Origin: Synechococcus sp. Cruz-7E5
Lineage (GTDB): Bacteria; Cyanobacteriota; Cyanobacteriia; PCC-6307; Cyanobiaceae
Length of the DNA: 64,000 nt
NCBI RefSeq assembly: GCF_024345995.1
Contig: NZ_JAGQCE010000008.1
Location: 62,001-126,000 of the forward strand
Direction of reading: 5' to 3'
Below, in pieces: positions 1-64,000 of the stretch. How positions within the stretch are numbered: the first letter of the stretch is position 1; each line of letters starts with the position of its first letter. The position numbers and the translations under genes were made by a program. The notes beneath the pieces were generated by a model. It had not been told where the DNA came from. It saw only the letters and a program-made list of their open reading frames with translations, and searched no databases.

Positions 1-752
1 CCCACTGCTGCGCTCCGCCGCTGCGGGCCCACGGCACTCCCATCGGTCCCGAGGCGTTGTTCGGCCTTGATCCCCGCGTGGAGGTTCACCTCTCCACTCC
101 CGAGCAGCTGGATCTGGCGGTGGTGATGCTCAACCCCTCCGCCCTGCCGGGCTGGAGTGTTGAGCAGGGTTTTCCAGACCTGGAGACGGAAGCCTTCCGC
201 TCCAACTGCCTGCCCATCGGTCCCACCTGTGCTGCCCAGCTTCAGCGTTGGTTGCTCAACCGATTGCCCCTGCGGGAGGATCTGCTGTCAGCTGGTGAGG
301 AGCCGCCGTCAGCGCTGGGGAGTGGCGAGGACGGCCTGCTCCCCCTGCTGGTGGAGGCTCTGGAGCATGGGCTCCATCAGCGGGGCGGGCCCAGCCGTCC
401 CCCGGCGCGCATCGAACTGGTCAAGCAGCTGCAGCACTGGGTGGAGGAGCACCCCTTGGAACCGATCAGCCTCGAGTTCCTCTGCCGTCAGGTGTATGCC
501 GGCCGACGCAGCCTGATCCTGGGGTTCCAGGAGCACCTGGGCATGGGGCCGATGGCTTACTTCAAGCTGCAGCGGCTCCATGGGGTGCGCCGGGCGCTGC
601 TGGCGGCGGGGCCGGGGACCGTGACGATCTCAGGGCTGGCGGCCCGCTGGGGCTTCCTCAATCCTGGGCACTTCGCCCGGGATTACCGCCGGTTGTTCGG
701 GGAGTTGCCCAGCGCCACGCTCACAGCGGTTGGCCCCTCCGGCTCCGTCTGA
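1..752 (+). CDS. AraC-family transcriptional regulator, 5' end cut by window edge
   Basis: The frame is open from base 3 with no stop, so the gene begins outside the window; the TTG at 57 is only the first internal start-like codon. The last ~110 residues match an AraC/XylS DNA-binding domain with two helix-turn-helix units: the first around LEFLCRQVYAGRRSL, the second around ISGLAARWGFLNPGHFARDY, followed by the usual R-x-L-F-G-E-L-P ending. Spacing of the second helix and the G-F-x-x-x-x-H-F-x-R-D-Y motif is typical, and this end is most like EutR-type regulators. The upstream part is probably the ligand-sensing domain, but I cannot name a ligand. The last ~120 bp overlap the 3' end of the convergent HAD gene. 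The family call is secure; the target genes are unknown. Confidence 0.85.
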   Translation, partial: HCCAPPLRAHGTPIGPEALFGLDPRVEVHLSTPEQLDLAVVMLNPSALPGWSVEQGFPDLETEAFRSNCLPIGPTCAAQLQRWLLNRLPLREDLLSAGEEPPSALGSGEDGLLPLLVEALEHGLHQRGGPSRPPARIELVKQLQHWVEEHPLEPISLEFLCRQVYAGRRSLILGFQEHLGMGPMAYFKLQRLHGVRRALLAAGPGTVTISGLAARWGFLNPGHFARDYRRLFGELPSATLTAVGPSGSV

Positions 753-1817
753 TCCGGTTGAAGCCGGAGGGGTGGCGAACACCTGGGCCCAGTCGTCACG
801 CATGGACACCAGTGACCAGCCCCGCCGCGAGGCCTCCCTCAGCCCTCGATCGAGGCGGCCGAAGGAGGACTGGCTGTCGTAGGCCACCTCCCGCTCCGGG
901 TCATCGTGGTGAATGATCACCCCCAGACGCTCTCCCGGCTGGCTGGTGGTCCACTCCAGCATCTCGAAGTCACCGTCGGAGTTGCCGAAAGCGGCGACGG
1001 GCCGGCGGCCGATCACCTGTTCGATCATCACCGGTTTGATCGCGTGGTCGTTGATCACCTGTACCTCGGGCTTGCGCAGGATCACCGGCAGGCCGGCCCG
1101 GTTGCTGTAGCGGCTGCCCACGGTCGAGCCGATCACCTGCTCGGGGGGGATTCCGTAGAGCTCTTCGCTGAACACCCGCATGAACTCCACGCCGCCACCG
1201 GAGACGATGTAGGTGCGAAAGCCGTTGGCGCGCAGGTAGTCGAGCAGCTCCCGCATCGGTTGATAGGTCAGGCTGGTGTAGGGGCGCTTCAGGGTCGGGT
1301 GGCAGGCGCCATCGAGCCACTCGCGCACCAGATCCCGGAACACCTCGGTGCTCATGCCGGCATGGGTGAGTGCCACCAGGTCGAGCAGGCCTTTGGTGCC
1401 CATGGTCAGCACCGCCTCGCCGTTTCCGGCCGCGGAGGCCGCCGCAAGCACCGGATTGCTGGCCAGCTCGGGTTGCTGGGCCACCAGGGCGCGGGCCCGC
1501 TCGATCGCAAAGGCCAGCTGCACGTACATCGGCTGCTCCGACCAGAGCGTGCCGTCGTTATCGAACACGGCGATGCGCTCAGCCGGCGGCACGTAGCCCT
1601 CGCTTCCTTCACGGCTGACGCTGGCGACGAAGGCCAGGATCCGCGCCTTGGTGGGCCCCTCGCGCCAGGAGGGCAGGGGTTGGCTGGAGATGCCGGGCTC
1701 TGCGGGGGCTGTCTTGCCAGCCGGCACAGGGGTCAACTGGGTCAGCATCGCCAGGGCGAGCAGGCTGCCTGTGGCCGCCGCCATCCCTTGCTGCAGCTCC
1801 TTCAGCTTCACCATCAC
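630..1817 (-). CDS. Exported HAD-superfamily phosphatase
   Basis: HAD hydrolase, about 395 residues. The nucleophile motif AVFDNDGTLW is at residues 83-92 (Asp86 and Asp88). The late acidic motif FGNSDGDFEM lies in the second half, and YIVSGGG fits motif II. Residues 11-35 form a hydrophobic segment, so the protein is probably exported or membrane-anchored. It resembles phosphoserine-phosphatase-like HAD proteins of unknown substrate. The GTG at 1817 overlaps the RdgB stop by 4 bp, so the gene is last in a coupled pgm-rdgB-HAD chain; an ATG follows directly and could be used instead. The last ~40 residues are low in similarity to the fold and lie over the convergent AraC gene, so the tail may be a run-on. 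Substrate unknown. Confidence 0.85.
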   Translation of the reverse strand: MMVKLKELQQGMAAATGSLLALAMLTQLTPVPAGKTAPAEPGISSQPLPSWREGPTKARILAFVASVSREGSEGYVPPAERIAVFDNDGTLWSEQPMYVQLAFAIERARALVAQQPELASNPVLAAASAAGNGEAVLTMGTKGLLDLVALTHAGMSTEVFRDLVREWLDGACHPTLKRPYTSLTYQPMRELLDYLRANGFRTYIVSGGGVEFMRVFSEELYGIPPEQVIGSTVGSRYSNRAGLPVILRKPEVQVINDHAIKPVMIEQVIGRRPVAAFGNSDGDFEMLEWTTSQPGERLGVIIHHDDPEREVAYDSQSSFGRLDRGLREASRRGWSLVSMRDDWAQVFATPPASTGSDGAGGANRCERGAGQLPEQPAVIPGEVPRIEEAPAGRQP

Positions 1818-2482
1818 GCCCGCTGCCTGGGCTGCCCGCCCTGGTGGGCTGTCGTTCGCTCGCCATCGGCGCTGAACAACTGAAGCAGTTGGGGCAGCAG
1901 GGCGTCCACGGCCCGACCGCGGTGGCCCACGCGCCGCTTGAGCTCGGGTGTCATCTGGGCGAAGCTCAGGCCCGTCTCGGGCACCAGGAACACCGGGTCG
2001 TAGCCGAAACCAGAGTCTCCGCCCGGGGCTTCCAGGATTTCACCCTGGCAGCGGCCCTCCACCTCCAGAACGGTTCGACCGCTGGGATCGGCCACTGCCA
2101 GGGCGGCCGTGAACGTCGCTCGCCGGTTGCCCTCGCCGGCCAGCTCCCGCAGCAGCCGCGCGATCCGCTCCTGGTCGCTGTCGGCGTAGCGGGCCGAGTG
2201 GATACCGGGGGCCCCGCCAAGGGCCTCCACGCTCAGCCCGGAATCATCGGCCAGGGCCCATTGCCCCGTGATCCGTGCCACCGCCTCCGCTTTGAGGCGG
2301 GCGTTGGCGGCGAAGCTGTCGCCGGTCTCATCCACCTCCAGGCCCTGGGGCTGGCTGCGCAGCTCGAGGTTCAGCCCAGGGCTCGCCGAGGCCAGCAAGG
2401 CCGTGAATTCCCTGAGCTTGCCGGCGTTGCCGCTGGCGATCACCAGCAACTTCGGGGCCGCAGTTGGGCTGGGGGTGTTCAT
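1814..2482 (-). CDS. rdgB: RdgB/HAM1 non-canonical purine NTP pyrophosphatase
   Basis: Cytosolic house-cleaning enzyme that hydrolyses dITP, XTP and ITP to monophosphates, keeping deaminated purines out of nucleic acids. Family motifs are visible: the N-terminal ASGNAGKLREF (substrate phosphate binding), ALADDSGLSVEALGGAPG, HSARY, and the late FGYDPVFLVPETGLSFAQM with the conserved FGYDP loop; HRGRA closes the domain. The length (222 aa) is slightly above the usual ~200 because of a poorly conserved tail. I chose the ATG at 2482 because it overlaps the upstream pgm stop as ATGA; the open frame extends 9 codons further upstream without a better start. Identification is very secure. Confidence 0.95.
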   Translation of the reverse strand: MNTPSPTAAPKLLVIASGNAGKLREFTALLASASPGLNLELRSQPQGLEVDETGDSFAANARLKAEAVARITGQWALADDSGLSVEALGGAPGIHSARYADSDQERIARLLRELAGEGNRRATFTAALAVADPSGRTVLEVEGRCQGEILEAPGGDSGFGYDPVFLVPETGLSFAQMTPELKRRVGHRGRAVDALLPQLLQLFSADGERTTAHQGGQPRQRA

Positions 2483-3975
2483 GCTGTTTCGGCGAACTGG
2501 CGGGCCCACGCCAGGATCTCGCCCACCCGCTCCTCGCTCGCTGCCTCGCTGTAGAGGCGCAGCAGCGGTTCGGTGCCGGAGAAGCGCAGCATCAGCCAGT
2601 GGCTGGGGCCGAGGCGCAGCTTCACCCCATCGGTACTCACCACTTCCTGCACCGGCCAGCCGGCCACGCTTGTGGGGGGATCCTGGGCCAGCTGGCGCTC
2701 CAGCCGCTCCCGGCTGGCCATGTCCCTGAGGCGCAGGTCGAGCCGGTCGTAGGCGCTGGCTCCTCCGTGGTCAGCCTGAAGCCGGTCGAGACGCTCCCCC
2801 AGGGGCAGGCCACCCTCGACCAGTGCTTCCAGCACCAGCAGGGCGGCGAACAGTGCATCCCGCTCGGGCAGGTGCAGGCCGAAGCCAACTCCGCCGGATT
2901 CCTCGCCGCCCACCAGCACCCCGCCGGCGAGCATCTCGCTGGCGATGTACTTGAAGCCCACTGGCTTCTCGATCACCGGTCGTCCGAGCCCCTCGGCCAC
3001 CAGCTGCATCAGGTCGGAGCCGCTCACGGTCTTGATCACGGCCCCCGGCAGCGCCCTGGCCCGGGCCAGGTGATCGATCAGCAGGGGCATCAGCAGTTGG
3101 GTGCTGCAGTAGCGGCCCCGCTCATCGATGGCGGCGATGCGGTCGCCGTCGCCGTCGAAGACGATCCCCACAGCCGGCCGGCCGGCCTTGCCGCTGGCTC
3201 GCACTGCCGCGATCAGCTCCTGCAGGTAAGGCGCCAGCGGCTCGGGGGGGTGGCCGCCGAAGAGCGGATCACGCCAGGAGCGGATCTCCTCAATGCATTC
3301 CTGATCGGAGCCGTCAGCGGCTTCTTCACCGGTCCAAGAGTCGCCCCCCAACAGGGCCGGCAGCCCTCCGGCCGCGGAGCCGTGCATGGGATCAACAATC
3401 ACCCGAAGACCCATCTCCTCCAGTCCCCGGCGCAGGGCGCTGGTGTCGACCAACTGGCGCAGGCCCGCCAGGTAGCCGCCCCAGCCATCGAAGCGTGGGG
3501 TGTCGCCGGGGATCGGCACGGTGATGCCCCCCGCCTCCAGGCGCTTCTCCACATCGGCGGTGAAGGCCTCCTCCACAGATCCGCCGAAATGGCCCTTGAT
3601 CTTCAGGCCGATCCACTCGGGAGGGTTATGGCTGGCGGTGATCACCAGAGCCCCGAGGGCGCCTCGCTCCACCACGGCCCAGCTACAGGCGGGTGTGGGC
3701 ACGGCTGAATCGGTGAGCACCGGTTCGAGATCGGCGCCGCGCACGGCGCTGGCGATGGCTTCGGCCAGCTCCGGTGCCAGGAAGCGCCGGTCATAGCCGA
3801 TCACCACCTCGCGGCTCGTGAGTGCCGCCGGGGCGGCGCGCTCCAGTTCGCGGGCCGCGGCCGCGGCCACCACCAGCAGCCGCTCCAGGGTCACATCGAC
3901 GCCGAGGATGCCGCGCCAGCCGTCGGTGCCGAAACGGATGGGACTGGGCTCCAGGGGCAGGGGGGCAGAGGCCAT
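2479..3975 (-). CDS. Phosphoglucomutase/phosphomannomutase family protein
   Basis: Interconverts hexose 1- and 6-phosphates, linking glycogen and sugar-nucleotide pools to central metabolism. The 498-aa protein has all alpha-D-phosphohexomutase landmarks: the N-terminal IRFGTDGWRG, the phosphoserine loop TASHNPPEW with Ser115, the Mg-binding DGDGDR loop, the sugar-binding GGEESGG loop, and the phosphate-binding RFSGTEPLLRLY near the C terminus. I took the ATG at 3975 because the homologous region starts only a dozen residues later; the frame remains open for ~160 codons upstream, but that part is a shadow of the divergent nuclease gene. It heads the pgm-rdgB-HAD chain, from a ~100-bp divergent promoter region shared with the gene at 4078. 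Sugar specificity (glucose, mannose or glucosamine) cannot be read from the sequence. Confidence 0.93.
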   Translation of the reverse strand: MASAPLPLEPSPIRFGTDGWRGILGVDVTLERLLVVAAAAARELERAAPAALTSREVVIGYDRRFLAPELAEAIASAVRGADLEPVLTDSAVPTPACSWAVVERGALGALVITASHNPPEWIGLKIKGHFGGSVEEAFTADVEKRLEAGGITVPIPGDTPRFDGWGGYLAGLRQLVDTSALRRGLEEMGLRVIVDPMHGSAAGGLPALLGGDSWTGEEAADGSDQECIEEIRSWRDPLFGGHPPEPLAPYLQELIAAVRASGKAGRPAVGIVFDGDGDRIAAIDERGRYCSTQLLMPLLIDHLARARALPGAVIKTVSGSDLMQLVAEGLGRPVIEKPVGFKYIASEMLAGGVLVGGEESGGVGFGLHLPERDALFAALLVLEALVEGGLPLGERLDRLQADHGGASAYDRLDLRLRDMASRERLERQLAQDPPTSVAGWPVQEVVSTDGVKLRLGPSHWLMLRFSGTEPLLRLYSEAASEERVGEILAWARQFAETA

Positions 3976-4077
3976 GGGGGCATCGGTGTTCAGTAGCTCG
4001 TAGCAGTCGGCTGGCCGGCCTGGGCAGCAGCAGGTGCCGGCCTGGCGGCAGGCCACCCCCCGCCGTAGCCTGCCTCC

Positions 4078-5670
4078 ATGTCCGCTGAACCGTCCAACCG
4101 GCTGGTGACCGACCGGTTGCTGCGCAGCTGGCTGCGCTGTCGGCGCCGTGCCTGGCTCGATCGCCACGGGGATCCCGCCCAGCGGAGCTGGAGCGCCCAC
4201 AGGGCCCTCCAGCTCGACCACCAGCAGCGCTGTTTCGTGAGCTTGCTCGAGCAGCAGCCCCTGGCAGGGGAGGCCGCCTGTGCCGACGGGGCCCCTGCGG
4301 TGGTCGGAGTTCGACTCAGGGGAAGGGGCCCCGCCGGCCTGGCGCTGGAGGCCCATCCACCGCTGTTGCGGCGCAGCACCGGGGAAAGCCGCTGGGGGGC
4401 CTACGCCTACGAGCCCGTCATGGCTCGCCAGGGCCGTCGCCTCACCCGTGAGCACCGGCTTGTGATGGGGCTATGGGGGCAGCTGCTCTCGGGGTGGCAG
4501 CAGGGGCCTGTCAGCCATGGCCTGGTGGTGGCGACTGGCTCCGGGCGGCTCGAGCGGGAGCGGCTGGTGCTCGGGGAGGGACTGCTGCGCCAGCTGGATG
4601 AGGCCTTGCCCAAAGTGGCGGCGGACCTGGAGCGCCCCCAGCCGCCAGCGCTGGTGAGCGACCGCAAGAAGTGCGTGCTCTGCTCCTGGCGCGGACTCTG
4701 CGATCAGGAGGCGGCCGTGCAGGGCCACCTCAGCGAGGTCAGCGGCATCGGCGCCAAGCGGCGTGAGTTGTTGCTCGAGCTCGGCCTGTCCCAGCTGAGT
4801 GCCCTGGCCGCGGCCGATCCCGAGGTTCTCGCGGATGCGCTGGAGGTGCACGGCGAGCAGCACCGCGAGGTGGCGGCGCGGCTGGTGGCCCAGGCCCGAG
4901 TGCAACAGCGGGGGGAGCCTCTGCGTCTGCCGGTGGAGCCGGGCCAGGCAGCCACAGCCCTGCCCGAGCTGTCCACCGCCAGCGGGGTGCTGGTCTACGA
5001 CATCGAATCCGATCCCGACGCCCGCGACGACTTTCTGCACGGCTTCCTGCGCATCGAGCGGGAAGCCGCTGGCCGCTGGCCCGTAGGGCTGGCTACCGAC
5101 ATGGGCTGCTACCGCCCGCTGCTGGCCTTGCAGGAACACGGCGAGGCCAGGCTCTGGCAGCGGCTGCGCCGGCTGCTGGCGGCCACGCCCCCCGACTGGC
5201 CCCTGCTCCACTACGGCGAAACCGAGTCGATCGCCCTGGTGCGCCTGGCCCAGCGCCAGGGGGCCAGTGAGCGCGAGCTGGCGGCCCTGCGCCGGCGCCT
5301 GGTGGACCTGCACCAGCGCTTGCGCCAGCACTGGTTGCTGCCTGTCAACAGCTACGGCCTCAAGGCGGTGGCCGGCTGGCTTGGCTTTACCTGGAGTCAG
5401 AAGGGAGTGGATGGGGCCCGTTGCCTGCTCTGGTGGCGCCAGTGGCGCGGCGATGGCACCCCGACGGGCCGAGGCAGTCTCCATTGCCTGCGCCGGATCT
5501 TCCGCTACAACCACGACGACTGTCTGGCCACCTGGGCGGTGGCCCGCTGGCTGCTGGATCAGGACGCGGCGCTGCCAGCCCCCACCGGTGGCGCCACTAC
5601 CCCCAGGGGTTCGGAGATCTCCAGGGTGATCCCCTCGCCGGCCAGCAGCAGCGGCTCCGTCAGCGCCTGA
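4078..5670 (+). CDS. TM0106-family RecB-like nuclease with C-terminal RNase H-like exonuclease domain
   Basis: A 530-aa protein of the TM0106 family. The N-terminal half contains the RecB/Cas4-like nuclease fold with the cysteine cluster SDRKKCVLCSWRGLC, which in relatives binds an iron-sulfur cluster. A helix-hairpin-helix-like stretch (VSGIGAKRRELLLELGLSQL) joins it to a C-terminal RNase H-like (YprB-type) domain with the acidic motif VYDIESDPD and the late RYNHDDCLAT. The role is probably DNA repair or recombination; no relative is known to me in enough detail to name a substrate. It is transcribed divergently from pgm. Its last 112 bp overlap the convergent ygfZ gene. The alanine- and serine-rich final ~30 residues look unconserved. 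Confidence 0.85.
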   Translation: MSAEPSNRLVTDRLLRSWLRCRRRAWLDRHGDPAQRSWSAHRALQLDHQQRCFVSLLEQQPLAGEAACADGAPAVVGVRLRGRGPAGLALEAHPPLLRRSTGESRWGAYAYEPVMARQGRRLTREHRLVMGLWGQLLSGWQQGPVSHGLVVATGSGRLERERLVLGEGLLRQLDEALPKVAADLERPQPPALVSDRKKCVLCSWRGLCDQEAAVQGHLSEVSGIGAKRRELLLELGLSQLSALAAADPEVLADALEVHGEQHREVAARLVAQARVQQRGEPLRLPVEPGQAATALPELSTASGVLVYDIESDPDARDDFLHGFLRIEREAAGRWPVGLATDMGCYRPLLALQEHGEARLWQRLRRLLAATPPDWPLLHYGETESIALVRLAQRQGASERELAALRRRLVDLHQRLRQHWLLPVNSYGLKAVAGWLGFTWSQKGVDGARCLLWWRQWRGDGTPTGRGSLHCLRRIFRYNHDDCLATWAVARWLLDQDAALPAPTGGATTPRGSEISRVIPSPASSSGSVSA

Positions 5671-6515
5671 CGCCGCACCAGGGCCAGCCCCAGCCAGAGG
5701 CTGGTGCCACCATCGGGCCCGGCGTTCAGCCGCAGACTGGAGGTGATCCGTCCGGCCCGCTCGCCGCTGATGGTGCGCAGCACTGCCCCCACCACCGGCT
5801 CTATGTCCGTGCGAGCGGCGCTGGCGACTGGTTCCGCCCAGCACCAGCGCCGCAGCTGCTGTTTGACGCCGTCGTAGGTGGCCAGCTTGGCCAGGGTTTC
5901 CTGGCCCACATAGCAACCCTTGCTGAGGCTGACCCGATCCGCGAGCCCGAGCTCAAAGGGGTTCACCTCCTCGCTGATTTCGTTGGGGGCCAGCGGCCGC
6001 CCCTGGCTGAGGCGCCAGCGCTCGCTCTCGATCGGCCCAAGGGCCGGGATGGCCTCGAGCTCTGCGGTGAGGCACTCCCCATCCCTGAGCACCAGCCGAT
6101 CGCCGGGCAGTTGCCAGCCCACGCTGGTGTTCTGAATGGCCCCGGCAGCTCCCTCCAGGCTGATCAGTTTCCCCGACAGCAGCGGCCCCAGGTTCACCTG
6201 ATCGGCCGGAAACAGCACCCGGTCGAGGGCCTGATGGATGGCGGCCCCCTCGCCGGCGGTGATCACCAGCCAGGCGCCGCTGGCGTCGACCAGCACCTCC
6301 GCCAGGCCGCGCACTCTGGCGGTGGGGCTGAGGCAGCAGGTGGCGAGGCACTGGCCGGGCTGGGCACGCTCCAGGTCCTGGCTGCTCTGGCCATGGAGGA
6401 AGCGCAGGCTGTCAGGCCCTTCCAGGTGGATCAGACTCACGGGCTGCTCCCAGCGGCTGGGGCTGGCGGGCCGCCAGCCCCAGGGGCCCGAGGAGGTGGA
6501 GTGGTTCAGGTCCAT
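5559..6515 (-). CDS. ygfZ: YgfZ/GcvT-like tetrahydrofolate-dependent Fe-S cluster maintenance protein
   Basis: Folate-binding protein related to GcvT that helps maintain certain [4Fe-4S] enzymes. The signature K-G-C-Y-x-G-Q-E is present as SKGCYVGQETLAKL, with the functional cysteine. Other family regions are FLHGQSSQDL near the N terminus and EVNPFELGLADRVS just before the signature. At 318 aa it has the usual bacterial length. It lies 19 bp downstream of pyrE on the same strand and probably shares its transcript; its 3' end overlaps the TM0106 nuclease gene. The ATG at 6515 is the only sensible start because the folate-binding domain begins ~20 residues in. Confidence 0.88.
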   Translation of the reverse strand: MDLNHSTSSGPWGWRPASPSRWEQPVSLIHLEGPDSLRFLHGQSSQDLERAQPGQCLATCCLSPTARVRGLAEVLVDASGAWLVITAGEGAAIHQALDRVLFPADQVNLGPLLSGKLISLEGAAGAIQNTSVGWQLPGDRLVLRDGECLTAELEAIPALGPIESERWRLSQGRPLAPNEISEEVNPFELGLADRVSLSKGCYVGQETLAKLATYDGVKQQLRRWCWAEPVASAARTDIEPVVGAVLRTISGERAGRITSSLRLNAGPDGGTSLWLGLALVRRQALTEPLLLAGEGITLEISEPLGVVAPPVGAGSAAS

Positions 6516-6534
6516 GGCGGGGGCAGTGATGGAC

Positions 6535-7125
6535 TCACCCTTGCAAAGTCTGCGCCGCGGCGGCGATCTCTTCCAGCAGGAACAGGCTGCGCAGCTCCAG
6601 ACCAGCCGCCGTCATGGCATCCAAGCCCCCCTCCTGGCGATCGACGATCGTGACCACCCGCTCCACCACGTAGCCGGCCTGGCGCAACTGCTGCACCGCC
6701 TGCAGCGACGAGCCGCCCGTGGTCACCACGTCTTCCAGCACGGTGATTCGGCTTCCTGTGGCGGGCAGGGGCCCCTCCAGCCAGGCGCCGGTGCCGTGCC
6801 CCTTGGCCTGTTTGCGCACGATCAGGGCGTCGAGGTGAAGCCCCGCCTGGGCTGCCGCCATCGCCACGCCACTCACCAGGGGATCGGCGCCGAGGGTGAG
6901 GCCGGCCACGGCCGCGGCGTCCCCTTCCACCTGCTCCAACAGGGCCATGGCCAGCAGGGCCAGGCCGTAGCCGCTGAGGCTCACTGGCTTGCAGTTCACG
7001 TAGTGGTTGCTGCTGCGGCCCGACGCCAGGGTGAACTGGCCGTGGCGGTAGGCCTTGACGGCCAGCAGCTCCAGCAGCACCTGGCGGCGCCCCGGGGCTG
7101 TGTCGGGGATGGGGGTTAATGGCAT
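6535..7125 (-). CDS. pyrE: Orotate phosphoribosyltransferase
   Basis: Transfers ribose 5-phosphate from PRPP to orotate in de novo pyrimidine synthesis. The PRPP-binding loop is [16 protein letters not shown], with the two acidic residues and [22 protein letters not shown] near the N terminus and [13 protein letters not shown] (flexible catalytic loop) are also typical. The ATG at 7125 gives a 196-aa protein of normal length; the longer open frame upstream is rich in Arg/Pro and unlike the family. ygfZ follows within 20 bp. A ~135-bp divergent region separates it from the secreted protein gene at 7263. Confidence 0.94.
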
Positions 7126-7262
7126 CGGAGCGGAGAGTGAGCGTGGGAGCAGGGGCGGCGGCGCTCCGGCCAAGGCCCCTGGCAGAGCACGGCTCAACGG
7201 CCTAGTTTGCGCGATGATCAGGGTGTCACGCCCATACCGTTCCCCTGCTGGCCGCCTGAGCC

Positions 7263-7895
7263 ATGAACTGCCGCAAAGCCATGCCCTCAGAGGCCTTCCC
7301 CATCTCTTTACGGGTTGAATGGGGCGTTGCGGTGCCTGTGGTACTTGGCGCCCTGTCCGGCGGCGCTCTGGCTCTGCTGCCCTCAACTCCAGCTGTCGCG
7401 GGCCCGGTGATCTGCACCACCACCCTGGAGGCCCCCCTGGCTGGCACCGGCAACAGCACCCAGCCGATAAGTGCTCCTGTGGAGGTCACCCGCTGTGGAG
7501 AGATCCAGACCACCGCGGAACTCGTTCAGCAGCGTGCCTACAGCTGGCGCTCCACCTTTGCCCGTGGGGTCAGCCTGACCCACCAGATCACCGACATCCT
7601 CGGCATCGCCATGGGAGGCCCCGAAGGCAACAGGGTGATGGGGCTGGGCTTCCCCGAGCAAGCCATCATCTGGGACTCCTCCGCCATCAGCAACACCACA
7701 GCAGCTCTGCTGGAGGAGCAAAGCGCTCCGATGCCCTGGCGCAATGCCGATCTCCCCTCAATCTTCTCCGCCAGCCTGCAGGTGGCTCCCATCTCGCTGC
7801 CGGTGGAAGAGGTTCAGCCGGGAGCCAACTATTTTCCGATGGACCAGCCCGTTCAGAGTTCCCCCGCCCGCCGACCGGTTCGTGGCCTCTGGTGA
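7263..7895 (+). CDS. Secreted hypothetical protein
   Basis: I do not recognise a family. The 210-aa product has a signal-peptide-like N terminus: a few charged residues, then [18 protein letters not shown] and an AVAG cleavage-like site near residue 47. Two cysteines (Cys51 and Cys78) could form a disulfide. The middle, from [27 protein letters not shown] to [14 protein letters not shown], looks folded, while the end is Pro/Arg-rich. It lies between pyrE and a tRNA, and its stop is only 17 bp before the tRNA, so the tRNA could be co-transcribed. It is probably a lineage-specific cyanobacterial periplasmic protein. Confidence 0.7.
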
Positions 7896-7911
7896 GGTCA
7901 GGAACCAGCAA

Positions 7912-7984
7912 GGGGGTCTAGCAATCTGGTGAATGCAGCGGGCTCATAATCCGCCGGAGGCGAGTTCGATCCTCGCGACCCCCA
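7912..7984 (+). tRNA. tRNA with CAT anticodon (elongator Met, or Ile if lysidine-modified)
   Basis: A 73-nt cloverleaf can be folded by eye. The acceptor stem GGGGGTC pairs with GACCCCC, with discriminator A at 7984. The D arm is GCAATCTGGTGAATGC, the anticodon stem GCGGG/TCCGC encloses loop CTCATAA, and the T arm GCGAG-TTCGATC-CTCGC is perfect. The first acceptor pair is G-C and the anticodon stem lacks the three G-C pairs of initiators, so this is not the initiator. CCA is not encoded. An integrase gene begins 135 bp downstream in the same direction, so the 3' half of this tRNA is the likely attachment site of the element. Confidence 0.9.
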
Positions 7985-8049
7985 TACCCCAAAAGCCCTG
8001 CAGCACAAGACATCTGAGCAAAGCGGGAGGGATCGGTCAGGAGCTCGGT

Positions 8050-8112
8050 TAGGCACGGATTAGGCACAAAAGGGGGCTTAAAGGGGCAAAGTAGGCACGG
8101 TTTTAGGCACGG
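8050..8112 (+). repeat. Four direct repeats TAGGCACGG upstream of the integrase
   Basis: Copies of TAGGCACGG start at 8050, 8092 and 8104, and a variant TAGGCACAA starts at 8061. They fill the gap between the tRNA and the integrase start. Start-to-start spacings are 11, 31 and 12 bp. Short direct repeats between a tRNA attachment site and its integrase are commonly arm-type integrase or excisionase binding sites; that role is inferred here from position only. Confidence 0.6.
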
Positions 8113-8118
8113 TGCACC

Positions 8119-9225
8119 GTGGCTCCCAGGGACCCGTATCTCGCCCGTATCAACCGTGCCCTCAAGGACCTGGGCCATGCCGTTGCCATGGAGGTGGCGC
8201 CGTCAGGGAAGCGGCTGAGGCTGCGGGCGACGCTGCCCAGGCCCGATGGCAGCTGGGGCCAGCAGCGGGTCTGCACGCCGTTCCCCTATCCGGCGGGGCT
8301 GGAGCAGGCGCGAGAGCTTGCCGAGGAGCTGGGCCGGGATGTGGAACTGCACCGCCGGGGGCTTCAGCCGTTCCCGTTGGCGCGTTGGCTGGGGGACGGG
8401 ACCAAGACAGCTGGCCGCTCAGAGCAGGCGATCAGCGGCCTGGAGGCGGTGAGCCGAACGGAAGAGTGGTGGTTCGGCGCGCGGCGGCGCTCTGCAACGG
8501 CGCCGACCACCTGGCTGGTGGATTACGCCCGGCCGCTGGCGCCCCTGCTGGCGCTGGAGGAGGTGGGAGCGGAGCAGCTGCTGGCGCTGGTGCGTTGCTG
8601 CATGGAGGGGAGTCGCAGCCGGCGACGGGCGGCGCAGGCGGCTGCCACGGTGGCGCTGGCCATTGAGCTGGGCCCGACGGTCGTGGAGCAGCTGCGGCAG
8701 GCGGGCAAGGGCTACAGCCCCCAGAGGGATGCGGCGCCGCGGGAGCTCCCCAGTGACGAGCAAATCGTGGAGCTGATCGATCGGCTTCCGTCGGGCTGGC
8801 AGTGGGTGGCGGCAATCTGTGCCACCTACGGGGCCAGGCCCCATGAGGCGCTGCTGATGGCGGAGGTTCAAGCCAATGGGCTGGTGCTGATCCGCGGCGG
8901 CAAGACCGGAGCGCGGCAGGGCCTGCCATTGCCCAAGGTCTGGATCGAGCGGTGGTCACTGCTGGATCGCCGCCTGCCAGCGATCAATCTGGAGCGCGAT
9001 CACCGGACGGTGGGCAGCCAGCTGGGCGTGGCCCTGCGGCGATATGAAGCGCCGTTTGTGGCCTACGACCTGCGCCATGCCTGGGCGGTGCGGGCGATCC
9101 ACCAGCCGCAGATCAGTCCATCGCTGGCGGCCAAGAGCCTTGGGCACTCGCTGATGGTCCACACGACGCTTTACCAGCGCTGGTTCGATTCCGCCTCGAT
9201 GGCCTCACTGGTGGCGCAGATGTGA
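8119..9225 (+). CDS. int: Tyrosine recombinase (phage integrase)
   Basis: A 368-aa site-specific recombinase that should integrate and excise the element at the adjacent tRNA. The catalytic residues can be placed: Arg240 in TYGARPHEALL, box II as Y316-D-L-R319 (Tyr where many have His), His343 in KSLGHS, and the nucleophile Tyr352 in TTLYQRW. The N-terminal ~200 residues form the arm- and core-binding region. The start is GTG at 8119, immediately after the four direct repeats. The last 50 bp of the gene occur again at 15041-15092, showing that cargo lies between two copies of this end. Confidence 0.9.
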   Translation: MAPRDPYLARINRALKDLGHAVAMEVAPSGKRLRLRATLPRPDGSWGQQRVCTPFPYPAGLEQARELAEELGRDVELHRRGLQPFPLARWLGDGTKTAGRSEQAISGLEAVSRTEEWWFGARRRSATAPTTWLVDYARPLAPLLALEEVGAEQLLALVRCCMEGSRSRRRAAQAAATVALAIELGPTVVEQLRQAGKGYSPQRDAAPRELPSDEQIVELIDRLPSGWQWVAAICATYGARPHEALLMAEVQANGLVLIRGGKTGARQGLPLPKVWIERWSLLDRRLPAINLERDHRTVGSQLGVALRRYEAPFVAYDLRHAWAVRAIHQPQISPSLAAKSLGHSLMVHTTLYQRWFDSASMASLVAQM

Positions 9226-9227
9226 GG
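9176..9227 (+). repeat. Left copy of the integrase-3'-end repeat
   Basis: 52 bp covering the last codons and stop of the integrase match 15041-15092 with only 2 mismatches. Weaker similarity continues for ~70 bp on the outer side of the stop (shared GACGTCG and GGCGTTTGC). The pair brackets the amylase-hydrolase cargo. Confidence 0.85.
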
Positions 9228-9297
9228 TGAACCCCACGACGTCGGTAGGGATGGTGCGGCGTTTGCGGATCTCTCCTGTCGTGGAGCTGGTGAACTG
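9205..9297 (-). pseudogene. 3' fragment of an HTH/excisionase-like gene
   Basis: The minus strand next to the integrase stop reads QFTSSTTGEIRKRRTIPTDV and then GFTSHLRHQ-stop. The intact gene at 15070-15399 ends QFVRAVPGPSGKRHTIYIDV...ASHLRHQ-stop. Only the final ~30 codons survive here, and the upstream side runs into unrelated sequence before the amylase gene. It is a remnant of a second, related copy of the same gene. Confidence 0.65.
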
Positions 9298-9458
9298 AGG
9301 CGTTCTGATGCTCAGTGAACCGGCATCTTGTTTCGGTGGGGTTGGTCATCGATCGACAGCCTGGTGGGCATGGCGTGACCCTTATCGACGGGCCCTCACA
9401 GCCGGGGTAACCCCACCTCTGAAGCAGGGGAACATTGCAGTGGGATAGTCATCTCCCA

Positions 9459-11147
9459 TCACGTGATGCCCACACCATCCTCGATCCAGATAGACACTGA
9501 ACCGCCATCAGCAACGAAATCAGCCCAGCCATGGGAATCTGTCCAGAGTGCATCGGATTTATCCCCGTAGACCCCATAGGCGCCAGCGGCAACAACGTAT
9601 TTGTCGTTGAACAACTTAAGAGTGGCCAGATGATAGAAGCGCTTCCCGAATCGCCCCGTGTTCATGCGTATCGCCTGAACCCTGCCGAAGCCGTTGTTGA
9701 TCACCACCGCCATCGCCCCTCTGGCGCCCTCCACTCCACCCATCCTGACCCAGCCAGCAACGTTTCGATTGGCATAGAACCTCTCTTCGCCAAGCGCAAA
9801 TTGCTTGCGCAGCTTCAGCAGCAGATCGAGATAATTCCTGCCGCTCGGGCGGGCGCGATGATGACCACTATCGTGTGAGCCGTAGTAGTCTGGGAAAAAC
9901 AGGCAGGGATAACCTTTGTCTCGCAGAAGAATATAGGCGTAGGCCAGAGGCTTGAACCACTCTTCCACATGGGAGTTGTATTCACGTCCAAACTGATAAT
10001 CATGGTTCTCCACGAAGGTAACGGCACACCTGGGCTGCTCTGCCATCAAGGTGCCATGATCCAGCGACCTCAGGTCGTAACTATCGCCCGCCTTGCTGGC
10101 ATCCTTGAAATGGAACCACAAGGGAAAGTCGAAGAGAGTAACCGGCTGGGGGAACTGATCCGTTGCTGTGACGCGAGTGAGATAGCTATGGAGCGTACCT
10201 GTGTCACCGGCGATGTACTCGGCCACCGCAAAAAGTGGTTTGCCGGTTTTCCATCGCAGATGACCAAGCCATTCCTGGATATAACCTCCAGTAATGTGCT
10301 TGACTGCATCCAGTCTAACGCCATCCAGCCCGATGGTATCGACCAACCAGGTGCCCCATGTCTTCACCTCTAGCCGTACGTCTTCGCGGCCATAGTCTAG
10401 ATCGCAGTCTTGAAGGTAGTCGTAATTGCCCTTCTCCAGGGATACCCACTTCTCGAAGTTCTTGAGGTTCGGCTCAAAGCCTTGCTCGTTGTAGATGAAA
10501 CGATAGATATACTTCCCACCTGTTTCGTCGAACTCCAGGCCGTTCTGCTTCAGCTTGTACGCCGTGTCGACGCTGTCGAAGTGACGGGCGCTCCACGTGA
10601 AGCTGGAATGCTTTCCTGCCCTTGCCGGAAAGGTGAACGAGGTGTAGGCCTTGATTTCGATCAGGCCGCTCTCGAAACCTGGATCCCAGCGCTCCTGGTT
10701 GCGGTCCTCTTTATCGACACGTACCGCTTGCCAGTAGTCATCCTGGTCGCCCCCGGCCCTGTGGTTGAGAACAATGTCGCCAATGACCTGGAGATAGCGC
10801 TTGTTCGGGTCCTTTACCAGGCTTCCATCTGCTTGCTGACTGTAGCCATGCAGAGCGTTGATGGCCTCATGGAGCTGTTGCTTGGTTCCATATTTCGAGC
10901 GGCCAGGTCCCCTCTGAGGAAACTCGCCAAGGTCATAGGGGTCGTGGATGTCATAGCCCGTGCTGGAGGTACCTGAACTTCCCTTGGTTGGTGGCGGAAT
11001 CCAAACGGCATCGATGCCGATGTCGCGAAGGTGGTCGGCCTGCTGCTTGAGAAACACCCAAAGGGGTTGATTGCCCTGAACCACATCATCAATATCTAGA
11101 AACCAATGGAAATACTGAAACATCACGCCATTGATAGCTTGAGACAT
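9459..11147 (-). CDS. Alpha-amylase, GH13 family (liquefying-type, AmyS-like)
   Basis: Hydrolyses internal alpha-1,4 glucan bonds. The (beta/alpha)8 barrel motifs are complete: region I GDIVLNHRAGG, region II LDGVRLDAVKHI with the nucleophile Asp, region III LFAVAEYI with the acid/base Glu, and region IV VTFVENHDYQ with the transition-state Asp (Tyr where HDTQ is usual). The N terminus MFQYFHWFLDID starts the barrel without a signal peptide, so the enzyme should be cytoplasmic and could act on the cell's own glycogen. At 562 aa it is longer than the ~485 aa typical of GH13_5, with the ordinary C-terminal beta domain. GC content is lower than in the flanking phage genes, and it sits in the cargo block between the two integrase-tail repeats, so lateral acquisition is likely. 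Confidence 0.92.
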   Translation of the reverse strand: MSQAINGVMFQYFHWFLDIDDVVQGNQPLWVFLKQQADHLRDIGIDAVWIPPPTKGSSGTSSTGYDIHDPYDLGEFPQRGPGRSKYGTKQQLHEAINALHGYSQQADGSLVKDPNKRYLQVIGDIVLNHRAGGDQDDYWQAVRVDKEDRNQERWDPGFESGLIEIKAYTSFTFPARAGKHSSFTWSARHFDSVDTAYKLKQNGLEFDETGGKYIYRFIYNEQGFEPNLKNFEKWVSLEKGNYDYLQDCDLDYGREDVRLEVKTWGTWLVDTIGLDGVRLDAVKHITGGYIQEWLGHLRWKTGKPLFAVAEYIAGDTGTLHSYLTRVTATDQFPQPVTLFDFPLWFHFKDASKAGDSYDLRSLDHGTLMAEQPRCAVTFVENHDYQFGREYNSHVEEWFKPLAYAYILLRDKGYPCLFFPDYYGSHDSGHHRARPSGRNYLDLLLKLRKQFALGEERFYANRNVAGWVRMGGVEGARGAMAVVINNGFGRVQAIRMNTGRFGKRFYHLATLKLFNDKYVVAAGAYGVYGDKSDALWTDSHGWADFVADGGSVSIWIEDGVGIT

Positions 11148-11771
11148 GGGGACAATATCTTCTAGAGTAAGATACTTGGTCTAGCTGAGTAATTCTGGCC
11201 AGATTGTAGTTTGCGACACAACTTCATCTTCCGTAAAGCCTACCCTGCTGAGCCCATTTTGCAGTCTGGAGGAAGAGTTGGGTGTTTCCACGCAGATGGG
11301 CGTTCACGGAGGCGGTAATCCTTCGCCCGCCGCTGATGAATCTCGTGCTTAGTGATCTTGTGCCATCGACGGCTATAGCTTTGATGACGGTATTTGGGAA
11401 TGTTGATTAATCAGAAGTTGATGGCATGACTCAGGTGACCACTGCAGTGTAACTATCGATACAGCAGTACGTTCTACTTTGCGAAGGTGAACCCATTCTG
11501 CTGGAGCGCTGACACATTCACCTGCAGTATGCGCCGTGTGGCGGGATTGGCCACCTAGGTGTCGTGCACCACGTCGATTCCGCCCGGATGGACCAACCCG
11601 CTCCACTAATCAGTGCTGGGCCTGCTCGGGAGGGCCATAGATGTCTAGGCTACAGGATCACTGTTGAAACCAACATCCCTGCATTCCGGCACCTACAGGA
11701 TGAACAGGGCTTGGGTTGGCAGATCTCCTTTATGCTCTTACCTGGGCATTCATTTCGAAACTCATAATGTC
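11148..11771. other. Intergenic region, no gene recognised
   Basis: About 620 bp of lower GC between the divergent amylase and GIY-YIG-like genes. Short open frames are present on both strands but none shows a recognisable motif or good start. It should hold both divergent promoters. I see no structured RNA. Confidence 0.5.
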
Positions 11772-12653
11772 ATGAATCCAATCGGTTATCTGTCAACATC
11801 AAGGGGAGCCGACCATGAGGTACTTGACCGTGAAGAGCGAACAGCAAGGAGAAAATTCCTAGTTCATGGCCTGGAGCGTTATCTATTTCAGAATGTAGGC
11901 AGCAATGTATATCTTGAAAACAAGAAAAGGTTTGACACCCTTCGCCGCAAAGGCAGGAAAAGTGTCACAGATGCAATGATTGCCATAGCGTTGGATCATG
12001 CAAAGAATGCAGGCGAGCAACCGAAGACAAGTATTCCGGCATTTGAGGGTCTTGAAGAACTTCTGTTGATCCTCGCCACAGAGAATGCCGAGAATGAGGG
12101 CAATCGCGCAAAGCTCGCAAAACGTAGGAATACTCAGCGAAGAGAGAAGGAAAGGGCTTCACGTAAGGAACGGGAATTAGCTAGGCGTAGGGATAAGGAA
12201 GCGGCTAGACAGGCTCTGATGGTTGAAAAGATAAGACAACAACAGGAGGAGAAACTTAGGAAGAGCCTTGGACTAGATCAGCTCGCGGACACAGCACTTG
12301 CCGAAGAGCTGTTATTGGCAATTGAGGAGGCTCAGAGAGACTTGCATGGATATTTCTACCTCAAGTTCTGGGTTGTTAGTGCCGAAGAGCCATGGTACAA
12401 GGTAGGGATCACTAACGACCTTTCCAGGCGTGACTTGGAGCAAAATGTTTTGCCTGTTCCCGCTACGCTGTTGAGGTCAATTGACTTTGGCAGTATTGAC
12501 AAGGCACGCGTGGTTGAAAAGGCTGTTCTTCGTGTACTGGAGGCCAATCGAATTAAACATGCAAGTAACCGGGAGCTGTTTCAGCTTAGTGGAGCGCAGT
12601 TATCTGCCCTCCTGGGCGTAATTGATAAAATTCAGAGTCGCATAAGCGCTTGA
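11772..12653 (+). CDS. Coiled-coil protein with C-terminal GIY-YIG-like (T5orf172-type) domain
   Basis: About 293 aa. The N-terminal part has charged helices. Residues ~110-170 form a strongly charged Arg/Lys/Glu coiled coil (RRNTQRREKERASRKEREL). The C-terminal ~100 residues fit the T5orf172/Mug113 branch of GIY-YIG nucleases: FYLKFWVVS, then WYKVGITNDLSRR, then a conserved EKAVLRVL and NRELFQLS. In that branch the Tyr-Lys-x-Gly-Ile-Thr segment corresponds to YIG. I chose ATG 11772 over the upstream in-frame ATG at 11664 because the extra 36 residues look non-coding. A 9-bp hairpin follows the stop. The role could be DNA cleavage in defence or mobility; the catalytic assignment is tentative. 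Confidence 0.65.
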   Translation: MNPIGYLSTSRGADHEVLDREERTARRKFLVHGLERYLFQNVGSNVYLENKKRFDTLRRKGRKSVTDAMIAIALDHAKNAGEQPKTSIPAFEGLEELLLILATENAENEGNRAKLAKRRNTQRREKERASRKERELARRRDKEAARQALMVEKIRQQQEEKLRKSLGLDQLADTALAEELLLAIEEAQRDLHGYFYLKFWVVSAEEPWYKVGITNDLSRRDLEQNVLPVPATLLRSIDFGSIDKARVVEKAVLRVLEANRIKHASNRELFQLSGAQLSALLGVIDKIQSRISA

Positions 12654-12657
12654 TAGG

Positions 12658-12682
12658 AGTTCCATGCAGCGTCCATGGAACT
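12658..12682 (+). terminator. Hairpin after the GIY-YIG-like gene
   Basis: AGTTCCATG at 12658-12666 pairs perfectly with CATGGAACT at 12674-12682 across a 7-nt loop, 4 bp after the upstream stop codon. There is no T run, so termination is plausible rather than shown. Confidence 0.5.
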
Positions 12683-12967
12683 GAGCTTACTGCGCACAAT
12701 TAGAAGCCGTAGTAGTCAGCACCGACAGTATCAGCTTGACTAGGGGCCAGAACGAGGCCGGCACTGTGCGGTAGCCGCGAGACTGGGCCCACTCCAGTAC
12801 CGAGAACGGCAGCGGAGTGCCCCGCAATGTTGCGCCTCGTCCTGTCGAACTTGGTTGTGATGAACAACTCTGAACCCCGAACCCCGTTTGTATCGAATTA
12901 TGTTGGGCTGTTCTGACTTGCGCCATGTGACCTATCCATACTGCAGATCAGCTAAGCGGGTCAGGCA

Positions 12968-15037
12968 ATGGATCGGATGTTGGTGGTCCTGGTTGGTGGG
13001 CTGGCGAACGGCTACAGCGGAAAGGATGTGCGTCTTGGACGCCCAGGCACATGGAGCCGCTTACTGGCCAGCAGGTTCCCAGAGACATTTGCACGGCCCG
13101 AGGAGATCCGCACGATCAAGGACATCGAAGCCGCACTCCGCGCAGAGATGGACGAGCGATTGCCGCAACCGCAGGACCAGCCGATCAACTTTCTGCCGGT
13201 GAAGTACGACGGTCAGTTCACGGTGGGCCCTCTCAGTCGCCGCTCACCGGATGTTCTGGCCCAGCAAATCAACGAGCAGATTGCCAGGAAATATGCCGCC
13301 CTTAGTCATGCCGGTGGCCCCGTACGGCTGGTGCTGCTGACCTTCAGCGCCGGAGCCATTTTGGCCCGTCGCGCGATGGTCCTTGGCTTAAACGAAGGCA
13401 CCAAGACCGTTGGAGCCGCCGCCAGACCATGGCCAGAGGCGGTGGAGACAGTGGTGATCCTCTCGGGCATCACCAAAGGATGGCAGTTCACCACGGCAAC
13501 ACCTGCCCCTCTTCGGTTCGTTGGGCAGGCAATCCGGTTCCTGGTCCCTTTCGATCTCCTGATCTGGAAGCTCTATCGGGGGGCGCCGTTCGTGGTGGAT
13601 ACCCGACTGGCCTACACGGAAGCCTTCTCGGCAGATACCAGCGACCGGCAACCCGATCGGGAAGTCCACAGGAAGCCACCTCGCACGGTCTTTTTCCTGG
13701 GGTCAAGGGATGAGTACGTCACACCAAGTGACTGTCTGGAACTTCATCCAGATGCTGACCCCGTCTATCTGGAAATACCCCACACCAACCACATTTCGAT
13801 GCTGACCGATGCCGGCAAGCCTGGCGGCCTGGTGCCACGTCTTATCGGCGAGGCTATCGCACCGCAACGAGATGGCGAGGGTAAGATTCAACCTTCTGAC
13901 GAGTGGATGCACCATGCCGCCAACCTGAGCGACATCGATGATTACCTTGATCCACTCGATCTTCAGGACGACCACATGCCCGACCAGGATGTGGATCACG
14001 TCGTGATCGTGATGCACGGCATCCGCGATGACGGCTTCTGGGCCAAGCGAGTGTCGCGCGAAATCAAGACCCTTTACCGTGCCCGCCATCCCGGCGAAAC
14101 GACACGACGGCTCCGCACCGTCACCCCCTCCTACGGATTTTTCAGCATGTGGGACTTCCTGTTCCCAGGCGGTCGCACCAGGGCCCTCTACTGGTTTCTT
14201 GACAAGTACGCCGACATCCGCAGCCTCTATCCCAGAGCCGGGAAGATCGACATGATCGCCCACAGCAACGGCACTTATCTCGGTGCCCAGGCGCTTCGAG
14301 ACTGCCAGCAGGTCCGATTCCGCAGGATGCTGTTCGCCGGCAGCGTCGTGCGTCGCGATTTCTGGATGCACCCCATTCCCCGACTGCCCGAACGGCTGGA
14401 GGCCTTCCACAGCTTCATCGGTCGGGAAGACCTTGTCGTGGCCCTCCTGCCGGGGGCCTTGGAGACCATCCCCGTGCTCAATGACTGGCTCAACGTGGGC
14501 GCCGCGGGTGCCTTCGGGTTCCAGCGCCTGCCGACTCTCGATGCCCCTTTGGACGGCCGTATCAAGGGGCCCTCCTGGACGCAGAGCCTTGGCTTCGGCT
14601 CGGCAGAATGTCGCAGCGTGGGTGAGTGGCCACACCAGGCAAGCCAGCGCATGATCCGCGGTGGTCACGGCGCGGCAATCCAGGAGGACTGCTGGAAAGC
14701 GATAGCGGACTTCGTGATCGACGACCGCAGCATGGATGAAATCCTGGGCAGTGTGAGCAGTACGCACCAGAACCATCCATTGGGACAGGTTTCGAGGGGT
14801 TCGTTGACTAGCCTGGTTCTGAACTTGCTAAGGTTCATCTCGGGCGCAGTGATGGTTCCTTTGCTCTTTTTCTTGCTGCTATTCCCTCTCTGGTACCCGA
14901 CGCTGGTGCTTGCAGATCGTGTTCCCGCCATCACCCTCCCAGTCCTTGGCGGCTTCCCGATGCTTGTCCCGGCTCTTTTATACCTAGTGTTGTTCATTCT
15001 CGTCTCAGTGCTTCGCAACGGTCTTCGGTATCTCTGA
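12968..15037 (+). CDS. Fused tandem alpha/beta-hydrolase-like protein with C-terminal membrane anchor
   Basis: A 689-aa protein with two alpha/beta-hydrolase-like halves. The first has a nucleophile-elbow-like LLTFSAGAILARR (Ser near residue 122) and a late FFLGSRDEYVTPSD that could carry the acidic residue, with HTNHIS supplying His. The second begins VVIVMHGIRDDGFW (oxyanion-hole-like HG), has the elbow DMIAHSNGTYLGAQ, and ends with the candidate His of RGGHGAAIQ. The final ~75 residues contain two or three hydrophobic helices (VPLLFFLLLFPLWYPTLVL; LVPALLYLVLFILVSVL), so the enzyme is probably membrane-anchored. I know no characterised family with this arrangement. A lipase, esterase or depolymerase role, possibly defensive, is inference. 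It ends just before the right copy of the integrase-tail repeat. Confidence 0.7.
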   Translation: MDRMLVVLVGGLANGYSGKDVRLGRPGTWSRLLASRFPETFARPEEIRTIKDIEAALRAEMDERLPQPQDQPINFLPVKYDGQFTVGPLSRRSPDVLAQQINEQIARKYAALSHAGGPVRLVLLTFSAGAILARRAMVLGLNEGTKTVGAAARPWPEAVETVVILSGITKGWQFTTATPAPLRFVGQAIRFLVPFDLLIWKLYRGAPFVVDTRLAYTEAFSADTSDRQPDREVHRKPPRTVFFLGSRDEYVTPSDCLELHPDADPVYLEIPHTNHISMLTDAGKPGGLVPRLIGEAIAPQRDGEGKIQPSDEWMHHAANLSDIDDYLDPLDLQDDHMPDQDVDHVVIVMHGIRDDGFWAKRVSREIKTLYRARHPGETTRRLRTVTPSYGFFSMWDFLFPGGRTRALYWFLDKYADIRSLYPRAGKIDMIAHSNGTYLGAQALRDCQQVRFRRMLFAGSVVRRDFWMHPIPRLPERLEAFHSFIGREDLVVALLPGALETIPVLNDWLNVGAAGAFGFQRLPTLDAPLDGRIKGPSWTQSLGFGSAECRSVGEWPHQASQRMIRGGHGAAIQEDCWKAIADFVIDDRSMDEILGSVSSTHQNHPLGQVSRGSLTSLVLNLLRFISGAVMVPLLFFLLLFPLWYPTLVLADRVPAITLPVLGGFPMLVPALLYLVLFILVSVLRNGLRYL

Positions 15038-15040
15038 GAC

Positions 15041-15092
15041 AGCACTGGTTCAATTCCGCCTCGATGGCCTCACTGGTGGCGCAGATGTGAGG
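15041..15092 (+). repeat. Right copy of the integrase-3'-end repeat
   Basis: Matches 9176-9227 at 50 of 52 positions and contains the last ~16 codons and stop of an integrase, without the rest of the gene. It lies 3 bp after the hydrolase stop and marks the right border of the cargo block. Confidence 0.85.
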
Positions 15093-15399
15093 CGAAGGCT
15101 TCGACGTCGATATAGATGGTGTGGCGTTTGCCTGAGGGGCCTGGCACGGCGCGAACGAACTGGGTGGGGATACGTCCCCGGTTGATGGCAGCCCGCAGTG
15201 CCCGGGTGCTGGAGTAGTGCAGTGCTCCAGCGGCCACGGCGATCGGCAGCCAGGGGCTCTTGCTGTTGCGGGCTGGCGCGAGTTGGAGGCGGGCCTCCAG
15301 TTGGGTGAGCTGGGCGGAGATGAGATCGAGCCGCCGGCTCACCTCCTGCAGCTCGGGGGGAGGCAGTGACTTCCTCGTGGTGGTGGCTTCCGTGTTCAT
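15070..15399 (-). CDS. HTH/excisionase-like DNA-binding protein
   Basis: 109 aa. Residues ~20-40 form a short coiled coil (LDLISAQLTQLEARLQL). The C-terminal half, LPIAVAAGALHYSSTRALRAAINRG and the following basic strands ending with VEAFASHLRHQ, resembles a MerR/excisionase-type winged helix-turn-helix. It is convergent with the residual integrase end and overlaps it. It is third in a chain of three minus-strand genes with ATGA-type overlaps. It may control integration direction or element gene expression. A decayed second copy lies at 9205-9297. Confidence 0.6.
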   Translation of the reverse strand: MNTEATTTRKSLPPPELQEVSRRLDLISAQLTQLEARLQLAPARNSKSPWLPIAVAAGALHYSSTRALRAAINRGRIPTQFVRAVPGPSGKRHTIYIDVEAFASHLRHQ

Positions 15400-15599
15400 G
15401 ACTCCTGGTCGGGCTTCAAGGAGGGTGTGCGGCGGGTGAGCTCATGGCAGAACTCCATCACCAGGGCGGCCGGCCCATGGGTGGTGGCCAGATCGATCGC
15501 GGCATCGATGGCGACGTTGGGCAGCTCCTGCAGGAAGGTGGCGAGGCACTGAGCCTGCGAGTGTTGAGCCTGAGGGTGCTCGGGGCGCTGAGTGCTCAT
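15396..15599 (-). CDS. Small hypothetical protein of the element's early operon
   Basis: 67 aa, helical, with no recognised family. It overlaps both neighbours by 4 bp (start 15599 with the upstream stop, stop with the next start), which supports real translation. Confidence 0.55.
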   Translation of the reverse strand: MSTQRPEHPQAQHSQAQCLATFLQELPNVAIDAAIDLATTHGPAALVMEFCHELTRRTPSLKPDQES

Positions 15600-15997
15600 G
15601 CCGCAGTGGCGGCCTCGGCCGGCTTGATGGTCCAGAACGGGTTGCCGCGTTTCTCGGTGGCATCGCCGAGCTGCTCGGCGAGCTTCTTGCGCTGCTTCAG
15701 ATCGGCTTCGAGGGCCTTGATCGACTCGGGGTAGGCATAGGTCTTGCGACCCTCTGATCGGTAGATGGTGTAGCCATCAACGAGCGGCAGACCTTTTTCC
15801 GGCAGCACACCCGTTTCCACCAGTTGATCCAGTGCAGCAGTTGCGCTGCGGACCTGGTCTTCCCAGTAAAGGAGCGAGGCCTTGGCTTCTGCTGCTGCAT
15901 GAAGGGCCTCAGCGACCTCCGCCGATAACGAGAACTCCGAGCAGGAAGGCGACGGCAGAGGTGGCGAGGAGGTCGAGGCGGTGGCGGATGCGGACAT
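15596..15997 (-). CDS. Hypothetical helical protein of the element's early operon
   Basis: About 133 aa from the ATG at 15997 (MSASATAS...). The frame is open for 25 more codons upstream, but that part is Arg/Pro-rich. A Ser/Pro-rich leader is followed by long helices (AEVAEALHAAAEAKASLLYW; ALEADLKQRKKLAEQL) with a short central beta section, GYTIYRSEGRKTYAYPES. I do not recognise the family. It is coupled by a 4-bp overlap to the next small gene and may act in replication or recombination by context only. Confidence 0.55.
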   Translation of the reverse strand: MSASATASTSSPPLPSPSCSEFSLSAEVAEALHAAAEAKASLLYWEDQVRSATAALDQLVETGVLPEKGLPLVDGYTIYRSEGRKTYAYPESIKALEADLKQRKKLAEQLGDATEKRGNPFWTIKPAEAATAA

Positions 15998-16126
15998 CAG
16001 CTGTGAGGCGGTGGGATGGGTTGCTGGTCGGTTTGCGGGGCCGGAAGCGAAAGCGAGCCCGCGTGCGCGCAAAGGCCGGAAGCGCTGGATGTCTCATGGG
16101 CTCAGCCGTGCTCGATCCAGCTTACT

Positions 16127-16145
16127 GCTAGTGGACGCTACTAGC
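16127..16145. promoter_or_regulatory. Inverted repeat between two minus-strand early genes
   Basis: GCTAGT at 16127-16132 and ACTAGC at 16140-16145 are exact inverses around a 7-nt centre, with partly matching outer bases. It lies between the PD-(D/E)XK gene stop and the next start, so it could be an operator or a weak terminator. Confidence 0.4.
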
Positions 16146-16171
16146 GCAGCCTTAGTGATGTGCCTTTACGC

Positions 16172-16882
16172 CTACCAAGGCCGCCAGGCGGCCTCGTAGC
16201 GGCAGAAGGCGCGCAGCCAGCGATCGGCGCAGTCCTCGGCGCGGTGGGTCTGGATCTCGCACTGACCAGGGCCGGCCCAGATCGTGAGGCAACGCGAGAA
16301 GGGCAGCCCGTAGTGCAGCTGGGCCATGACCACACCGGCTCCGAGCTGGGGTCGTGTGTCGTACTTGCGGCCCTTCTCCGACAGTGACTTGAGATCCGCG
16401 ACCCCGTAGCTGCCGTCAGGGAAGCGCAGGATCAGATCCAGGGTGCCGGCCACGTTGCGCTCCAGGTCGTAGAGCATCAGTTCCGAGGCGACCACCTCGA
16501 CGTGCTCCCAGATCGGCTGCGCCAACAGAGGTTTAATCCAGTCCGAGTAGGCCCCGTAGGTGGGCTCGAGTGGATCGAGCGGCCGATCCCAGTCGGCACC
16601 CTCGGGCTGCAGCGCGGCTGGCCCGCTCCAGCGGTGGTGCGCGAAGTGCTGCAGCGCCGCGTGGCAGGTGTTGCCGCGGGGCTCCCAGATCGAGCGCCAG
16701 GCCTCGATCCACAGCAGGGCGTCGTCGCTCTTGCACACCCGGCTGATCACGCCGGTGATCGAGACGGGGAACCAGTGGCCGCTGCTGGGCAGCCAGTAGG
16801 TCCAGCTGGCGTCGTCACGCTCGATCTCCAGGGGCTCCAGCCAGGCGGCCGTGGCCGGCGCTGTTGACGGGCTGTGGGTCAT
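16172..16882 (-). CDS. PD-(D/E)XK nuclease-superfamily protein (RecB/Cas4-like)
   Basis: 236 aa. The catalytic core is readable: ASELMLYDLERNVAGTLDLI supplies the conserved Glu and the first Asp, and after a beta turn YGVADLKSL gives the D-x-K half. A helix with QLGAGVVMAQLHYGL follows, matching the QxxxY-like helix of RecB-type nucleases. There is no cysteine cluster, so no Fe-S domain is expected. It is divergent from the RHH-replication operon across 61 bp that contain an inverted repeat. In phage-like elements such proteins trim DNA ends for recombination; its partner could be the ERF protein encoded at 20419. Confidence 0.75.
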   Translation of the reverse strand: MTHSPSTAPATAAWLEPLEIERDDASWTYWLPSSGHWFPVSITGVISRVCKSDDALLWIEAWRSIWEPRGNTCHAALQHFAHHRWSGPAALQPEGADWDRPLDPLEPTYGAYSDWIKPLLAQPIWEHVEVVASELMLYDLERNVAGTLDLILRFPDGSYGVADLKSLSEKGRKYDTRPQLGAGVVMAQLHYGLPFSRCLTIWAGPGQCEIQTHRAEDCADRWLRAFCRYEAAWRPW

Positions 16883-16893
16883 TAAGCCCCGCT

Positions 16894-16915
16894 TTTAGGA
16901 CTAGCAATCCCTAAA
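16894..16915. promoter_or_regulatory. Candidate operator in the divergent early promoter region
   Basis: TTTAGG at 16894-16899 is inverted as CCTAAA at 16910-16915. The 61-bp gap between two divergent early genes, one encoding a ribbon-helix-helix-like protein, is where an autoregulatory operator would sit. Confidence 0.45.
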
Positions 16916-16943
16916 GTACAGCGGTATTCCGCAGCGAGGCGCC

Positions 16944-17174
16944 ATGGCGCGACCGCAGTTGCCCCCACCGATCACGGTTCGGCTGGACCGTGAGCAGCTG
17001 GCCTTCCTCAACAGCCTTGGCGGTGGCAACCGCACCAAGGCGTTGCGCCACGTGCTCACCGAGGCGATGGCCTTGCACCGGCAACGGCAGGCAACAGCGA
17101 GACGGCGCTGGCTGGCCGAGCAGGCCCAGCTGCAGGCCCTGGGCATCAACCCAGCCAGCGGAGAGCGGGTATGA
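16944..17174 (+). CDS. Small ribbon-helix-helix-like protein
   Basis: 76 aa. ITVRLDREQLAFLNSL followed by GGNRTKALRHVLTEAM has the strand-helix-helix pattern of CopG/Arc-type DNA-binding proteins, with a basic helical tail. The stop overlaps the next start as ATGA, so the two are translationally coupled. It is probably a regulator of the early operon, perhaps through the inverted repeat just upstream. Confidence 0.55.
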   Translation: MARPQLPPPITVRLDREQLAFLNSLGGGNRTKALRHVLTEAMALHRQRQATARRRWLAEQAQLQALGINPASGERV

Positions 17175-18298
17175 GCAACGACGCGCAGGCCGTCAGGTCA
17201 GCAACGGGCTGGTTCACGCAGATCGCCAACTCGGCACTGCGCGACCGGCGCCTGTCCTATCGGGCCAGGGGTGTGCTTGCTGCCTGCCTGACCCATGCCG
17301 AGGGCTTCGCGTTCAAACGTGCCTGGATCGATGCCCACGGACCGGAAGGGCGCGACGCGATCACCAAGGCGATGCAGGAGCTGAGAGGTCTGGGCTACTG
17401 CATCGACCAGTGCATCCACGACAAGAAGGGAAGGCTGCTCCGTAAGCGCCTTCTGTTCCTCGACACCCCCGGGCCGCAGAACCCGTCAGATCGAGCCGGA
17501 TTTGCGGATTTTCAGGGATTTACGGATTCTCAGGCTTGTGGTGATTTTCAGGGCTGTGCGGATTTTCAGGGACAAGGTGATTTCCCGGCAGAAATGCCAG
17601 TTTCAGGCTCCTCTTCTGCGGATTTCCAGGAAATCGATTCTGCGGTTTCTGCGGATTCTCAGGCCAAAGGTGGAGGCCCAGAACATGCCGATTCTCAGGC
17701 GAATGGCCCGGGCAGTGGCTTGAGACCAGCCTTACGACTGAACAACCATCGAACGGAAAAACCGTCGGAGGGAAAACCAGGGGGACATAGAAGAAGATCA
17801 AGGGTTCAAGAAGATCAAATCAATCCAAATCCTTGTTTATCCTCTGAGGCCTCTGGAGTCCACGGCCAGAAAAAAAAGGGTGCAGACAGTCGCCAGGAAC
17901 AGCCGCAACAGCCGGCTGCCGTCCCGGAGCCCTGGGATCCGACCAAGCGACCCCCACCGCGCCTGGGACCGCCTGAGGACGATCCGCCTGCTCACGCCCC
18001 CCGGTTGCCTGTGCCGGTGGCGGACCTGCCCAGGCACCTCCAGCCGATGGCTGATTCGATCGAGGCCTACTGGCTCGAGAAGGCTGGTTCCCGCAGCCGC
18101 GCCGCCTTCGATGCGGTTGTGTACGAGCTGGGCCTGGTAGCGGCCAAGGGCGGGCGCCGTGCCGCCTGCGAACTGCTTCGCCAGGCCATTCAGTCGGGCT
18201 GGACCGCCATCAACTACGCGGCCTGGGTCAAGCACTGGGAGGCGAATCGTGACCCACTGGCTGGCCATCCGGCCTACCAGCTCTTCCAGCCCCGATGA
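17171..18298 (+). CDS. Phage-type replication initiator (lambda O-like) containing an iteron array
   Basis: 375 aa. Residues ~10-95 read as a winged-helix replication initiator: GWFTQIANSALRDRRLSYRARGVLAACLTH, then AWIDAHGPEGRDAITKAMQELRGLGYC, the arrangement of an HTH_36-type domain found in phage O-like and plasmid initiators. A low-complexity middle (residues ~110-180) is built of six-residue units ending DFQ or DSQ, encoded by an 18-bp repeat. A disordered charged linker follows, then a C-terminal helical domain (residues ~290-375) with a Trp-rich helix AINYAAWVKHWE. Lambda O likewise carries origin iterons within its own coding sequence, so the array may be the element's origin. ATGA overlaps link it to both neighbours. 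Confidence 0.7.
   Translation: MSNDAQAVRSATGWFTQIANSALRDRRLSYRARGVLAACLTHAEGFAFKRAWIDAHGPEGRDAITKAMQELRGLGYCIDQCIHDKKGRLLRKRLLFLDTPGPQNPSDRAGFADFQGFTDSQACGDFQGCADFQGQGDFPAEMPVSGSSSADFQEIDSAVSADSQAKGGGPEHADSQANGPGSGLRPALRLNNHRTEKPSEGKPGGHRRRSRVQEDQINPNPCLSSEASGVHGQKKKGADSRQEQPQQPAAVPEPWDPTKRPPPRLGPPEDDPPAHAPRLPVPVADLPRHLQPMADSIEAYWLEKAGSRSRAAFDAVVYELGLVAAKGGRRAACELLRQAIQSGWTAINYAAWVKHWEANRDPLAGHPAYQLFQPR
17504..17699 (+). repeat. Iteron-like array, consensus GCGGATTYTCAGG
   Basis: Copies start at 17504, 17522, 17540, 17558 and 17576, exactly 18 bp apart (the fifth, GGTGATTTCCCGG, is degenerate). Further copies are at 17618 (GCGGATTTCCAGG), 17651 (GCGGATTCTCAGG) and 17687 (GCCGATTCTCAGG). A decayed copy near 17595 lies between. 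The array falls inside the replication initiator gene. Confidence 0.75.
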
Positions 18299-18966
18299 GC
18301 GCCCCAAGCCACAAGCGCCGCCAGGTTGATCGCGAGGTCACGTTTCGCGGCCCGGACTGCAAGTGCATGGCCTGCTACGACACCGGGATCGTGGCCAACG
18401 GCGACGGCCTGGTGGGGAGCTTCCTGCCGGACTACGACGTGCTCGAGGACGGCCTCTCGGCTGGTGGTTCCGATCTGGCGCTGATCTGCCACTGCGCGGC
18501 GGCCTACCCGCAGAGCCACGGCCAGGAGAAGCCCCGCGCCGGTTATCGCGAGGCCAGCGGTCAGATCCACCTGGTGGACGGCAAGTACGCGATGGGCTCT
18601 GAGATCCCCAGGACCGCGATCGATGAACTCCACCGGCTCAGGTCTGAGGCCTGGCAGCAGACCGCAGCGGAGATGAACCGGGTCCGACAGGCCCGTGCCC
18701 ATGGCGATCTTCAGGCGCGGCCCTGGTTCGTGGAGGAGGTGCGGGAGGCCCTGATCCGCACGGCGCAGGACCAGGCCCGCTCTGCCGCTGCCGCTGCTCC
18801 CGTTGACCCAGGCGGTGGCGATCCGGCTCCGGTTGCTGGCCAGCTGCAGTCGCTCGGCTCGTGCCTGGGGGCGTTGCTCAGCTCCCCTGGAGCCCTGGGC
18901 GGTGCCTGCGCCGATCCGCCGCTGGAGCTGGAGCCCACCGCAGCGACCGATGGAGACACCCCATGA
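18295..18966 (+). CDS. Hypothetical protein with zinc-ribbon-like cysteine cluster
   Basis: 223 aa, unknown family. CKCMACYDTGIV near residue 20 and LICHCAAAYPQSH near residue 65 give four or more Cys and His that could form one zinc site. The central part is charged and helical, and the final ~60 residues are Ala/Gly/Pro-rich. The start overlaps the initiator stop by 4 bp, so a replication-accessory role (such as helicase loading) is possible by position only. Confidence 0.6.
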   Translation: MSAPSHKRRQVDREVTFRGPDCKCMACYDTGIVANGDGLVGSFLPDYDVLEDGLSAGGSDLALICHCAAAYPQSHGQEKPRAGYREASGQIHLVDGKYAMGSEIPRTAIDELHRLRSEAWQQTAAEMNRVRQARAHGDLQARPWFVEEVREALIRTAQDQARSAAAAAPVDPGGGDPAPVAGQLQSLGSCLGALLSSPGALGGACADPPLELEPTAATDGDTP

Positions 18967-19118
18967 CCACGCGGCTCCCGCCCGCAACGGGGCCACGCAT
19001 CGCGCCGCAGTGGCCCGCCGCTGCCCCGGCAGCAGGCCTGCACCCCTTGGCGCGTACGGGTTTCCCCTATCCAGCCCGATTGGAGCGCCTTCCAGCGGCT
19101 TTGTGCGGCTGCTGCTGA
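18963..19118 (+). CDS. Possible small protein coupled to the upstream gene
   Basis: 51 aa from the ATG at 18963, which overlaps the upstream stop as ATGA. Composition is Pro/Ala/Arg-rich, ending CGCC. The overlap is the only support; it may not be translated. Confidence 0.3.
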   Translation: MTTRLPPATGPRIAPQWPAAAPAAGLHPLARTGFPYPARLERLPAALCGCC

Positions 19119-19179
19119 GCACATACTCCAAGGCTTAGCCCTTAGCGAGCGATAGGCTTGCCGCAACCGACCCGCCCCG

Positions 19180-19569
19180 TTGACCTGCCCCCGCAAGCGC
19201 AAAGGCGATGCCGCCGAGCTTGAGGCGGCCAGGCTCCTCTCTGAGCTGACCGGCCTTCCTGTCAGGCGCAAGCTCGGTGCTGGACGCCTGGATGACACCG
19301 GCGATCTCGATGGCATCCCCCGCACCGTGCTGCAGGTCGCCAACTGGAGCGACCGCCTGCGGGCAGTGCGCGAGAAGCCCCTCGCCGCTGAGCTCCAGCG
19401 CCTCAATGACGGCGCCGACTTCGCGGCGGCCCTGGTTCGGTTTCGCGGCAAGGTCGGCTACCGCGTCGTGATGACACCCGAGCAGTTCGCGGCGCTGGTC
19501 ATCGCTGCCCTGCTCCCAAGAGCCTCATCGATCGCTACCTGTAACCCTTCCTCCATGCTGGACTGGTAG
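19180..19569 (+). CDS. Holliday-junction-resolvase-like PD-(D/E)XK nuclease
   Basis: 129 aa. KRKGDAAELEAARLLSELTG is the N-terminal helix with Glu seen in Hjc-like and phage resolvase-like nucleases. RRKLGAGRLDDTGDLDGI supplies the catalytic Asp, and VLQVANWSDRL lies at the position of the D/E-x-K strand (Gln and Asn here, so the match is imperfect), followed by the K-P-L-A-A-E-L helix. The start is TTG at 19180. It probably processes recombination or replication intermediates together with ERF. Confidence 0.65.
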   Translation: MTCPRKRKGDAAELEAARLLSELTGLPVRRKLGAGRLDDTGDLDGIPRTVLQVANWSDRLRAVREKPLAAELQRLNDGADFAAALVRFRGKVGYRVVMTPEQFAALVIAALLPRASSIATCNPSSMLDW

Positions 19570-19601
19570 CGACACTGATTACGGCTCCTTCTCCCGCCGC
19601 T

Positions 19602-20363
19602 TTGATCCAGGCACTGGCACCTCAGGCACCAGAGCGCGCTCCTGCTTCCACCGTCTCCGAGGTCGATCCCGTGCCAACGCCCGAACCCGTCAGCGACTCC
19701 CAGGATCAACCCAACCTCGTCTTTGGGCGCACCCTCACCCTCTGGCTCAGCCTTGGCGGCTGGACCCATGACACGCCGCTCCGCTGGGGCAAGGCCGCCG
19801 GGTTCTCCTCTGTGGCCGATTCCACCTTCAACCGCCTCCAGCGCGGCAAGATCCTGCAGCCTTACCCGATCACCTTCCTGCAGCTCGGTGAGATGAATGC
19901 CCGGCTGGCCCGTGCTGATTACGGCAGCATCGATGACCAGGCGCTCAAGGAGCGGGTCGCCAAGCAGCAGCCGATCACCCATGAGGACGGCACTCCCTGG
20001 AGTGCGACCGACTTCTTCTCGCATTTCATCGGTGAGCTCGATCCGCCCTCCTGGGCCAGGGCGCGCCCGCAGCCAACGGTGCAGGATGCCGTTGCCGCCA
20101 GCCAGGAGGCGCAGCGCAGCTTCTCTGCTCACACCGAGGCCCTGGGGCTCACGCCGATGGAAGCGTGGGAGTTGCTCTCTGCCTCTGCCGATGGCCGGCT
20201 CGACACCCGTGAGCTGGACCTGTTCCGCAACGTACTCAGCGGCTGGCACACCTTCACTCCCTCCGAACTGCAAGGCTTCATCGACCTGCACGGCCACAAC
20301 CGTGCCCTTGATGCGCTCGCGGCCTGGCAGCAGACCTCATCAGCTGCAGCCAAGATATCCTAG
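19602..20363 (+). CDS. Hypothetical protein of the recombination module
   Basis: 253 aa from TTG 19602, unknown family. A disordered Pro-rich N terminus precedes a helical body. FGRTLTLWLSLGGWTHDTPLRWGKAAGFSSVADSTFNRLQRGK has an HTH-like shape, and the C-terminal third, from EAWELLSASADGRLD to LQGFIDLHGH, is also helical. It lies immediately before the ERF gene in the same direction. A DNA-binding accessory role is possible; nothing in the sequence proves it. Confidence 0.5.
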   Translation: MIQALAPQAPERAPASTVSEVDPVPTPEPVSDSQDQPNLVFGRTLTLWLSLGGWTHDTPLRWGKAAGFSSVADSTFNRLQRGKILQPYPITFLQLGEMNARLARADYGSIDDQALKERVAKQQPITHEDGTPWSATDFFSHFIGELDPPSWARARPQPTVQDAVAASQEAQRSFSAHTEALGLTPMEAWELLSASADGRLDTRELDLFRNVLSGWHTFTPSELQGFIDLHGHNRALDALAAWQQTSSAAAKIS

Positions 20364-20418
20364 TGGCTGCCATGTAGCGATCGTTAGCGGTAGACTTGAA
20401 GGGTTCGCGCCGGGTTCC

Positions 20419-21657
20419 TTGGACCGATCGCCTCCCGCCTCAGCTCCCGCTCCCTGTGTTGCGGAGTCAACCGACAGCTATCCAGGCACTCTTCCCCTGG
20501 CGCTGCTCGCCTTCCACCGTGCCGTCGGCAAGATCGTCAAGGCCAGTGATGCCAAGTACGGCCGCTACGCCGATCTGCCCACGGTCCTTGATGCCGTGAT
20601 GCCCGCCCTCCTCGATGCGGGCCTGGTCCCCAGCCAGACCATCCAGGCCAGCGTCAGCGGTGATGTGCTGCGCACCTCGATCGTTCACGGCCCCACGGGC
20701 GAATCGATCAGCTCCGAATGGGCACTGCCCACCCTCCGGCAGCTGCTCGACAACCAGCACGCGCTGCGCGAAACCGCGCTCCAGACCTTCCCGATCGATC
20801 TCACCGCCGTGCCGGCCCCGCCGGCGCCGATGGCCTTACCCCCCAGGGCCAGTGCTGCCGTGCCGCCCGCGCCTGCGTCTGCGTCTTCGGTTCCTGAGCC
20901 TTTGGCGTCTGAGGCCGGTGATGGTGCTCAGCCTCAACCCACCCAGGCGCCCAAGGCGCCACCGCTGCCGCCCTCACCGCCGCGCGCCGCAGGCGTTCGC
21001 CTGGAGGATCAGATCAAGGGCCTCTACACCGTTCTCGGCCAGCTCGGCACCACCACCAACCCGCTTCACTCCCTCGGTGGCGCCATCACCTACATGCGCC
21101 GCTACGCCCTGCTGGCGATCCTCTCCCTCTCGGCCGAGGACGACGACGGCGAGGCGTTCGGCCCCGCCGATCCTGCTGTGCCTCGCAGCACTAGGGCTAC
21201 CTCTCGTCAATCTCCAGCAATACAGGCTGGCGAACCAGCAGAAAGCCATGCGGCTCCCCGTCCGCGCACCACCCGCAGCCGGGCCGCCCGCACCGCTGAG
21301 CCTGCTGTTCCATCACCCGCCACGGGGAACGGCAATGGCAACGGGAGCGGGGCCCAGGCTGCATCCCCGTCCACTCCCCCAGCCGCCGCCAGTGGTGGCG
21401 CCAATGGTCAGCACCCAGCTCCCCCAGCAGCTCCCCCTCCCCTGGTTGCCGCCGAGCTCAGCGGCGCGGAGGTCCAGGCGCTCATCACCGAAATCAGCGC
21501 CATCGGCCAGCCCAACATCCCGCCGCTGATTGCTGCCTTCCGCACCAAGTTCCGCCTTCCAGATGGCGCTCGCGTTTCCGACTACATCGCCACCCGCGAT
21601 CACGCCGCCTTCATCACCGACTACATCGCCCAGCTCCCTCAGTCCGCTCCGGTCTGA
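20419..21657 (+). CDS. erf: ERF-family single-strand annealing recombinase
   Basis: About 412 aa. The ERF domain is split by a low-complexity insert. The first part runs from ALLAFHRAVGKIVKASDAKYG through YADLPTVLDAVMPALLDAGL to VLRTSIVHGPTGESISSEW. After a Pro/Ala-rich stretch of ~90 residues, SLGGAITYMRRYALLAIL and SAEDDDGEAFG give the diagnostic C-terminal part. A long disordered linker leads to a small C-terminal domain, AEVQALITEISAIGQ-like. The frame is open far upstream across the previous gene; TTG 20419 is the first plausible start after that gene's stop, and other genes here also use TTG. It anneals single strands during phage recombination. Confidence 0.8.
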   Translation: MDRSPPASAPAPCVAESTDSYPGTLPLALLAFHRAVGKIVKASDAKYGRYADLPTVLDAVMPALLDAGLVPSQTIQASVSGDVLRTSIVHGPTGESISSEWALPTLRQLLDNQHALRETALQTFPIDLTAVPAPPAPMALPPRASAAVPPAPASASSVPEPLASEAGDGAQPQPTQAPKAPPLPPSPPRAAGVRLEDQIKGLYTVLGQLGTTTNPLHSLGGAITYMRRYALLAILSLSAEDDDGEAFGPADPAVPRSTRATSRQSPAIQAGEPAESHAAPRPRTTRSRAARTAEPAVPSPATGNGNGNGSGAQAASPSTPPAAASGGANGQHPAPPAAPPPLVAAELSGAEVQALITEISAIGQPNIPPLIAAFRTKFRLPDGARVSDYIATRDHAAFITDYIAQLPQSAPV

Positions 21658-21682
21658 TCCCTGACACGCGCCTCCGATCTCC

Positions 21683-22054
21683 ATGACTGAACCCAACATC
21701 AACACCGGCCCCGAACCCTTCTCCCGCTGGCTCTTCGCGCAGCGTGACGGCCGTGCTCACGCCGAGCTCACCGCCGCTCTGGCGGAAGTGAGCCAGGCGG
21801 TGATGGATACCGGCCGTGCCGGTGAAATCACCCTCAAGATCCGCATCGCCAAGGCCACACCCACTGGCCACCAGCTCTTTGTTGCCGATCAGGTCACTGC
21901 CAAGCCGCCAAGACCGGAGCGTGAGCAGTCCCTGTTCTTCTTCGATGAAGAGAACTGGAGCCTCTCCCGCAGCGATCCCAGGCAGACAGCCCTGCCGCTG
22001 CAGGAAGTTCCCCGCCCCGGGCCGCTTGAGCCCCGCCACATCCACCAGGCCTGA
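21683..22054 (+). CDS. Hypothetical protein upstream of the DUF2303 gene
   Basis: 123 aa, family not recognised. The central part (ITLKIRIAKATPTGHQLFVADQVTAKPP) looks like a beta-rich fold, and FFFDEENWSLSRSDPRQ follows. Similar small proteins lie beside DUF2303 genes in other phages in my recollection. It is 3 bp before the next gene, so it is in the same operon. Confidence 0.55.
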   Translation: MTEPNINTGPEPFSRWLFAQRDGRAHAELTAALAEVSQAVMDTGRAGEITLKIRIAKATPTGHQLFVADQVTAKPPRPEREQSLFFFDEENWSLSRSDPRQTALPLQEVPRPGPLEPRHIHQA

Positions 22055-22057
22055 TCC

Positions 22058-22921
22058 ATGACCGATCCCAACACCCGCAAGCCAGGCGCCCAGGTGATCG
22101 CCGAGCAGGCCCGCCTTGCGGCCGAGCCCAAGCCCCTCAGCCCCCTGCAGGTCTGGGCCCTGGCCAAGGCCGAGGGCACCTTTCAGATCGTTGACCTCAC
22201 CACTGACGAGCATCGCAGGCAGATCGGTGTGCCGCCCCTGCGCAAGACCGGTGGCTTCACCTTCACGGAAGCCGTCTCCTTTGCGGCCTACGTCACGGCT
22301 CATGCCATCCCCGATTGCACCGAGCTGTTTGCGGATCGCGAGCAAAGCTGCGTGATCGCTCTGCTCAACGGCCACCAGCGCCGCGGCGACGATCCCCACA
22401 TCACACCCGGCTGGGGTGATCACCGCGCGGTGCTGCAGCTCAAGCTCACCCCCGCCTGGAAGGCCTGGAGTCAGCAGAGCGGTGTGGCCACCAGCCAGGG
22501 CGACTTCGCGGAGTTCCTCGAGGATCACGCCATTGATGTGCGCGAACCAGCCGCCGCTGATCTGCTGGAGATCGCCACCACCCTGCAGGCCACTACCAGC
22601 GCCGAGATGAAATCCGCGGTGCGGCTTGAGAACGGACAGGTGCAGTTCGCCTACATCGAGACCATCGATGCCAAGGCCGGCCACAGCGGCCAGCTCAAGA
22701 TCCCCACCCGCCTCAGCCTCGCGCTCGCCCCCTACGAGGGCACCGATCCCTTCCGCATCGATGCCCGCTTCCGCTATCGCCTCAACAGCGGTGTCGTGAA
22801 GCTCTCCGTCCTGCTCGATCGGCCTGATGACGTTCTCCGCGCTGCCTTTGCCGCCGTGCTCGGCCAGATCAGCGAGGCCACCGGCTTTCCCGTGCTCCTC
22901 GGCACTCCCTCCCAGATCTGA
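22058..22921 (+). CDS. DUF2303-family phage protein (YfdQ-like)
   Basis: 287 aa, DUF2303. Recognisable parts are GGFTFTEAVSFAAYVTAH, the conserved aromatic/acidic section SCVIALLNGHQ with GDHRAVLQLKLTPAWKAW, FAEFLEDHAIDVREP, and a C-terminal beta section FRIDARFRYRL. The family is common in early regions of temperate phages near recombination genes; its biochemical role is not known. It follows the upstream gene by 3 bp. Confidence 0.75.
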   Translation: MTDPNTRKPGAQVIAEQARLAAEPKPLSPLQVWALAKAEGTFQIVDLTTDEHRRQIGVPPLRKTGGFTFTEAVSFAAYVTAHAIPDCTELFADREQSCVIALLNGHQRRGDDPHITPGWGDHRAVLQLKLTPAWKAWSQQSGVATSQGDFAEFLEDHAIDVREPAAADLLEIATTLQATTSAEMKSAVRLENGQVQFAYIETIDAKAGHSGQLKIPTRLSLALAPYEGTDPFRIDARFRYRLNSGVVKLSVLLDRPDDVLRAAFAAVLGQISEATGFPVLLGTPSQI

Positions 22922-22925
22922 GCCC

Positions 22926-23159
22926 ATGAAGCGCAAGTTCCAGCTCCCCGGTGATCCGCCCGCTCCTGGGCCCGTGAGCGCGGACGGCAAACCTCGCCGC
23001 TACGGCCGCCGCACCCATGCCCACAAGGTCGGTGTTCACCTCTGGCCGGATGTGTTCCAGCGCCTGGAGAAGCACGCCGAGCAGCAGCAGCTCACCCTCT
23101 CCGGCGCCGCCCATGACTGCCTGCGTCGTTTCTTCAAGCTCCCCACGCACCCCGGCTGA
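22926..23159 (+). CDS. Small ribbon-helix-helix-like protein
   Basis: 77 aa from ATG 22926. KVGVHLWPDVFQRLEKHAEQ then LTLSGAAHDCLRRFFKL has the RHH strand-helix-helix pattern. A TGATGG junction overlaps its stop with the next start. It is probably a DNA-binding regulator. Confidence 0.5.
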   Translation: MKRKFQLPGDPPAPGPVSADGKPRRYGRRTHAHKVGVHLWPDVFQRLEKHAEQQQLTLSGAAHDCLRRFFKLPTHPG

Positions 23160-23494
23160 TGGCACTTCCCAAACTCACGATCAAGCTCTGGCCGCCCAGG
23201 CGCGGGGGCTCCAGTTACCTCGCCTCCGGCAACCTCACGATCCCCCTGGCTGATGTTCACGCCTTTGCGGAATGGCTGCTGTCCCAGGAGGGCGAGTTCG
23301 ACAACTACCTCAACGACAACGTGATCCGTCTGGCCGCTTTTCAGTACCGAAACCAGTCAAATGGTGGTGGATTCTACGACACTGTACAACTCAAGGAGGG
23401 CAACTCTCAGGCGGCCAATGGTGCTCAGTACGGGGAACACTCGGTTAGAGCACCAGCCCATGATTTTTGCGCTGACGATGACATTTCTTTCTGA
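23159..23494 (+). CDS. Small hypothetical protein
   Basis: 111 aa, unknown family. IPLADVHAFAEWLLSQEGEFDNYLND looks folded, and the last third is polar and probably disordered. The start overlaps the preceding stop. Confidence 0.5.
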   Translation: MALPKLTIKLWPPRRGGSSYLASGNLTIPLADVHAFAEWLLSQEGEFDNYLNDNVIRLAAFQYRNQSNGGGFYDTVQLKEGNSQAANGAQYGEHSVRAPAHDFCADDDISF

Positions 23495-23795
23495 TCCAGG
23501 CCCCCCTGAGCCACTGCAATCGGCCTTCACCCCAGATGATCACCGCCGCTTCGCGCGCCTCGTCCATGCCGCCTTCGAACGGGAGTTCTGGAGCCGTCGC
23601 TATTCCCGCCCCTATCTGATCTCCTCTGCTCTCTCCGCTGCCGTTGATCTGCTCCTCCCCCACTGCGACCCACCCGCCTGGGGCCCCACCTCAGCTGGTG
23701 CTGATCACCCCGCAGACCTGCTGCACTGGCAGGTCCGCAACATCGCCCGCTCCGACTTCCACCAGCTCTTACGCGCCCTCCAGGACCTGCCATGA
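23460..23795 (+). CDS. Small hypothetical protein
   Basis: About 111 aa from ATG 23460 (ATG 23478 also possible). The helical part FTPDDHRRFARLVHAAFERE and the C-terminal HWQVRNIARSDFHQLLRAL look like real protein. It overlaps the next start by ATGA. No function is assigned. Confidence 0.45.
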   Translation: MIFALTMTFLSDPGPPEPLQSAFTPDDHRRFARLVHAAFEREFWSRRYSRPYLISSALSAAVDLLLPHCDPPAWGPTSAGADHPADLLHWQVRNIARSDFHQLLRALQDLP

Positions 23796-24058
23796 CCGCT
23801 CCTCTTCCCTTCCCGGCCCGCCCTCGCGTCATTGCCTCCGGCCGTAGTCGGCCGATGCCGTTGCCCCTGGCGCTGTTCCACGCCGTGCGCATCTCCCGGC
23901 AGTTCCGTGATCCATCGATCAGTGCCGCACGGCTTGGTGCTGTTGCCCATTGGAAACTCGCCGCCCTGCGGCACTGGGATCACTACCGCGCCGCCGCCAG
24001 ATCCATCGCTCGCTACCCGCGCCTCGATGCCTTCCTGCGCCGCCATCACTGGATCTGA
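23792..24058 (+). CDS. Small basic hypothetical protein
   Basis: 88 aa, very basic and helical, with many Arg and His (LRHWDHYRAAARSIARYPRL). It starts within an ATGA overlap. It could bind nucleic acid; no family is recognised. Confidence 0.45.
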   Translation: MTAPLPFPARPRVIASGRSRPMPLPLALFHAVRISRQFRDPSISAARLGAVAHWKLAALRHWDHYRAAARSIARYPRLDAFLRRHHWI

Positions 24059-24061
24059 GCG

Positions 24062-24235
24062 ATGACCTCCAAACGACCCCGCGACTGGACGCCAGCTGCC
24101 ACCACCAAGCTCACCCGGCTGCCTGCCAACGGCCCCAAGCCCGGCCAGTCCACTGACGCCTGGCTGTGGGGCAAGACCAAGGCCGCTGAGCGCCTCATCG
24201 ACGATCCCAGCACCAAGCTCAACGATCTGCCCTGA
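24062..24235 (+). CDS. Short basic protein between coupled genes
   Basis: 57 aa (MTSKRPRDWTPAATTKLTRL...). It starts 3 bp after the preceding stop, and its own stop TGA shares a base with the next ATG at 24235. The tight spacing on both sides is the evidence that it is translated. Confidence 0.45.
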   Translation: MTSKRPRDWTPAATTKLTRLPANGPKPGQSTDAWLWGKTKAAERLIDDPSTKLNDLP

Positions 24236-24924
24236 TGCACACAACCGGTCCGCAGCTGCTGCTGCTCCTCGATTGCGAGACCACCGGCCTGGACCCCGAC
24301 CTCGATCAGCTGGTGGAGGTGGGTGCTGTGCTGTTCTCCGTGCCCCACCGCGCCGTGCTGCAGCAGCTCTCCGTCCTGCTGCCGGTGGAGCAGAACGCGG
24401 CTGAGGCGATCAACGGCATCAGCCCGGCGATCACGCACTGCTCCATCGCCGTTGATGGCTTCATGGCCTTGCTGGTCCAGCTGGCCTGCTCCGCCGATGC
24501 GCTTGTGGCCCATAACGCGGCCTTCGATCGCCAGTGGCTCGATCCACTCCTTGTCACCTCCACCAAGCCCTGGATCTGCACCATGAGCGGGATCAGCTGG
24601 CCTGATCTGCGCCCCAACCCTTCGGTGACGGCATTGGCCCTGGCTCACGGCATCCCTGTATGGGCTGCGCACCGCGCCCTGACCGATTGCAGCTACCTGG
24701 CGCAGGTGCTGGAGCGTGCGCCAGGCCTCGAGGATCTGCTGGCTGAGGGGCTCCTGCCCCGCTCCCTCTGCGTGGCCAACGTCAGCTTTGAGCAGCGCCA
24801 GCAGGCCAAGGATCACGGCTTCCGCTGGCTGCCCGATCGCAAGCAGTGGCAGCGAGAGCTGACTGAGGCGCAGATCGACGCACTCCCCTTCAACGTCACC
24901 CGCCTTGAGCCGCCGCCCTGCTGA
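24235..24924 (+). CDS. DEDDh-type 3'-5' exonuclease (DnaQ-like)
   Basis: 229 aa. Exo I is LLLDCETTGLDP (Asp and Glu metal ligands). Exo II is LVAHNAAFDRQWL. Exo III is AHRALTDCSYLAQVL with His and Asp in H-x4-D spacing. After the nuclease domain (residues 1-~165) is a small C-terminal module, VSFEQRQQAKDHGFRWLPDR followed by W, seen appended to several phage and plasmid exonucleases. It is last in the early run. It may provide proofreading-like or end-processing activity during element replication. Confidence 0.85.
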   Translation: MHTTGPQLLLLLDCETTGLDPDLDQLVEVGAVLFSVPHRAVLQQLSVLLPVEQNAAEAINGISPAITHCSIAVDGFMALLVQLACSADALVAHNAAFDRQWLDPLLVTSTKPWICTMSGISWPDLRPNPSVTALALAHGIPVWAAHRALTDCSYLAQVLERAPGLEDLLAEGLLPRSLCVANVSFEQRQQAKDHGFRWLPDRKQWQRELTEAQIDALPFNVTRLEPPPC

Positions 24925-24976
24925 CCCGAGGCAGGGCCTCAGCAGGCGGCTGAGCCGCTTGATCACGCGCCACGGC

Positions 24977-25435
24977 TCAGGCGATCACCCGCTCGATCCG
25001 CAGCCGGGAACCGCCCTGCTTGTGCTTCCTGGCCTTGCCCACCAGATCGCTGGTGCCAACACCGCCGGGGAAGGCAATCACCAGCACCTCCGCCTGTTGC
25101 TTGGCTGCCACCACCAGCGCCGAGCGCAGCATCGAGGTGTTGCGCAGTGGCCCCGCTGATCGGCCATGCAACCGCCACTGCGCCGGCATCGGTTGCACCG
25201 GCCAGTCGAGCCGCCTGGCTGCCTGATCCGCCAGGGCATCGGCGCCACGGCAGCCGCCATGGAGCAGCAGCTGCACCCGCTCACCGCCGGCTGCGCTCCT
25301 GAGCGCCTCGATCACCCGCCACAGAGGCCAGGCCAGATCACGGCTGCCGCTCGCCACCACCACCAGGCCCTCATCCGTGGCAACCAATTCATTGCCACCA
25401 CCAACTAATGAAAGCTGTTCTACTTGCAGCACCAT
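24977..25435 (-). CDS. SLOG-superfamily protein (DUF2493/YspA-like)
   Basis: About 152 aa from ATG 25435. GLVVVASGSRDLAWPLWRVI is the first Rossmann-like strand with the GSR-D motif. LLLHGGCRGADALADQAARRL is the nucleotide-binding glycine loop, and GPLRNTSMLRSALVVA and EVLVIAFPGG complete the SLOG pattern. SLOG proteins bind nucleotide-derived ligands, and several act in phage conflict. The gene lies between early genes and the packaging module, in opposite orientation to both, as accessory genes often do. The longer upstream open frame looks non-coding. Confidence 0.75.
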   Translation of the reverse strand: MVLQVEQLSLVGGGNELVATDEGLVVVASGSRDLAWPLWRVIEALRSAAGGERVQLLLHGGCRGADALADQAARRLDWPVQPMPAQWRLHGRSAGPLRNTSMLRSALVVAAKQQAEVLVIAFPGGVGTSDLVGKARKHKQGGSRLRIERVIA

Positions 25436-25850
25436 ATCTATTCTCAAGCTGCCGTCTAGTTTAGCACCAGTGACGCCGCCTGAATCCATCAGCAGTTGCC
25501 AGAATCAAGGCCAAGACTGGGGGCAGCGCCACTGTTCATTATCTCCATGCCCCCAATCATGTGGGCACCATAGACGCAGGAGTGCGCTTCGGCGATGACT
25601 GCCCCCGGCAGCTGGGCCACCGCAGTCGCGGGCGAGCGCCGCGCAGCCCGTGACCCAGCCCGCCCATCCCGGCGGCGGCGAGGGATGATCCATCACGCCA
25701 GGGCAAGGGGGCGGCCACCCTCATCGCCCCATGGCGCCAGGTGCGCCGCCCTCGCGTAGCCCTTGCCCAGGTGTGGCACCCTGCCGCCTCGCCGCCTGGT
25801 GGGCCAACGCAACAGCTGAGCAAAAATGAGCAGCTAGCGAGCCCTCATGC
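25436..25850. other. Intergenic control region before the terminase genes
   Basis: About 415 bp with no convincing gene. It should contain the promoter for the packaging operon and that of the divergent SLOG gene. It carries one copy of a 17-mer (25751-25767) found twice more at 40.8 and 41.6 kb. The left part is GC-rich with hairpin potential (GGCGC-CAGGT-GCGCC near 25735). Confidence 0.5.
25751..25767 (-). repeat. 17-mer repeat, copy 1
   Basis: CTCGCGTAGCCCTTGCC is identical to 40811-40827 and 41648-41664, always in the same orientation and always between genes. Confidence 0.6.
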
Positions 25851-26468
25851 TTGCTCTTAAGCTCCAGTAATGCTGATTTGACTGCTACGGGCTCAATAAC
25901 TCCTGCTGACCTGGCGGATCAGGCGCCTGCGGAGCAGCCATCTGGCGCTGCTCCAGATCCAGACGCGCTCGCCCTGCGCTCCGCACCGCCGTGTGAGGAC
26001 GATGACGGCAACCCCGTTTGGCCTTCCGAGCCCTCTGCTGACAAGGGGCACGCCACTCGGTCTGGCAGGAAGAAGCGCGGCCCCGGAGTGAGGTTCCCCC
26101 ACGCCCAGCAGCCCACCAAGCGGCCCAGCTACGCGGAGGTGGAGGAGCGGATTGCAGAGGCTCAGCTCTGGATTGCACAACGCACACCCCTCGCCCACAT
26201 TCGCCAGAAAGCCCGAGAGAACTGGGGAATCACCAGCACCCATACCGTCGATCGTTACCTCCGCATCGCACGCGAGCGGATGGTGCAGGAGCTGATCACC
26301 AACCGCCTTCAGCATCAGGCGGAGCAGATCTTTGCGCTCAACGAAATCGCTCGCCGTGCTGCGGATTGCGAGCAGTTCAATGCGGCCGTCGGTGCTCACC
26401 GCGTGATTGCTGAGATCGCCGGAATCCTGCGTGCTCCCCTCAAGGCCGCAGCCGAGAACCGGCCATGA
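25851..26468 (+). CDS. Putative small terminase subunit
   Basis: 205 aa from TTG 25851. A disordered acidic/Pro-rich N-terminal third is followed by RPSYAEVEERIAEAQLWIAQ and RQKARENWGITSTHTVDRYL, which looks like an HTH for DNA recognition. A long C-terminal helix follows (HQAEQIFALNEIARRAADCE). It overlaps the large terminase gene by 4 bp, the normal position for TerS, which selects DNA for packaging. The call rests mainly on position and general shape. Confidence 0.65.
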   Translation: MLLSSSNADLTATGSITPADLADQAPAEQPSGAAPDPDALALRSAPPCEDDDGNPVWPSEPSADKGHATRSGRKKRGPGVRFPHAQQPTKRPSYAEVEERIAEAQLWIAQRTPLAHIRQKARENWGITSTHTVDRYLRIARERMVQELITNRLQHQAEQIFALNEIARRAADCEQFNAAVGAHRVIAEIAGILRAPLKAAAENRP

Positions 26469-28099
26469 CGCTGCTCGCTCCCCGCAGGCCTGCAGCCGCA
26501 CCCGTGCTGGCGCCTTACGGCAGCGTCGATGGTGGCCTGCTCTACTCACCGCGCCATGGCGACCCCTGGCGGGATGTTGGCTATCTCGGCCACCGCGCAG
26601 ATGCTGATCCCACAGCCAGCACCGCTCCGCTCTCCTTTCGTGACTTCATCGCTGATGCCTATCCCCGCTACGGCTTCCACCACTGGGCGCGGGTGCTGAT
26701 CGACCTGCTCCAACTCGTGGCCGATGGTGATCTCAATCGCCTGATCGTCACCTGCCCGCCGCGTCTCGGGAAATCGCTGCTTGTCTCCAAGCTCTTTCCC
26801 GCCTACTTCCTCTACCGCCATCCCCATCTGTTCGTGGCCATTGCCAGCTATTCGGGCGAGCTGGCCTACACGCACTCCCGCGAGGCGCGGCACTTCTACC
26901 GCATCACCGGCAACGCACTCTCCCGTGATTCGCAGGCGGTGGGCAACTGGCTCACGGATCTGCGCGGCGGCTGCATTGCGGCCGGTGTGAATGGCCCCTT
27001 CACTGGCAAGGGCTACAGCCTCGGCGTCATCGACGATCCTTACAAGGGGCCGGCCGATGCCGGCTCCAGCCTTGTGCGCGAGCGCCTGATCGACTGGCTC
27101 CGGGCCGTCTGGTTCTCCCGCGCTGAGCCCGCTCAGATCGAGGCGGGCGATGGTGCGATGCAGCCCAACCTTTCCGCCCAGGTGATCGTGCTCACCCGCT
27201 GGGATCACCAGGACGTGGTCGGCTGGCTGATGGATCAGGAGGCGGGCGCGGCCCCCCAGGGCTGGCACATCCTCAACCTGCCCGCCATCGCTGAATCCCC
27301 CGGCGAGCGGCAATCCTTCCCGCGTGCCTGCAGCGTCGAGCCGGACTGGCGCAGCCCCGGCGAGGCGCTCTGCCCCGAGCGCTTCCCGCTGCCGGAGCTG
27401 CTCAAGATCCGCGCCCGCACCGGCTCCTACTGGTGGCAGGCGCTCTACCAGCAGCGGCCCACCCCGGCGGCAGGTTTCATCTTCCTGCGCAGCTGGATCA
27501 AGCCGCCGTTCCCCCGCACCAGCCGCCGCTTTGCGCCTCTGGTGCTTTCCTGTGATCTGTCCTTCAAGGGGGAGGACGACTCGGCCTACTGCGCCTTCGT
27601 CCTGATGGGCCTGCTCAGCCCGGAGCCGCGCAAGGACGGCGACGGCCGCCCGATGGCGCCGGGCAAGCCTGAACTCGAGCTCGAAGTGCTCTGGGCCACG
27701 CGCCACCACTTCGGCCTGCCCGAAACGATCCGCTTCCTGCTGCAGGCGCTGCAGGGACTGGAAGCCCAGGGCCTGCGGCCGTCGGCGGTGCTGATCGAGG
27801 ACGCGGCCAACGGCCCGGCTGTTCAGCAGACCCTGCGCCGCCGTGTTGCCGGCATGCTGCCGATCCCCGCCCGGGGCAGCAAGGGGGCCCGCGCCCATGC
27901 CGCCGCACCGCTGGTGGAGGCGGGCCAGGTGCGCTTCCACCACCGAGCCACGCCGCTGGTGGATGAAATGCTCCGCTTCCCCAAGGGCACCAAAGACCTC
28001 GTCGATGCCTTCTGCCACGGCGCCCTCTGGCTCGAAACCCGCTACTGGCGCGGGCTGGGCGTGAGCAAGGCGCCGCTGCCCGTTCTCCTCACCCGCTGA
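26465..28099 (+). CDS. Phage terminase large subunit
   Basis: 544 aa. The ATPase domain has Walker A VTCPPRLGKSLL, Walker B LGVIDDPYKGP, and a coupling-type motif VIVLTRWDHQD. The C-terminal RNase H-like nuclease has the acidic positions LSCDLSFKGEDDSAYCAF, VLIEDAANGPAVQ and the late GTKDLVDAFCHG. This is a full-length, apparently intact headful-type terminase that would translocate and cut DNA into proheads. It is coupled to the small subunit by ATGA. No obvious inactivating change is visible, so DNA packaging could still be functional if structural proteins are supplied. Confidence 0.92.
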   Translation: MTLLAPRRPAAAPVLAPYGSVDGGLLYSPRHGDPWRDVGYLGHRADADPTASTAPLSFRDFIADAYPRYGFHHWARVLIDLLQLVADGDLNRLIVTCPPRLGKSLLVSKLFPAYFLYRHPHLFVAIASYSGELAYTHSREARHFYRITGNALSRDSQAVGNWLTDLRGGCIAAGVNGPFTGKGYSLGVIDDPYKGPADAGSSLVRERLIDWLRAVWFSRAEPAQIEAGDGAMQPNLSAQVIVLTRWDHQDVVGWLMDQEAGAAPQGWHILNLPAIAESPGERQSFPRACSVEPDWRSPGEALCPERFPLPELLKIRARTGSYWWQALYQQRPTPAAGFIFLRSWIKPPFPRTSRRFAPLVLSCDLSFKGEDDSAYCAFVLMGLLSPEPRKDGDGRPMAPGKPELELEVLWATRHHFGLPETIRFLLQALQGLEAQGLRPSAVLIEDAANGPAVQQTLRRRVAGMLPIPARGSKGARAHAAAPLVEAGQVRFHHRATPLVDEMLRFPKGTKDLVDAFCHGALWLETRYWRGLGVSKAPLPVLLTR

Positions 28100-28104
28100 T
28101 CACC

Positions 28105-28731
28105 GTGCTGCAGCTCTGCATGTCGCTGCCCCTGGATCGATCGGCCCCGCAGGGAGCATGCCGCGGAACTCCGCTGCGCCGATCTCGTGGTTCACGCCTG
28201 CGCAGGCAGGCATCCCCGCCTTCTCGCTGCCTGCAGCTGGTCTTCGCCTTTCCTGATCCCGTTCCTGCACGGCATCGACCCGGGCAACGCCGACCCTGCC
28301 GTCAGCGGCCCAGCCATCCCCACGCTGCCGCCAATGCCCTGGCGCTGGAGCACATGGATCTGGCCGAGAAGATCGCCGGCAACTTCGCCCGCCGCACCAG
28401 CCATTCCCGCGATGACCTGCTCCAGCTCGCCACCCTCGGCCTGATCAAGGCCGCTCGCCGCTTCCAGGCCGGACCCCGCGCCAACTTCCGCGCCTATGCC
28501 CGGAGCTACGCCAACGGCGAGATCACCCACTTCCTGCGGGACCACGGCTTCCTGCTCAAGCTGCCGCCGTCATGGCGGGAGCTTCATGCGCGGGGGCAGA
28601 AATTGCTGCTGCATGGAATCTCAGCTCACGAGGTGCCGGCTCGGCTGGGGATCACCACGCATCACTGGGAGCAGATCGTTCAGGCTTGCACGGTGCGGGT
28701 TGTGGCTTTCACTTCTGATGATGTTCCCTGA
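28105..28731 (+). CDS. Sigma-70-like factor (region 2), possible late-gene regulator
   Basis: 208 aa from GTG 28105. The first ~80 residues are Arg/Pro-rich with no domain and may not be translated (ATG 28353 is an internal alternative). From NALALEHMDLAEKIAGNF the sequence follows sigma-70 region 2: DDLLQLATLGLIKAARRFQ (core-binding helix) and NFRAYARSYANGEITHFLRD (melting and -10 recognition). A shorter HTH-like C terminus follows (HGISAHEVPARLGITTHHW). Many cyanobacterial phage elements carry sigma-like factors, and this position, 5 bp after terminase, would suit control of structural genes. Confidence 0.7.
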   Translation: MLQLCMSLPLDRSAPQGACRGTPLRRSRGSRLRRQASPPSRCLQLVFAFPDPVPARHRPGQRRPCRQRPSHPHAAANALALEHMDLAEKIAGNFARRTSHSRDDLLQLATLGLIKAARRFQAGPRANFRAYARSYANGEITHFLRDHGFLLKLPPSWRELHARGQKLLLHGISAHEVPARLGITTHHWEQIVQACTVRVVAFTSDDVP

Positions 28732-29149
28732 TGCTGGAACGCTCAAGATCAGCAGTGGGAGGAACCACTATGCCTTCATAGGGTGTGGATATTCCTAACT
28801 ACTAAATCTTGATGTTGGACTAAGCCGCTCCGCGGCAGATTGGGAAGAACGAGTTGTAGCGATGAAAGGAACAGAATTGAACTAGCAAACGAGGCGGTTC
28901 AAGCAGTATTGCAGTAGCTATTCTGATAGGGCAATCCACAGGCGCATATTGCGGGAGGTCTCGCAGGCATGAGTATTTGTGCTCAGACCATCCGCGCCGA
29001 CCACCCGGAATCCTTAAGCAATTCGAAAAAACGGCGGGACTTATCTGCATAGAGAAGGTCTGCCGAGCAGCTCCAAAGGGCTTGTCCAACACCGGATAGA
29101 TCGCGGCTTACGCGCGATCTATCCTTGTTCGTTGGGAGGCAGCAGAGGG
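28732..29149. other. Lower-GC intergenic stretch at the left edge of the defence-like cargo
   Basis: Composition drops sharply after the sigma-like gene. I see no gene. A strong hairpin lies at 29094-29124. Confidence 0.5.
29094..29124 (-). terminator. 12-bp perfect hairpin after the restriction-like gene
   Basis: GGATAGATCGCG (29094-29105) pairs perfectly with CGCGATCTATCC (29113-29124) over a 7-nt loop, about 25 bp beyond the minus-strand stop at 29150. No T run is present on the minus-strand side. Confidence 0.5.
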
Positions 29150-29983
29150 TCATGTTGCCTCTTCTGTAGACGAGAGCTTTCTGAGATAGTGGTTGGTCAG
29201 GGACTCTTTCGATACAAGTGTGTACAGCTCTGGGAAGCGCTGCTTCAGGTCCTGTCGTGCGCATTCAAAGAGTGGGTCAATCTTGGCATAATTTCCGCGT
29301 CCGACACGGTATACATGCGTCTTCTGGCCATCCGTTACCATGAAGAAGTCACACTGTGTCCAGTAACAGTAGCTTTTGGCTTGATCATGTGCTTGCTGAA
29401 GCTGCCGTGCATTGGAGAGATAGTTGTCTCGCTTGGCCTCTACTGTTATCAGTGCCTGTCCATTCAGAGCATCAAGCTGAGAGTTGAATGCAGCATGATC
29501 AATTGTCAAGGTTGAACCACGTGACCCGTGGGACGCTGGAACAGGCATTCCGTCAAACCTATCCTCGTCAGAGTATCCAAGACGGAGGAGAAGCGGGACT
29601 GCGAATTTAATTCCCACTTCAATTTCTGTTCTTAGCTTGAAGGTGGCAACTCTGTCAAACCATCCATCTGAATTCCAGTCGCGAGCAGGAGAAGGATGAA
29701 TGTGGCTTGAGCTTCCAACTGGTTCTTTGGCAATGGATAAATAAATCCAGTCTTCTGTGCTAATCTCCCAGCTCTCGCCATATCTTACCAAAGGCGGATT
29801 AACTGCTAGCCCCGCATCGCATAGAGCCCTAGTAATTTCAGCGGTATTGCTATCCGACCTCTTCTCGTAGCCAAACTTGGCGAGCAGGGTGCGAAGCTTT
29901 AGCCGCTTTGAGTCTGACGCCGCACTCTCAACATCAGAGGCAAGATCTTGGGCGATCGCGGGGAACTGATCAGGTTATTTCAT
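29150..29983 (-). pseudogene. Restriction-endonuclease-like PD-(D/E)XK protein with a nonsense third codon
   Basis: The readable core has a PD-(D/E)XK pattern resembling the N-terminal nuclease domain of type I restriction HsdR subunits: KFAVPLLLRLGYSDEDRF, LTIDHAAFNS (Asp), then GQALITVEAKRDN (E-x-K), then a helix with QLQQAHDQAKSY. The first start codon in the open frame is TTG at 29791. However, the same frame continues upstream with protein-like sequence (LRTLLAKFGYEKRSDSNTAE) to an ATG at 29983, broken only by TAA at 29975-29977 as codon 3. Either a nonsense mutation has disabled the natural start, or an internal TTG is used. It is a single minus-strand gene in the cargo block. Confidence 0.6.
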
Positions 29984-30061
29984 CTTTGGATTATAAGGTC
30001 GTATTGTCCTTCCAACCGTTTAGCTTTAGGGGCGGCCCAGCGGCGAAACCGACGGGGTACC

Positions 30062-30078
30062 GGCAAGCAACGCTTGCC
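30062..30078 (-). terminator. Short hairpin after the TIR-like gene
   Basis: GGCAAGC at 30062-30068 and GCTTGCC at 30072-30078 form a 7-bp stem with a 3-nt loop, 44 bp past the minus-strand stop. It may be a terminator. Confidence 0.4.
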
Positions 30079-30121
30079 AGCAGTCCCCTCGAAGGTCGGG
30101 TTATGCCACAGGCCTGGATGC

Positions 30122-30895
30122 TTAAAAAGGAATTTCCTCATCATCGGACTGTGGAGTTCCGCGACGGATGACAAATAATGACTCGTGCGATTCGACCCAG
30201 TCCCAGCCGCGTTCCGTTAGCTCTACCACTTGATAAGGCTCGCCGCGTTCGTCCGCAGTTTCCGACGCCTGAACGAATTGCTTAGAAATTAGGCGGCGCA
30301 AGCCGAGAGAGAAGCCGACTGACGTCAGGCCTGAACGTTCGACCCCGTGCTTGAGGGAGTATAGGCTCGTAACGGAGTCTGGAAATGAGACGTCACCAGC
30401 GAGGTTTGCTAGCACGTAGAGCTCCGGCTGACTCAGACCTTGAGAGGGTGCGACTTGTTCAGTCTCAGCAATTTGCCGGATAGTTTCACTTTTTGTGAGT
30501 AACGCCTTGAGTTTTTTTGTCAGATTGGAACTGAGTTCCTGAAAGTCCTGAGGTGCTTCGGACTGGTAGTTTATAATTGCTCGGTGCTGAATGTCGAACG
30601 GGAATTTCTTGCCGGTGCGCTCGTTAGAGCAAAGCATTACAACCGGACGTCCAGTGGCAAACGCGAAGCCCAACTCGTACCATACATTAGGATTGTCGGT
30701 CGTGATGTCGGCCACACAGATAGCCGCGTTTCTTATTCCATCTTCGATTGCATTAATCGGGACTTCAACCGCAGGATCTCGGTCAACTCGATACGGTTCG
30801 AGACCAGCGTCCTCGATCCCGGGTTTGAATACGGCTTCGTATCGCTTGTCGAATTTTCCGAAATCAAAAGGTTGGATGACGAAGCAAGTCAGCAT
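30122..30895 (-). CDS. TIR/nucleoside-deoxyribosyltransferase-like protein with C-terminal winged-helix-like region
   Basis: 257 aa. Residues 1-~110 follow the TIR-like/2'-deoxyribosyltransferase-like fold common in bacterial conflict systems: LTCFVIQPFDFGKFDKRYE, a charged DRDPAVEVPI, AAICVADITTDNPNVWYELG with Glu74 in the position of the catalytic Glu, and a hydrophobic strand GRPVVMLCSNE. A coiled helical linker follows. Residues ~155-245 resemble a winged helix (LSQPELYVLANLAGD; GLRRLISKQFVQ; YQVVELTERGWDWVES). Relatives usually cleave NAD or nucleotides after phage sensing; that activity is inferred. It is on the minus strand, single, with hairpins on either side. Confidence 0.7.
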   Translation of the reverse strand: MLTCFVIQPFDFGKFDKRYEAVFKPGIEDAGLEPYRVDRDPAVEVPINAIEDGIRNAAICVADITTDNPNVWYELGFAFATGRPVVMLCSNERTGKKFPFDIQHRAIINYQSEAPQDFQELSSNLTKKLKALLTKSETIRQIAETEQVAPSQGLSQPELYVLANLAGDVSFPDSVTSLYSLKHGVERSGLTSVGFSLGLRRLISKQFVQASETADERGEPYQVVELTERGWDWVESHESLFVIRRGTPQSDDEEIPF

Positions 30896-30936
30896 GGTAT
30901 TACCTATGGGGTACGCTTGCCATCACCTGGCCGCCG

Positions 30937-30977
30937 TGAGCCGCAGGGAACACAGAAACCACCCTGCGGGCGGCTCA
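30937..30977 (-). terminator. GC-rich hairpin between the TIR-like and HEPN-like genes
   Basis: TGAGCCGC (30937-30944) pairs with GCGGCTCA (30970-30977), and AGGG (30945-30948) with CCCT (30962-30965), leaving a small bulge. It lies just downstream of the HEPN-like gene on the minus strand. Confidence 0.45.
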
Positions 30978-31019
30978 GGTGTATGGCTTTGTTCGGCCTC
31001 GGCAAGAGTTATGGAACTA

Positions 31020-32342
31020 TCAGTTAGCCCATGGCACGCTATCAGTCTGTCCAACCCACTTGCGCGTTAATCTATTGGCATACCCTCCATTGTACTTAAA
31101 CAACCGCAATAAGCAAAGCTCTAAATTCCAAAGTCCTAGGTTCCAAGTGTCAATTCGAGTTTGAAATGAGTTTGCAGCGAACTTAATGCGATTCTTTTTC
31201 GTTGGATGGGTTATAGTATTTCTAATAGCTGTCATTGCCTCCGCTGTATCACTCCAGGTTTCGGACCTCGCGCGAGAGGAGAGATCCGACAGTGCTGTTG
31301 GTATGCCTGTTGGTATTCCTGCCCAATGAAGGAGAAGGCGAATACGATCAGCTGCGGGCAACTTCTCATAGCCGCCGGTGCTGAGCCAAGTCTTCTGCTC
31401 CACAAGAACTGCCGATGAAAGCAGTTCAAATGCTGTTTGGGTCTGAACAATTGAACCTTCAATAGCTCCAGACTGCGAATTTGCAGCAAGGTACCAGTGA
31501 ATGACCGTAAGCAGCTCCTCGTGCCAATCTGCATCGAACCATAGCTCTACAAAGCCAGGAAACGGATCCTGAAATATATTTGCAAATTGGAAGTCAACCC
31601 ATGAGGTGCGATAGGCATAAGGGTCAACTCGTCGACCACTCCAGCTCTGCCATGCAGTACCACCAGAGGCATCTATTCCTCGCAACAGAAATGCGCCAAC
31701 CCAGCGTCCGACTGCAAATGAAGAATACCAAGAAAATGCATCCAGAAACTCCTCGGCCTCAGAAGGTGTGAATACGCTCCCGTCTTCTTTTTCGATTTTT
31801 CCTGAATATGTAATGCCGTATCCCGATCCTCCTTGAATTGCTGCTGTCAACTCTTTCTGATTGGGCACTGGGTCAAAAGTCAGAATCCACCCTCTAGCAA
31901 CTAATTGTATTCGCCCACGCCTGAGAGAGCCGTCTGGGAATGAGATGCCAGTACCCAGCACTAAAGGCAAATTACTTACTATGAATCTTGCTTCAGCTAC
32001 AGGCAAAGGCTGCCCTCTGAGGATGTCTCCCTGTATCAGCCCAGACATCTGCTCTGACTGACCTCCATGTGTTATTCCGGTCACTAAGCAGTCTGGTATA
32101 GGGGTCCCATCGTTCAGAGTCAAGCTAGTTTTTTCAGAAATATCCGGTCTCAGAGTTCCGTGGCTTAGATCTGAAAGCTGAAACCTAATTGTTGGAGATG
32201 GCAGCCAAGCCAGGGAGATCCGCCCAGGCGACGTGAAGCTATTGCTTCCTTGAGTTACGGTGACTTGGCCATCATAAAGCAAGACACTTGAATTGGCCTC
32301 GGGGGTTTCGAAGATTGGAAGCATTGCTTCAATGTTCTCCAC
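31020..32342 (-). CDS. Large cargo protein with C-terminal HEPN-like motif (ApeA-like architecture)
   Basis: 440 aa, no close family recognised. The N-terminal ~250 residues are beta-rich and aromatic (SSVLLYDGQVTVTQ; IRFQLSDLSHG; AVGRWVGAFLLRG; SWVDFQFANIF). The C-terminal ~190 residues are helical and contain AMTAIRNTITHPTKKNR near residues 368-384, an R-N-x3-H match (Arg374, Asn375, His379) to the catalytic motif of HEPN ribonucleases. A beta-rich sensor plus C-terminal HEPN is the layout of ApeA-type anti-phage proteins, so an abortive-infection RNase is a reasonable guess. Low GC, minus strand, and position between the packaging and portal genes all mark it as acquired cargo. Confidence 0.6.
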   Translation of the reverse strand: MENIEAMLPIFETPEANSSVLLYDGQVTVTQGSNSFTSPGRISLAWLPSPTIRFQLSDLSHGTLRPDISEKTSLTLNDGTPIPDCLVTGITHGGQSEQMSGLIQGDILRGQPLPVAEARFIVSNLPLVLGTGISFPDGSLRRGRIQLVARGWILTFDPVPNQKELTAAIQGGSGYGITYSGKIEKEDGSVFTPSEAEEFLDAFSWYSSFAVGRWVGAFLLRGIDASGGTAWQSWSGRRVDPYAYRTSWVDFQFANIFQDPFPGFVELWFDADWHEELLTVIHWYLAANSQSGAIEGSIVQTQTAFELLSSAVLVEQKTWLSTGGYEKLPAADRIRLLLHWAGIPTGIPTALSDLSSRARSETWSDTAEAMTAIRNTITHPTKKNRIKFAANSFQTRIDTWNLGLWNLELCLLRLFKYNGGYANRLTRKWVGQTDSVPWAN

Positions 32343-32901
32343 TTTCTCCTCCTTACGGCAATGGGAGTGTAACGGTTTTCAAAGGATTTGGCAGTGCTTC
32401 GGCCGAACTTGTCATTCGATGGTTCTGATAACCACCGGCCATTCGGCCTTTGCTTCTGTTAACGCAGGGCCGCTCGGGCATGGGTATTCGTCAGAAGCCA
32501 ACTGCTCCATGGGCTCTCGTTGCATCACCTGAATTATTGGATGTCGTTCACTGGTCAGAGAACCAATTGTTCATGATGCTACACAAGGTTGACGGGGCTG
32601 CTTAGCCCGAGCCGCCCACGGTTGATCAGATGCCTGTGGAACAAGCTCCGCCACCAGGACGCCGGGGGCTGCTTGGTGCTCACGGCCTGATGGCACTTCA
32701 GATACTCGATGGTGTGGATGTCCTGCCCGCGCTCCAGCAGGCGCTTGGGAATCTGTCGTGTCCTCTTTCAGCGGCCCAGTCGTAATGAGTGATCGTGCCT
32801 TGAGGTTGATGGTAAGACCGAGTGATCAACTCCGCTGATCAGCAGAGAGAGATTCGGGTAGCTGCAAGCGATGGCAATAGCCCCCAGCAGCCCACCATCC
32901 C
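32343..32901. other. Intergenic region at the right edge of the defence-like cargo
   Basis: About 560 bp. On the minus strand, ~32580-32770 reads as a 60-codon open stretch without a start (includes DIHTIEYLKCHQAV and WWRSLFHRHLINRGRL), possibly a decayed phage gene displaced by the cargo. The rest shows nothing I can name. Confidence 0.4.
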
Positions 32902-34554
32902 TTGGCACCGGCCTCCCGCCAGCGCAAGCGCTCCCGCAACAAGTGGCGGTCGCCGACGCCGCAGGAGTTGCATGCGGCCTCCCGAGACGCAGCCTCGGCT
33001 GACTTCCAGCCCTGGCTTGAGCACCCCACCCTGGTCGGTCTGCGTGATCGGCTCCAGCTCACCTTCGACTGCTGGAACCTGCTCGATTGCCCGGATGGCA
33101 CGAGCCGTCGCTCGATTTACCTCCCCCCGGGCCTCAAGGAGAGCCCCGAGGCGTACCGCCGCCGGCTCGATGCAGCCAAGCCCACCGGCTTCTTCCGTGA
33201 TGCGCTGCGCACCTATGCCGGCATGCTCTCCCACTGCCACTGGCTGAGCCTGCCGTGCACTCTGCAGCAGGTCATCACCGATGTGGATGGACGCGGTACT
33301 GACCTGGGTGTGTTGCTGTTCCTGGCCGATCTGCTGGTGCTGCGTGATGGCGGCTGCCTGGTGCTGGAGCTGCCGCCGCTGCACCGCTGGCCGTCAGAAG
33401 GGGACCGGCAGGAGGCGATCGCCCGTGGTGATCGCCTCTCCTTGCCGCGCTTCGTGCTGATCCCCCGCGGTGACCTGCTGAACTGGCGCCTGCCCAATGC
33501 TGACGGCCTGCCGGTTGAGATCACCTGGCGGGAGCCGGACCAGGCGGCGCTCAAGCCTGAGCTCACCGGCTCGGTGCAGACGTCGCTGCTGAATGCGCAC
33601 GGCGGCCTGCTGCCGGAGCTGGAGCACTGGATCTATCGCACCGCCACGCTCACCGATGACGGGCTGGTGCTGCGCACCTACAAGGTGCAGCCATCACCGA
33701 GTGTCCCCAGCGGCCATCAGGCGGTGCTGGTCGGCCGGCCTGAGCTGTTCCCCAAGCGCTTCGTGCTGCCTGCCTTCTGGTACACCGCCGATGGGGCTGC
33801 CTTCGGGGAGGGCGATCTGCCGCACCTGGGCCTGGCCTACCAGTACCTCAACCACTACCGCTGCAAGAGTGAATACGAGGACCTGCTGTCGCGCACCGCC
33901 CTGCCGGTGGGCGTACGCACGGGCCTGGTGGATCAGTACGGCTTCCGCCGCGGCGAGGACGGTGAGCAGCTGGCGGCTGATCCCCTGGTGCTCTCCACCT
34001 CCACCTTCCTCGACCTGCCTGAGGGTGTGTCCTTCGAGTGGGTGGAGATCCGCGCGCGCTCGCTGGCTGAGCACCGCGCCTACCTGGTGCTGCTCGATGA
34101 AACGATGCGGCGCGATGCGCTCATTCCATCGGAGAACCGTGGCGCGGGCCGCAGTGAAACGGAGGTGAGCCTCACCGCCGGGCAGAGCTTCGCGCTGCTG
34201 CAGTCGATGGCGACGCAGAAGACCTCGCTGTTCTCCACCCTGATCGCCCAGTGGTGCTGCCTCACCGGTGATCGTGTCGCTCCAGGGGCTGGTGTTTCGA
34301 TCACCGTCTCGCCGCTCACGCCGCCATCGCGGCCCCAGCCGTCGATCACTGAGTGGCTGCAGCTGTTCCAGCTCGGTGTCGTCACGATCGATGAGATCCG
34401 CCACCAGCTGGCGCTCGCTGCCGCTGGTGGCATGACCTCGCCCGCAAACGACAACCGCCCTGACCGTCTCGCGCCGCCGGTTGCTGATTCCGCCCACAGC
34501 CACACCAACAGTCACAGCCCCACTCCCACTCCCCCCGCAGCAGCTGAGCCATGA
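32902..34554 (+). CDS. Phage portal protein, DUF4055-like
   Basis: 550 aa. After a basic N terminus, the region from RLQLTFDCWNLLDCPDGT through YLPPGLKESPEAYRRRLDAA and TGFFRDALRTYAGMLSH matches the start of DUF4055 proteins, which are portal-like. Later parts include LFLADLLVLRDGGCLVLELP, LVLRTYKVQPS, LPHLGLAYQYLNHYRCKSEYEDLL and the long helix AEHRAYLVLLDETMRRDAL near the C terminus. The portal ring is the DNA entry channel of the head. It begins the structural module after the cargo insertion and is coupled to the next gene by ATGA. The Pro/Ser/His-rich tail is probably disordered. Confidence 0.75.
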   Translation: MAPASRQRKRSRNKWRSPTPQELHAASRDAASADFQPWLEHPTLVGLRDRLQLTFDCWNLLDCPDGTSRRSIYLPPGLKESPEAYRRRLDAAKPTGFFRDALRTYAGMLSHCHWLSLPCTLQQVITDVDGRGTDLGVLLFLADLLVLRDGGCLVLELPPLHRWPSEGDRQEAIARGDRLSLPRFVLIPRGDLLNWRLPNADGLPVEITWREPDQAALKPELTGSVQTSLLNAHGGLLPELEHWIYRTATLTDDGLVLRTYKVQPSPSVPSGHQAVLVGRPELFPKRFVLPAFWYTADGAAFGEGDLPHLGLAYQYLNHYRCKSEYEDLLSRTALPVGVRTGLVDQYGFRRGEDGEQLAADPLVLSTSTFLDLPEGVSFEWVEIRARSLAEHRAYLVLLDETMRRDALIPSENRGAGRSETEVSLTAGQSFALLQSMATQKTSLFSTLIAQWCCLTGDRVAPGAGVSITVSPLTPPSRPQPSITEWLQLFQLGVVTIDEIRHQLALAAAGGMTSPANDNRPDRLAPPVADSAHSHTNSHSPTPTPPAAAEP

Positions 34555-35027
34555 GCACCACCTGGCGAGCGAGCGACCTGGAAGCGATCCGCAGCGCCCT
34601 GCTGATCCCCGTAACTGCACCTGCTCTGCGAGCGATCAATGACGCCATGGCTGGCCTCGAGCGCAGCTATCCCGACGCCATCCCGGCGGCGACCGACCAT
34701 CTCGATGCGATCAACGCCATCGACCTCCAGCTGGGACAGATCACCGCAACAGACCTCTCCAGGATCCGCAAGGTCCGGCGCAAAGGTGCGGCGGGTGGGG
34801 AGCCACCCGCCGCGCTGCCGGTCAAGAAGCTCGATGTGATCGAGTACGACACCAACCTCCTGATCGAGGAGATTGAGACTGAGTACGCGGATGCACCAAG
34901 CGAACCCGATGTGCTGCGCGCTCAGCGCCGCGCCCGGGCTGCCAGCCTGCTGCTGATCCTCCCCAGCCTGTGCAGCTGGATCCCGGAGCGGCCCTCGCCA
35001 TTCACCGGCACCATGCTGCGCGGCTGA
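34551..35027 (+). CDS. Hypothetical protein of the head module
   Basis: 158 aa, unknown family. Helical N terminus (ALRAINDAMAGLERSYPDAI; AINAIDLQLGQI), a basic turn, an acidic helix (NLLIEEIETEYADAPSEPDV), and a hydrophobic tail. It lies between portal and LysM genes with overlaps on both sides, so it is probably a head or head-tail accessory protein. Confidence 0.5.
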   Translation: MSTTWRASDLEAIRSALLIPVTAPALRAINDAMAGLERSYPDAIPAATDHLDAINAIDLQLGQITATDLSRIRKVRRKGAAGGEPPAALPVKKLDVIEYDTNLLIEEIETEYADAPSEPDVLRAQRRARAASLLLILPSLCSWIPERPSPFTGTMLRG

Positions 35028-36109
35028 TGGTCAGCACTCCTGCGCCCACTCCGCTCTGGCTGGCTCTGCAGCCGGTGGCCAATGCACGCCTGATGCTGTT
35101 TGAGGTGGAGCGGCCGAACGCACGGGAGCCGCAACCGATCCGCCGCCATGTCCTCGACTGCTTCCTCAAGTTCGATCAGATCGTCGGCAGCCGTGACAAC
35201 GGCCCCCTGGTGGACACAGGCGATGTGGCCTATGGCGGCTACCTGTGCCGCGCCGCGACACTGCCGCTCACCACGACCAACCCATGGGACTGGCTTGATG
35301 CCCAGCAGGACTGGAGCACACCTGGCTTGCGCGAGGGTTTGCCGCTGCCGTGGGATCCAGATCGCCTCGGCACCGTGGTGGCGCCCTGCGACGGCACGAT
35401 CTGGCTCGGGCCGCTGGCGCAGCTGCAAACTCCCGGCGTGCTGCCGAACAATCCCCGAGCGCACTTCGCTGGCTGCTCGGTGCTGCACTTCGGTGCGGCC
35501 TACGGCCCCGGCGGCATTGGGCTGCTCACGCAACCGCTGCTCGGTGAACGCATCAGCCTGGTGCTCAAGCCCCACCGCGTGCTGCTGCTGCGCACCGGTG
35601 ACACGCTCAACCTGATCGCCGAGCGCTACGGCACCACCGTGCAGACGCTGCGGCGCATCAATCCCGCACTAGCCACCACGGAAACGATCGTCACTGTGGA
35701 GGGCGACACGCTCTCGCTCCTGGCCGGTCGCCACGGCACCACCGTTGACTACCTCCGCCAGCTCAACCCATCGCTGCTGCGTGATGAGGGCCACACGGTC
35801 GTTCTCGGTGACACGCTCAAGACAGTCGCTGAGCAGTACGACACCACCGTCACGACCCTGCGCAACTACAACCCCGACTACGACCGCTGGCCGCAGCACG
35901 ATCCGCTGCCAGTTGGCGTGGTGCTCGATGTGTTGGCGATCCGTCCGTCCTCCCTGCTGGATCCCGGCCAGTCGCTGCTTGTGCCCGCCTACCGCCCGTC
36001 CACGCTGCTGCCGCTCGGCGCCTGGATCTACCTGCCGGAGCGGCGCGCTTCTGCCGTTGCAGAGAACGCCTGGGACTTGGATCTGACGCCCGAGCCCAGC
36101 ACGCCTTGA
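35027..36109 (+). CDS. Structural-module protein with three LysM repeats
   Basis: 360 aa from ATG 35027, which shares a base with the previous stop (TGATGG). The N-terminal ~190 residues are beta-rich (LMLFEVERPN; FLKFDQIVGSRDNGPLVDTG) and unrecognised. Three LysM-type repeats follow: TGDTLNLIAERYGTTVQTLR, EGDTLSLLAGRHGTTVDYLR and LGDTLKTVAEQYDTTVTTLR, each ending N-P. LysM binds peptidoglycan or is used in tail-tube chaperone proteins of phage. A LysM protein in this position, beside portal and scaffold genes, is unusual; tail assembly or cell-wall binding are the main possibilities. Confidence 0.7.
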   Translation: MVSTPAPTPLWLALQPVANARLMLFEVERPNAREPQPIRRHVLDCFLKFDQIVGSRDNGPLVDTGDVAYGGYLCRAATLPLTTTNPWDWLDAQQDWSTPGLREGLPLPWDPDRLGTVVAPCDGTIWLGPLAQLQTPGVLPNNPRAHFAGCSVLHFGAAYGPGGIGLLTQPLLGERISLVLKPHRVLLLRTGDTLNLIAERYGTTVQTLRRINPALATTETIVTVEGDTLSLLAGRHGTTVDYLRQLNPSLLRDEGHTVVLGDTLKTVAEQYDTTVTTLRNYNPDYDRWPQHDPLPVGVVLDVLAIRPSSLLDPGQSLLVPAYRPSTLLPLGAWIYLPERRASAVAENAWDLDLTPEPSTP

Positions 36110-36184
36110 TGGCTGGTCAATGGCAATAGAAGGAGTGAGCGCAGCCCGGATGGGGCGCTTGCAGCACCACAGCCGTGATGGGTG

Positions 36185-37063
36185 ATGCCTCAATCCTTCC
36201 TCGACCAATTGCACCAGCTCCAGACCTTCCCCCAGCTGCAGCAGCAGCCCAACCAGTCGCCGGCGCCGGCCGCTCCCGCCGCGTCGGCTGAGGCTGAACC
36301 CGATGACCTTGAGCTGGACCCCAGCGAGCTGGCGCCCGATGACGACGATCACGACGTCGCTGAGACCGCTGAAAGCTCTCAGCCGGTGGCTCCAGCTGCT
36401 GGCCCCGATCCACTGCGGGCTGAGCGCCGCCGCAACAACCAGCTGGAGAAGGAACTGCGCACCCTGCGCACCCAGCTGGCGCGCTTCTCGGAGATCAACC
36501 CCGATGAGTACGCCCGCCTGCAGGAGACCGAGCGGCAGAAGCAGGAGCTGGAACGTCAGATCCAGCAGCGGGAGTCCCAGCTCAGCGATGCCCACACCCG
36601 CCGGGTTCGCACCGTCGAGAAGGAGCGCGACGACGCCCGCCAGCAGATCCTCGACCTGCGCAAGGAGCGGCTGCTTGAGCGCTTGTTCCACGACGCCGAG
36701 GGCCGGGTCGGCGGTGACGATCGGGGCTCGTTCTTTGAGATCTTCAAGGCGCAGTGCGGGACCATGTTCCGCCTGGCCAAGGACAAGACCGGCAGGGATC
36801 AGCTCGAGCCGATCGATCACGACGGCAATCCATTGATCGGTGAGCAGGGCGCTGTCAGCTCCGCTGACCTGATCGAGGATCTACGCGGCCATGCGGTGCT
36901 TGGCTTCCTGTTCCAGCAACGCGGCGGGCCCTTCCCCAACGCCATGCCGGATCGCTCCTTCGATGGCAGTGATGATCCGGTGAACCTGCAGGCGATGAGC
37001 AGCAGCGAGCTGTACCTGGCGGCGGTTCGCAAGACCACTCCGACCGCTCGCGCGGCGCACTGA
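36185..37063 (+). CDS. Coiled-coil scaffold-like phage protein
   Basis: About 292 aa. A Gln/Pro-rich N terminus and an acidic disordered section (ELDPSELAPDDDDHDVAET) precede a long coiled coil (residues ~80-170, including NNQLEKELRTLRTQLARF and RQKQELERQIQQRESQL). The C-terminal domain has LERLFHDAEGRVGGDDRGSF, then AVLGFLFQQRGGPFPNAMPD. This is the shape of a capsid scaffolding protein, normally followed directly by the major capsid gene, which I cannot find. A GTG lies one codon before the chosen ATG. Confidence 0.6.
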   Translation: MPQSFLDQLHQLQTFPQLQQQPNQSPAPAAPAASAEAEPDDLELDPSELAPDDDDHDVAETAESSQPVAPAAGPDPLRAERRRNNQLEKELRTLRTQLARFSEINPDEYARLQETERQKQELERQIQQRESQLSDAHTRRVRTVEKERDDARQQILDLRKERLLERLFHDAEGRVGGDDRGSFFEIFKAQCGTMFRLAKDKTGRDQLEPIDHDGNPLIGEQGAVSSADLIEDLRGHAVLGFLFQQRGGPFPNAMPDRSFDGSDDPVNLQAMSSSELYLAAVRKTTPTARAAH

Positions 37064-37074
37064 TCACGGCGATC

Positions 37075-37365
37075 GTGCCGTTCTTGCTGGTGTTCTGGCG
37101 CAACCGCTCCACCGCCACGGTGGTCACGGCAGGCAGTAACGTCCAGGCCCGCGGCCGCGCCAAGGCGAAAGCCAGGAGCGGCTACGGCTCGATCGTGTCC
37201 GTCCGCCGCGCCAACCCCCAGGACAGCCGCCTGATCCGCAAGGGAACGTGGGTCAGGCGGCGCCGCAACGGCAGCTCTCCGCAGTTCGGCACTGCTGCAT
37301 CCAAGGCCTCCGCACGGCGCATCCGCTCGCGCTACTGCCCAGAACTCGTTCGTCGCACGCGCTGA
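37075..37365 (+). CDS. Small very basic protein downstream of the scaffold gene
   Basis: 96 aa from GTG 37075, 11 bp after the previous stop. Rich in Arg, Lys and Ser (ARGRAKAKARSGYGS; GTWVRRRRNGSS). No family recognised. It is in the position of a decoration or capsid gene but far too small to be the capsid. Confidence 0.4.
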   Translation: MPFLLVFWRNRSTATVVTAGSNVQARGRAKAKARSGYGSIVSVRRANPQDSRLIRKGTWVRRRRNGSSPQFGTAASKASARRIRSRYCPELVRRTR

Positions 37366-37813
37366 TCGAACCGACCCACGCACTCAGGCGCACGAACCGC
37401 GCAGGGCCGCACCAGTGCGCAGCACTGCGGCATCAGCGGTGGCGCCGGTCAACGCAACCAAGCACTGAGCCAGTCCCGCACGCACCGAAGGTGAGCGGGG
37501 CTGGCGGTGCAGCGAACAGCCAACCAATCGTCAACCGACCGACAACCCAGATCCAAGCAGCCAACAGTCGGCAACTCACATCCAATCAACAATCAATTGC
37601 CAACCCCCAAAAACGAAGCAACAACAAACGAGCAACATTAAAAAGAGGGGGGTATACCCCTAAAAGGAGGCTCGTTTTCCCGGCGGGTGGCTTCGCCAAT
37701 GTTGCAAAATCTGGACAATCAAACGACACCTCATTGGTAACTCTCGCTGGAGCCTCAACAAGCGGATGAAGTGAAGCGCGAGCAGGCGCGAGAGGCGAAG
37801 CGCAGGCCGCACG
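37366..37813. other. A/C-rich intergenic stretch with a GTATAC palindrome
   Basis: From ~37500 to 37640 the plus strand is rich in CAA and CAAC and poor in G. It ends in the 12-bp perfect palindrome GGGGTATACCCC (37649-37660), followed by AAAAGGAGG, which resembles a ribosome-binding site without a convincing gene after it. No coding evidence. Confidence 0.45.
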
Positions 37814-37984
37814 ATGGCTGAGTACCAAGTCCCCCACGAGGGGCTATGCAAACTGTGCGGGCGCGAGCGGTGGAACCACCTCCAGCTCAGGCGGCTGTTC
37901 GCTACTCTCCCAACTGGAGGGCTGGCACTAGCGATCCAGCATGGTTCTCATAATTGGGAAATCTCGGCAGTTTTAGCAATGTAG
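37814..37984 (+). CDS. Short zinc-finger-like ORF, possibly truncated
   Basis: 56 aa: MAEYQVPHEGLCKLCGRERW and then a helical LRRLFATLP. One CxxC pair. The last ~15 codons lie in sequence of much lower GC, as if a phage gene were cut by the inserted cargo. Translation is uncertain. Confidence 0.35.
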   Translation: MAEYQVPHEGLCKLCGRERWNHLQLRRLFATLPTGGLALAIQHGSHNWEISAVLAM

Positions 37985-38292
37985 CGAGGGCGGCCTTCTG
38001 ATTTCGGATCATTTTGTGGGATGTAGATGGCTTTAATCTCTGTTCGGAAGGGCATATAGACTGTGCCACAAAGGGGCCCGAATTATTCAGTAGGCTACAG
38101 GGAGATTTCGTCTAAGTACAATTTCTGAGCCTCTGGTCTATGCGGTGAGGTGTTCCTGTTCTTCGCCTTCCTTGTAATGCATTAATATCGCACGAACTTG
38201 TAAGAACCTAGACCATCTTGATTCCCTTTAGGACTTGCCCGATGCCGCATACGAGTGCCACCCTGGCGGCAAGGTTGGACTCCAGAGAGGTT
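37985..38292. other. Lower-GC intergenic region
   Basis: About 300 bp with no recognisable gene or RNA. It is the start of an AT-richer cargo segment that runs to about 39.9 kb. Confidence 0.45.
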
Positions 38293-38661
38293 CTACCTAT
38301 TCTCAATATCTATTGGCGGGATGTTGGTTGCCGGAGACTTGACATTAATTTCTTGCTGACGCACCCCGTCTGGCCCATCAATTCTAAGTTTCCACTTGCC
38401 AGCTCTAACGCTTGAAAAGTAGTATAAACCCATGGAATTCGTGTAGCTCGGCCCTGCTACGGTCTCAGCGCCGTCCACGGTTAGAATTCTTGTGGGTACA
38501 CCTCTAACTGGACGGCCTCCTTTAATTACCTGGCCTTGAACAACCTGTGCTGATAATGGCGTGTTGAAAAGGACAATGACGCCACCGATCCAAAGTGAAT
38601 GGAGGCCTGTGGAGATAAAGTGAGTGACACTAAGCTGCAGAATCTTCTTCATTGGAATCAT
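38293..38661 (-). CDS. Secreted carboxypeptidase-regulatory-like (CNA-B-type) protein
   Basis: 122 aa. The N terminus (MIPMKKILQL... with LWIGGVIVLFNTPLSAQ) is a signal peptide with an SAQ cleavage-like site. The mature part, VQGQVIKGGRPVRGVPTRIL then GLYYFSSVRAGKWKLRIDGP, is a small beta-sandwich of the carboxypeptidase-regulatory/CNA-B type, as in many exported binding proteins. AT-rich relative to the phage genes. It is near the membrane-protein gene at 38810, and the pair may be a cargo unit. Confidence 0.6.
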   Translation of the reverse strand: MIPMKKILQLSVTHFISTGLHSLWIGGVIVLFNTPLSAQVVQGQVIKGGRPVRGVPTRILTVDGAETVAGPSYTNSMGLYYFSSVRAGKWKLRIDGPDGVRQQEINVKSPATNIPPIDIENR

Positions 38662-38809
38662 TGAATAGAAGTGCGGGCGGAGTTGCTATTGAGAGTCTCC
38701 TTGGACCCTGGAATCAATGAACTAAATGTGCTTGGCTGAGATCTTCTGATAACTGTGGTTAGTCAAGAGCAATGATCAATAAGACCTTCAGTGATGCTCA
38801 GGGCTTAAC

Positions 38810-39613
38810 CTATGGCGGGAAAGGGTATGGCTCCGTAGTGGGCTGCTCAAGCTGAATAGGCTCTTTAACTGTTATTTCTCTGTTGTCAATCTCGGCGTCA
38901 ACCTTTATTATGTCCGGATCACTTCTCATTGCATTCTGACCCAAGGCATTCCCACCGCACTGCTGCTTGTCTTCTTGTAGGCATAGCACAACCTTTTTGC
39001 TGGGTATGGAAGGATCTTCGCTTTGCATTAGGAGGGCTAACGTCTTAGTGTTAGATGGATTTATTTGTACTCTTGTTAGGGTAAATCTGCCATCTGGGTC
39101 AACCAATGCTGGCTCGGGGGGAATTACAATTGGACTGAATTTAGTTAATAATGCCTCATTGCTAAGGCTTTTCCCTGACATTCTCCCCTTGATGGTATAT
39201 TCTGGATGATGTAATATAGACGTAAATGCGTCAATAACTTTCCCTGCGCCTTGAGAATCCAAAATGGCTGCAAATGCTGCAATAAGACCCACCAGACCCC
39301 CTCCTCCCAGCCACACGCTTACTGTTTTCCATCTATCTGACACCGGCAACTTCCTTACGGTAATCTTAGCCCTTAGTCGCTCAGGCCTGGAAGATAGCGG
39401 CTCTTTCCAGCGGATTAGCGCCAAGGAGCTGTCTACGTCGAAATAATCATCAGGAATCCGACTGCGGCCATTGTATAAGCCATATACACTGGCGCTAGGC
39501 AGCCTCAAGGCATCACAATACCAACCTTCTTCGCCATTCCCCCAGTCATCATCTGTAAGTGAAATTACGAACGATAGTGCATCGTTGCTAGGCTCTTCCA
39601 CGGCAGCATCCAT
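38810..39613 (-). CDS. Membrane protein with unknown N-terminal and C-terminal domains
   Basis: 267 aa, family not recognised. The N-terminal ~80 residues are soluble (LSFVISLTDDDWGNGEEGWY; SSLALIRWKEPLSSRPERLR). A single hydrophobic segment at ~100-118 (WLGGGGLVGLIAAFAAIL) crosses the membrane. The C-terminal ~140 residues include a beta-like section (RFTLTRVQINPSNTKTLALL) and end Pro-rich. It precedes the secreted protein gene on the same strand with a ~150-bp gap. Low GC suggests foreign origin. Confidence 0.5.
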   Translation of the reverse strand: MDAAVEEPSNDALSFVISLTDDDWGNGEEGWYCDALRLPSASVYGLYNGRSRIPDDYFDVDSSLALIRWKEPLSSRPERLRAKITVRKLPVSDRWKTVSVWLGGGGLVGLIAAFAAILDSQGAGKVIDAFTSILHHPEYTIKGRMSGKSLSNEALLTKFSPIVIPPEPALVDPDGRFTLTRVQINPSNTKTLALLMQSEDPSIPSKKVVLCLQEDKQQCGGNALGQNAMRSDPDIIKVDAEIDNREITVKEPIQLEQPTTEPYPFPP

Positions 39614-39934
39614 TGCAGAATTGACTAACCATGAATCCTAGAGTAAATGTGTGTGACCAAGTCTGAGTGTTAAGGTAACTTAAGTGAGCTGTCCGTGCAT
39701 AAATTGTACAGGCGCCATGGCCCAAAATGTTCAGCATGAACATCTGATGCTCAAGTCTAGGGGAAGCCTGATAAGTCGATCGATGGCAGGTATTGACCTC
39801 GTCAGCGATCGAAACCCGGATGAGACAAGGATCTAAGCTACTCCTGCGAAGAAAGTATCTCCCACCGGCGCCTGCTTGAGAAGCACAATCTTGGTCAGAT
39901 CTTCGAGATCGCCTGAAGCCACCACGCCAACACG
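39614..39934. other. Intergenic region, no gene recognised
   Basis: About 320 bp of AT-richer sequence. GC rises again at its right end, which marks the edge of the second low-GC cargo. Confidence 0.4.
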
Positions 39935-40303
39935 TTAGTGATCCAGGATCCTGAGGGACTTGACTTTGGCTCCATTCCCATTGGCGGCTGATGGCCGTGA
40001 ATCGGATACCGGTGATCGGGCGCCCTTGGCTGTGGGCTGTGCCTGGGCCTCGGCTTCGCAGAGGAGTTTGCCGGCGACCTGACGGGCCAGATACTTCGGA
40101 ATTCCAGGCCCTGTCTGCCACTGGCTGCCATCCGTGTCGTGATGCCTGGCGGCATCAAAGACCGTGATCAGGTGCAGCAGGCAGCCCCGTTTGCCGAACT
40201 TCTCGAACTCGATCGTGCCTGTTGGCGCCAGATCAAGGCGCTGGATCACGCGCCAGCGGATACCGGCTTGGGAGTGATCGAACAGAACGGGATTGGACGC
40301 CAT
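39935..40303 (-). CDS. Small hypothetical protein
   Basis: 122 aa from ATG 40303. VLFDHSQAGIRWRVIQRLDL, then TIEFEKFGKRGCLLHLITVF, looks like a compact beta-rich domain; the last third is disordered. Unknown family. High GC, like the phage-type genes. The longer open frame upstream is low complexity. Confidence 0.45.
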   Translation of the reverse strand: MASNPVLFDHSQAGIRWRVIQRLDLAPTGTIEFEKFGKRGCLLHLITVFDAARHHDTDGSQWQTGPGIPKYLARQVAGKLLCEAEAQAQPTAKGARSPVSDSRPSAANGNGAKVKSLRILDH

Positions 40304-40514
40304 GGTGATGAGGCGAAGGACCGGAAGCGTCAGCGCGGCGCGGGCAAGGGGTGGCGAAACGCCGTGGAGCCGCCTTGCGTCAGCCCTTGCGCCGCCGCGC
40401 AGGCTGAAGCGGGCCGCCGCCGCCACCTCCCCGCTGCTACCTCCCCGCCGCCCGTCGCGGTGATTGCTGGGCTGGTGGCGAGCAGAAAAAAGGCCGCCGC
40501 AGCGGCCCTGATGC

Positions 40515-40730
40515 TCAGATCACCGAGACGGTGCAGCCCCTGGTGCCCTGCAGGGAGCGGGCGATCGCGAAGGCCTTCTCGGCGGGCACGAAGCGCATCT
40601 TCTTGACCGGCTTGCCGCGCCTCCCGAAGAACTGCTGCTCAAAGGGGTGGCCGCCGCCCTTGATCCCCTCGGGATAGAAGTGGACGACGACGCGGCGGAT
40701 TTCGCAGGTGGGGGCTTGAAGTGAGGCCAT
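40515..40730 (-). CDS. Small hypothetical protein
   Basis: 71 aa from ATG 40730. EIRRVVVHFYPEGIKGGGHP and KMRFVPAEKAFAIARSL read as a small alpha/beta protein. No family recognised. Confidence 0.4.
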   Translation of the reverse strand: MASLQAPTCEIRRVVVHFYPEGIKGGGHPFEQQFFGRRGKPVKKMRFVPAEKAFAIARSLQGTRGCTVSVI

Positions 40731-40810
40731 GGCCAGAACGGCGAGGAACCCGATTCCGCCGCACGGCCCGCGCAGGGAAGGCAAGGGGCGGTGGAGCGCA
40801 GCGGCGCCGC

Positions 40811-40827
40811 CTCGCGTAGCCCTTGCC
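40811..40827 (-). repeat. 17-mer repeat, copy 2
   Basis: Identical to 25751-25767. Between minus-strand small genes. Confidence 0.6.
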
Positions 40828-41098
40828 GTACCGAGCAGACCGGTGCAGCTTCCGGGTTCTGCTCGCCGTGGCCAGGCCGGAACGTCACCGCCTTTGCTGC
40901 AGCTGCCGCGTTGGCTTGCTGCTCCCGAGGATCAGGAGGGGCACGCGCGCGCCAGGTTCAAGGCGCGGGACCGGCCAAGAGGATCAGACGGCCGCAGGCC
41001 ATCGTTGCTGTCTCCTTGCGGAACCAGGCCCTCAGCTGGGTGACCCTGGCGGCTGAGCCGGACAGCGTGAGCCACAACCGTCCCAATGACACTGCCGA

Positions 41099-41248
41099 TC
41101 ACCTGTCCATCGCCTCCAGATTGCCGTCGCCCCAGGCGATCTGCTCGTCTTCTGGCGGCATGGCCCACACCACCACGTTGAGCGCCAGGTAGAGGATCTG
41201 GCGGCGGATCTGACGCTTGCCGGTCTCGATCCAGTCGATGGTGTGCAT
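41099..41248 (-). CDS. Short helical protein
   Basis: 49 aa: MHTIDWIETGKRQIRRQILY, then a hydrophobic LALNVVVWAMP and an acidic tail. It reads like a real small phage-type protein; the start is the only ATG in the frame. Confidence 0.4.
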   Translation of the reverse strand: MHTIDWIETGKRQIRRQILYLALNVVVWAMPPEDEQIAWGDGNLEAMDR

Positions 41249-41328
41249 GGTCGCCTCGGGCTGTGACGCTCTGAGTGTTCCCTGGTTTACGGGCCTGCGG
41301 CACCAGCCGCCGCAGGCCGCCCGGGGCC

Positions 41329-41586
41329 CTATGCCGCCTCGCCCGGCTCATGCCGGTTCTCCAGCTCGGCATCGATCTCGTTGATGCGGGCAAGCACCTG
41401 ATTGAGCACAGGCAGGAGCTCCTCTTCCAGCAGGGTGATCTCTTCTTCGCCATAGGGAACATCAATCCAGGCGCGAGGGATGGGCCGATCGCGATAGGAG
41501 CGCAGCATCCCCATCAGCCGAACCCGGAAGGCATCGGCAAGAGCGACCGGATCTCCAGCGGAGAAGGAGTGAGAGGTGAGGACCAT
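41329..41586 (-). CDS. Small helical hypothetical protein
   Basis: 85 aa from ATG 41586. ALADAFRVRLMGMLRSYRDR, then EEEITLLEEELLPVLNQVLA, forms helices. Unknown family. The upstream extension in frame is Arg/Pro-rich and overlaps a copy of the 17-mer. Confidence 0.45.
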   Translation of the reverse strand: MVLTSHSFSAGDPVALADAFRVRLMGMLRSYRDRPIPRAWIDVPYGEEEITLLEEELLPVLNQVLARINEIDAELENRHEPGEAA

Positions 41587-41647
41587 GGCGGGGCCAGGCG
41601 ACGGACGCGGATCAGGCCGCAGCGCAGGCATGGGCCGGCGTAGCCGG

Positions 41648-41664
41648 CTCGCGTAGCCCTTGCC
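41648..41664 (-). repeat. 17-mer repeat, copy 3
   Basis: Identical to 25751-25767 and 40811-40827. Between divergent small genes. Confidence 0.6.
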
Positions 41665-41769
41665 CGCGGCGGACACTGCGCCACCCCGGCGCCAGCTGAA
41701 CGGGCGCCGAGTGCAGCAGCGCGACGACCTTGATCAGTGCTAGTACATGCGTATGCATCCCGTGCTCTG

Positions 41770-42054
41770 ATGGTCTCCCGCTTGCCGCCCCGTTCTCGGA
41801 CTTCCGGCGATCAGCAGGAGGAGATCGAGGAGTGGCCCTATCTGGATGAAGGGGTCCTGTTGCCCACCCGCAGCCGCAAAGTGTGCATGACCTGCCATTG
41901 GTTCCGCCACCAAGCCGGTGTGAACTGCATCCCGCTGCTCACCTGCCAACTGCACCAGGGCCTGCTGGCTCAGGGAGAGCACCTCACTCACCGCTGCCAG
42001 GGTTGGACCGACGACATGACGCGCCAGCGGGGCTGGTGCCCGGAGGTGGCATGA
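41770..42054 (+). CDS. Small cysteine-rich protein
   Basis: 94 aa from ATG 41770. RKVCMTCHWFRHQAG, then INCIPLLTCQLHQGLL-like sequence and HRCQGWTDDM, provide several Cys and His residues for a zinc site. It overlaps the LOG-like gene by 4 bp. Unknown function. Confidence 0.5.
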   Translation: MVSRLPPRSRTSGDQQEEIEEWPYLDEGVLLPTRSRKVCMTCHWFRHQAGVNCIPLLTCQLHQGLLAQGEHLTHRCQGWTDDMTRQRGWCPEVA

Positions 42055-42467
42055 GCAACCGACGAACGGTGGTGGGCGTGATGGGCGCCGGAGAGGGCGC
42101 CTCCGCTGAGGCTGTGGCCCTGGCCGAGGAGCTGGGGGAGTGCATCAGCGCCCGGGGTTGGGTGCTGCTTACCGGTGGCCGACCCGCGGAGGTGATGGCA
42201 GCGGCAAGCCGCGGCGCGGCGCGAGTGGAGGGGCACCTGGTGGTGGGGGTGCTGCCCGATGAAGGGAACGGTGACGACAGGCTGAGCACCGCGGAACTGG
42301 ATCTGGCCCTGTTCACCGGCATGGGCAAGGCCCGCAACGTGATCAACGTGCTCAGCGCTGATGTGGTGGTGGTCTGCGGAGGCGGCGGCCCCGGCACGGC
42401 CTCAGAAGCCGCCCATGCGCTCAGCGTCAGGCGTGAACCGATCAGTAGTGCTCTGGGACAACAATGA
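42051..42467 (+). CDS. LOG/TIGR00725-like SLOG-fold protein, C-terminally short
   Basis: 138 aa. Strand and glycine loop VVGVMGAGEG, the second loop GWVLLTGGRPAEVMAAASRG, and VNVLSADVVVVCGGGGPGTA match the lysine-decarboxylase-like/LOG branch of the SLOG fold, which binds nucleotides. Relatives run ~155-170 aa; here the protein stops ~20-30 residues after GTASEAAHAL, so it may be truncated or frameshifted. It overlaps both the Cys-rich gene before it and a small frame after it. The role could be nucleotide handling near the mobile element. Confidence 0.6.
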   Translation: MSNRRTVVGVMGAGEGASAEAVALAEELGECISARGWVLLTGGRPAEVMAAASRGAARVEGHLVVGVLPDEGNGDDRLSTAELDLALFTGMGKARNVINVLSADVVVVCGGGGPGTASEAAHALSVRREPISSALGQQ

Positions 42468-42582
42468 AGTAGAGGTAATCTTCCGGGGACGGCGCTATAC
42501 GGGCAACTGGAGCGTGGATGACGATGGCGATGTGCGCCTCAGCCTCCCTGGTAGAACCTTTGCCTTCAAGCCTCTGGTCTGA
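42415..42582 (+). CDS. Small beta-rich protein overlapping the LOG-like gene
   Basis: 55 aa from ATG 42415 (GTG 42433 also possible). VVLWDNNEVEVIFRGRRYTG, then a strand-turn-strand with VRLSLPGRTFAF, reads like a small beta-barrel. It is in another frame than the end of the LOG-like gene. No family recognised. Confidence 0.35.
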   Translation: MRSASGVNRSVVLWDNNEVEVIFRGRRYTGNWSVDDDGDVRLSLPGRTFAFKPLV

Positions 42583-42740
42583 GTCATCCCCCCAGCAAGC
42601 GCCGCTGACACAACCGGAAAAATTTGCTGGTAGCTTCCTCCATTGTGCATTGATGTAGGCGTCACCGCAGTAACGACTTCGAACTGTTGACAGAAAGATC
42701 GATACGCTTCCCCGAGCACCGGCCACCAGCGCCCAACGAA

Positions 42741-43060
42741 TTACCTTTTCGATGCGCAATCGGCGGAGTACCCAAGGGAAGCGGTAGATGACGACGAGGA
42801 AAACCGTCCTTCACCGTTCTGATGAACGTCCAGCAGGATCACGGGGCTGAGCAGGATGGGAAGGATCAGCAGAACAACGGCAGGGTGTTCTTGATCCTTC
42901 GCCGAGACAGCTCCCATCCTTGTGTACGGATGGAGTGCGAGTTGGGCCCACTCAGGATACGTGGGTGAGCCGGCTGAGCCGACTTTAGACCCTCCTGCAA
43001 AAGTTCTGCCTCTTCTGCAGTGGAGCGGATGTCTTGCAAGTGCTGATCCGACTTGCTCAT
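42741..43060 (-). pseudogene. Possible frameshifted small membrane protein after the amidase gene
   Basis: An ATG at 43060 overlaps the amidase stop as ATGA and opens MSKSDQHLQDIRSTAEEAEL before stopping at 42866. In a shifted frame the sequence continues with a clear membrane helix (AVVLLILPILLSPVILL) to a stop at 42741. One frameshift near 42880-42900 would join them into a ~105-aa membrane protein. This is a suggestion from frame pattern only. Confidence 0.3.
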
Positions 43061-43938
43061 AGCCCCGCCTGCTGATTGTCGAACTGGGGGAATCCGCAGA
43101 CTGCGGCAGCGGCGCGATAGTGCGGATCGAAACGATCCCAGCGGAAACTGCGTGGGTCATAGCGGCTGTGGCTGCGGTCCACGGCGGCATGGGTAGTGAC
43201 CCGGGTCATTGGGATCCCAAAGCCAGCCTGCCAAAGCAGCACCTGTCCGGCGAGGGATTTGTACTGAGCTTCAGTATAGCCGGAATGACCGTCTCGATCA
43301 TCACGACCGTCCGATGGAGAAACTAGGCTGACATGGAGGGCAATGTTGTTGATGGATCCAACGCTCGAGGGCTTGGTGCGCTGCGTGGCATCGCCGAAGG
43401 CCGACATCCCGGAGCCGTATGCCCGCTTCTCATCAGGAACAATGCGCAGCCTGCTGCCGTCACGGTCGATGAGGAGGTGATAACTGGCCTGCTGATCATC
43501 TTCAGGGTGGTTAGTCTGGAAGAAAGCAACTGTCTGTGGCCCGCTGATTACCGTCTCATGGAGCACGATGAGCTGGGGGATGGAATTCAAGGGGCGCCCC
43601 CAACCATCCCGCTTCTCCCGTTTACCGAAGTTGCTCGGATGGGCGAGCGCCGCCTGCTCGAGTGGCAAGGCCAGGCTCTTAGCACAACTGGTCCGCGCTT
43701 GTTTCCCAACTGGTTGCAGACCTGAATCTGCCAACTCAATCAAAACGGGTAGACCCTGATTTCCTCCATTTTTAGCGCTGATTGACGGAGCCTTGGAATC
43801 CTTCTGGTCAAACGGTTGTGTGTTCCCGGATTGGTTCCGGATGTCTTTTGACTGCCAGGGAAAACGGAGCGGCAGTGATGAGCAGCCGCTCAGCGCGAGC
43901 AGACCACAGAGAGTAAACCAAAGGGGCATTGGGTTCAT
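43057..43938 (-). CDS. N-acetylmuramoyl-L-alanine amidase (Amidase_2/AmpD-like) lipoprotein
   Basis: 293 aa. The N terminus has a lipoprotein signal with lipobox LALSGC (Cys19). The catalytic domain starts near residue 110. Zinc ligands can be placed at His127 (QLIVLHETV), and in VTTHAAVDRSHSRYDPRSFR at His250 with Asp261 near the end; ASYHLLIDRDGSRLRIVP and SINNIALHVSLVSP are also family sections. It would cut the amide between MurNAc and the stem peptide at the membrane. It is the last full gene of a three-gene minus-strand operon with the IMS-domain and DUF975-like membrane proteins, so wall remodelling is part of this locus. Confidence 0.8.
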   Translation of the reverse strand: MNPMPLWFTLCGLLALSGCSSLPLRFPWQSKDIRNQSGNTQPFDQKDSKAPSISAKNGGNQGLPVLIELADSGLQPVGKQARTSCAKSLALPLEQAALAHPSNFGKREKRDGWGRPLNSIPQLIVLHETVISGPQTVAFFQTNHPEDDQQASYHLLIDRDGSRLRIVPDEKRAYGSGMSAFGDATQRTKPSSVGSINNIALHVSLVSPSDGRDDRDGHSGYTEAQYKSLAGQVLLWQAGFGIPMTRVTTHAAVDRSHSRYDPRSFRWDRFDPHYRAAAAVCGFPQFDNQQAGL

Positions 43939-44595
43939 CTACTGCTTGCGGTAGTCCCAGATCTTCCAGCGGCCGCCCTCTTCCCTGAGGGTGTATAGCC
44001 AGTTATTAGTGTTCGAAGACGCTTTATTCCCGTTCGGCGAATGGAGGATGGAAGCCTCAGTCACCGATACGACGATCGACGGCATAGAGGGTGAAGGCAG
44101 GAAGCTGATGACTTCGTTCACCTTGATAGTTGTGTATGAGTAATAGCTATTGTTATTTTTAAGCCACTGAATCGAGCCATCCGTTTTCGTGATATCAGTC
44201 CAGAGAGGGCCGGCCGCCACCACCTGATCGGCAAGATCGGCGTTGAAAGGAGGGGCGAAGATCTGAGACTTCACAGTCAGCCACTGCTCCACGATTGCCC
44301 TGGCCTCAAGCTGATTGAGGCCTGACTGTTGTCCTGACTCGACGTCTGACTGGACGTCTGACTGCTGGTCTGACTGCTGGCCAGCCGGTGGTTTGGCGCT
44401 CGGCAGGGGCTTGATCGTGGTGCTGCGATCTGACAGCTGCTCCTGACTGGGGGTCTGCTGCGATTGGGCCATCCGGGGAGTCGGACGCTGGAGCAGGATC
44501 ACCACGACTCCTAGGGCAATGAGTCCGACCGGGAAGCAGATCAGCAAAACCAGAAGGGCCTGCTGATTGGTGAAACCGCGACTGGATTCTTTCAA
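43939..44595 (-). CDS. Membrane protein with shared N-terminal TM module and C-terminal IMS-like domain
   Basis: 218 aa from TTG 44595, whose bases overlap the upstream stop (TTGA). The N terminus is ESSRGFTNQQALLVLLICFP, then GLIALGVVVILLQRP, a transmembrane module also found in the protein at 55159. A Gln/Ser/Asp linker with 4-residue repeats (SDQQ, SDVQ) follows. The C-terminal ~115 residues, LEARAIVEQWLTVKSQIFAP through NNSYYSYTTIKVNEV, VVSVTEASILH and EEGGRWKIWDY, match the IMS domain found at the C terminus of ARC6/Ftn2, which lies outside the inner membrane in relatives. A division- or envelope-linked function is suggested. Confidence 0.7.
   Translation of the reverse strand: MKESSRGFTNQQALLVLLICFPVGLIALGVVVILLQRPTPRMAQSQQTPSQEQLSDRSTTIKPLPSAKPPAGQQSDQQSDVQSDVESGQQSGLNQLEARAIVEQWLTVKSQIFAPPFNADLADQVVAAGPLWTDITKTDGSIQWLKNNNSYYSYTTIKVNEVISFLPSPSMPSIVVSVTEASILHSPNGNKASSNTNNWLYTLREEGGRWKIWDYRKQ
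44330..44392 (-). repeat. 12-bp tandem repeat in the linker of the IMS-domain protein
   Basis: On the plus strand, units such as CTGACTGGACGT and CTGACTGCTGGT follow each other, encoding SDVQ and SDQQ. This is a short imperfect minisatellite. Confidence 0.5.
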
Positions 44596-45281
44596 GAGTC
44601 CTGCTCCGCAGACGGAGCGACCTGGCCACTGAGGGACAGCAGCTGCTGATAGCCAGCTGCCACCATGCAAAAGCCAACGGGGACACTGACAAAGCCTCCG
44701 ACCAGGCAGGCGAGGTACCCGAGCACCACCACACCGAAGACGGCCAGCAGGAACAGGGTCACGTCAAACCAATGGGGCGTCACCAGTCGGCGGCTGCTGT
44801 TGAGGGCATCCACAAAGGACTGGGGGCGGTCCACCAAGGCCATACCTGCAAAGACGTAGGACACCGCCAGATAAACCCCAGGGACCATGAATGCCAGCAG
44901 GCCTAACACAATAGCCAGACTTCCAAAGAGATGCAGGCCGATCAAGTTTGGGACCTCGGCCACCTTGGTGAATAGTTCCGTGAAGGCCAGTGTACGACCA
45001 CGCACCGACTGGAGGCCCCCATCCAGAAGTGCGATCGAAAAAACAAGACCTAAAATAGCTTGAAGTAGCGCGATACCGAACAGCAGAACGGAGATGCCCA
45101 TGAGGGAATCCGGGTTGTTGGTGCCAGCGGAGATCAGGCCATATTGAAGCCCCTGGAGAAGGCCGAGCACAACGGCCGCCAGCACAGTGAAGCCGACCAG
45201 CGTGCCAGCGTTGCGGTTGAATCCATTCCATCCATCACGAAAGGCTCGGCCCGCCTCAAAGGCGTGAGGGGAAGCAGACAT
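44592..45281 (-). CDS. Polytopic membrane protein (DUF975/YciC-like)
   Basis: 229 aa with about five or six hydrophobic helices: LVGFTVLAAVVLGLLQGLQY, ISVLLFGIALLQAILGLVFS, LIGLHLFGSLAIVLGLLAFM (after which VPGVYLAVSYVFAGMALV), and two near the C terminus (FLLAVFGVVVLGYLACLVGG). The pattern FRDGWNGFNRNAGTLVG, then helices, then a VPGVYL-type turn, fits DUF975/YciC-type membrane proteins of unknown function. It heads the minus-strand operon with the IMS-domain and amidase genes. The promoter lies in the ~150-bp gap to the metallopeptidase remnant. Confidence 0.65.
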   Translation of the reverse strand: MSASPHAFEAGRAFRDGWNGFNRNAGTLVGFTVLAAVVLGLLQGLQYGLISAGTNNPDSLMGISVLLFGIALLQAILGLVFSIALLDGGLQSVRGRTLAFTELFTKVAEVPNLIGLHLFGSLAIVLGLLAFMVPGVYLAVSYVFAGMALVDRPQSFVDALNSSRRLVTPHWFDVTLFLLAVFGVVVLGYLACLVGGFVSVPVGFCMVAAGYQQLLSLSGQVAPSAEQDS

Positions 45282-45604
45282 GGACGAGGTTTCAACCGCT
45301 TCAGACTTTAATCCGAAGCGACAGAAGATATCCAGAGCTACGGGACCTTCGGAATGCGTGGCTGCGCTGACTGCACAGAGCGCAGGCTTCCTGATGCAGA
45401 AAATGCATCGGGAAGCCGCGCATGCAGCCTGGGACTGAGGTCATGCCGGGGCCGTTGAGGACCTGCTCAGGGACTGCATCCTCAACCTGCCGAGAGGGAA
45501 GAGCATCGCTGCACCACGTCTGTTCTTCTATCAAGGGAAGGCTTTTTCAAGAGCCTGCCCGAATTCATGAATGGACGCTCCCGCCTGCTGCCCTGGCGAT
45601 CACC

Positions 45605-45614
45605 CCGTTTACCT
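45605..45614. repeat. Left 10-bp target-site duplication of the IS
   Basis: CCGTTTACCT, matching CCGTATATCT at 46881-46890 in 8 of 10 positions. Confidence 0.65.
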
Positions 45615-45663
45615 CAGGGCTGATTCAAAGTGTGTCACAGCTGCTCTGGCCTGAGCTGCCGGC

Positions 45664-46862
45664 ATGGGCTTTGGTCGGTGGTATCGCCTCCTCCCTGTGC
45701 CCGAAACCGCCTCTGCCGCAACCGATCTTGACCTGATCAGTTACCTGCAGGCGATACCGGATGCCCGCATGCGGCGTGGGGTCCGCATTCCGGCTTGGTA
45801 TCTGCTGCTGGTGGCGGTGCTCGGGATCCTGAGCGGTTGCCAGAGCCTGCGGGATCTGGAGCGGTTTGCTCGCCGTCATCACGCCGCGCTCACCAAGTCG
45901 CTTGGGCTTGAACTGCGGCGGCCCCCATCGGATTCGGCTTTCCGCTACTTCTTCCTGCAGGTGGATGTGGAGGCACTCTGCGCGGCGATCCGTGACTGGA
46001 CGATCGCCCAGATCCTAGGTGGTGCAGTGGATCTAGATCAGCTTGTGTGTGTAGCCCTTGGCTTCCGCGAAGCGGTTGGCAAAACGCTGCGTGGCTCGAT
46101 TGAGCCCACGCCTGGTGGCGGCTCGGCGTTCATTGCCCAGGTGACGCTGTACTCGGCCGCCTTGGGAGTGGCCATCAGCCAGGCCTGCTATGCCACCGGT
46201 GAGAACCACGAGCGGGCGGTGCTCCGGCAACTGCTCGGCGAGCTTGACCTGAACGGTGTGCTGATCCAGGCCGACGCGCTCCACACCCAGAAGCCGTTTT
46301 TCAGCAGCTCAAGGAGCAGGGGGCCGACTTCCTCCTGACCGTCAAGGGGAACCAAGAGACCCTGCATCGCCAGATCCGATGCCAGTTCCAGGGGAAACGC
46401 CACATCCCTGTTGAGGCAAGTGTTTTCGAGGAGGGTCATGGTCGTGCCATCACCTGGACGCTCCGCGCCAGACAGGCACCGGAGCACATCCGCCAGGCCT
46501 GGAGCGGCACCAGCTGGATCGTGGAAGTGATCGCCGTCGGCATTCGCGACGGCAAGATCTTCCAGGCCACCCATCTGTTTCTCACCAGCCTGCGAACCAC
46601 CCCAGAAGCGCTGCTGCAACTGGTGCGCGACCGCTGGAGCATTGAGGGCTGGCACTGGATCACAGGCACCCAGCTCCACGAGGACGCCCATCGCTACCGG
46701 GGCAACGGGGCCGGAGCGATGGCGACTCTGCGGACGGCAGCCCTCAACCTGCTCCGACTGGCTGGGTATCAGTCAATCCGAGCAGGGATGCAGGCCGTAA
46801 CTCACGACATCACGGCGCTACTGGCGATGGCGACGAGAAAGCCAGAAACAAGCTCGAGTTAA
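45664..46862 (+). pseudogene. ISAs1-family DDE transposase, frameshifted
   Basis: The first frame runs from ATG 45664 with LDLISYLQAIPDARMRRGVR (family N-terminal region), LVAVLGILSGCQSLRDLERF, and VLIQADALHTQK with a catalytic Asp, then runs off. From about 46293 the other frame continues AVFQQLKEQGADFLLTVKGN, the next part expected in the family, then RDRWSIEGWHW with the catalytic Glu-containing helix, and AMATLRTAALNLLRL. A single missing G after CAGAA explains the shift. The two halves together have the normal ~400-aa length. The element is therefore probably unable to move by itself, unless ribosomal slippage occurs. Confidence 0.85.
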
Positions 46863-46864
46863 GA

Positions 46865-46880
46865 CTTTGAATCAGCCCTG
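46865..46880. repeat. Right inverted repeat of the IS
   Basis: CTTTGAATCAGCCCTG, the exact reverse complement of 45615-45630; followed by the right target-site copy at 46881-46890. Confidence 0.85.
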
Positions 46881-47436
46881 CCGTATATCTGGAGACCTTG
46901 CTGGGTGATCAGGTGGCGGCCCGCTATGGCGATTTCGGCGCCCTTTCAGTACTCGCCCACGAATTTGGCCGCGCCTACCTCAGTAACATGGATCGACATC
47001 CCCAGGGGAAAGAGGGGTAACTGGAAGCTGATCGCTTTGCTGGCGGCGTCGCTCGCTACGTGCTGCAGAAAGGGCTGCTGGAGCCGGGTGATCTCGACGA
47101 GGCGCGTGCCACCTTCGCAGCAGTTGGCGACCACGAGATGTACCACCATGATCACCATGGCACGCCCGTAGAACATCGTCAGTCCTTCCAGGAGGGCTAT
47201 CTGCAGGGATTCCGGCGATCCGGTGAGTATGCCGCCAACCAACCCCAGTCTCCGGCTCAGTCCTCAGCTGCACCCCAGCAGCCCAGCACACAGAAACAAC
47301 CGCTCAAACCTGCAGCACCCTCCTCATTTTTGCCGGTGCTCGGTCTTGGCCTGGGGGCACTGCTCGTATTGGTGATCGGTGGCATGTTCACTTTGGTGAA
47401 CCGGGCCAAAGGAGATGACATCTGACGGCATCTCCT

Positions 47437-48771
47437 ATGCCGAGTAAAGTTGCGAGTCCTGCCCGCACATCCCAGTTGCACTGCTCTCGATCCCGTCAAC
47501 GACCCGGGGAGTTCATGGCAGCGGCAGTGGCTGTGTTGATTACCGGTTGCAGCAGGGCACAGCTTCCGGCCTGTGTGACCGGCAACCCAGCACCGACTCC
47601 AGCCCAGCACAAGCAGTGGGATGCCCTGCCCGCTGCCGCCAGCCTTGATCTCGCTATCGACGGCAGCGGATCGATGCTGGGGCTGACAGGATCGGCGCAG
47701 GCCGCCAGCGCCTGGAAGGGACTGATCAAGGGCGTGACCCTGGCGGCGGCGGCCAACGGACTCCCTGTGCAGGCCCAAAGGGCTGGTGGTGGTGAGAGCA
47801 AACCCTTTAGCGATGCGCTGGAGGCGGCGGATCCCTGCTTCTTCGAAGGATGCGGAGCGTTCAGGCCGGTGAGCTCGAGCCTGGAAGCGCTCTGGAACGC
47901 CCCAGGGCTGAGCAAGGGGAAAGCACCACTAAGGATCGCGATCAGCGACCTAGAGGTCAACGACGGTGACATTGCCAAACTTGTGGCATCGATCAGACCC
48001 CACGCGGATCAAGGCGCCGTGATCGGAGTGCTAGCGGTTCGGTTGCCCTTCAACGGTATGGTTTACGACAGCCAGGGCGCTGTGATTCACACCGGCGAAG
48101 CGAAACGGCCGGTGTATCTTCTCGCCACAGGGCCCCGCACCCAGCTGCACGGCTTGCTCACGGATGTGAAGACCAAAGCGGCCCTGGCGGGCGTGGCCAC
48201 CGATGCCATGCAGCTCACCTTCCTTGATGAGCAGGCGAATGCGCCGACCCTCACGGCGAACAGCGTGTCTGGCACCCCCGCGGATGCGATCAGCGGCGGA
48301 CTGCCGGTCCGCCTGGCCGGCACGACCTACAGCCCGGCGGGTGAAGACCACTATCAATTCGCCAAGCTGTACCCCAAGGCCGAAGGCGTCACCCTAAGCA
48401 GCAGCAGAAGCCTCCCATCAGGACAAGAGAAACCCGATCTCGCTCTTGTGCGTCTTGAAGCGATTGCCCTGCCAGGAGGCAGTTCTGGGCTGAATGGTCT
48501 GAGCGTGAAAGGCTTTCAGATGAACGACCAGGAACTGAGCGTAACGATTCGGATTCCCGACACTTCACCATCCAAAGCTGTGCGTGCCTTTGTGCCTCGC
48601 GGGCAATTGCCGGAAGCCTGGTGGCTGAGCTGGAACCGGTGGAGTCCTGCGGAGGAGAGGGCCCACGATCAAACCGATGGGCTGTTGCTTATGTTGACTA
48701 GCCTGAGCAAGCTTATGGTGGCCCCGGGAGCGACTCCCGCAGCATCGTTGTGTCTGGCTTTCAGCCAATGA
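47437..48771 (+). CDS. von Willebrand factor A-type lipoprotein
   Basis: 444 aa from ATG 47437; an internal ATG at 47515 preceded by GGGGAG is an alternative that leaves the lipobox intact. AVAVLITGC is a lipoprotein signal with Cys39 as the modified residue. The vWA domain opens SLDLAIDGSGSMLGLTG, a D-x-S-x-S metal-binding (MIDAS) motif at Asp75-Ser79, and continues with LRIAISDLEVNDGDIAKLVA, where an acidic residue completes the site. The last ~200 residues form a second, beta-rich region (LSVTIRIPDTSPSKAVRAFV). vWA domains bind protein partners through metal. It opens the tubulin/Hsp70-like operon, so it probably links that machine to the envelope. Confidence 0.8.
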   Translation: MPSKVASPARTSQLHCSRSRQRPGEFMAAAVAVLITGCSRAQLPACVTGNPAPTPAQHKQWDALPAAASLDLAIDGSGSMLGLTGSAQAASAWKGLIKGVTLAAAANGLPVQAQRAGGGESKPFSDALEAADPCFFEGCGAFRPVSSSLEALWNAPGLSKGKAPLRIAISDLEVNDGDIAKLVASIRPHADQGAVIGVLAVRLPFNGMVYDSQGAVIHTGEAKRPVYLLATGPRTQLHGLLTDVKTKAALAGVATDAMQLTFLDEQANAPTLTANSVSGTPADAISGGLPVRLAGTTYSPAGEDHYQFAKLYPKAEGVTLSSSRSLPSGQEKPDLALVRLEAIALPGGSSGLNGLSVKGFQMNDQELSVTIRIPDTSPSKAVRAFVPRGQLPEAWWLSWNRWSPAEERAHDQTDGLLLMLTSLSKLMVAPGATPAASLCLAFSQ

Positions 48772-48786
48772 AATAACAACAGAATT

Positions 48787-49323
48787 ATGCGAAATCTGCA
48801 ATGGGTCCTGCTCGCGGCCTGCGTGGCTGTAGGCGTGATTTGGATCTTTCTCGGCCAGAACTGGATTTTTCTTAATCTCTTCCCTGGGTTGTTGGTGGGC
48901 CCCGGCCTGAAGCTGGATGACTATCTCCAGACCGGTAGCAGCCCGGCCTTTATCGTTTTCTGGGCCGGATGCATCACCGCCCTGCTGATCTGGATCGGGG
49001 TTACCTGGTCGTCACGGCCCAGTAGCTCGGCCCAGACCCGTCAGATGCAGCCGATGTGGTGGCTCGCCGCCGTTCTACTGACCGTGTTCGGCTGGCTCTG
49101 CCTCGGCTGGTTCACGATCTTCCAGTGGCAGGTCTCGGGCACCAGCCCGATCGAGGGCGCCGCCAACAATTTCTATCCCGTTCCCGCCGGCGGCTGGATT
49201 CTGCTGATGGGATTCGTCCTGCTGGACGTGATCCTCCTCTTCTGGCTGCCCACCTTGCTCGCCTCACCACGCACCTTCCGCCTAGTAGTGCCAGGCGCCG
49301 TCACCCTGCTCGGGAGCCGTTGA
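48787..49323 (+). CDS. Four-helix membrane protein of the tubulin-like operon
   Basis: 178 aa with four clear hydrophobic helices: WVLLAACVAVGVIWIFLG, PAFIVFWAGCITALLIWIGV, MWWLAAVLLTVFGWLCLGWF and GWILLMGFVLLDVILLFWLP. The loop with FQWQVSGTSPIEGAANNFYP between helices 3 and 4 may face the periplasm. No family recognised. It starts 15 bp after the vWA gene and ends 1 bp before the tubulin-like gene, so it is likely the membrane partner of one or both. Confidence 0.7.
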   Translation: MRNLQWVLLAACVAVGVIWIFLGQNWIFLNLFPGLLVGPGLKLDDYLQTGSSPAFIVFWAGCITALLIWIGVTWSSRPSSSAQTRQMQPMWWLAAVLLTVFGWLCLGWFTIFQWQVSGTSPIEGAANNFYPVPAGGWILLMGFVLLDVILLFWLPTLLASPRTFRLVVPGAVTLLGSR

Positions 49324-49324
49324 G

Positions 49325-50824
49325 ATGAAACAGATTTTCGCGATCGGCGTCGGAGGTACCGGCGCAAAATGCATCGAAGCCCTGATTCACCTTCATGCCT
49401 GCGGCCTGCTCGCCGATCAAGACGGCAATCCCGTCCGGCTCGGTGCGTTTTTGGTGGAGCCGGACCAGCAGAGCGCTCTTCTTGTGCGTGCTCAGACCGC
49501 GATCAACCGGTACGGGGCGATGCGGCGAGCCGTAGGTCGGAACAGCGACCGCTTCGCCCGCGCGGAACTGAGGGACTACGGCCAGTGGAGTCCGCTGACC
49601 ACTTCCACGGGAGCAATCAGCCTCGATCAGGTTTTCCCCAAGGCTGTGCTGCGCACCCAGGCCCCAGGGGTGGCCGCTTTGTTCGACTGCCTTTTCCCGC
49701 CGGAAGAGCAGAGCGCCGACCTGGAGGTGGGCTTCCGCGGGCGCCCGCCGATCGGCTCGGCCGTTATGAGCCGCATCAGCCTCGATAAAGAGGCCCAAGT
49801 TGGCCAGTGGCAGCAGATGCTCAGCGACATTCAGACAGCGGCAGGCAGTGAAGATCCCCCTGTGATCCACCTCTTCGGCAGCGTGTTCGGTGGCACCGGA
49901 GCCTCCGGTGTCCCAACATTGGGCCAGCTTCTCAAGAACTGGCTGAAGCGTCAGGGGCTCACCAGCATTCAGGTGCAGGCCTCGCTGCTGCTGCCCTACT
50001 TCGATTTCGAGGGTATGGCCGATGAAGACACCGGCGTGCATGCCGAGTCGCGCAACTTCCAGCTCAACACCGACGCCGCCCTGCAATACCTGCGCACCAG
50101 TGGCAGGGCCTGCTTTGACCGCGTATATCTGGTAGGAAGTGACATCAAGGCCCGCTATGGCTTCAGCATCGGCGGCACCTCCCAGTCGAACGCTGCCCAT
50201 CTGGTGGAGTTACTTGCCGCCCTGGGTGTTCGTCATCCCGGCGGCTCCAGTGGTGGTTACGCCTATGTGCTGAGTCGCTCGGAGCAGCAGAGCGTGGGCT
50301 GGGAGGACCTGCCCGATGATGAAGAGGTTGGTGAGGGGCTGGCGCGCGGGGCCCGCTTCGCGGTGGCTTGGCGTAACAACATCAGCCGTGAGATCAACGA
50401 CGCCCAGAAGGTGCCGATGCGCACGTTCGTGAGCGGCGCCCCTTGGGCGCGACGCTTCTTCCATCCGGCCGGAGCCATTGCAAGCAGAGGTGGGCGACCC
50501 GGCATTCGCGACAAGGAGCAGCTGACTGTTCAGAGCGCCATCGATCAGTACTGCGACACCCTGCTGCAGTGGCTGAATCAGATCACCAGCAACCTCGGCA
50601 GCGGTTTCCGACAGGAGCTGATGACTGCACACCTGCTGGCCCCCAGCGACCGCTTTGAGAACAATCTCAGCCGGGTGGTGCAGGGCAAGGCGCGACCGAG
50701 ACGGGCGGAATCGGCCGACACAGTGGAGGCCATCAAGGTGCGCATGGACGCACTCAGCTCGGAGGAGATCCCACACCGCGGCATGGCAGGCCTGGCGGAT
50801 TGCCTCTGGACCCAGGTGGTCTGA
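49325..50824 (+). CDS. Tubulin-like protein (Tubulin_2 group)
   Basis: 499 aa. The N terminus IFAIGVGGTGAKCIEALI is a FtsZ/tubulin-style first glycine loop. LFGSVFGGTGASGVPTLG contains the tubulin signature GGTGASG at residues 189-195. The following strand and QVQASLLLPYFDF are also typical of the Tubulin_2 group, a little-studied bacterial set distinct from FtsZ. The protein is soluble, with no membrane segment. GGGAG upstream of the ATG is a good ribosome site. It should bind GTP and may polymerise; that is inference. The adjacent gene encodes an actin/Hsp70-fold ATPase. Confidence 0.8.
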   Translation: MKQIFAIGVGGTGAKCIEALIHLHACGLLADQDGNPVRLGAFLVEPDQQSALLVRAQTAINRYGAMRRAVGRNSDRFARAELRDYGQWSPLTTSTGAISLDQVFPKAVLRTQAPGVAALFDCLFPPEEQSADLEVGFRGRPPIGSAVMSRISLDKEAQVGQWQQMLSDIQTAAGSEDPPVIHLFGSVFGGTGASGVPTLGQLLKNWLKRQGLTSIQVQASLLLPYFDFEGMADEDTGVHAESRNFQLNTDAALQYLRTSGRACFDRVYLVGSDIKARYGFSIGGTSQSNAAHLVELLAALGVRHPGGSSGGYAYVLSRSEQQSVGWEDLPDDEEVGEGLARGARFAVAWRNNISREINDAQKVPMRTFVSGAPWARRFFHPAGAIASRGGRPGIRDKEQLTVQSAIDQYCDTLLQWLNQITSNLGSGFRQELMTAHLLAPSDRFENNLSRVVQGKARPRRAESADTVEAIKVRMDALSSEEIPHRGMAGLADCLWTQVV

Positions 50825-50862
50825 ATCCTGACGACATCGACCGACCCTCCACGACGACAGCC

Positions 50863-53800
50863 ATGACCTCATCCCAATCGCAAGACATCGTTCAGATCCC
50901 CTGGTTTCCCAAGACAGACCCACCGCTGGCTGGCGGAGCCCAGGCTGGAGAGTGGCAGGGCCGCGATCAGCAGAGCCTGGGCACGATCGCCAAGAGCCTG
51001 GTTTACGAGGTGTCGACCACCCGGGTGAATTCGCTCCCATCCCCCTGGTCACGGGCGCTTCAGTTCGAGCAGGCAGTCCTGAATTCGCGCTACCCCACCC
51101 GCGACTCGCTGCTCGTGGAGCTGTTCGGTGGCATGGCCTGCCTAGGCCTCTGGGAGATGTTCGGTCTACGCATGGATGCGCAGCGTGTGGCGCTGCTAGA
51201 GCATGCGGATCTGCAGGACGATGTGGTGGGCTCCTTTTCCCGCAGCCTGGCCAGCTCCCTCCCCGATGGCAGCACGGCACTGTCACGGCATCCCGATGGT
51301 CGCAATCCCTGGGAAGTCGTCTACGTCTTCACGCTGCAGGGATCGGTGGTGGGCTTCAGCTCACCCAGCACACTCTTCTGCCCAGCCGTGCATCTGCCCC
51401 AACCGATTCAGGGTATGGGCTGGACTGGAAAGGGACGCTTCAGCAGTCCGGTGGAGTTCCTGGGGGCTCCCCAGCGCCAGGCCCTGGCCGACTGGTTTAG
51501 CCACGTTAAAAACGGGATGCTGAATGCGCAAGACCTCCAGAGCCAGACCACGGCAGGGCAGATGGCAGAGGTGCTTGATCTCTTTATCAGCCGGCTCAAT
51601 GGCGGTCGCCTCAATACGCCGACCCTCTCCGACAGCGGTCGGGTGGCCAACCTGCCCGCCAACCCAGTGGCACTGGCCCTGCTCTCACGGCCGGCCAAGG
51701 GTGGCGTCAGCGCCGGCCAGGCCACCCTCGATCTGGGTGACCGGCTCAAGGTCCCCCTGGCTGACACCCCCACCAGCCAGCCAGTGGTGCTGGTGGATCC
51801 CGACATGCCGAACAAGCTCGGCATCAGTGCGGCCGATATCTGCCTCCACAAATCCGCCACGCTTGAGTCAATTGGCTTCGATCCGCAGCAGCTTGAGCGG
51901 CAGTACGGACAGGAGATCTCCGTGCTCACGCCGGATCAGATCTTCCTCGACGAGCTCTACTTGGTGGCCGGTGAACAGGCCCTGATGCACTCCTGGCTGC
52001 CGAGTCGACTGGACGGTATACCGCAGGTGAACGGCAAGGCGGTGACACCCCTGCTGCCGCTGCGGCCGGAGATCCGACGCCTGTTCAGTAGCCGCGAACT
52101 GCAAGAGCGCTGCCAGCTGCGGGTGATGCAGTCAAGCGTGAGGAGCGAACTGGAGATCCGCCTCACGCTGCCCCTTCAGGGCCAGCGTGATGGCTACACG
52201 ATTTCCCGCACCTATCCGCTCAAGGAGCAGAACCTGGTGGCGGAGGATCTACCGGTGATCACGCTCTGGCCGTATGTGAGCGATGAGCGCTGGAGTCTCT
52301 ACTACCTATTCTGCGAAGACAGTCCGACGGCGCTGACCGTGGATGGTTTCGCCGACTACGACCGCAAGCTCGGGCGGGATGGCCAACAGGTGGTTAAGTA
52401 CTTCACGAGCCGTCACTTCCCGGATCTTGTGCGGCTGAGCGAGCGCGGGCAGGACCGGGGCTTGCTGCCTGTGACGCCACCAGCCACCAGCTCCGACATG
52501 GGTACCCAGTGGAGGGTAGGAATTGACTTCGGCACCTCTTTCAGCAATTTCTTCATCGATGAGGGCAGTGGACCCCAGCGACGCCATCTCGACACCCGGA
52601 TGATCTCGCTCACCCTGTCGCAAAAGGAGGAACGTCAGCGCCTGCTTAATCAGTACTTCGTGCCTGAGGAGATGCTGCCCAATGCCGAGAACGGCGGCAA
52701 TCCCCCCACAGCAACGGCGATCAGCCTGCGCGGGTGGCAGGAGGTGCTCGGTCAGGTGCCCGAGCTCTTCCACGAGGCCCGCCTGCGGGTGCCCAGCCCT
52801 GGCGAGTTCGGCGGGGCCGAGCTGCGTACCGGCTTCAAGTGGGAGCAGATGCAGTACCAAAAGCCGTTCCTCAAGGAGCTGGCTCTCCTGATCAGCGCCA
52901 ACGCAGCAGCCAACGGTGCCCGGGAGCTGCAATGGTCGGTGTCATACCCGAGCGCTTTTTCTCCCAATGAATTGGCCCGTTACCGGCGTGTGTGGGTGGA
53001 ACTGTGTGCCGATCTCAACGATCTGACCGGCCTGAGCCATGCGCTCGACAACAAAGCCGGTGGCGGCGGTCTGAAGACGGAAGCCGTGGCCTTTGCTAGT
53101 TATTTCGGCAACTTCCAGAACCGTCAGATGGTGCACACCTCCTGCCTGGACGTGGGCGGTGGCACGACAGACATCTCGCTCTGGCAGGACAACCGGCTTA
53201 TCCACCAGGTGTCGGTTCCCTTCGCAGGACGCCACATCAGCTCGCAGCTGCTGCGCCGCAAGCCTTCGTTCCTCAAGTCACTTTTCCCGCCCAGCCTGAC
53301 AAACGACATCAGCGACGATGAAGCAAGGGCCCGGCAGGACCGGAACTTCACCAGCCGACTTGACAACATCATGCGTTATGGCTCCGACGAACTGCTCGCC
53401 GGACGACTCGACATGCTTGTCAACCAGAAGTCATCACTGCAGCAACCGCTGCAGCAGTTCCTGAGCCTGCTGGCGGTGAGCTTCGGCGGCATCTATCACT
53501 ACCTCGGCCAGGTGCAAAAGGTGCTGCGCGAGGAGGGAAAGCTCAGCCGCAGGACCCCCACCCCGGTGTACCTGGGTGGCAACGGCGGCAGGCTGATCAA
53601 CTGGACCGATGCCAGCTCCAGCTTTCAGAAGGGCGGCGATCCGGATCGCCTGTTGGAGATGCTGCAGATCAAGGCCTCCGGTTGCGAAGCGGGCAACGCC
53701 TCCACCACCCTCTCGGATGCCTACAAGGATGAAACAGCCTGCGGCCTGATCAGCTCCGGCGTGAATCTGACCGGCGATTTCGACCCGCGGGATGACGTGA

Positions 53801-54159
53801 TGATCTGCGGTGCACGGCTGGTGGTGAATGACCTCAGCTTCAATGCCGGTGACCGTGTGAAGTTGCCGCACACGATGTCGCGGATCGAGCGCTACGAGCT
53901 GTCCGATCTTGACGCCCTGCGTGCCTTTGTGGATCACTACGACGCCATTATCGCCGAACTGCGGATCCGCAGCCTGCTGCCGATCCGTCAGCTCTGCGAC
54001 CTCGAAACTCTTTGGGGCGAAGTGGAGACGGAAGTGCGCTCCCTGTGCCTGGCGAAGGTGGGCCAAGAAGCGAGCGATCTTGAACCCGAGCCCGGGTTCA
54101 TTCTGGGCCTGCGGGCTCTCACCAACACCCTGGGCCGGATCTGGGCCGAGCGATTCTGA
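50863..54159 (+). CDS. Very large protein with Hsp70/actin-fold ATPase core (SrfB-like)
   Basis: 1,098 aa from ATG 50863 (the frame opens at 50800 inside the previous gene). The N-terminal ~540 residues are an unrecognised mix, partly beta-rich. The ATPase begins at residue ~550 with WRVGIDFGTSFSNFFIDEG (phosphate-1), has CLDVGGGTTDISLWQ near 762 (phosphate-2), and VYLGGNGGRLINW near 902 (adenosine motif), the order found in Hsp70/actin proteins. The size and the pairing with Tubulin_2 recall the SrfB virulence-factor group, but I cannot verify homology by eye. It probably hydrolyses ATP to drive assembly or remodelling of the tubulin-like partner. Confidence 0.75.
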   Translation: MTSSQSQDIVQIPWFPKTDPPLAGGAQAGEWQGRDQQSLGTIAKSLVYEVSTTRVNSLPSPWSRALQFEQAVLNSRYPTRDSLLVELFGGMACLGLWEMFGLRMDAQRVALLEHADLQDDVVGSFSRSLASSLPDGSTALSRHPDGRNPWEVVYVFTLQGSVVGFSSPSTLFCPAVHLPQPIQGMGWTGKGRFSSPVEFLGAPQRQALADWFSHVKNGMLNAQDLQSQTTAGQMAEVLDLFISRLNGGRLNTPTLSDSGRVANLPANPVALALLSRPAKGGVSAGQATLDLGDRLKVPLADTPTSQPVVLVDPDMPNKLGISAADICLHKSATLESIGFDPQQLERQYGQEISVLTPDQIFLDELYLVAGEQALMHSWLPSRLDGIPQVNGKAVTPLLPLRPEIRRLFSSRELQERCQLRVMQSSVRSELEIRLTLPLQGQRDGYTISRTYPLKEQNLVAEDLPVITLWPYVSDERWSLYYLFCEDSPTALTVDGFADYDRKLGRDGQQVVKYFTSRHFPDLVRLSERGQDRGLLPVTPPATSSDMGTQWRVGIDFGTSFSNFFIDEGSGPQRRHLDTRMISLTLSQKEERQRLLNQYFVPEEMLPNAENGGNPPTATAISLRGWQEVLGQVPELFHEARLRVPSPGEFGGAELRTGFKWEQMQYQKPFLKELALLISANAAANGARELQWSVSYPSAFSPNELARYRRVWVELCADLNDLTGLSHALDNKAGGGGLKTEAVAFASYFGNFQNRQMVHTSCLDVGGGTTDISLWQDNRLIHQVSVPFAGRHISSQLLRRKPSFLKSLFPPSLTNDISDDEARARQDRNFTSRLDNIMRYGSDELLAGRLDMLVNQKSSLQQPLQQFLSLLAVSFGGIYHYLGQVQKVLREEGKLSRRTPTPVYLGGNGGRLINWTDASSSFQKGGDPDRLLEMLQIKASGCEAGNASTTLSDAYKDETACGLISSGVNLTGDFDPRDDVMICGARLVVNDLSFNAGDRVKLPHTMSRIERYELSDLDALRAFVDHYDAIIAELRIRSLLPIRQLCDLETLWGEVETEVRSLCLAKVGQEASDLEPEPGFILGLRALTNTLGRIWAERF

Positions 54160-54170
54160 AAGCACCCGCC

Positions 54171-55148
54171 ATGAGAACAGCCAACCTGAATGCACTCCAG
54201 CCGCTGCTGCTCAGCCTTGCGCTGATGGCAGCCACGCCCCTGGCCCCTCTCAGGGCCATGGATGATCGTTCAGCCGGTAAGTACAGAGCGGCAGTTCCTC
54301 TGGAGAATCTCGATGGGGCACCGGAGAAGAATCAAACAGCTAAACCCCTTCCGAACGCTGATTCGACGTCAAAGGATGCTCGGATGGTTGAGCTTGAGAG
54401 CAAGGTCACCGAGCTTGAAGGACGTTTGAAAGCCAACGATGAACCGAGCCTCCTCGGCATCGCCTGGCCGCTCTGGCTAGCCGGCGGCAGCAGCCTGATT
54501 GCCCTAATGCTTGCGATCATGGCCTTCGACCGCGTGACGAAGCAGCGCGAAGGGCTGCTGGAACTGAGCCGCAGAAGCCAGAACCTGCTGACGCGGATCG
54601 GTGGCGTGGAAGTGCAGATGGAGCAGGAGCGCGTAGTCAACCGGAGCCAGGTGATGGCCGCACCGGCCCCAAAACCGACACCGGCTGAACCTCAGCCATC
54701 CCAGACCATCGGGTGGCCTGTCCCAGCCCCACCCCCAGCCCCAGCTCCACCCCCAGCCCCACCCTCAGGCCCGGCACCGGTCAGTAAGACGGGCCTGATC
54801 AACAGCCTGAATGTGGGCGATCGCCAGCCACTGCGCGAAGCCTCCACTGCGGAGCTGAACATTACCAGCGAGTCGGAAAATGCTCTGGCGATGGGCCGTG
54901 CGATCGCAACGGAACTGGAGGAGGTGCCCGGAGGCGGAAGCTACTGGCTGGTGTCACTCCAAGGGCAGCACTGGCTGTTCCCCACGGATCGCACCCTCAA
55001 GGGCTTCGCTGCAGCACAACCGGCCAAGGGGCTGTTCCACTACGAGCAGCAGACCATTGCCCAACCCCAGCTGATTGAACCGGCACTTCTGGCAAACTCC
55101 GGAAAACGCTGGAGGGTGGAGACCATGGGCAAGATCGCCACGCCCTGA
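54171..55148 (+). CDS. Membrane-anchored coiled-coil protein with Pro-rich linker and conserved C-terminal domain
   Basis: 325 aa. An N-terminal signal-like helix (LLLSLALMAATPLAPLRAM) is followed by a polar segment, a short coiled coil (MVELESKVTELEGRLK), a membrane helix (LWLAGGSSLIALMLAIMAF), a second coil (EGLLELSRRSQNLLTRIGG), and a Pro/Ala-rich linker encoded by CCCAGCCCCACC-type repeats. The final ~90 residues, YWLVSLQGQHWLFPTDRTLK, then GLFHYEQQTI and KRWRVETMGKIA, resemble the C-terminal part of the protein at 55771. It is 11 bp after the Hsp70-like gene, in the same operon. Confidence 0.65.
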   Translation: MRTANLNALQPLLLSLALMAATPLAPLRAMDDRSAGKYRAAVPLENLDGAPEKNQTAKPLPNADSTSKDARMVELESKVTELEGRLKANDEPSLLGIAWPLWLAGGSSLIALMLAIMAFDRVTKQREGLLELSRRSQNLLTRIGGVEVQMEQERVVNRSQVMAAPAPKPTPAEPQPSQTIGWPVPAPPPAPAPPPAPPSGPAPVSKTGLINSLNVGDRQPLREASTAELNITSESENALAMGRAIATELEEVPGGGSYWLVSLQGQHWLFPTDRTLKGFAAAQPAKGLFHYEQQTIAQPQLIEPALLANSGKRWRVETMGKIATP

Positions 55149-55158
55149 ACTTCACCCC

Positions 55159-55752
55159 GTGCTGCACCTCCCAGTGATATCAGGCAAGCAACGCAGCAGC
55201 TGTGGTTACTGTAAGCAGGGCTTCACTAACCAGCAGGCCCTGCTGCTGCTAATCATCATGTTCCCTCTCGGGGTGATTGTGCTGGGTCTGGGGGCAATCG
55301 TGTTGCAGAGGCCACCAACCGCTACCAATCAACCCCAAGCGACCGACCAGCCTGCCACGACCAAGAGCGAAATTGCTCCCGCTCCAATGGCAGTGGAAAA
55401 CAATGAATCAGCTTTATTCTCTGCTACCGACCAAGCGATCTCAACGGTGAACGACTGGATCACAGCCAGGTCAGATGGTGATGAAGTGATGGCTCGTCGT
55501 CTGATGGCAGTTGGTGCTGAATCCCTCCACAGCCCGGAATTCTTTGATCAGTTTGTCCGTGTGACGGTCTCTGACTTACAGACCAGCGGAACCAGCGGTT
55601 CCTACGTGAACCTCAATGGGATCATGACCTTCGTCTACAGAGATGGCACGACGCAACGAGAAACCCGCAGCTTCACCGTCAGAACTGAACCTATGGGACA
55701 GGCTCAGGTGACTAATACAGAATTCATAAGTGTGATCAAAAGTCGCTCCTGA
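55159..55752 (+). CDS. Membrane protein with the shared N-terminal TM module and different C-terminal domain
   Basis: About 197 aa from GTG 55159. GKQRSSCGYCKQGFTNQQAL with the helix LLLLIIMFPLGVIVLGLGAI and then VLQRP is nearly the same as the start of the protein at 43939. A CxxC precedes the helix here but not there. The C-terminal half (STVNDWITARSDGDEVMARR; VTVSDLQTSGTSGSYVNLNG; TFVYRDGTTQRETRSFTV) looks like a small alpha/beta domain of the NTF2/SnoaL-like kind, not obviously IMS. It ends the plus-strand operon. It is probably a paralogous anchor of the same machine. Confidence 0.6.
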   Translation: MLHLPVISGKQRSSCGYCKQGFTNQQALLLLIIMFPLGVIVLGLGAIVLQRPPTATNQPQATDQPATTKSEIAPAPMAVENNESALFSATDQAISTVNDWITARSDGDEVMARRLMAVGAESLHSPEFFDQFVRVTVSDLQTSGTSGSYVNLNGIMTFVYRDGTTQRETRSFTVRTEPMGQAQVTNTEFISVIKSRS

Positions 55753-55770
55753 AGTTCTGGTGATCGACGC

Positions 55771-56469
55771 TCAGCCGGAAAGCTTTTGCTCCAGCAGGCG
55801 GATACGCTGCTCCAGGCCGCGCTGAAGGGGATCGGAGTGAACGCCGATCGCACCCTTCTCCTTGAGGTACCAGCGACGGCCATGCTCCACCACCGTAGCC
55901 ATGCCGAGCCTGAGCAGCTCCAGCTCGGCAGGTAATGGCGATTCCACCTCAAGCTCAAAGAAACGCCCCAGACTCTCCACTTGCGTCTGCCGCTGCAGCA
56001 TTCCTGGGCGAGGAAGCAGCACCCAGTCACCATCTTGGGTTTCGATGATCCAGGTGGTTCCCTGGGCGAACACCTCCAGCTCCACCTCGGGGATGGAGCC
56101 GCTGAGAGTGCGCCCACTCACGCTGCAGGCGCGGGCGAACGGCTGCAACAGAGCCGGCGTGTTGCGGTAGACGTCAAGCAACGCATCGAACGGCAGGTTG
56201 AGGGCCGGGATCAGCAGATCCTGCTGATCAGCACGCACGGGGAGCTCGGGTGCGCGCCGGTTGCCATCAGCCGCGATCAGCTCCTGATCACGCAGATTTT
56301 GGAGTTCGACCTCGAGCTTTTCAATCCGTTCTGCCAGATCACCAACATCCCCAAAAACTCTTTCAAAAGTGCGTTTGTTGCCTTCTGTAGCTTCAACAAA
56401 TCGATCGCTGAGCTGGCGAACACTCTTCAACAAAAACTTGATTGAGTCAATAAGCTTATCAGCGTCCAT
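55771..56469 (-). CDS. Coiled-coil protein with the same C-terminal domain as the 54171 protein
   Basis: 232 aa. The N-terminal ~65 residues are helical with a coiled coil (VGDLAERIEKLEVELQNLRD). Residues ~125-215 read TTWIIETQDGDWVLLPRPGM, then LGRFFELEVESPLPAEL and GRRWYLKEKGAIGV. The W-x-LP, F-F-E and rW-x-x-x-x-G-x-I pattern parallels the C terminus of the protein at 54171. There is no membrane segment, so this copy should be cytoplasmic. Its start lies 3 bp from the TM2 gene stop, so the two form an operon convergent with the main run. Confidence 0.6.
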   Translation of the reverse strand: MDADKLIDSIKFLLKSVRQLSDRFVEATEGNKRTFERVFGDVGDLAERIEKLEVELQNLRDQELIAADGNRRAPELPVRADQQDLLIPALNLPFDALLDVYRNTPALLQPFARACSVSGRTLSGSIPEVELEVFAQGTTWIIETQDGDWVLLPRPGMLQRQTQVESLGRFFELEVESPLPAELELLRLGMATVVEHGRRWYLKEKGAIGVHSDPLQRGLEQRIRLLEQKLSG

Positions 56470-56471
56470 GG

Positions 56472-56861
56472 CTAACCCTCTTCGATGAGATCTTCAGTAC
56501 GACTGACGGACTTCTCGGCCTGGCGAAGCAACTGATCGAGCTCATCGTCATCAGCCGAGTTGACCAAAGCAACTTTGACCTGAGGCGCCCGCGAGGTCGG
56601 AATCGACTGCGATGGCGGGATCGGTGTTGCCGCCTCGGAACCGGAAAAACCAAGGCGCTGATTAGCCTGCTTCACAGCGTCAGGCAGGAGAAGCAGATCC
56701 AGAAGCTGGGCCACGCCGCATAAACCGAAGGTAAACAGCAGGACAATCCCAAGACCAACCTGCCCGAGATACATCCGCTGCACACCGCAGATGCCAACGA
56801 GAGAAAGGCACCAAAGCGCATATCCTAGCGCTAGTTCCTTTTTTTCCTTTATGGGAGCCAA
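56472..56861 (-). CDS. TM2-domain membrane protein
   Basis: 129 aa. Residues ~9-60 are a TM2 domain: ALGYALWCLSLVGICGVQRM, then YLGQVGLGIVLLFTFGLCGV, with the short turn between two helices and a charged DAVKQANQRL afterwards. The cytoplasmic tail is acidic and helical (DDDELDQLLRQAEKSVSRTE). TM2 proteins are small two-helix membrane proteins of mostly unknown role. It precedes the coiled-coil gene on the minus strand. Confidence 0.8.
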   Translation of the reverse strand: MAPIKEKKELALGYALWCLSLVGICGVQRMYLGQVGLGIVLLFTFGLCGVAQLLDLLLLPDAVKQANQRLGFSGSEAATPIPPSQSIPTSRAPQVKVALVNSADDDELDQLLRQAEKSVSRTEDLIEEG

Positions 56862-57205
56862 TGTGTAGGTTGGTCAAAACCCGCCAGAATTTTAGCATTA
56901 AAAGCAAGCATTGAGTTCGATGCGGCTGGCCCCAGGAGTTTGATTGACCTGGGTTGGCGCTGGCTTGTCATTCCCTGCCTGGCACGACTTCTCAGATCCA
57001 GTAACATCATCCGCATCACCATCATCAAGCATCCCAAGGAACCGGTTATCCACGGCATCCCTAAAAAAACACCGGCGAGAGTGTGGATGATGGAAATCAA
57101 ATGGATTAGCACGAGAATAGACATAGGAAAATGTCTACACTTGCACATTAAAAAGATGTCGAGAGAGAAGAGGATTGAAGTGAGCGTAATTCTCTACATT
57201 TAGAG
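56862..57205. other. Intergenic region, no gene recognised
   Basis: About 340 bp, AT-richer, with promoter potential for the TM2 gene. No convincing gene or RNA. Confidence 0.45.
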
Positions 57206-57575
57206 TCATTTTTTCTCCCAGGCCGTCGAGTTCCTTAAGCAGGCTCTGGCTAAGATTGTCTCGGCATCATAGAACGACCTGCTTATAGATTGATCCTTGC
57301 CTCCACTTTGAATAAGATTCTTCGCAGACGGATAAAGCAGCAGATTGCCATTTAACATATAAGGCTGGACTTAGAGCCTCTTTAATCTTGGTCTGAGACT
57401 TATCTAGTCTTGCTTTAGTGCAGTATTGTATTTCCAATGTATTCTCTCCAGGACATCTGATCTGGTTTTCCATTATGATGCCGTCTGCAGTATATCCTGA
57501 GTTGGCCACCCGGGAAGAGCAGCTTACGGAAAATGCTGAAACTAACAGGATTAGGACATGTTGGCATCGGAGCAT
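57206..57575 (-). pseudogene. LprI-like (DUF1311) lipoprotein, frameshifted near the 3' end
   Basis: From ATG 57575 the protein has lipobox LLVSAFSVSC and a body with CPGENTLEIQYCTKARLDKS and WQSAALSVCEESYSKWRQGS, which fits the LprI/DUF1311 pattern. The frame stops at 57267 after IYKQVVL. In another frame the sequence continues SFYDAETILARACLRNSTAW to a stop at 57206, supplying the expected final Cys helix. A one-base shift near 57275 explains both. DUF1311/LprI proteins inhibit lysozyme in some bacteria. Low GC. Confidence 0.6.
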
Positions 57576-57630
57576 AATGGATGCTACACGGCAAAAGGCC
57601 GAGTATTGCAAGTGGTAGACTGTGTTAATT

Positions 57631-57846
57631 CTACCTATGCACCACCGCAGCCATGTTGACTGCCCAGAAGTGTCCAACTCTCGCCAATTCTATTATTTTT
57701 AGCCGTATAGCCTCTACCTCTCTTGTCTCCTGGTCGTGCATGAGAGCAATCAGGGATGTATATATTGTAACCTGGTCGCCCCCCGGGTTCAGGAAAGATG
57801 TCACCCCTCTCATTCGTACACCCGGGGGCTTGATGGAGATTGGCAA
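57631..57846 (-). CDS. Possible small protein of unknown function
   Basis: 71 aa from TTG 57846. VRMRGVTSFLNPGGDQVTIY and REVEAIRLKIIELARVGHFW look protein-like. No start with good signals and no family. It may be part of a decayed longer gene, because a stop lies ~17 codons upstream. Confidence 0.3.
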   Translation of the reverse strand: MPISIKPPGVRMRGVTSFLNPGGDQVTIYTSLIALMHDQETREVEAIRLKIIELARVGHFWAVNMAAVVHR

Positions 57847-57969
57847 TGCGTCGATGCAGCAAGGCAGTCAAGGCTAATGTGCGCAAGAGGATGAGTCCGC
57901 CACATCGGGAAGTCCGGCAGAGCAGAGGAGTGTCAGGCTGTACCCATGGGTGAATCACGGATTGGAGCG

Positions 57970-59418
57970 CTAGGGAGCGTAAGAGACGTTCATGTAAGAG
58001 GCGTTCATATCCCCCTCACCGATCGGGCGCAGGCTGCCGCTGGGAAGACCCTGGAATTCGAGCTTCCAGCGGTCACGGGCCGTACCCACCAGCCTCAACC
58101 GTCTGGGATCAAGTCTTGTGCCGGGCTGGAACTCAATCACCAGCCGGGTGGTTTTGGGATCTGGTTTGCCGATGCGCACCTCCCGAACGATGCCGTTGCC
58201 GCGGATGCTGCGGGTGCGGCTGGGGGCCCCAGGCAGATCAACCCACACCATGGGACCGGTGTTGCCCTGGCCTGGCTCGAAGAAGGCCTGCAGGGAAATC
58301 GGTGGGGCACTGATCGATAGGGCACTGGCCCCGGACACACGGATCTGCTCTCCTTCCACCAGGCGAGCCGCTAACACCCAGGGGTTGAGCCGCACCAGGT
58401 CCTGGATGCTGACCTTGTAACGCTGGGCGAGCTTCACCAGATTGTCGCCAAATCGCACCACACCAAAGGTCTCCAGTGGAGGGAGGTTTCTGTTGGGAGC
58501 TAAGGGGGAGGTGCGCAGTTCCAGGACCCCATCGCTGCTGATGCGCCAGGCCGCCAGGGTCGTGGCAGGCTGTGCCCTGGCGGCCAGCAGCGGGTCGGCT
58601 TGATGCACTCCGCCGATGAGAGTAGATGCCTGAGCAGTAGATGGGACGACACCAGCGCCGGTTGAATACTGCCTGTAATAAGTAATAGGTACCGCTTGGT
58701 TTGTGCCAGAAGCAACTGCCTTCCCACTGCTTTCAGTTATCTGATCTGCCTTTTCTGCCTTACCGTGAATGCCCACCAACTGCCCCTGAGCATTGAGCAC
58801 AGCGCCACCACTCATTCCAGGCAGGGTTGGGTTGGAATACAGCAGTTGATACCCATCAGGTATCGCAACCGTGGCGTTAGCAATCACATCTCCTTTTAGA
58901 AAGCGCAACAAACGCGTCGGAACTGCTGAGCTTGGCAGTGGAAAGCCTCCTACAAAAATCGGGCTGCCCATTGAGACACTTCTCACATCCCCAACTTCTG
59001 CTACTTGATAGGAGTTTGAGCTGGAAAAAGTCAGAGCTGCCATATCCACTTCTCCCAGTCGCTTGATGCTGCCCTGCTCCAGCTGATGCCGCTTCCCATC
59101 GGGCGTATAGATATCAAGCTCTTCGCCTGGGCGTTGCCCGCCAACTACGTGCCAGGCGGTGAGCACCGTGTAGCGGTTTCCGTCGCGCCTCACCAGCACA
59201 CCAGAGCCTTGAGTGGCACCTTCTATTCGCACCGTGACAGCTTGAGCGACCTTGGCGGCTGCTTCTGCGCTTTGTGCCTGAGCAGGTGCCTGGCTGAGCA
59301 GAGGCAGGCAGATCCATAGAGCAGCACCAAATGGCACCTGTTGAGACGCAGGCATCAACAGCAGTGCAGATCCAAATGATGCCAACTTCTTTCTGTTGCC
59401 AGATGGATTTGCTGTCAC
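57970..59418 (-). CDS. Exported trypsin-like serine protease with LysM domain
   Basis: 482 aa. After a signal segment (FGAALWICLPLLSQAPAQAQ), the protease runs ~50-240: His90 in LTAWHVVG, Asp125 in GEVDMAALT, Ser203 in LPGMSGGAVLN. All three catalytic residues are present. A LysM domain follows near residue 318 (VRFGDNLVKLAQRYKVSIQD, then N-P, then VEGEQIRV). The last ~100 residues (MVWVDLPGAPSRTRSIRGNG; TRLVIEFQPGT) resemble an AMIN-like beta domain. LysM and AMIN point to the wall. The first ~85 residues of the protease are nearly the same as those of the protease at 62571, so they are paralogs. Confidence 0.85.
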   Translation of the reverse strand: MTANPSGNRKKLASFGSALLLMPASQQVPFGAALWICLPLLSQAPAQAQSAEAAAKVAQAVTVRIEGATQGSGVLVRRDGNRYTVLTAWHVVGGQRPGEELDIYTPDGKRHQLEQGSIKRLGEVDMAALTFSSSNSYQVAEVGDVRSVSMGSPIFVGGFPLPSSAVPTRLLRFLKGDVIANATVAIPDGYQLLYSNPTLPGMSGGAVLNAQGQLVGIHGKAEKADQITESSGKAVASGTNQAVPITYYRQYSTGAGVVPSTAQASTLIGGVHQADPLLAARAQPATTLAAWRISSDGVLELRTSPLAPNRNLPPLETFGVVRFGDNLVKLAQRYKVSIQDLVRLNPWVLAARLVEGEQIRVSGASALSISAPPISLQAFFEPGQGNTGPMVWVDLPGAPSRTRSIRGNGIVREVRIGKPDPKTTRLVIEFQPGTRLDPRRLRLVGTARDRWKLEFQGLPSGSLRPIGEGDMNASYMNVSYAP

Positions 59419-59435
59419 TTCTTTGATCTTGCTTG

Positions 59436-60311
59436 CTACACTTTACTATTTGACCTGCCATCGATTGCCTCAGGCTTAGGCGAATTGCATTTCGCCCCAA
59501 CCAAGACGCTCAGCTGTGCAACCATCGGAGGCTGAACAGCCTTGAGAGCGCTCTGGATCGTTGGCCATGCAATCCCCAGCGAGACAAGCTCCAACTTATC
59601 GTTTAACTGCTCATTCACAGCTTCGTCTTGCTGATCCTTCCATTGGCCAGGCCAGAGAGGATTGGCATGGGCACCATTGATACCGATCAGTTTACCGCCA
59701 GCAAATACCCCGCCCCCGCTCATCCCCTTTTCCACAGCTGCGGTATAAGCCAGCTCGAACCCGCCCTGCAGTGGCTTCGCCAGAAGGGGAACCAAGAGAC
59801 CCGCTCGCTCGGTGTAAGTCGGACCATCAGGGCTCGTCTTCAGCGGCGTTGGATAGCCGGTTGCGGTCACTAAAGGGAGTGACGCAGCATCCACGGGCTT
59901 TTGGGCCATAACGGCCACCATCAACGAATCCTTGCTGCGGCGCGGCAACCAGAGCAAGGCCAGATCCACCTCGCTGCGGCGCTCCGCCGGGGTAGCAGAA
60001 ATCACCACGGCGGTCGTGCCCCGGTGATCGGCTGTCACCACGCAGACCGCCTTCTGTTCCAGCACCACATGTCGGTTGGTCACTACCCAGTAGCCACCCG
60101 GCGCAGTGCCGGCCAGCACCCCAGAGCCCAACTGTGTGCCCGTTGTATCGCGGACCAGCACAGTGACCGACTGCCTCTGGATCTGCGCACTGATCACAGC
60201 AGATGGCTGCCCGAGAGCGGTTGGGCGAGCCGGTGGTTGTTCTGCAGCGAGGGTGGAGCCGACAGCCCACACGAACAGGCTGCCGGTCAGAGCGCTTGCA
60301 AGGCTCCTCAA
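59436..60311 (-). CDS. Exported trypsin-like serine protease
   Basis: 291 aa with a signal peptide (LFVWAVGSTLAAE). Triad: His81 in VVTNRHVVLEQ, Asp116 in RRSEVDLALLWLP, Ser198 in EKGMSGGGVFAG. This is more distant from the other two proteases. It has a short C-terminal extension only. Its start overlaps the COP23 gene stop by 4 bp, and the LysM protease starts 17 bp after its stop, so three exported proteins form one operon. Confidence 0.82.
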   Translation of the reverse strand: MRSLASALTGSLFVWAVGSTLAAEQPPARPTALGQPSAVISAQIQRQSVTVLVRDTTGTQLGSGVLAGTAPGGYWVVTNRHVVLEQKAVCVVTADHRGTTAVVISATPAERRSEVDLALLWLPRRSKDSLMVAVMAQKPVDAASLPLVTATGYPTPLKTSPDGPTYTERAGLLVPLLAKPLQGGFELAYTAAVEKGMSGGGVFAGGKLIGINGAHANPLWPGQWKDQQDEAVNEQLNDKLELVSLGIAWPTIQSALKAVQPPMVAQLSVLVGAKCNSPKPEAIDGRSNSKV

Positions 60312-60868
60312 AATAGGCGGTTCTGCGGCAGGACGGAAGCTGGGCTTGCCATGTTGGTGGCGTTGGCCTGGGCAGTGCTCAACAGCTCATCAAGGCTCAC
60401 GTAGAGCCGGCCATTGGTCTCGTTGAGCGGGCCACGGGCCTTGACGCGGATCTCCAGCAGATTCTTCAAGGTGGAGGTAGCGGCCTGTCCAGGCTTGAGG
60501 GTGTAAAGCAGCCCGTCACAGGCACCGCCCTTGCTGGGAGCGGTACAGATCACCGGTAGGCCATTCATCCGCCCAGTGGTGATGAAGGCCAGACGGCCTT
60601 GCTTGAGATAGGTGTCAAAGCGGGCGGACACCTCCTGGCAGCGGAGCTGCTGGTTCCACCCTGCGTCGTTGAATACGCTGCTGGTCCAGCGGATCACGGG
60701 GACCTGGCGGCCATCGGCGGTCACCACGTTGGTGGAGGGAGCGCCGGCGGCGGTACCGCACACGAAGTTGCGAGCGGACACCCCGGCTTCCGCAGCCTGA
60801 TGGGTCAGACAGATGCTGGAGATAAAGCCTAAAGCGGTAAAGCCAGCGAGGGTGACATTCTTGTTCAT
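60308..60868 (-). CDS. COP23-family secreted protein
   Basis: 186 aa with a signal peptide (LAGFTALGFISSICLTHQAA). The mature part has the COP23 pattern: NFVCGTAAGAPSTNVVTADG, then PVIRWTSSVF, then QLRCQEVSARFDTYLKQGRL, GRMNGLPVICT, and a Cys in GACDGLLYTL. Four conserved cysteines probably pair. COP23 was first described as a circadian-oscillating membrane-associated protein in a cyanobacterium; no reaction is known. It is translated just before the protease at 59436 (ATGA overlap), which suggests joint export and perhaps processing. Confidence 0.8.
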   Translation of the reverse strand: MNKNVTLAGFTALGFISSICLTHQAAEAGVSARNFVCGTAAGAPSTNVVTADGRQVPVIRWTSSVFNDAGWNQQLRCQEVSARFDTYLKQGRLAFITTGRMNGLPVICTAPSKGGACDGLLYTLKPGQAATSTLKNLLEIRVKARGPLNETNGRLYVSLDELLSTAQANATNMASPASVLPQNRLF

Positions 60869-60937
60869 GGCTATGGGACTAAGGGTTTTGTCTCTGGAGC
60901 ATAGAGCCAGCTGAAGTATTCACGGCTTCCCAGCAGA

Positions 60938-62137
60938 TCAGAACAGTGGCTCATCCCTGAACGATGCTGAGTTCCCGGAAGCACTGGGCGTTTGTCTTTG
61001 GGGTGTCGGTTTGGGTGTGGGTTGGGATGTGGCGGCCCGTCGCTGTGCCGGCTCGGTGGCAGGTGTGCTCAAGCTGGATGGTTCCGGAGCTGAACCAGGC
61101 TCCACTGGCTCAGGCTCTGCCGCTTGAGGGGGCGTTGCGGAACGCTCCAGCTCCAGCTGCCTTTTTCGCAGGCGCACGGCCTCGGCGGCTGAAAAGCTGC
61201 TCGGGGGTATCCCATCCAGTGCCTGCCCTGCAGTCTCAAGCTCGCCTAGGCGCTCCCCTCCATTAAGCGACTCGGCGGCATCCAGCGCCTGAATCGCACG
61301 GTCCAGCCGTGACAGGCCTGCTTCTTCTTCCGTGAGGATTGATCGCGCCTTCTTGGCTGTGAACTGCAGCTGCTCCCGGTTCTGCTTTTGCTCCGGGGTG
61401 AGGATGTCGCCCGTGAGCTTGAGCAGCTCGTGCTCCAGCTGGTCGGTGGCCTGGCGGTATTCCTCAATCCCCTGGGCGCGACGCAGATCCTGTTCAGCCT
61501 GGTTGGCGGCTTGGAGGGCTTTCTCCGTGGCAGACGCGCCCTGCTGGGTGGAACACAGGCCGAGTGGACCACAGAGCTGCGGGCTTCTGACCGCGATGAC
61601 AGCACTCGCTGCCATGACGGCTGTTGCCGCTACAAGGCCAGCCAGGGCCAGCAAACGGTGACCCGGCGGGGTAGGTGCTCCGCTTCGATGGGCTTGAGGC
61701 TCAGGGATCGGCTGCTGGGCTGACGCGTGTCGGGGTTCTTCGAGAGGAGGGACGGCGGCAGTTGTCTCGGTCCGCTCTTCTTTGATCCCTGCCAATGTTT
61801 GGTACGTGTCTGAGACCCTGGGAAGGTCGAGGAAGCCGGAGAGGATCTCACCAAGGGCCTCGATCACCTGAAGAGAGAAGGTGGCCTGCATGGTCTGCAG
61901 GAGAGCCTGACGATCAAGGGACCCGTCACCATTCCCCGCCTTTGTGGCAAGCCTGCGGAACGCTGGCCTGGTGACGAGATCCTTCAAGGGAAGGACCAGC
62001 TCTCCATTGCCTTCAGCGATGTCAGCCGCGACAGCTTGAAGCGTCGAGGCTGGCGGCAATTGATCGGCCTGCTGGCGGACATAGGCCGCAAGTCGACCGC
62101 CGATCGCTCTGTACTGGCTACACTGCTCGGGTGTCAC
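60938..62137 (-). CDS. Membrane protein with N-terminal helical domain and long cytoplasm-distal coiled coil
   Basis: 399 aa, family not named. Residues 1-~115 form a compact helical domain (CSQYRAIGGRLAAYVRQQAD; GELVLPLKDLVTRPAFRRLA; LQVIEALGEILSGFLDLP), reminiscent in size of effector-associated adaptor domains that pair with trypsin-like proteases, though I cannot prove the match. A Pro-rich linker leads to one membrane helix (LLALAGLVAATAVMAASAVI), then a coiled coil (residues ~205-310, with EQDLRRAQGIEEYRQATDQL), then a disordered Pro/Ser tail. It lies 69 bp upstream of COP23 in the same direction and probably heads the protease operon. Confidence 0.6.
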   Translation of the reverse strand: MTPEQCSQYRAIGGRLAAYVRQQADQLPPASTLQAVAADIAEGNGELVLPLKDLVTRPAFRRLATKAGNGDGSLDRQALLQTMQATFSLQVIEALGEILSGFLDLPRVSDTYQTLAGIKEERTETTAAVPPLEEPRHASAQQPIPEPQAHRSGAPTPPGHRLLALAGLVAATAVMAASAVIAVRSPQLCGPLGLCSTQQGASATEKALQAANQAEQDLRRAQGIEEYRQATDQLEHELLKLTGDILTPEQKQNREQLQFTAKKARSILTEEEAGLSRLDRAIQALDAAESLNGGERLGELETAGQALDGIPPSSFSAAEAVRLRKRQLELERSATPPQAAEPEPVEPGSAPEPSSLSTPATEPAQRRAATSQPTPKPTPQRQTPSASGNSASFRDEPLF

Positions 62138-62570
62138 GCGTTACCTTTTGCCCAACGACATATTTGGCACTCCAAGGTAGGCCGGGCGTAAGGGCGTCGA
62201 TCAGAAAGCGCAGCACGGCAGAATATCTAGGCTGGTCTGGATATAAGTAACCACCAGATTCACGCAGTGGTGTATGCCATCACTCACAACCACCTCACAA
62301 CTCCCAGACAAGCTCCATAGGTTTTCGTTATGAAGGATTGGAGGCGGTAGCCGTGGCAGGCGGGACCTTCCTGAGAATACGCCTCTGTTTCCACAATCAC
62401 GCCCTACAGTAGCTCGCCATCGGGTTGGCTTTTCACCAGCAGGTTGCCGATTAGCCGAGGGGCGACCTGCTCTGCGGGGCCGGCGAAGAAGGATTGGGGG
62501 AGAGCTGGGGGTCGCCGTTGGCTATTGGAGTGGCTTAGGGAAGACTGCAGATTGCCTAGAGAAATGAAAA
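62138..62570. other. Intergenic region between protease genes
   Basis: About 430 bp with no recognisable gene. It should hold the promoter of the COP23-protease operon. Confidence 0.45.
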
Positions 62571-63644
62571 TTATCTGGGCATATACAACTCAGGGGCATC
62601 ACCCTTGCAAATGTAGTCAAGGCTGACATTATTCAACTGAGCCCCCGTGGCGCGCAGCTCACATAGTTCGCGAAATCTTCCAAGTTTTGGCAATGTAAAG
62701 TTGAGCGTATCTGAAACGAAAAGCATGGCCTTGGGGTCCGCTCTGTATGCGCCCAAGGAGAAATTAGCCGCATCCGAAAGCCTCCCCTGCAGCCAGGCAC
62801 TATGAGCATTCATAATTTCACATACGGCTTTTGAGTTTACATAATTAGCGATATTCGGCTTGGTGCTAGGCGTGATTGAGCCCCTGTTAAGCCCCATCTT
62901 GATGGAAACACCCCAATCACTAGCCCCACCCAACCCTCCATTGTGATGACCTATAAGTAGTCCGTCTCCCGTGAGAATCGGGCCCCCGCTCATGCCACTT
63001 CTGGTATCCTGATTTGGGTCTGCAATAAATTTATGCGATGATTCGTAGTGGGCCTGAAAGCTCAATTTTTCAGCCTTTTCGCCTTGCATACTTGAAATCT
63101 TGTAAAGAAGCCCTCCGTCATTCACCTGAGCATCACAGTCCGTGTATCCAATAATTTTGGCAGTTGAGTTTTTTATTCGCTCAGGCGAATTAAGTGGAAA
63201 GCCAGATATGTATACGACTTCTGCTGGACTGATTGCCCTTGCAATAGATGCTACCGTGTAATTTGCAAGCGAAATGAAAGCCAGAAGGGCAGTATCACTT
63301 TGGCCGATTCTCCTTATACTAAATTTCTCCAGCTGATGCCGCTGGCCATCAAAAGTGTAAATATCCAATTCTTCGCCAGAGTTGTTGTAACTGACGACGT
63401 GCCAAGCGGTCAACACCGTGTATCGGTTGCCATCACGTTTCACCAAGACGCCTGAGCCAGGTGAGCCAGTTCCTTCAATCCGCACAGTGATCGCTCGAGC
63501 AACTTTCGCGACCGCCTCTGCGCTCTGCGACTCAGCTGGTGCCTGGGAGACCAGCAGCGACCCTGTAGTGACTACGGCGCCCAGAAGCAGTGGCGATGCG
63601 GCAGGCAGCAGCAGGGCGACGACCAGGGCAGACAGGTGACCCAT
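62571..63644 (-). CDS. Exported trypsin-like serine protease, paralog of the 57970 protein
   Basis: 357 aa from ATG 63644; the frame opens upstream to 63749 with Arg-rich sequence that I left out. Signal segment ALVVALLLPAASPLLLGAVV. The triad is His82 in LTAWHVVS, Asp117 in GQSDTALLA, Ser219 in RSGMSGGPI. The section from SAEAVAKVARAITVRIEG to ELDIYTFDGQRHQLEKFSIR is almost the same as in the LysM protease, but this protein has no LysM. The C-terminal ~90 residues look like one TPR-type helical pair (AHSAWLQGRLSDAANFSLGA). Lower GC than its paralog in the second half, as if a different C-terminal part had been joined. Confidence 0.82.
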   Translation of the reverse strand: MGHLSALVVALLLPAASPLLLGAVVTTGSLLVSQAPAESQSAEAVAKVARAITVRIEGTGSPGSGVLVKRDGNRYTVLTAWHVVSYNNSGEELDIYTFDGQRHQLEKFSIRRIGQSDTALLAFISLANYTVASIARAISPAEVVYISGFPLNSPERIKNSTAKIIGYTDCDAQVNDGGLLYKISSMQGEKAEKLSFQAHYESSHKFIADPNQDTRSGMSGGPILTGDGLLIGHHNGGLGGASDWGVSIKMGLNRGSITPSTKPNIANYVNSKAVCEIMNAHSAWLQGRLSDAANFSLGAYRADPKAMLFVSDTLNFTLPKLGRFRELCELRATGAQLNNVSLDYICKGDAPELYMPR

Positions 63645-64000
63645 CGTGGCTTCGTCACTGGCTACTCTGAGCCTATCTCGGGACCGCCACCGCAATCTGC
63701 AAGAAGCGAGCCAATGTCTACGAGACAGCCCGACGGGCAAATCCAACACGCTGGAGCCGAGGCATCCGCTGCTGGCATCAACCCGAAGAAGTGTGGATCA
63801 ACAAGCCACCAGAGGAGCCCGATCCGATCCTGGCGCTACCCTTGATACAGGCCGCCTGAGTGGCAGCCTAGGTGTGACACCTTCCCTGAAAGTCACCGCC
63901 TGAGCATCCGAAGTGCGGCATCCGATAGGTGTTTCGGCGGGGTGAAGTCTGCGGTCTTACCGGTTGCATACTGAGGAGTGTTAAAGCCATACCCACATCT
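63645..64000. other. Intergenic sequence to the window end
   Basis: No gene could be supported. Short open frames are low complexity. It probably contains the promoter of the protease at 62571. Confidence 0.4.

What the first reader, a model, noticed from the sequence alone, without database searches (positions are those of the whole stretch)
28732..32901. Defence-like cargo inserted between packaging and portal genes
Three minus-strand, lower-GC genes (restriction-like, TIR/deoxyribosyltransferase-like, HEPN-motif) interrupt an otherwise plus-strand phage module. Each has a hairpin near its end. This is a hot spot layout like those described for phage and satellite defence cargo.
Basis: partly seen in the sequence, partly recalled or inferred. 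Interest (0 to 1): 0.72.

Follow-up and report, generated by a model that had tools for sequence, protein, structure and literature searches.

The report
Prophage integron carrying defence gene cassettes
A virus lodged in a photosynthetic bacterium carries, between two of its particle-building genes, a gene-swapping platform (an integron) loaded with likely anti-virus genes, and most related viruses carry a different set at the same spot.

Summary
Three low-GC minus-strand genes (HsdR-N-like, TIR/deoxyribosyltransferase-like, HEPN-motif) sit between a sigma-factor gene and the portal gene of a prophage head module in a cyanobacterium. In 57 related slots from 41 genomes this gap is always over 600 bp and lower in GC than its flank, and its genes nearly all differ; some match known defence genes (Lamassu, IetAS, type IV restriction). 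Two more distant loci have short gaps without such cargo. The cargo is an array of integron gene cassettes: an attC model built without window sequence finds two sites in 64 kb, both here, and a third belongs to a short class common in relatives. An integrase remnant and an attI-like region lie on the portal side; one relative (G240) keeps a full-length integrase there. The c1 cassette recurs alone in three other genomes, once on a contig with an integrase. But 29 of 57 slots show neither attC nor integrase with these models, and this genome's other integrase genes look incomplete, so the window copy may be frozen. Defence and present-day recombination are inferred. Integrons in phages are known; a conserved integron slot in a phage family's head module appears new.

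The parts
25851..26468 (+). conserved gene upstream of terminase, no PHROG hit
   Evidence: found by tblastn before TerL in 57 of 57 related slots, gap to TerL median -3 bp; PHROGs none
26465..28099 (+). terminase large subunit
   Evidence: phrog_38 E 5e-71; found in 60 of 400 family genomes, own included
28105..28731 (+). phage sigma-factor-like gene; its stop codon marks the left edge of the slot
   Evidence: Pfam Sigma70_r2 E 1.5e-10; PHROG RNA polymerase sigma factor
28733..28820 (-). terminal attC site, its right end next to the sigma stop
   Evidence: R1 42.8 bits, E 4e-8 in 64 kb
28822..29133 (-). small fourth cassette, no convincing gene
   Evidence: 84% DNA match bounded at 28822-29133 in G008:C24
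29084..29137 (-). short-class attC site after c1
   Evidence: R3 78.5 bits, E 2e-17; 38 of 88 scored places elsewhere match only about this stretch
29131..30016 (-). c1 cassette
   Evidence: 81% matches in G005 and G004, 73% in G247:C29; in two of the three the match reaches the GTTGGA edge
29150..29791 (-). c1, HsdR N-terminal-like nuclease domain; early in-frame stop upstream, intact relatives exist
   Evidence: Pfam HSDR_N_2 29.6 bits; relatives 276-287 aa
30016..30106 (-). probable attC of the c2 cassette, decayed; no model hit
   Evidence: RYYYAAC-like and GTT boxes; GTT edge coincides with the start of the c1 cassette match
30122..30895 (-). c2, TIR/nucleoside deoxyribosyltransferase-like domain, C-terminal part unassigned
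   Evidence: Pfam 26.1 bits (cut-off 28.8), PADLOC TIR E 1.8e-9; 61% relative in viral contig L210
30907..30997 (-). attC site after c3; right box altered
   Evidence: R1 37.5 bits, E 9e-7 in 64 kb; 44 of 88 scored places elsewhere match only this stretch
31020..32342 (-). c3, HEPN-motif protein (RX4H), candidate RNase
   Evidence: motif in c3 and six relatives; 9 of 292 phylum genomes, own included; 7 plasmid records
32371..32580 (-). attI-like region; crossover GTT about 32371-32373; imperfect palindrome from 32546
   Evidence: palindrome with 3 mismatches in the window; in relatives 19 hits in slots vs 4 outside; position
32582..32740 (-). remnant of integron integrase C-terminus
   Evidence: tblastn 49% to residues 266-309 of the integrase on contig C29, E 5e-8
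32902..34554 (+). portal protein
   Evidence: Pfam DUF4055, phrog_145 portal E 7e-22
34551..37063 (+). rest of the conserved head module: 158-aa gene, LysM-type gene 34970-36109 (name by eye), head scaffolding 36182-37063
   Evidence: conserved order in relatives; scaffold phrog_206 E 8e-10

Best explanation
The interval is a prophage-borne integron, here decayed to a cassette array. Reading the minus strand from the portal: integrase remnant, attI, cassette c3, cassette c2, cassette c1, a small fourth cassette, terminal attC, then the sigma stop codon. An integron integrase, encoded beside the portal in a relative and probably once here, joins the attC hairpin of a circular cassette to attI or another attC at G^TT. 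Cassettes thus enter and leave between two late genes without breaking them, mostly antisense to the phage genes. Related prophages keep the site and change the contents, so the slot acts as an exchangeable cartridge. Much of the cargo looks anti-phage or toxin-like and would protect the lysogen or the phage from competitors. Shown by sequence: fixed position, variable contents, attC structure, integrase gene or remnant, independent recurrence of the c1 cassette. Inferred: integrase activity now, supply in trans, defence function of c1-c3, benefit to the phage. In this genome the two other integrase genes look incomplete, so a working enzyme may be lacking here.
For: Relatives: 57 of 57 slots over 600 bp (639-8212, median 2209), GC lower than TerL+sigma in 57 of 57; 115 clusters from 123 ORFs in 48 slots. 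attC: R1, from 11 sites none in the window (two from elsewhere in this genome), gives only two hits in 64 kb, both in the slot on the gene strand. In 910,616 bases of relatives 27 hits reach 20 bits: 24 in slots (155,010 bases), 2 at the end of sigma homology, 1 past a portal; 27 of 27 on the minus strand (12 of the 24 lie in the nine loci that supplied training sites). 11 of 16 inner-helix pairs show two-sided changes, covariation score 0.393 vs 0.121 shuffled, with two unpaired bases. Integrase: L198 carries a full-length integrase (453 bits, no stops) directly before the portal, an attI-like GTTAGG, low-GC genes and an attC at the sigma stop; partial ones in 7 further slots at E up to 0.01 and before the portal in L013. 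Cassette traffic: c1 recurs without c2 or c3, each copy followed by an attC of 62.8, 51.3 and 61.8 bits.
Against: 29 of 57 slots show neither attC (R1, R2) nor integrase; R3 adds none. Homologous exchange or IS insertion may fill some: transposase-like ORFs, by eye, in L048, L058, L060, L105, L107 and L198. L192 and L193, left out of the 57, have short gaps without attC. The window's own integrase is a short remnant. The two over-cut-off integrases of this genome match only 56-313 and 118-313 of 315 positions, and the C29 protein lacks 48 residues against L198's. The right box of the c3 attC is altered and c1 is probably broken, so this copy may be frozen. c2 and c3 were not seen as cassettes elsewhere among the places scored in 400 family genomes, at most two candidates per genome. 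No recombination, expression or defence was measured. Structure models were too poor to use.
Confidence: 0.88

Rival explanations
1. Ordinary phage moron hot spot: cargo is swapped by homologous recombination in the flanking sigma and portal genes, and the attC-like hairpins are terminators.
For: 29 of 57 slots have no recognised integron part. Flanks are conserved: sigma ends and up to about 270 bp before the portal align in one subgroup. Phage defence hot spots of this sort are known (recalled: P2/P4 work).
Against: attC-type covariation with two unpaired bases; a terminal site at -5/-6 bases of the sigma stop coordinate in 10 loci, five of them training loci and one a 15-bit hit; integrase gene or remnants in 8 of 57 slots; the same attC stretches at 82 other places in family genomes, without the rest of the cargo.
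Confidence: 0.08
2. A host chromosomal integron fragment was captured once by the phage ancestor and has only been decaying since; no cassette exchange goes on.
For: All slot integrases but one seen here are partial. The other integrases of this genome are incomplete too.
Against: Contents differ almost completely between relatives; one full-length integrase; slot integrases fall in at least two places among host-family integrases, though three of the four rows are partial.
Confidence: 0.2
3. The three genes form one three-gene defence system.
For: Adjacent, same strand.
Against: attC sites lie between or after them and c1 recurs without c2 and c3 in three genomes.
Confidence: 0.04
4. Cargo serves something other than defence (host fitness, regulation).
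For: Some slots hold genes whose Pfam names suggest no defence: GTP cyclohydrolase II, LanC-like, LigB. Several of the proteins tested singly had no family hit.
Against: Several slots hold established or candidate defence families.
Confidence: 0.25

Closest known systems
Integrons in phage genomes (Qi et al. 2023, PMC9892861; abstract, introduction, methods, first part of results and passages read)
   Same: intI, attI, attC and cassettes in temperate phages; methylase and toxin-antitoxin cassettes
   Different: There 3 complete integrons, 1 In0 and 17 CALINs among 10,705 genomes. Here one slot is kept across a prophage family with changing contents. The paper's main text holds no word beginning 'cyanobacter', 'cyanophage' or 'Synechococcus'.
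Chromosomal integrons as stores of defence genes (recalled; PMC12409362 on V. cholerae islands seen only in the listings)
   Same: Cassettes with anti-phage and toxin-antitoxin genes
   Different: Those are chromosomal; here the platform sits inside a phage head-gene module
Phage and satellite defence hot spots, e.g. P2/P4 (recalled)
   Same: Fixed locus, variable defence cargo
   Different: No integron machinery there as far as I recall
Integrons of the same cyanobacterial family (e.g. contig C29 of this genome; 68 of 400 genomes over the integrase cut-off). A Synechococcus integron is already on a species list in PMC3108266 (passages)
   Same: L198's slot integrase groups with C29's; same attC model hits, integrase in the same direction as the cassettes
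   Different: None of the phage module's genes within the 19.9 kb held around C29's integrase; its cassettes include a HicBA-like pair (by eye)

Membership tests
Integron | integron-type tyrosine recombinase gene | tested here: met
   Met in relative L198 (453 bits, cut-off 265). In the window only a C-terminal remnant: the window copy alone is a CALIN-like decayed integron
Integron | attC sites: R/L boxes, paired arms, extrahelical bases | tested here: met
   R1 and R3 hits in window; covariation
Integron | attI site with G^TT crossover | tested here: inconclusive
   Conserved region and GTT at the expected edge; no attI model available
Integron | cassettes move independently | tested here: met
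   c1 cassette and fourth cassette recur separately
Integron | recombination activity | not testable with these tools
   needs attC x attI assay
Phage defence hot spot | same place in related elements, different cargo | tested here: met
   57 of 57 occupied, 115 clusters of 123 ORFs in 48 slots; two loci outside the 57 have short gaps
Phage defence hot spot | cargo of defence families | tested here: met
   9 of 10 proteins, picked as likely defence genes, hit PADLOC at E<=1e-5, from 7 of 8 loci; L113 none. By homology only; several models are candidate systems
Intact prophage | complete set of virion and lysogeny genes | tested here: inconclusive
   Head module present; only 11 window ORFs were scanned with PHROGs, none a capsid, and only one (no hit) lay downstream of the head module; window genes beyond about 42.5 kb that I compared were not found in 6 related downstream regions
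HsdR (type I restriction subunit) | nuclease plus translocase domains | tested here: not met
   c1 has only the N-terminal domain; relatives 276-287 aa
ApeA-type HEPN | HEPN_Apea domain over Pfam cut-off | tested here: not met
   c3 none; best relative 21.7 bits vs 24.4
TIR effector | TIR-domain profile match and catalytic Glu | tested here: inconclusive
   PADLOC TIR E 1.8e-9; WYELG motif kept in L210; catalytic role of the Glu recalled

The most novel reading that the evidence does not exclude
A family of cyanobacterial prophages maintains a dedicated integron landing site between its sigma and portal genes, through which integrases, in cis or supplied by the host, load defence cassettes from chromosomal integrons. 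Phage particles would then carry these cassettes between cells, coupling the host's integron gene pool to phage transfer and phage-phage competition. (Lowered from 0.45 on checking, because this genome's own integrases proved incomplete.)
Probability: 0.42. Interest if true: 0.9.

Novelty: new variant of a known kind. Interest (0 to 1): 0.77.

Why it matters
It gives a mechanism for how a phage defence hot spot can change its contents: site-specific cassette exchange by an integron, besides homologous recombination and transposition. It links two gene stores that are usually studied apart, chromosomal integrons and prophage cargo. The slot also marks a place to look for new defence genes, since several of its proteins matched no family.

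Tried and rejected
Reading the cargo as one three-gene system: rejected, attC sites separate the genes. Reading the hairpins as terminators: the generic scan was at chance level and attC models explain three of them. AlphaFold models of c3 (pLDDT 33) and c2 (47): too poor, no fold search made. PDB sequence search: c3 nothing usable (best E 0.39), c2 only weak hits to the deoxynucleotide hydrolase Rcl (E 0.003). Portal and c3 scans of genome contigs and a c3 scan of viral contigs: no relatives. TerL scan of viral contigs: nine relatives at 28-38% (best segment), too distant to use. The strict attC pattern scan (window plus 48 slots) was superseded by the models; at score >=10 it gave 14 hits on the slot minus strand against 0.6 in shuffles and 1 in upstream control, but 8 on the slot plus strand; I put that down to the near-palindromic boxes, so it does not give orientation. 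Rfam: only the tRNA.

Rows dropped. Of 80 loci fetched around TerL or portal, 57 from 41 genomes had TerL, sigma and portal in order; 23 were left out (contig ends, missing or distant genes; list). Three of these had sigma and portal but no TerL that passed: L065 (gap about 1.9 kb), L192 (463 bp) and L193 (427 bp). L113/L114 are identical over the interval and L128/L129 98% alike, so independent slots are slightly fewer than 57; L128/L129 are also nearly as GC-rich as their flanks. Cargo scanned: 92 of the 116 ORFs of at least 130 aa; I left out transposases, integrase parts, near-duplicates and unlikely frames by eye. The big genome searches score only a few candidates per genome (3, 5, 2), so their place counts are lower bounds.
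Full report
Setting. The window is G000:C30:62001-126000 of a 3.16-Mb genome with photosystem II genes, so a cyanobacterium. That its family is the picocyanobacterial one is my inference from genome sizes and from the best-ranked terminases in the phage collection, those of cyanophages PSS2, S-CRES and S-CBS2 at 34-35% identity. The plus-strand module runs: conserved gene, terminase large subunit, sigma-factor-like gene, [cargo], portal, 158-aa gene, LysM-type gene, head scaffold.

Observation. The three cargo genes, their strand, their lower GC and hairpins near their ends are as described. c1 carries an HsdR N-terminal domain, c2 a TIR/deoxyribosyltransferase-like domain, c3 an RX4H motif kept in six aligned relatives. 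The TTG-start c1 ORF is a fragment: its longer frame has an early in-frame stop, while three relatives are intact.

Hot spot. The portal was found in 18 of 149 relatives and the terminase in 60 of 400 family genomes, own genome included. I fetched 80 loci; 57 from 41 genomes, including a second copy in this genome (L050), had terminase, sigma and portal in order. The sigma-portal gap is 639-8212 bp, median 2209, over 600 bp in 57 of 57. Other gaps exceed 600 bp in 2 of 57 (first gene-TerL), 0 of 55 (TerL-sigma), 6 of 48, 1 of 41 and 9 of 33 (LysM-scaffold). Slot GC averages 0.521 against 0.677 for TerL+sigma and is lower in 57 of 57, though only slightly in L128 and L129. In the first 48 slots, 123 ORFs of at least 80 aa gave 115 clusters, 108 singletons. 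Of the seven shared clusters four are the twin loci L113/L114, one looks like a transposase, and two (L062/L109, L134/L135) are shared cargo. The largest ORF is on the minus strand in 45 of the 55 slots that had one. None of c1-c3 was found in the 60 loci tested. Not every relative carries cargo: L192 (portal 51% identical, contig too short to hold TerL) and the distant L193 have gaps of 463 and 427 bp with a plus-strand ORF and no attC. The slot may therefore have been acquired within this phage group.

Cargo. I tested ten proteins, picked as likely defence genes, singly against PADLOC; nine hit. L061 carries Lamassu LmuA and LmuB, L054 IetS (with an AAA ATPase beside it), L050 HEC-01A and HEC-01B, L111 HEC-04, L049 a type IV restriction enzyme, L106 an AriA/OLD-like ATPase, L121 a subtilase; L113 had no PADLOC hit but a double-GTPase Pfam domain. 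A pooled scan of 92 cargo proteins matched 199 PADLOC models (E 1e-5; many are overlapping ATPase models hit by the same three proteins) and 70 Pfam families (E 1e-4). Among the 25 Pfam families shown are ABC-3C parts, AbiGi and FRG, but also GTP cyclohydrolase II, LanC-like and LigB. L102's protein had no Pfam hit.

attC sites. Comparing slots showed repeats of roughly 60-90 bp shared between otherwise unrelated cargo. They have the form RYYYAAC ... GTT with long arms and two unpaired bases on one arm. On 11 such sites, none from the window, 82.9% of cells pair, 11 of 16 inner pairs change on both sides, and the covariation score is 0.393 against 0.121 in shuffles and at most 0.085 when slid; the structure was drawn from one of these sequences, which favours it. 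Outer pairs often fail, as expected if the right box is completed by phage sequence. The covariance model R1 found two sites in the 64-kb window, 28733-28820 next to the sigma stop and 30907-30997 between c3 and c2, both on the gene strand. In the 57 relatives 27 hits reached 20 bits: 24 in slots, two (L103, L108) at the end of sigma homology where the frame runs on past the usual stop, one after a portal start (L200); 27 of 27 on the minus strand. Twelve of the 24 lie in the nine loci that supplied training sites, so 12 are new. In ten loci the terminal site lies 5-6 bases before the sigma stop coordinate (one of them a 15-bit hit); in the window at +2, in four others at +15 to +17. A second class (R2) and a short class (R3) were modelled; R3, built without the window, hits 29084-29137 with 78.5 bits. 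RNAalifold by itself placed two unpaired bases in the R2 structure.

Integrase and attI. Window 32582-32740 encodes a remnant of the C-terminus of an integron integrase. This genome has two integrase genes over the TIGR02249 cut-off, on C29 (positions 56-313 of 315) and C13 (118-313), and several remnants; the C29 protein lacks 48 residues near its start compared with L198's. Integrase parts lie in 8 of 57 slots, some at weak E-values up to 0.003, and directly before the portal in L013. In L198, from a single-contig genome, the integrase is full length and uninterrupted (453 bits) and starts next to the portal. It is followed by an attI-like stretch ending in GTTAGG, low-GC genes, a transposase-like gene and an attC abutting the sigma stop. 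A palindrome just after the integrase occurs 19 times in slots (155 kb) and 4 times outside (756 kb) with up to 5 mismatches, and once in the window, at 32546 with 3 mismatches. A tree places slot integrases in at least two places among integrases of the host family; L198 and C29 lie in one clade with support 100/99. Three of the four slot rows are partial. None of 30 other integrase loci showed any gene of the phage module within the flanks held.

Cassettes move. Searched against 400 family genomes (at most two candidates scored per genome), the cargo DNA fell into its parts: of 88 places elsewhere, 44 match only the attC after c3, 38 only the short attC after c1, three match the c1 unit (29131-30017), one 28822-29133, and two are 26-base matches. 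The c1 relatives are each followed 14 bases later by an attC (62.8, 51.3, 61.8 bits); the one in G247 lies on the contig (C29) that also holds a full-length integrase; in two of three the match starts at the GTTGGA edge. So the window holds at least four cassettes by my reading: c3, c2, c1 and a small fourth; the c2/c1 edge rests on that match, not on a model hit.

Limits. 29 of 57 slots gave neither attC nor integrase; the palindrome adds L134 and L199. Transposase-like ORFs sit in several slots. Nothing here shows that recombination still happens, that an integrase acts in trans, or that c1-c3 defend anything. Genomes with the terminase have an integrase hit in 47 of 60 cases against 45 of 340 without it, but genome size and kinship confound this.

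Known and new. Integrons in phages were reported by Qi et al. 2023 (PMC9892861): 3 complete integrons, one In0, 17 CALINs among 10,705 genomes. Cyanobacterial integrons are known too (a Synechococcus entry in PMC3108266). Searches for integron with attC, prophage and cyanobacteria (5 papers), integron integrase with Synechococcus (11), cyanobacterial integrons (3) and integron with prophage and antiphage (50, of which 15 listed) showed, by title and start of abstract, no paper on a conserved phage slot of this kind (open-licence library only). P2/P4 hot spots and defence cassettes of chromosomal integrons are recalled. I file the slot as an integron by comparative evidence, the window copy as its decayed form.

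Noticed in passing
window 37400-40120: A second low-GC stretch with minus-strand genes (38293-38661, DUF1416/carboxypeptidase-regulatory-like; 38810-39613 unknown) follows the head module; no attC model hit there. The LysM-scaffold gap is also variable in relatives (9 of 33 over 600 bp).
   Followed up: partly
L155 (G000:C2), about 9840-13550: A third, broken slot in this genome: sigma fragment 83% identical, integrase remnant, attC, and a collagen-like ORF where the portal should be; a portal N-terminal fragment lies on the other side of sigma.
   Followed up: partly
L152 (G000:C29), 7351-9932: Small integron away from the phage module: integrase with a gap near its start, 248-aa gene, attC, then an 88-aa and a 74-aa gene that look like HicB and HicA (by eye), attC.
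   Followed up: partly
400 family genomes: Integron integrases over the TIGR02249 cut-off in 68 of 400 genomes, several of them with more than one, and many fragments: integrons seem common in this cyanobacterial family.
   Followed up: partly
L192 (G054:C155), 552-1015: A relative with a short sigma-portal gap that holds a plus-strand 143-aa ORF instead of antisense cargo; possibly the state before the integron came.
   Followed up: partly
L210, 5001-6616: A viral contig has a 61% relative of c2 plus a 264-aa gene, both lower in GC, on the strand opposite to neighbours that look like a tail/baseplate module by eye.
   Followed up: no
L226 (E. coli IncY plasmid): A distant c3 relative sits next to type I restriction-modification genes and two DUF262 genes.
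   Followed up: no
upstream of portal, many loci: A short motif around TGGCAATAGC/TGGCAAGAGC recurs some 30-40 bases before the portal in two subgroups; perhaps a late promoter read by the phage sigma factor.
   Followed up: no
L103, L107, L108 at the end of sigma: With the cassette inserted, the sigma frame runs on past its usual stop into the cassette.
   Followed up: no
L112, 13584-14289 (oriented): A broken integrase lies about 8 kb after the portal start in this relative.
   Followed up: no
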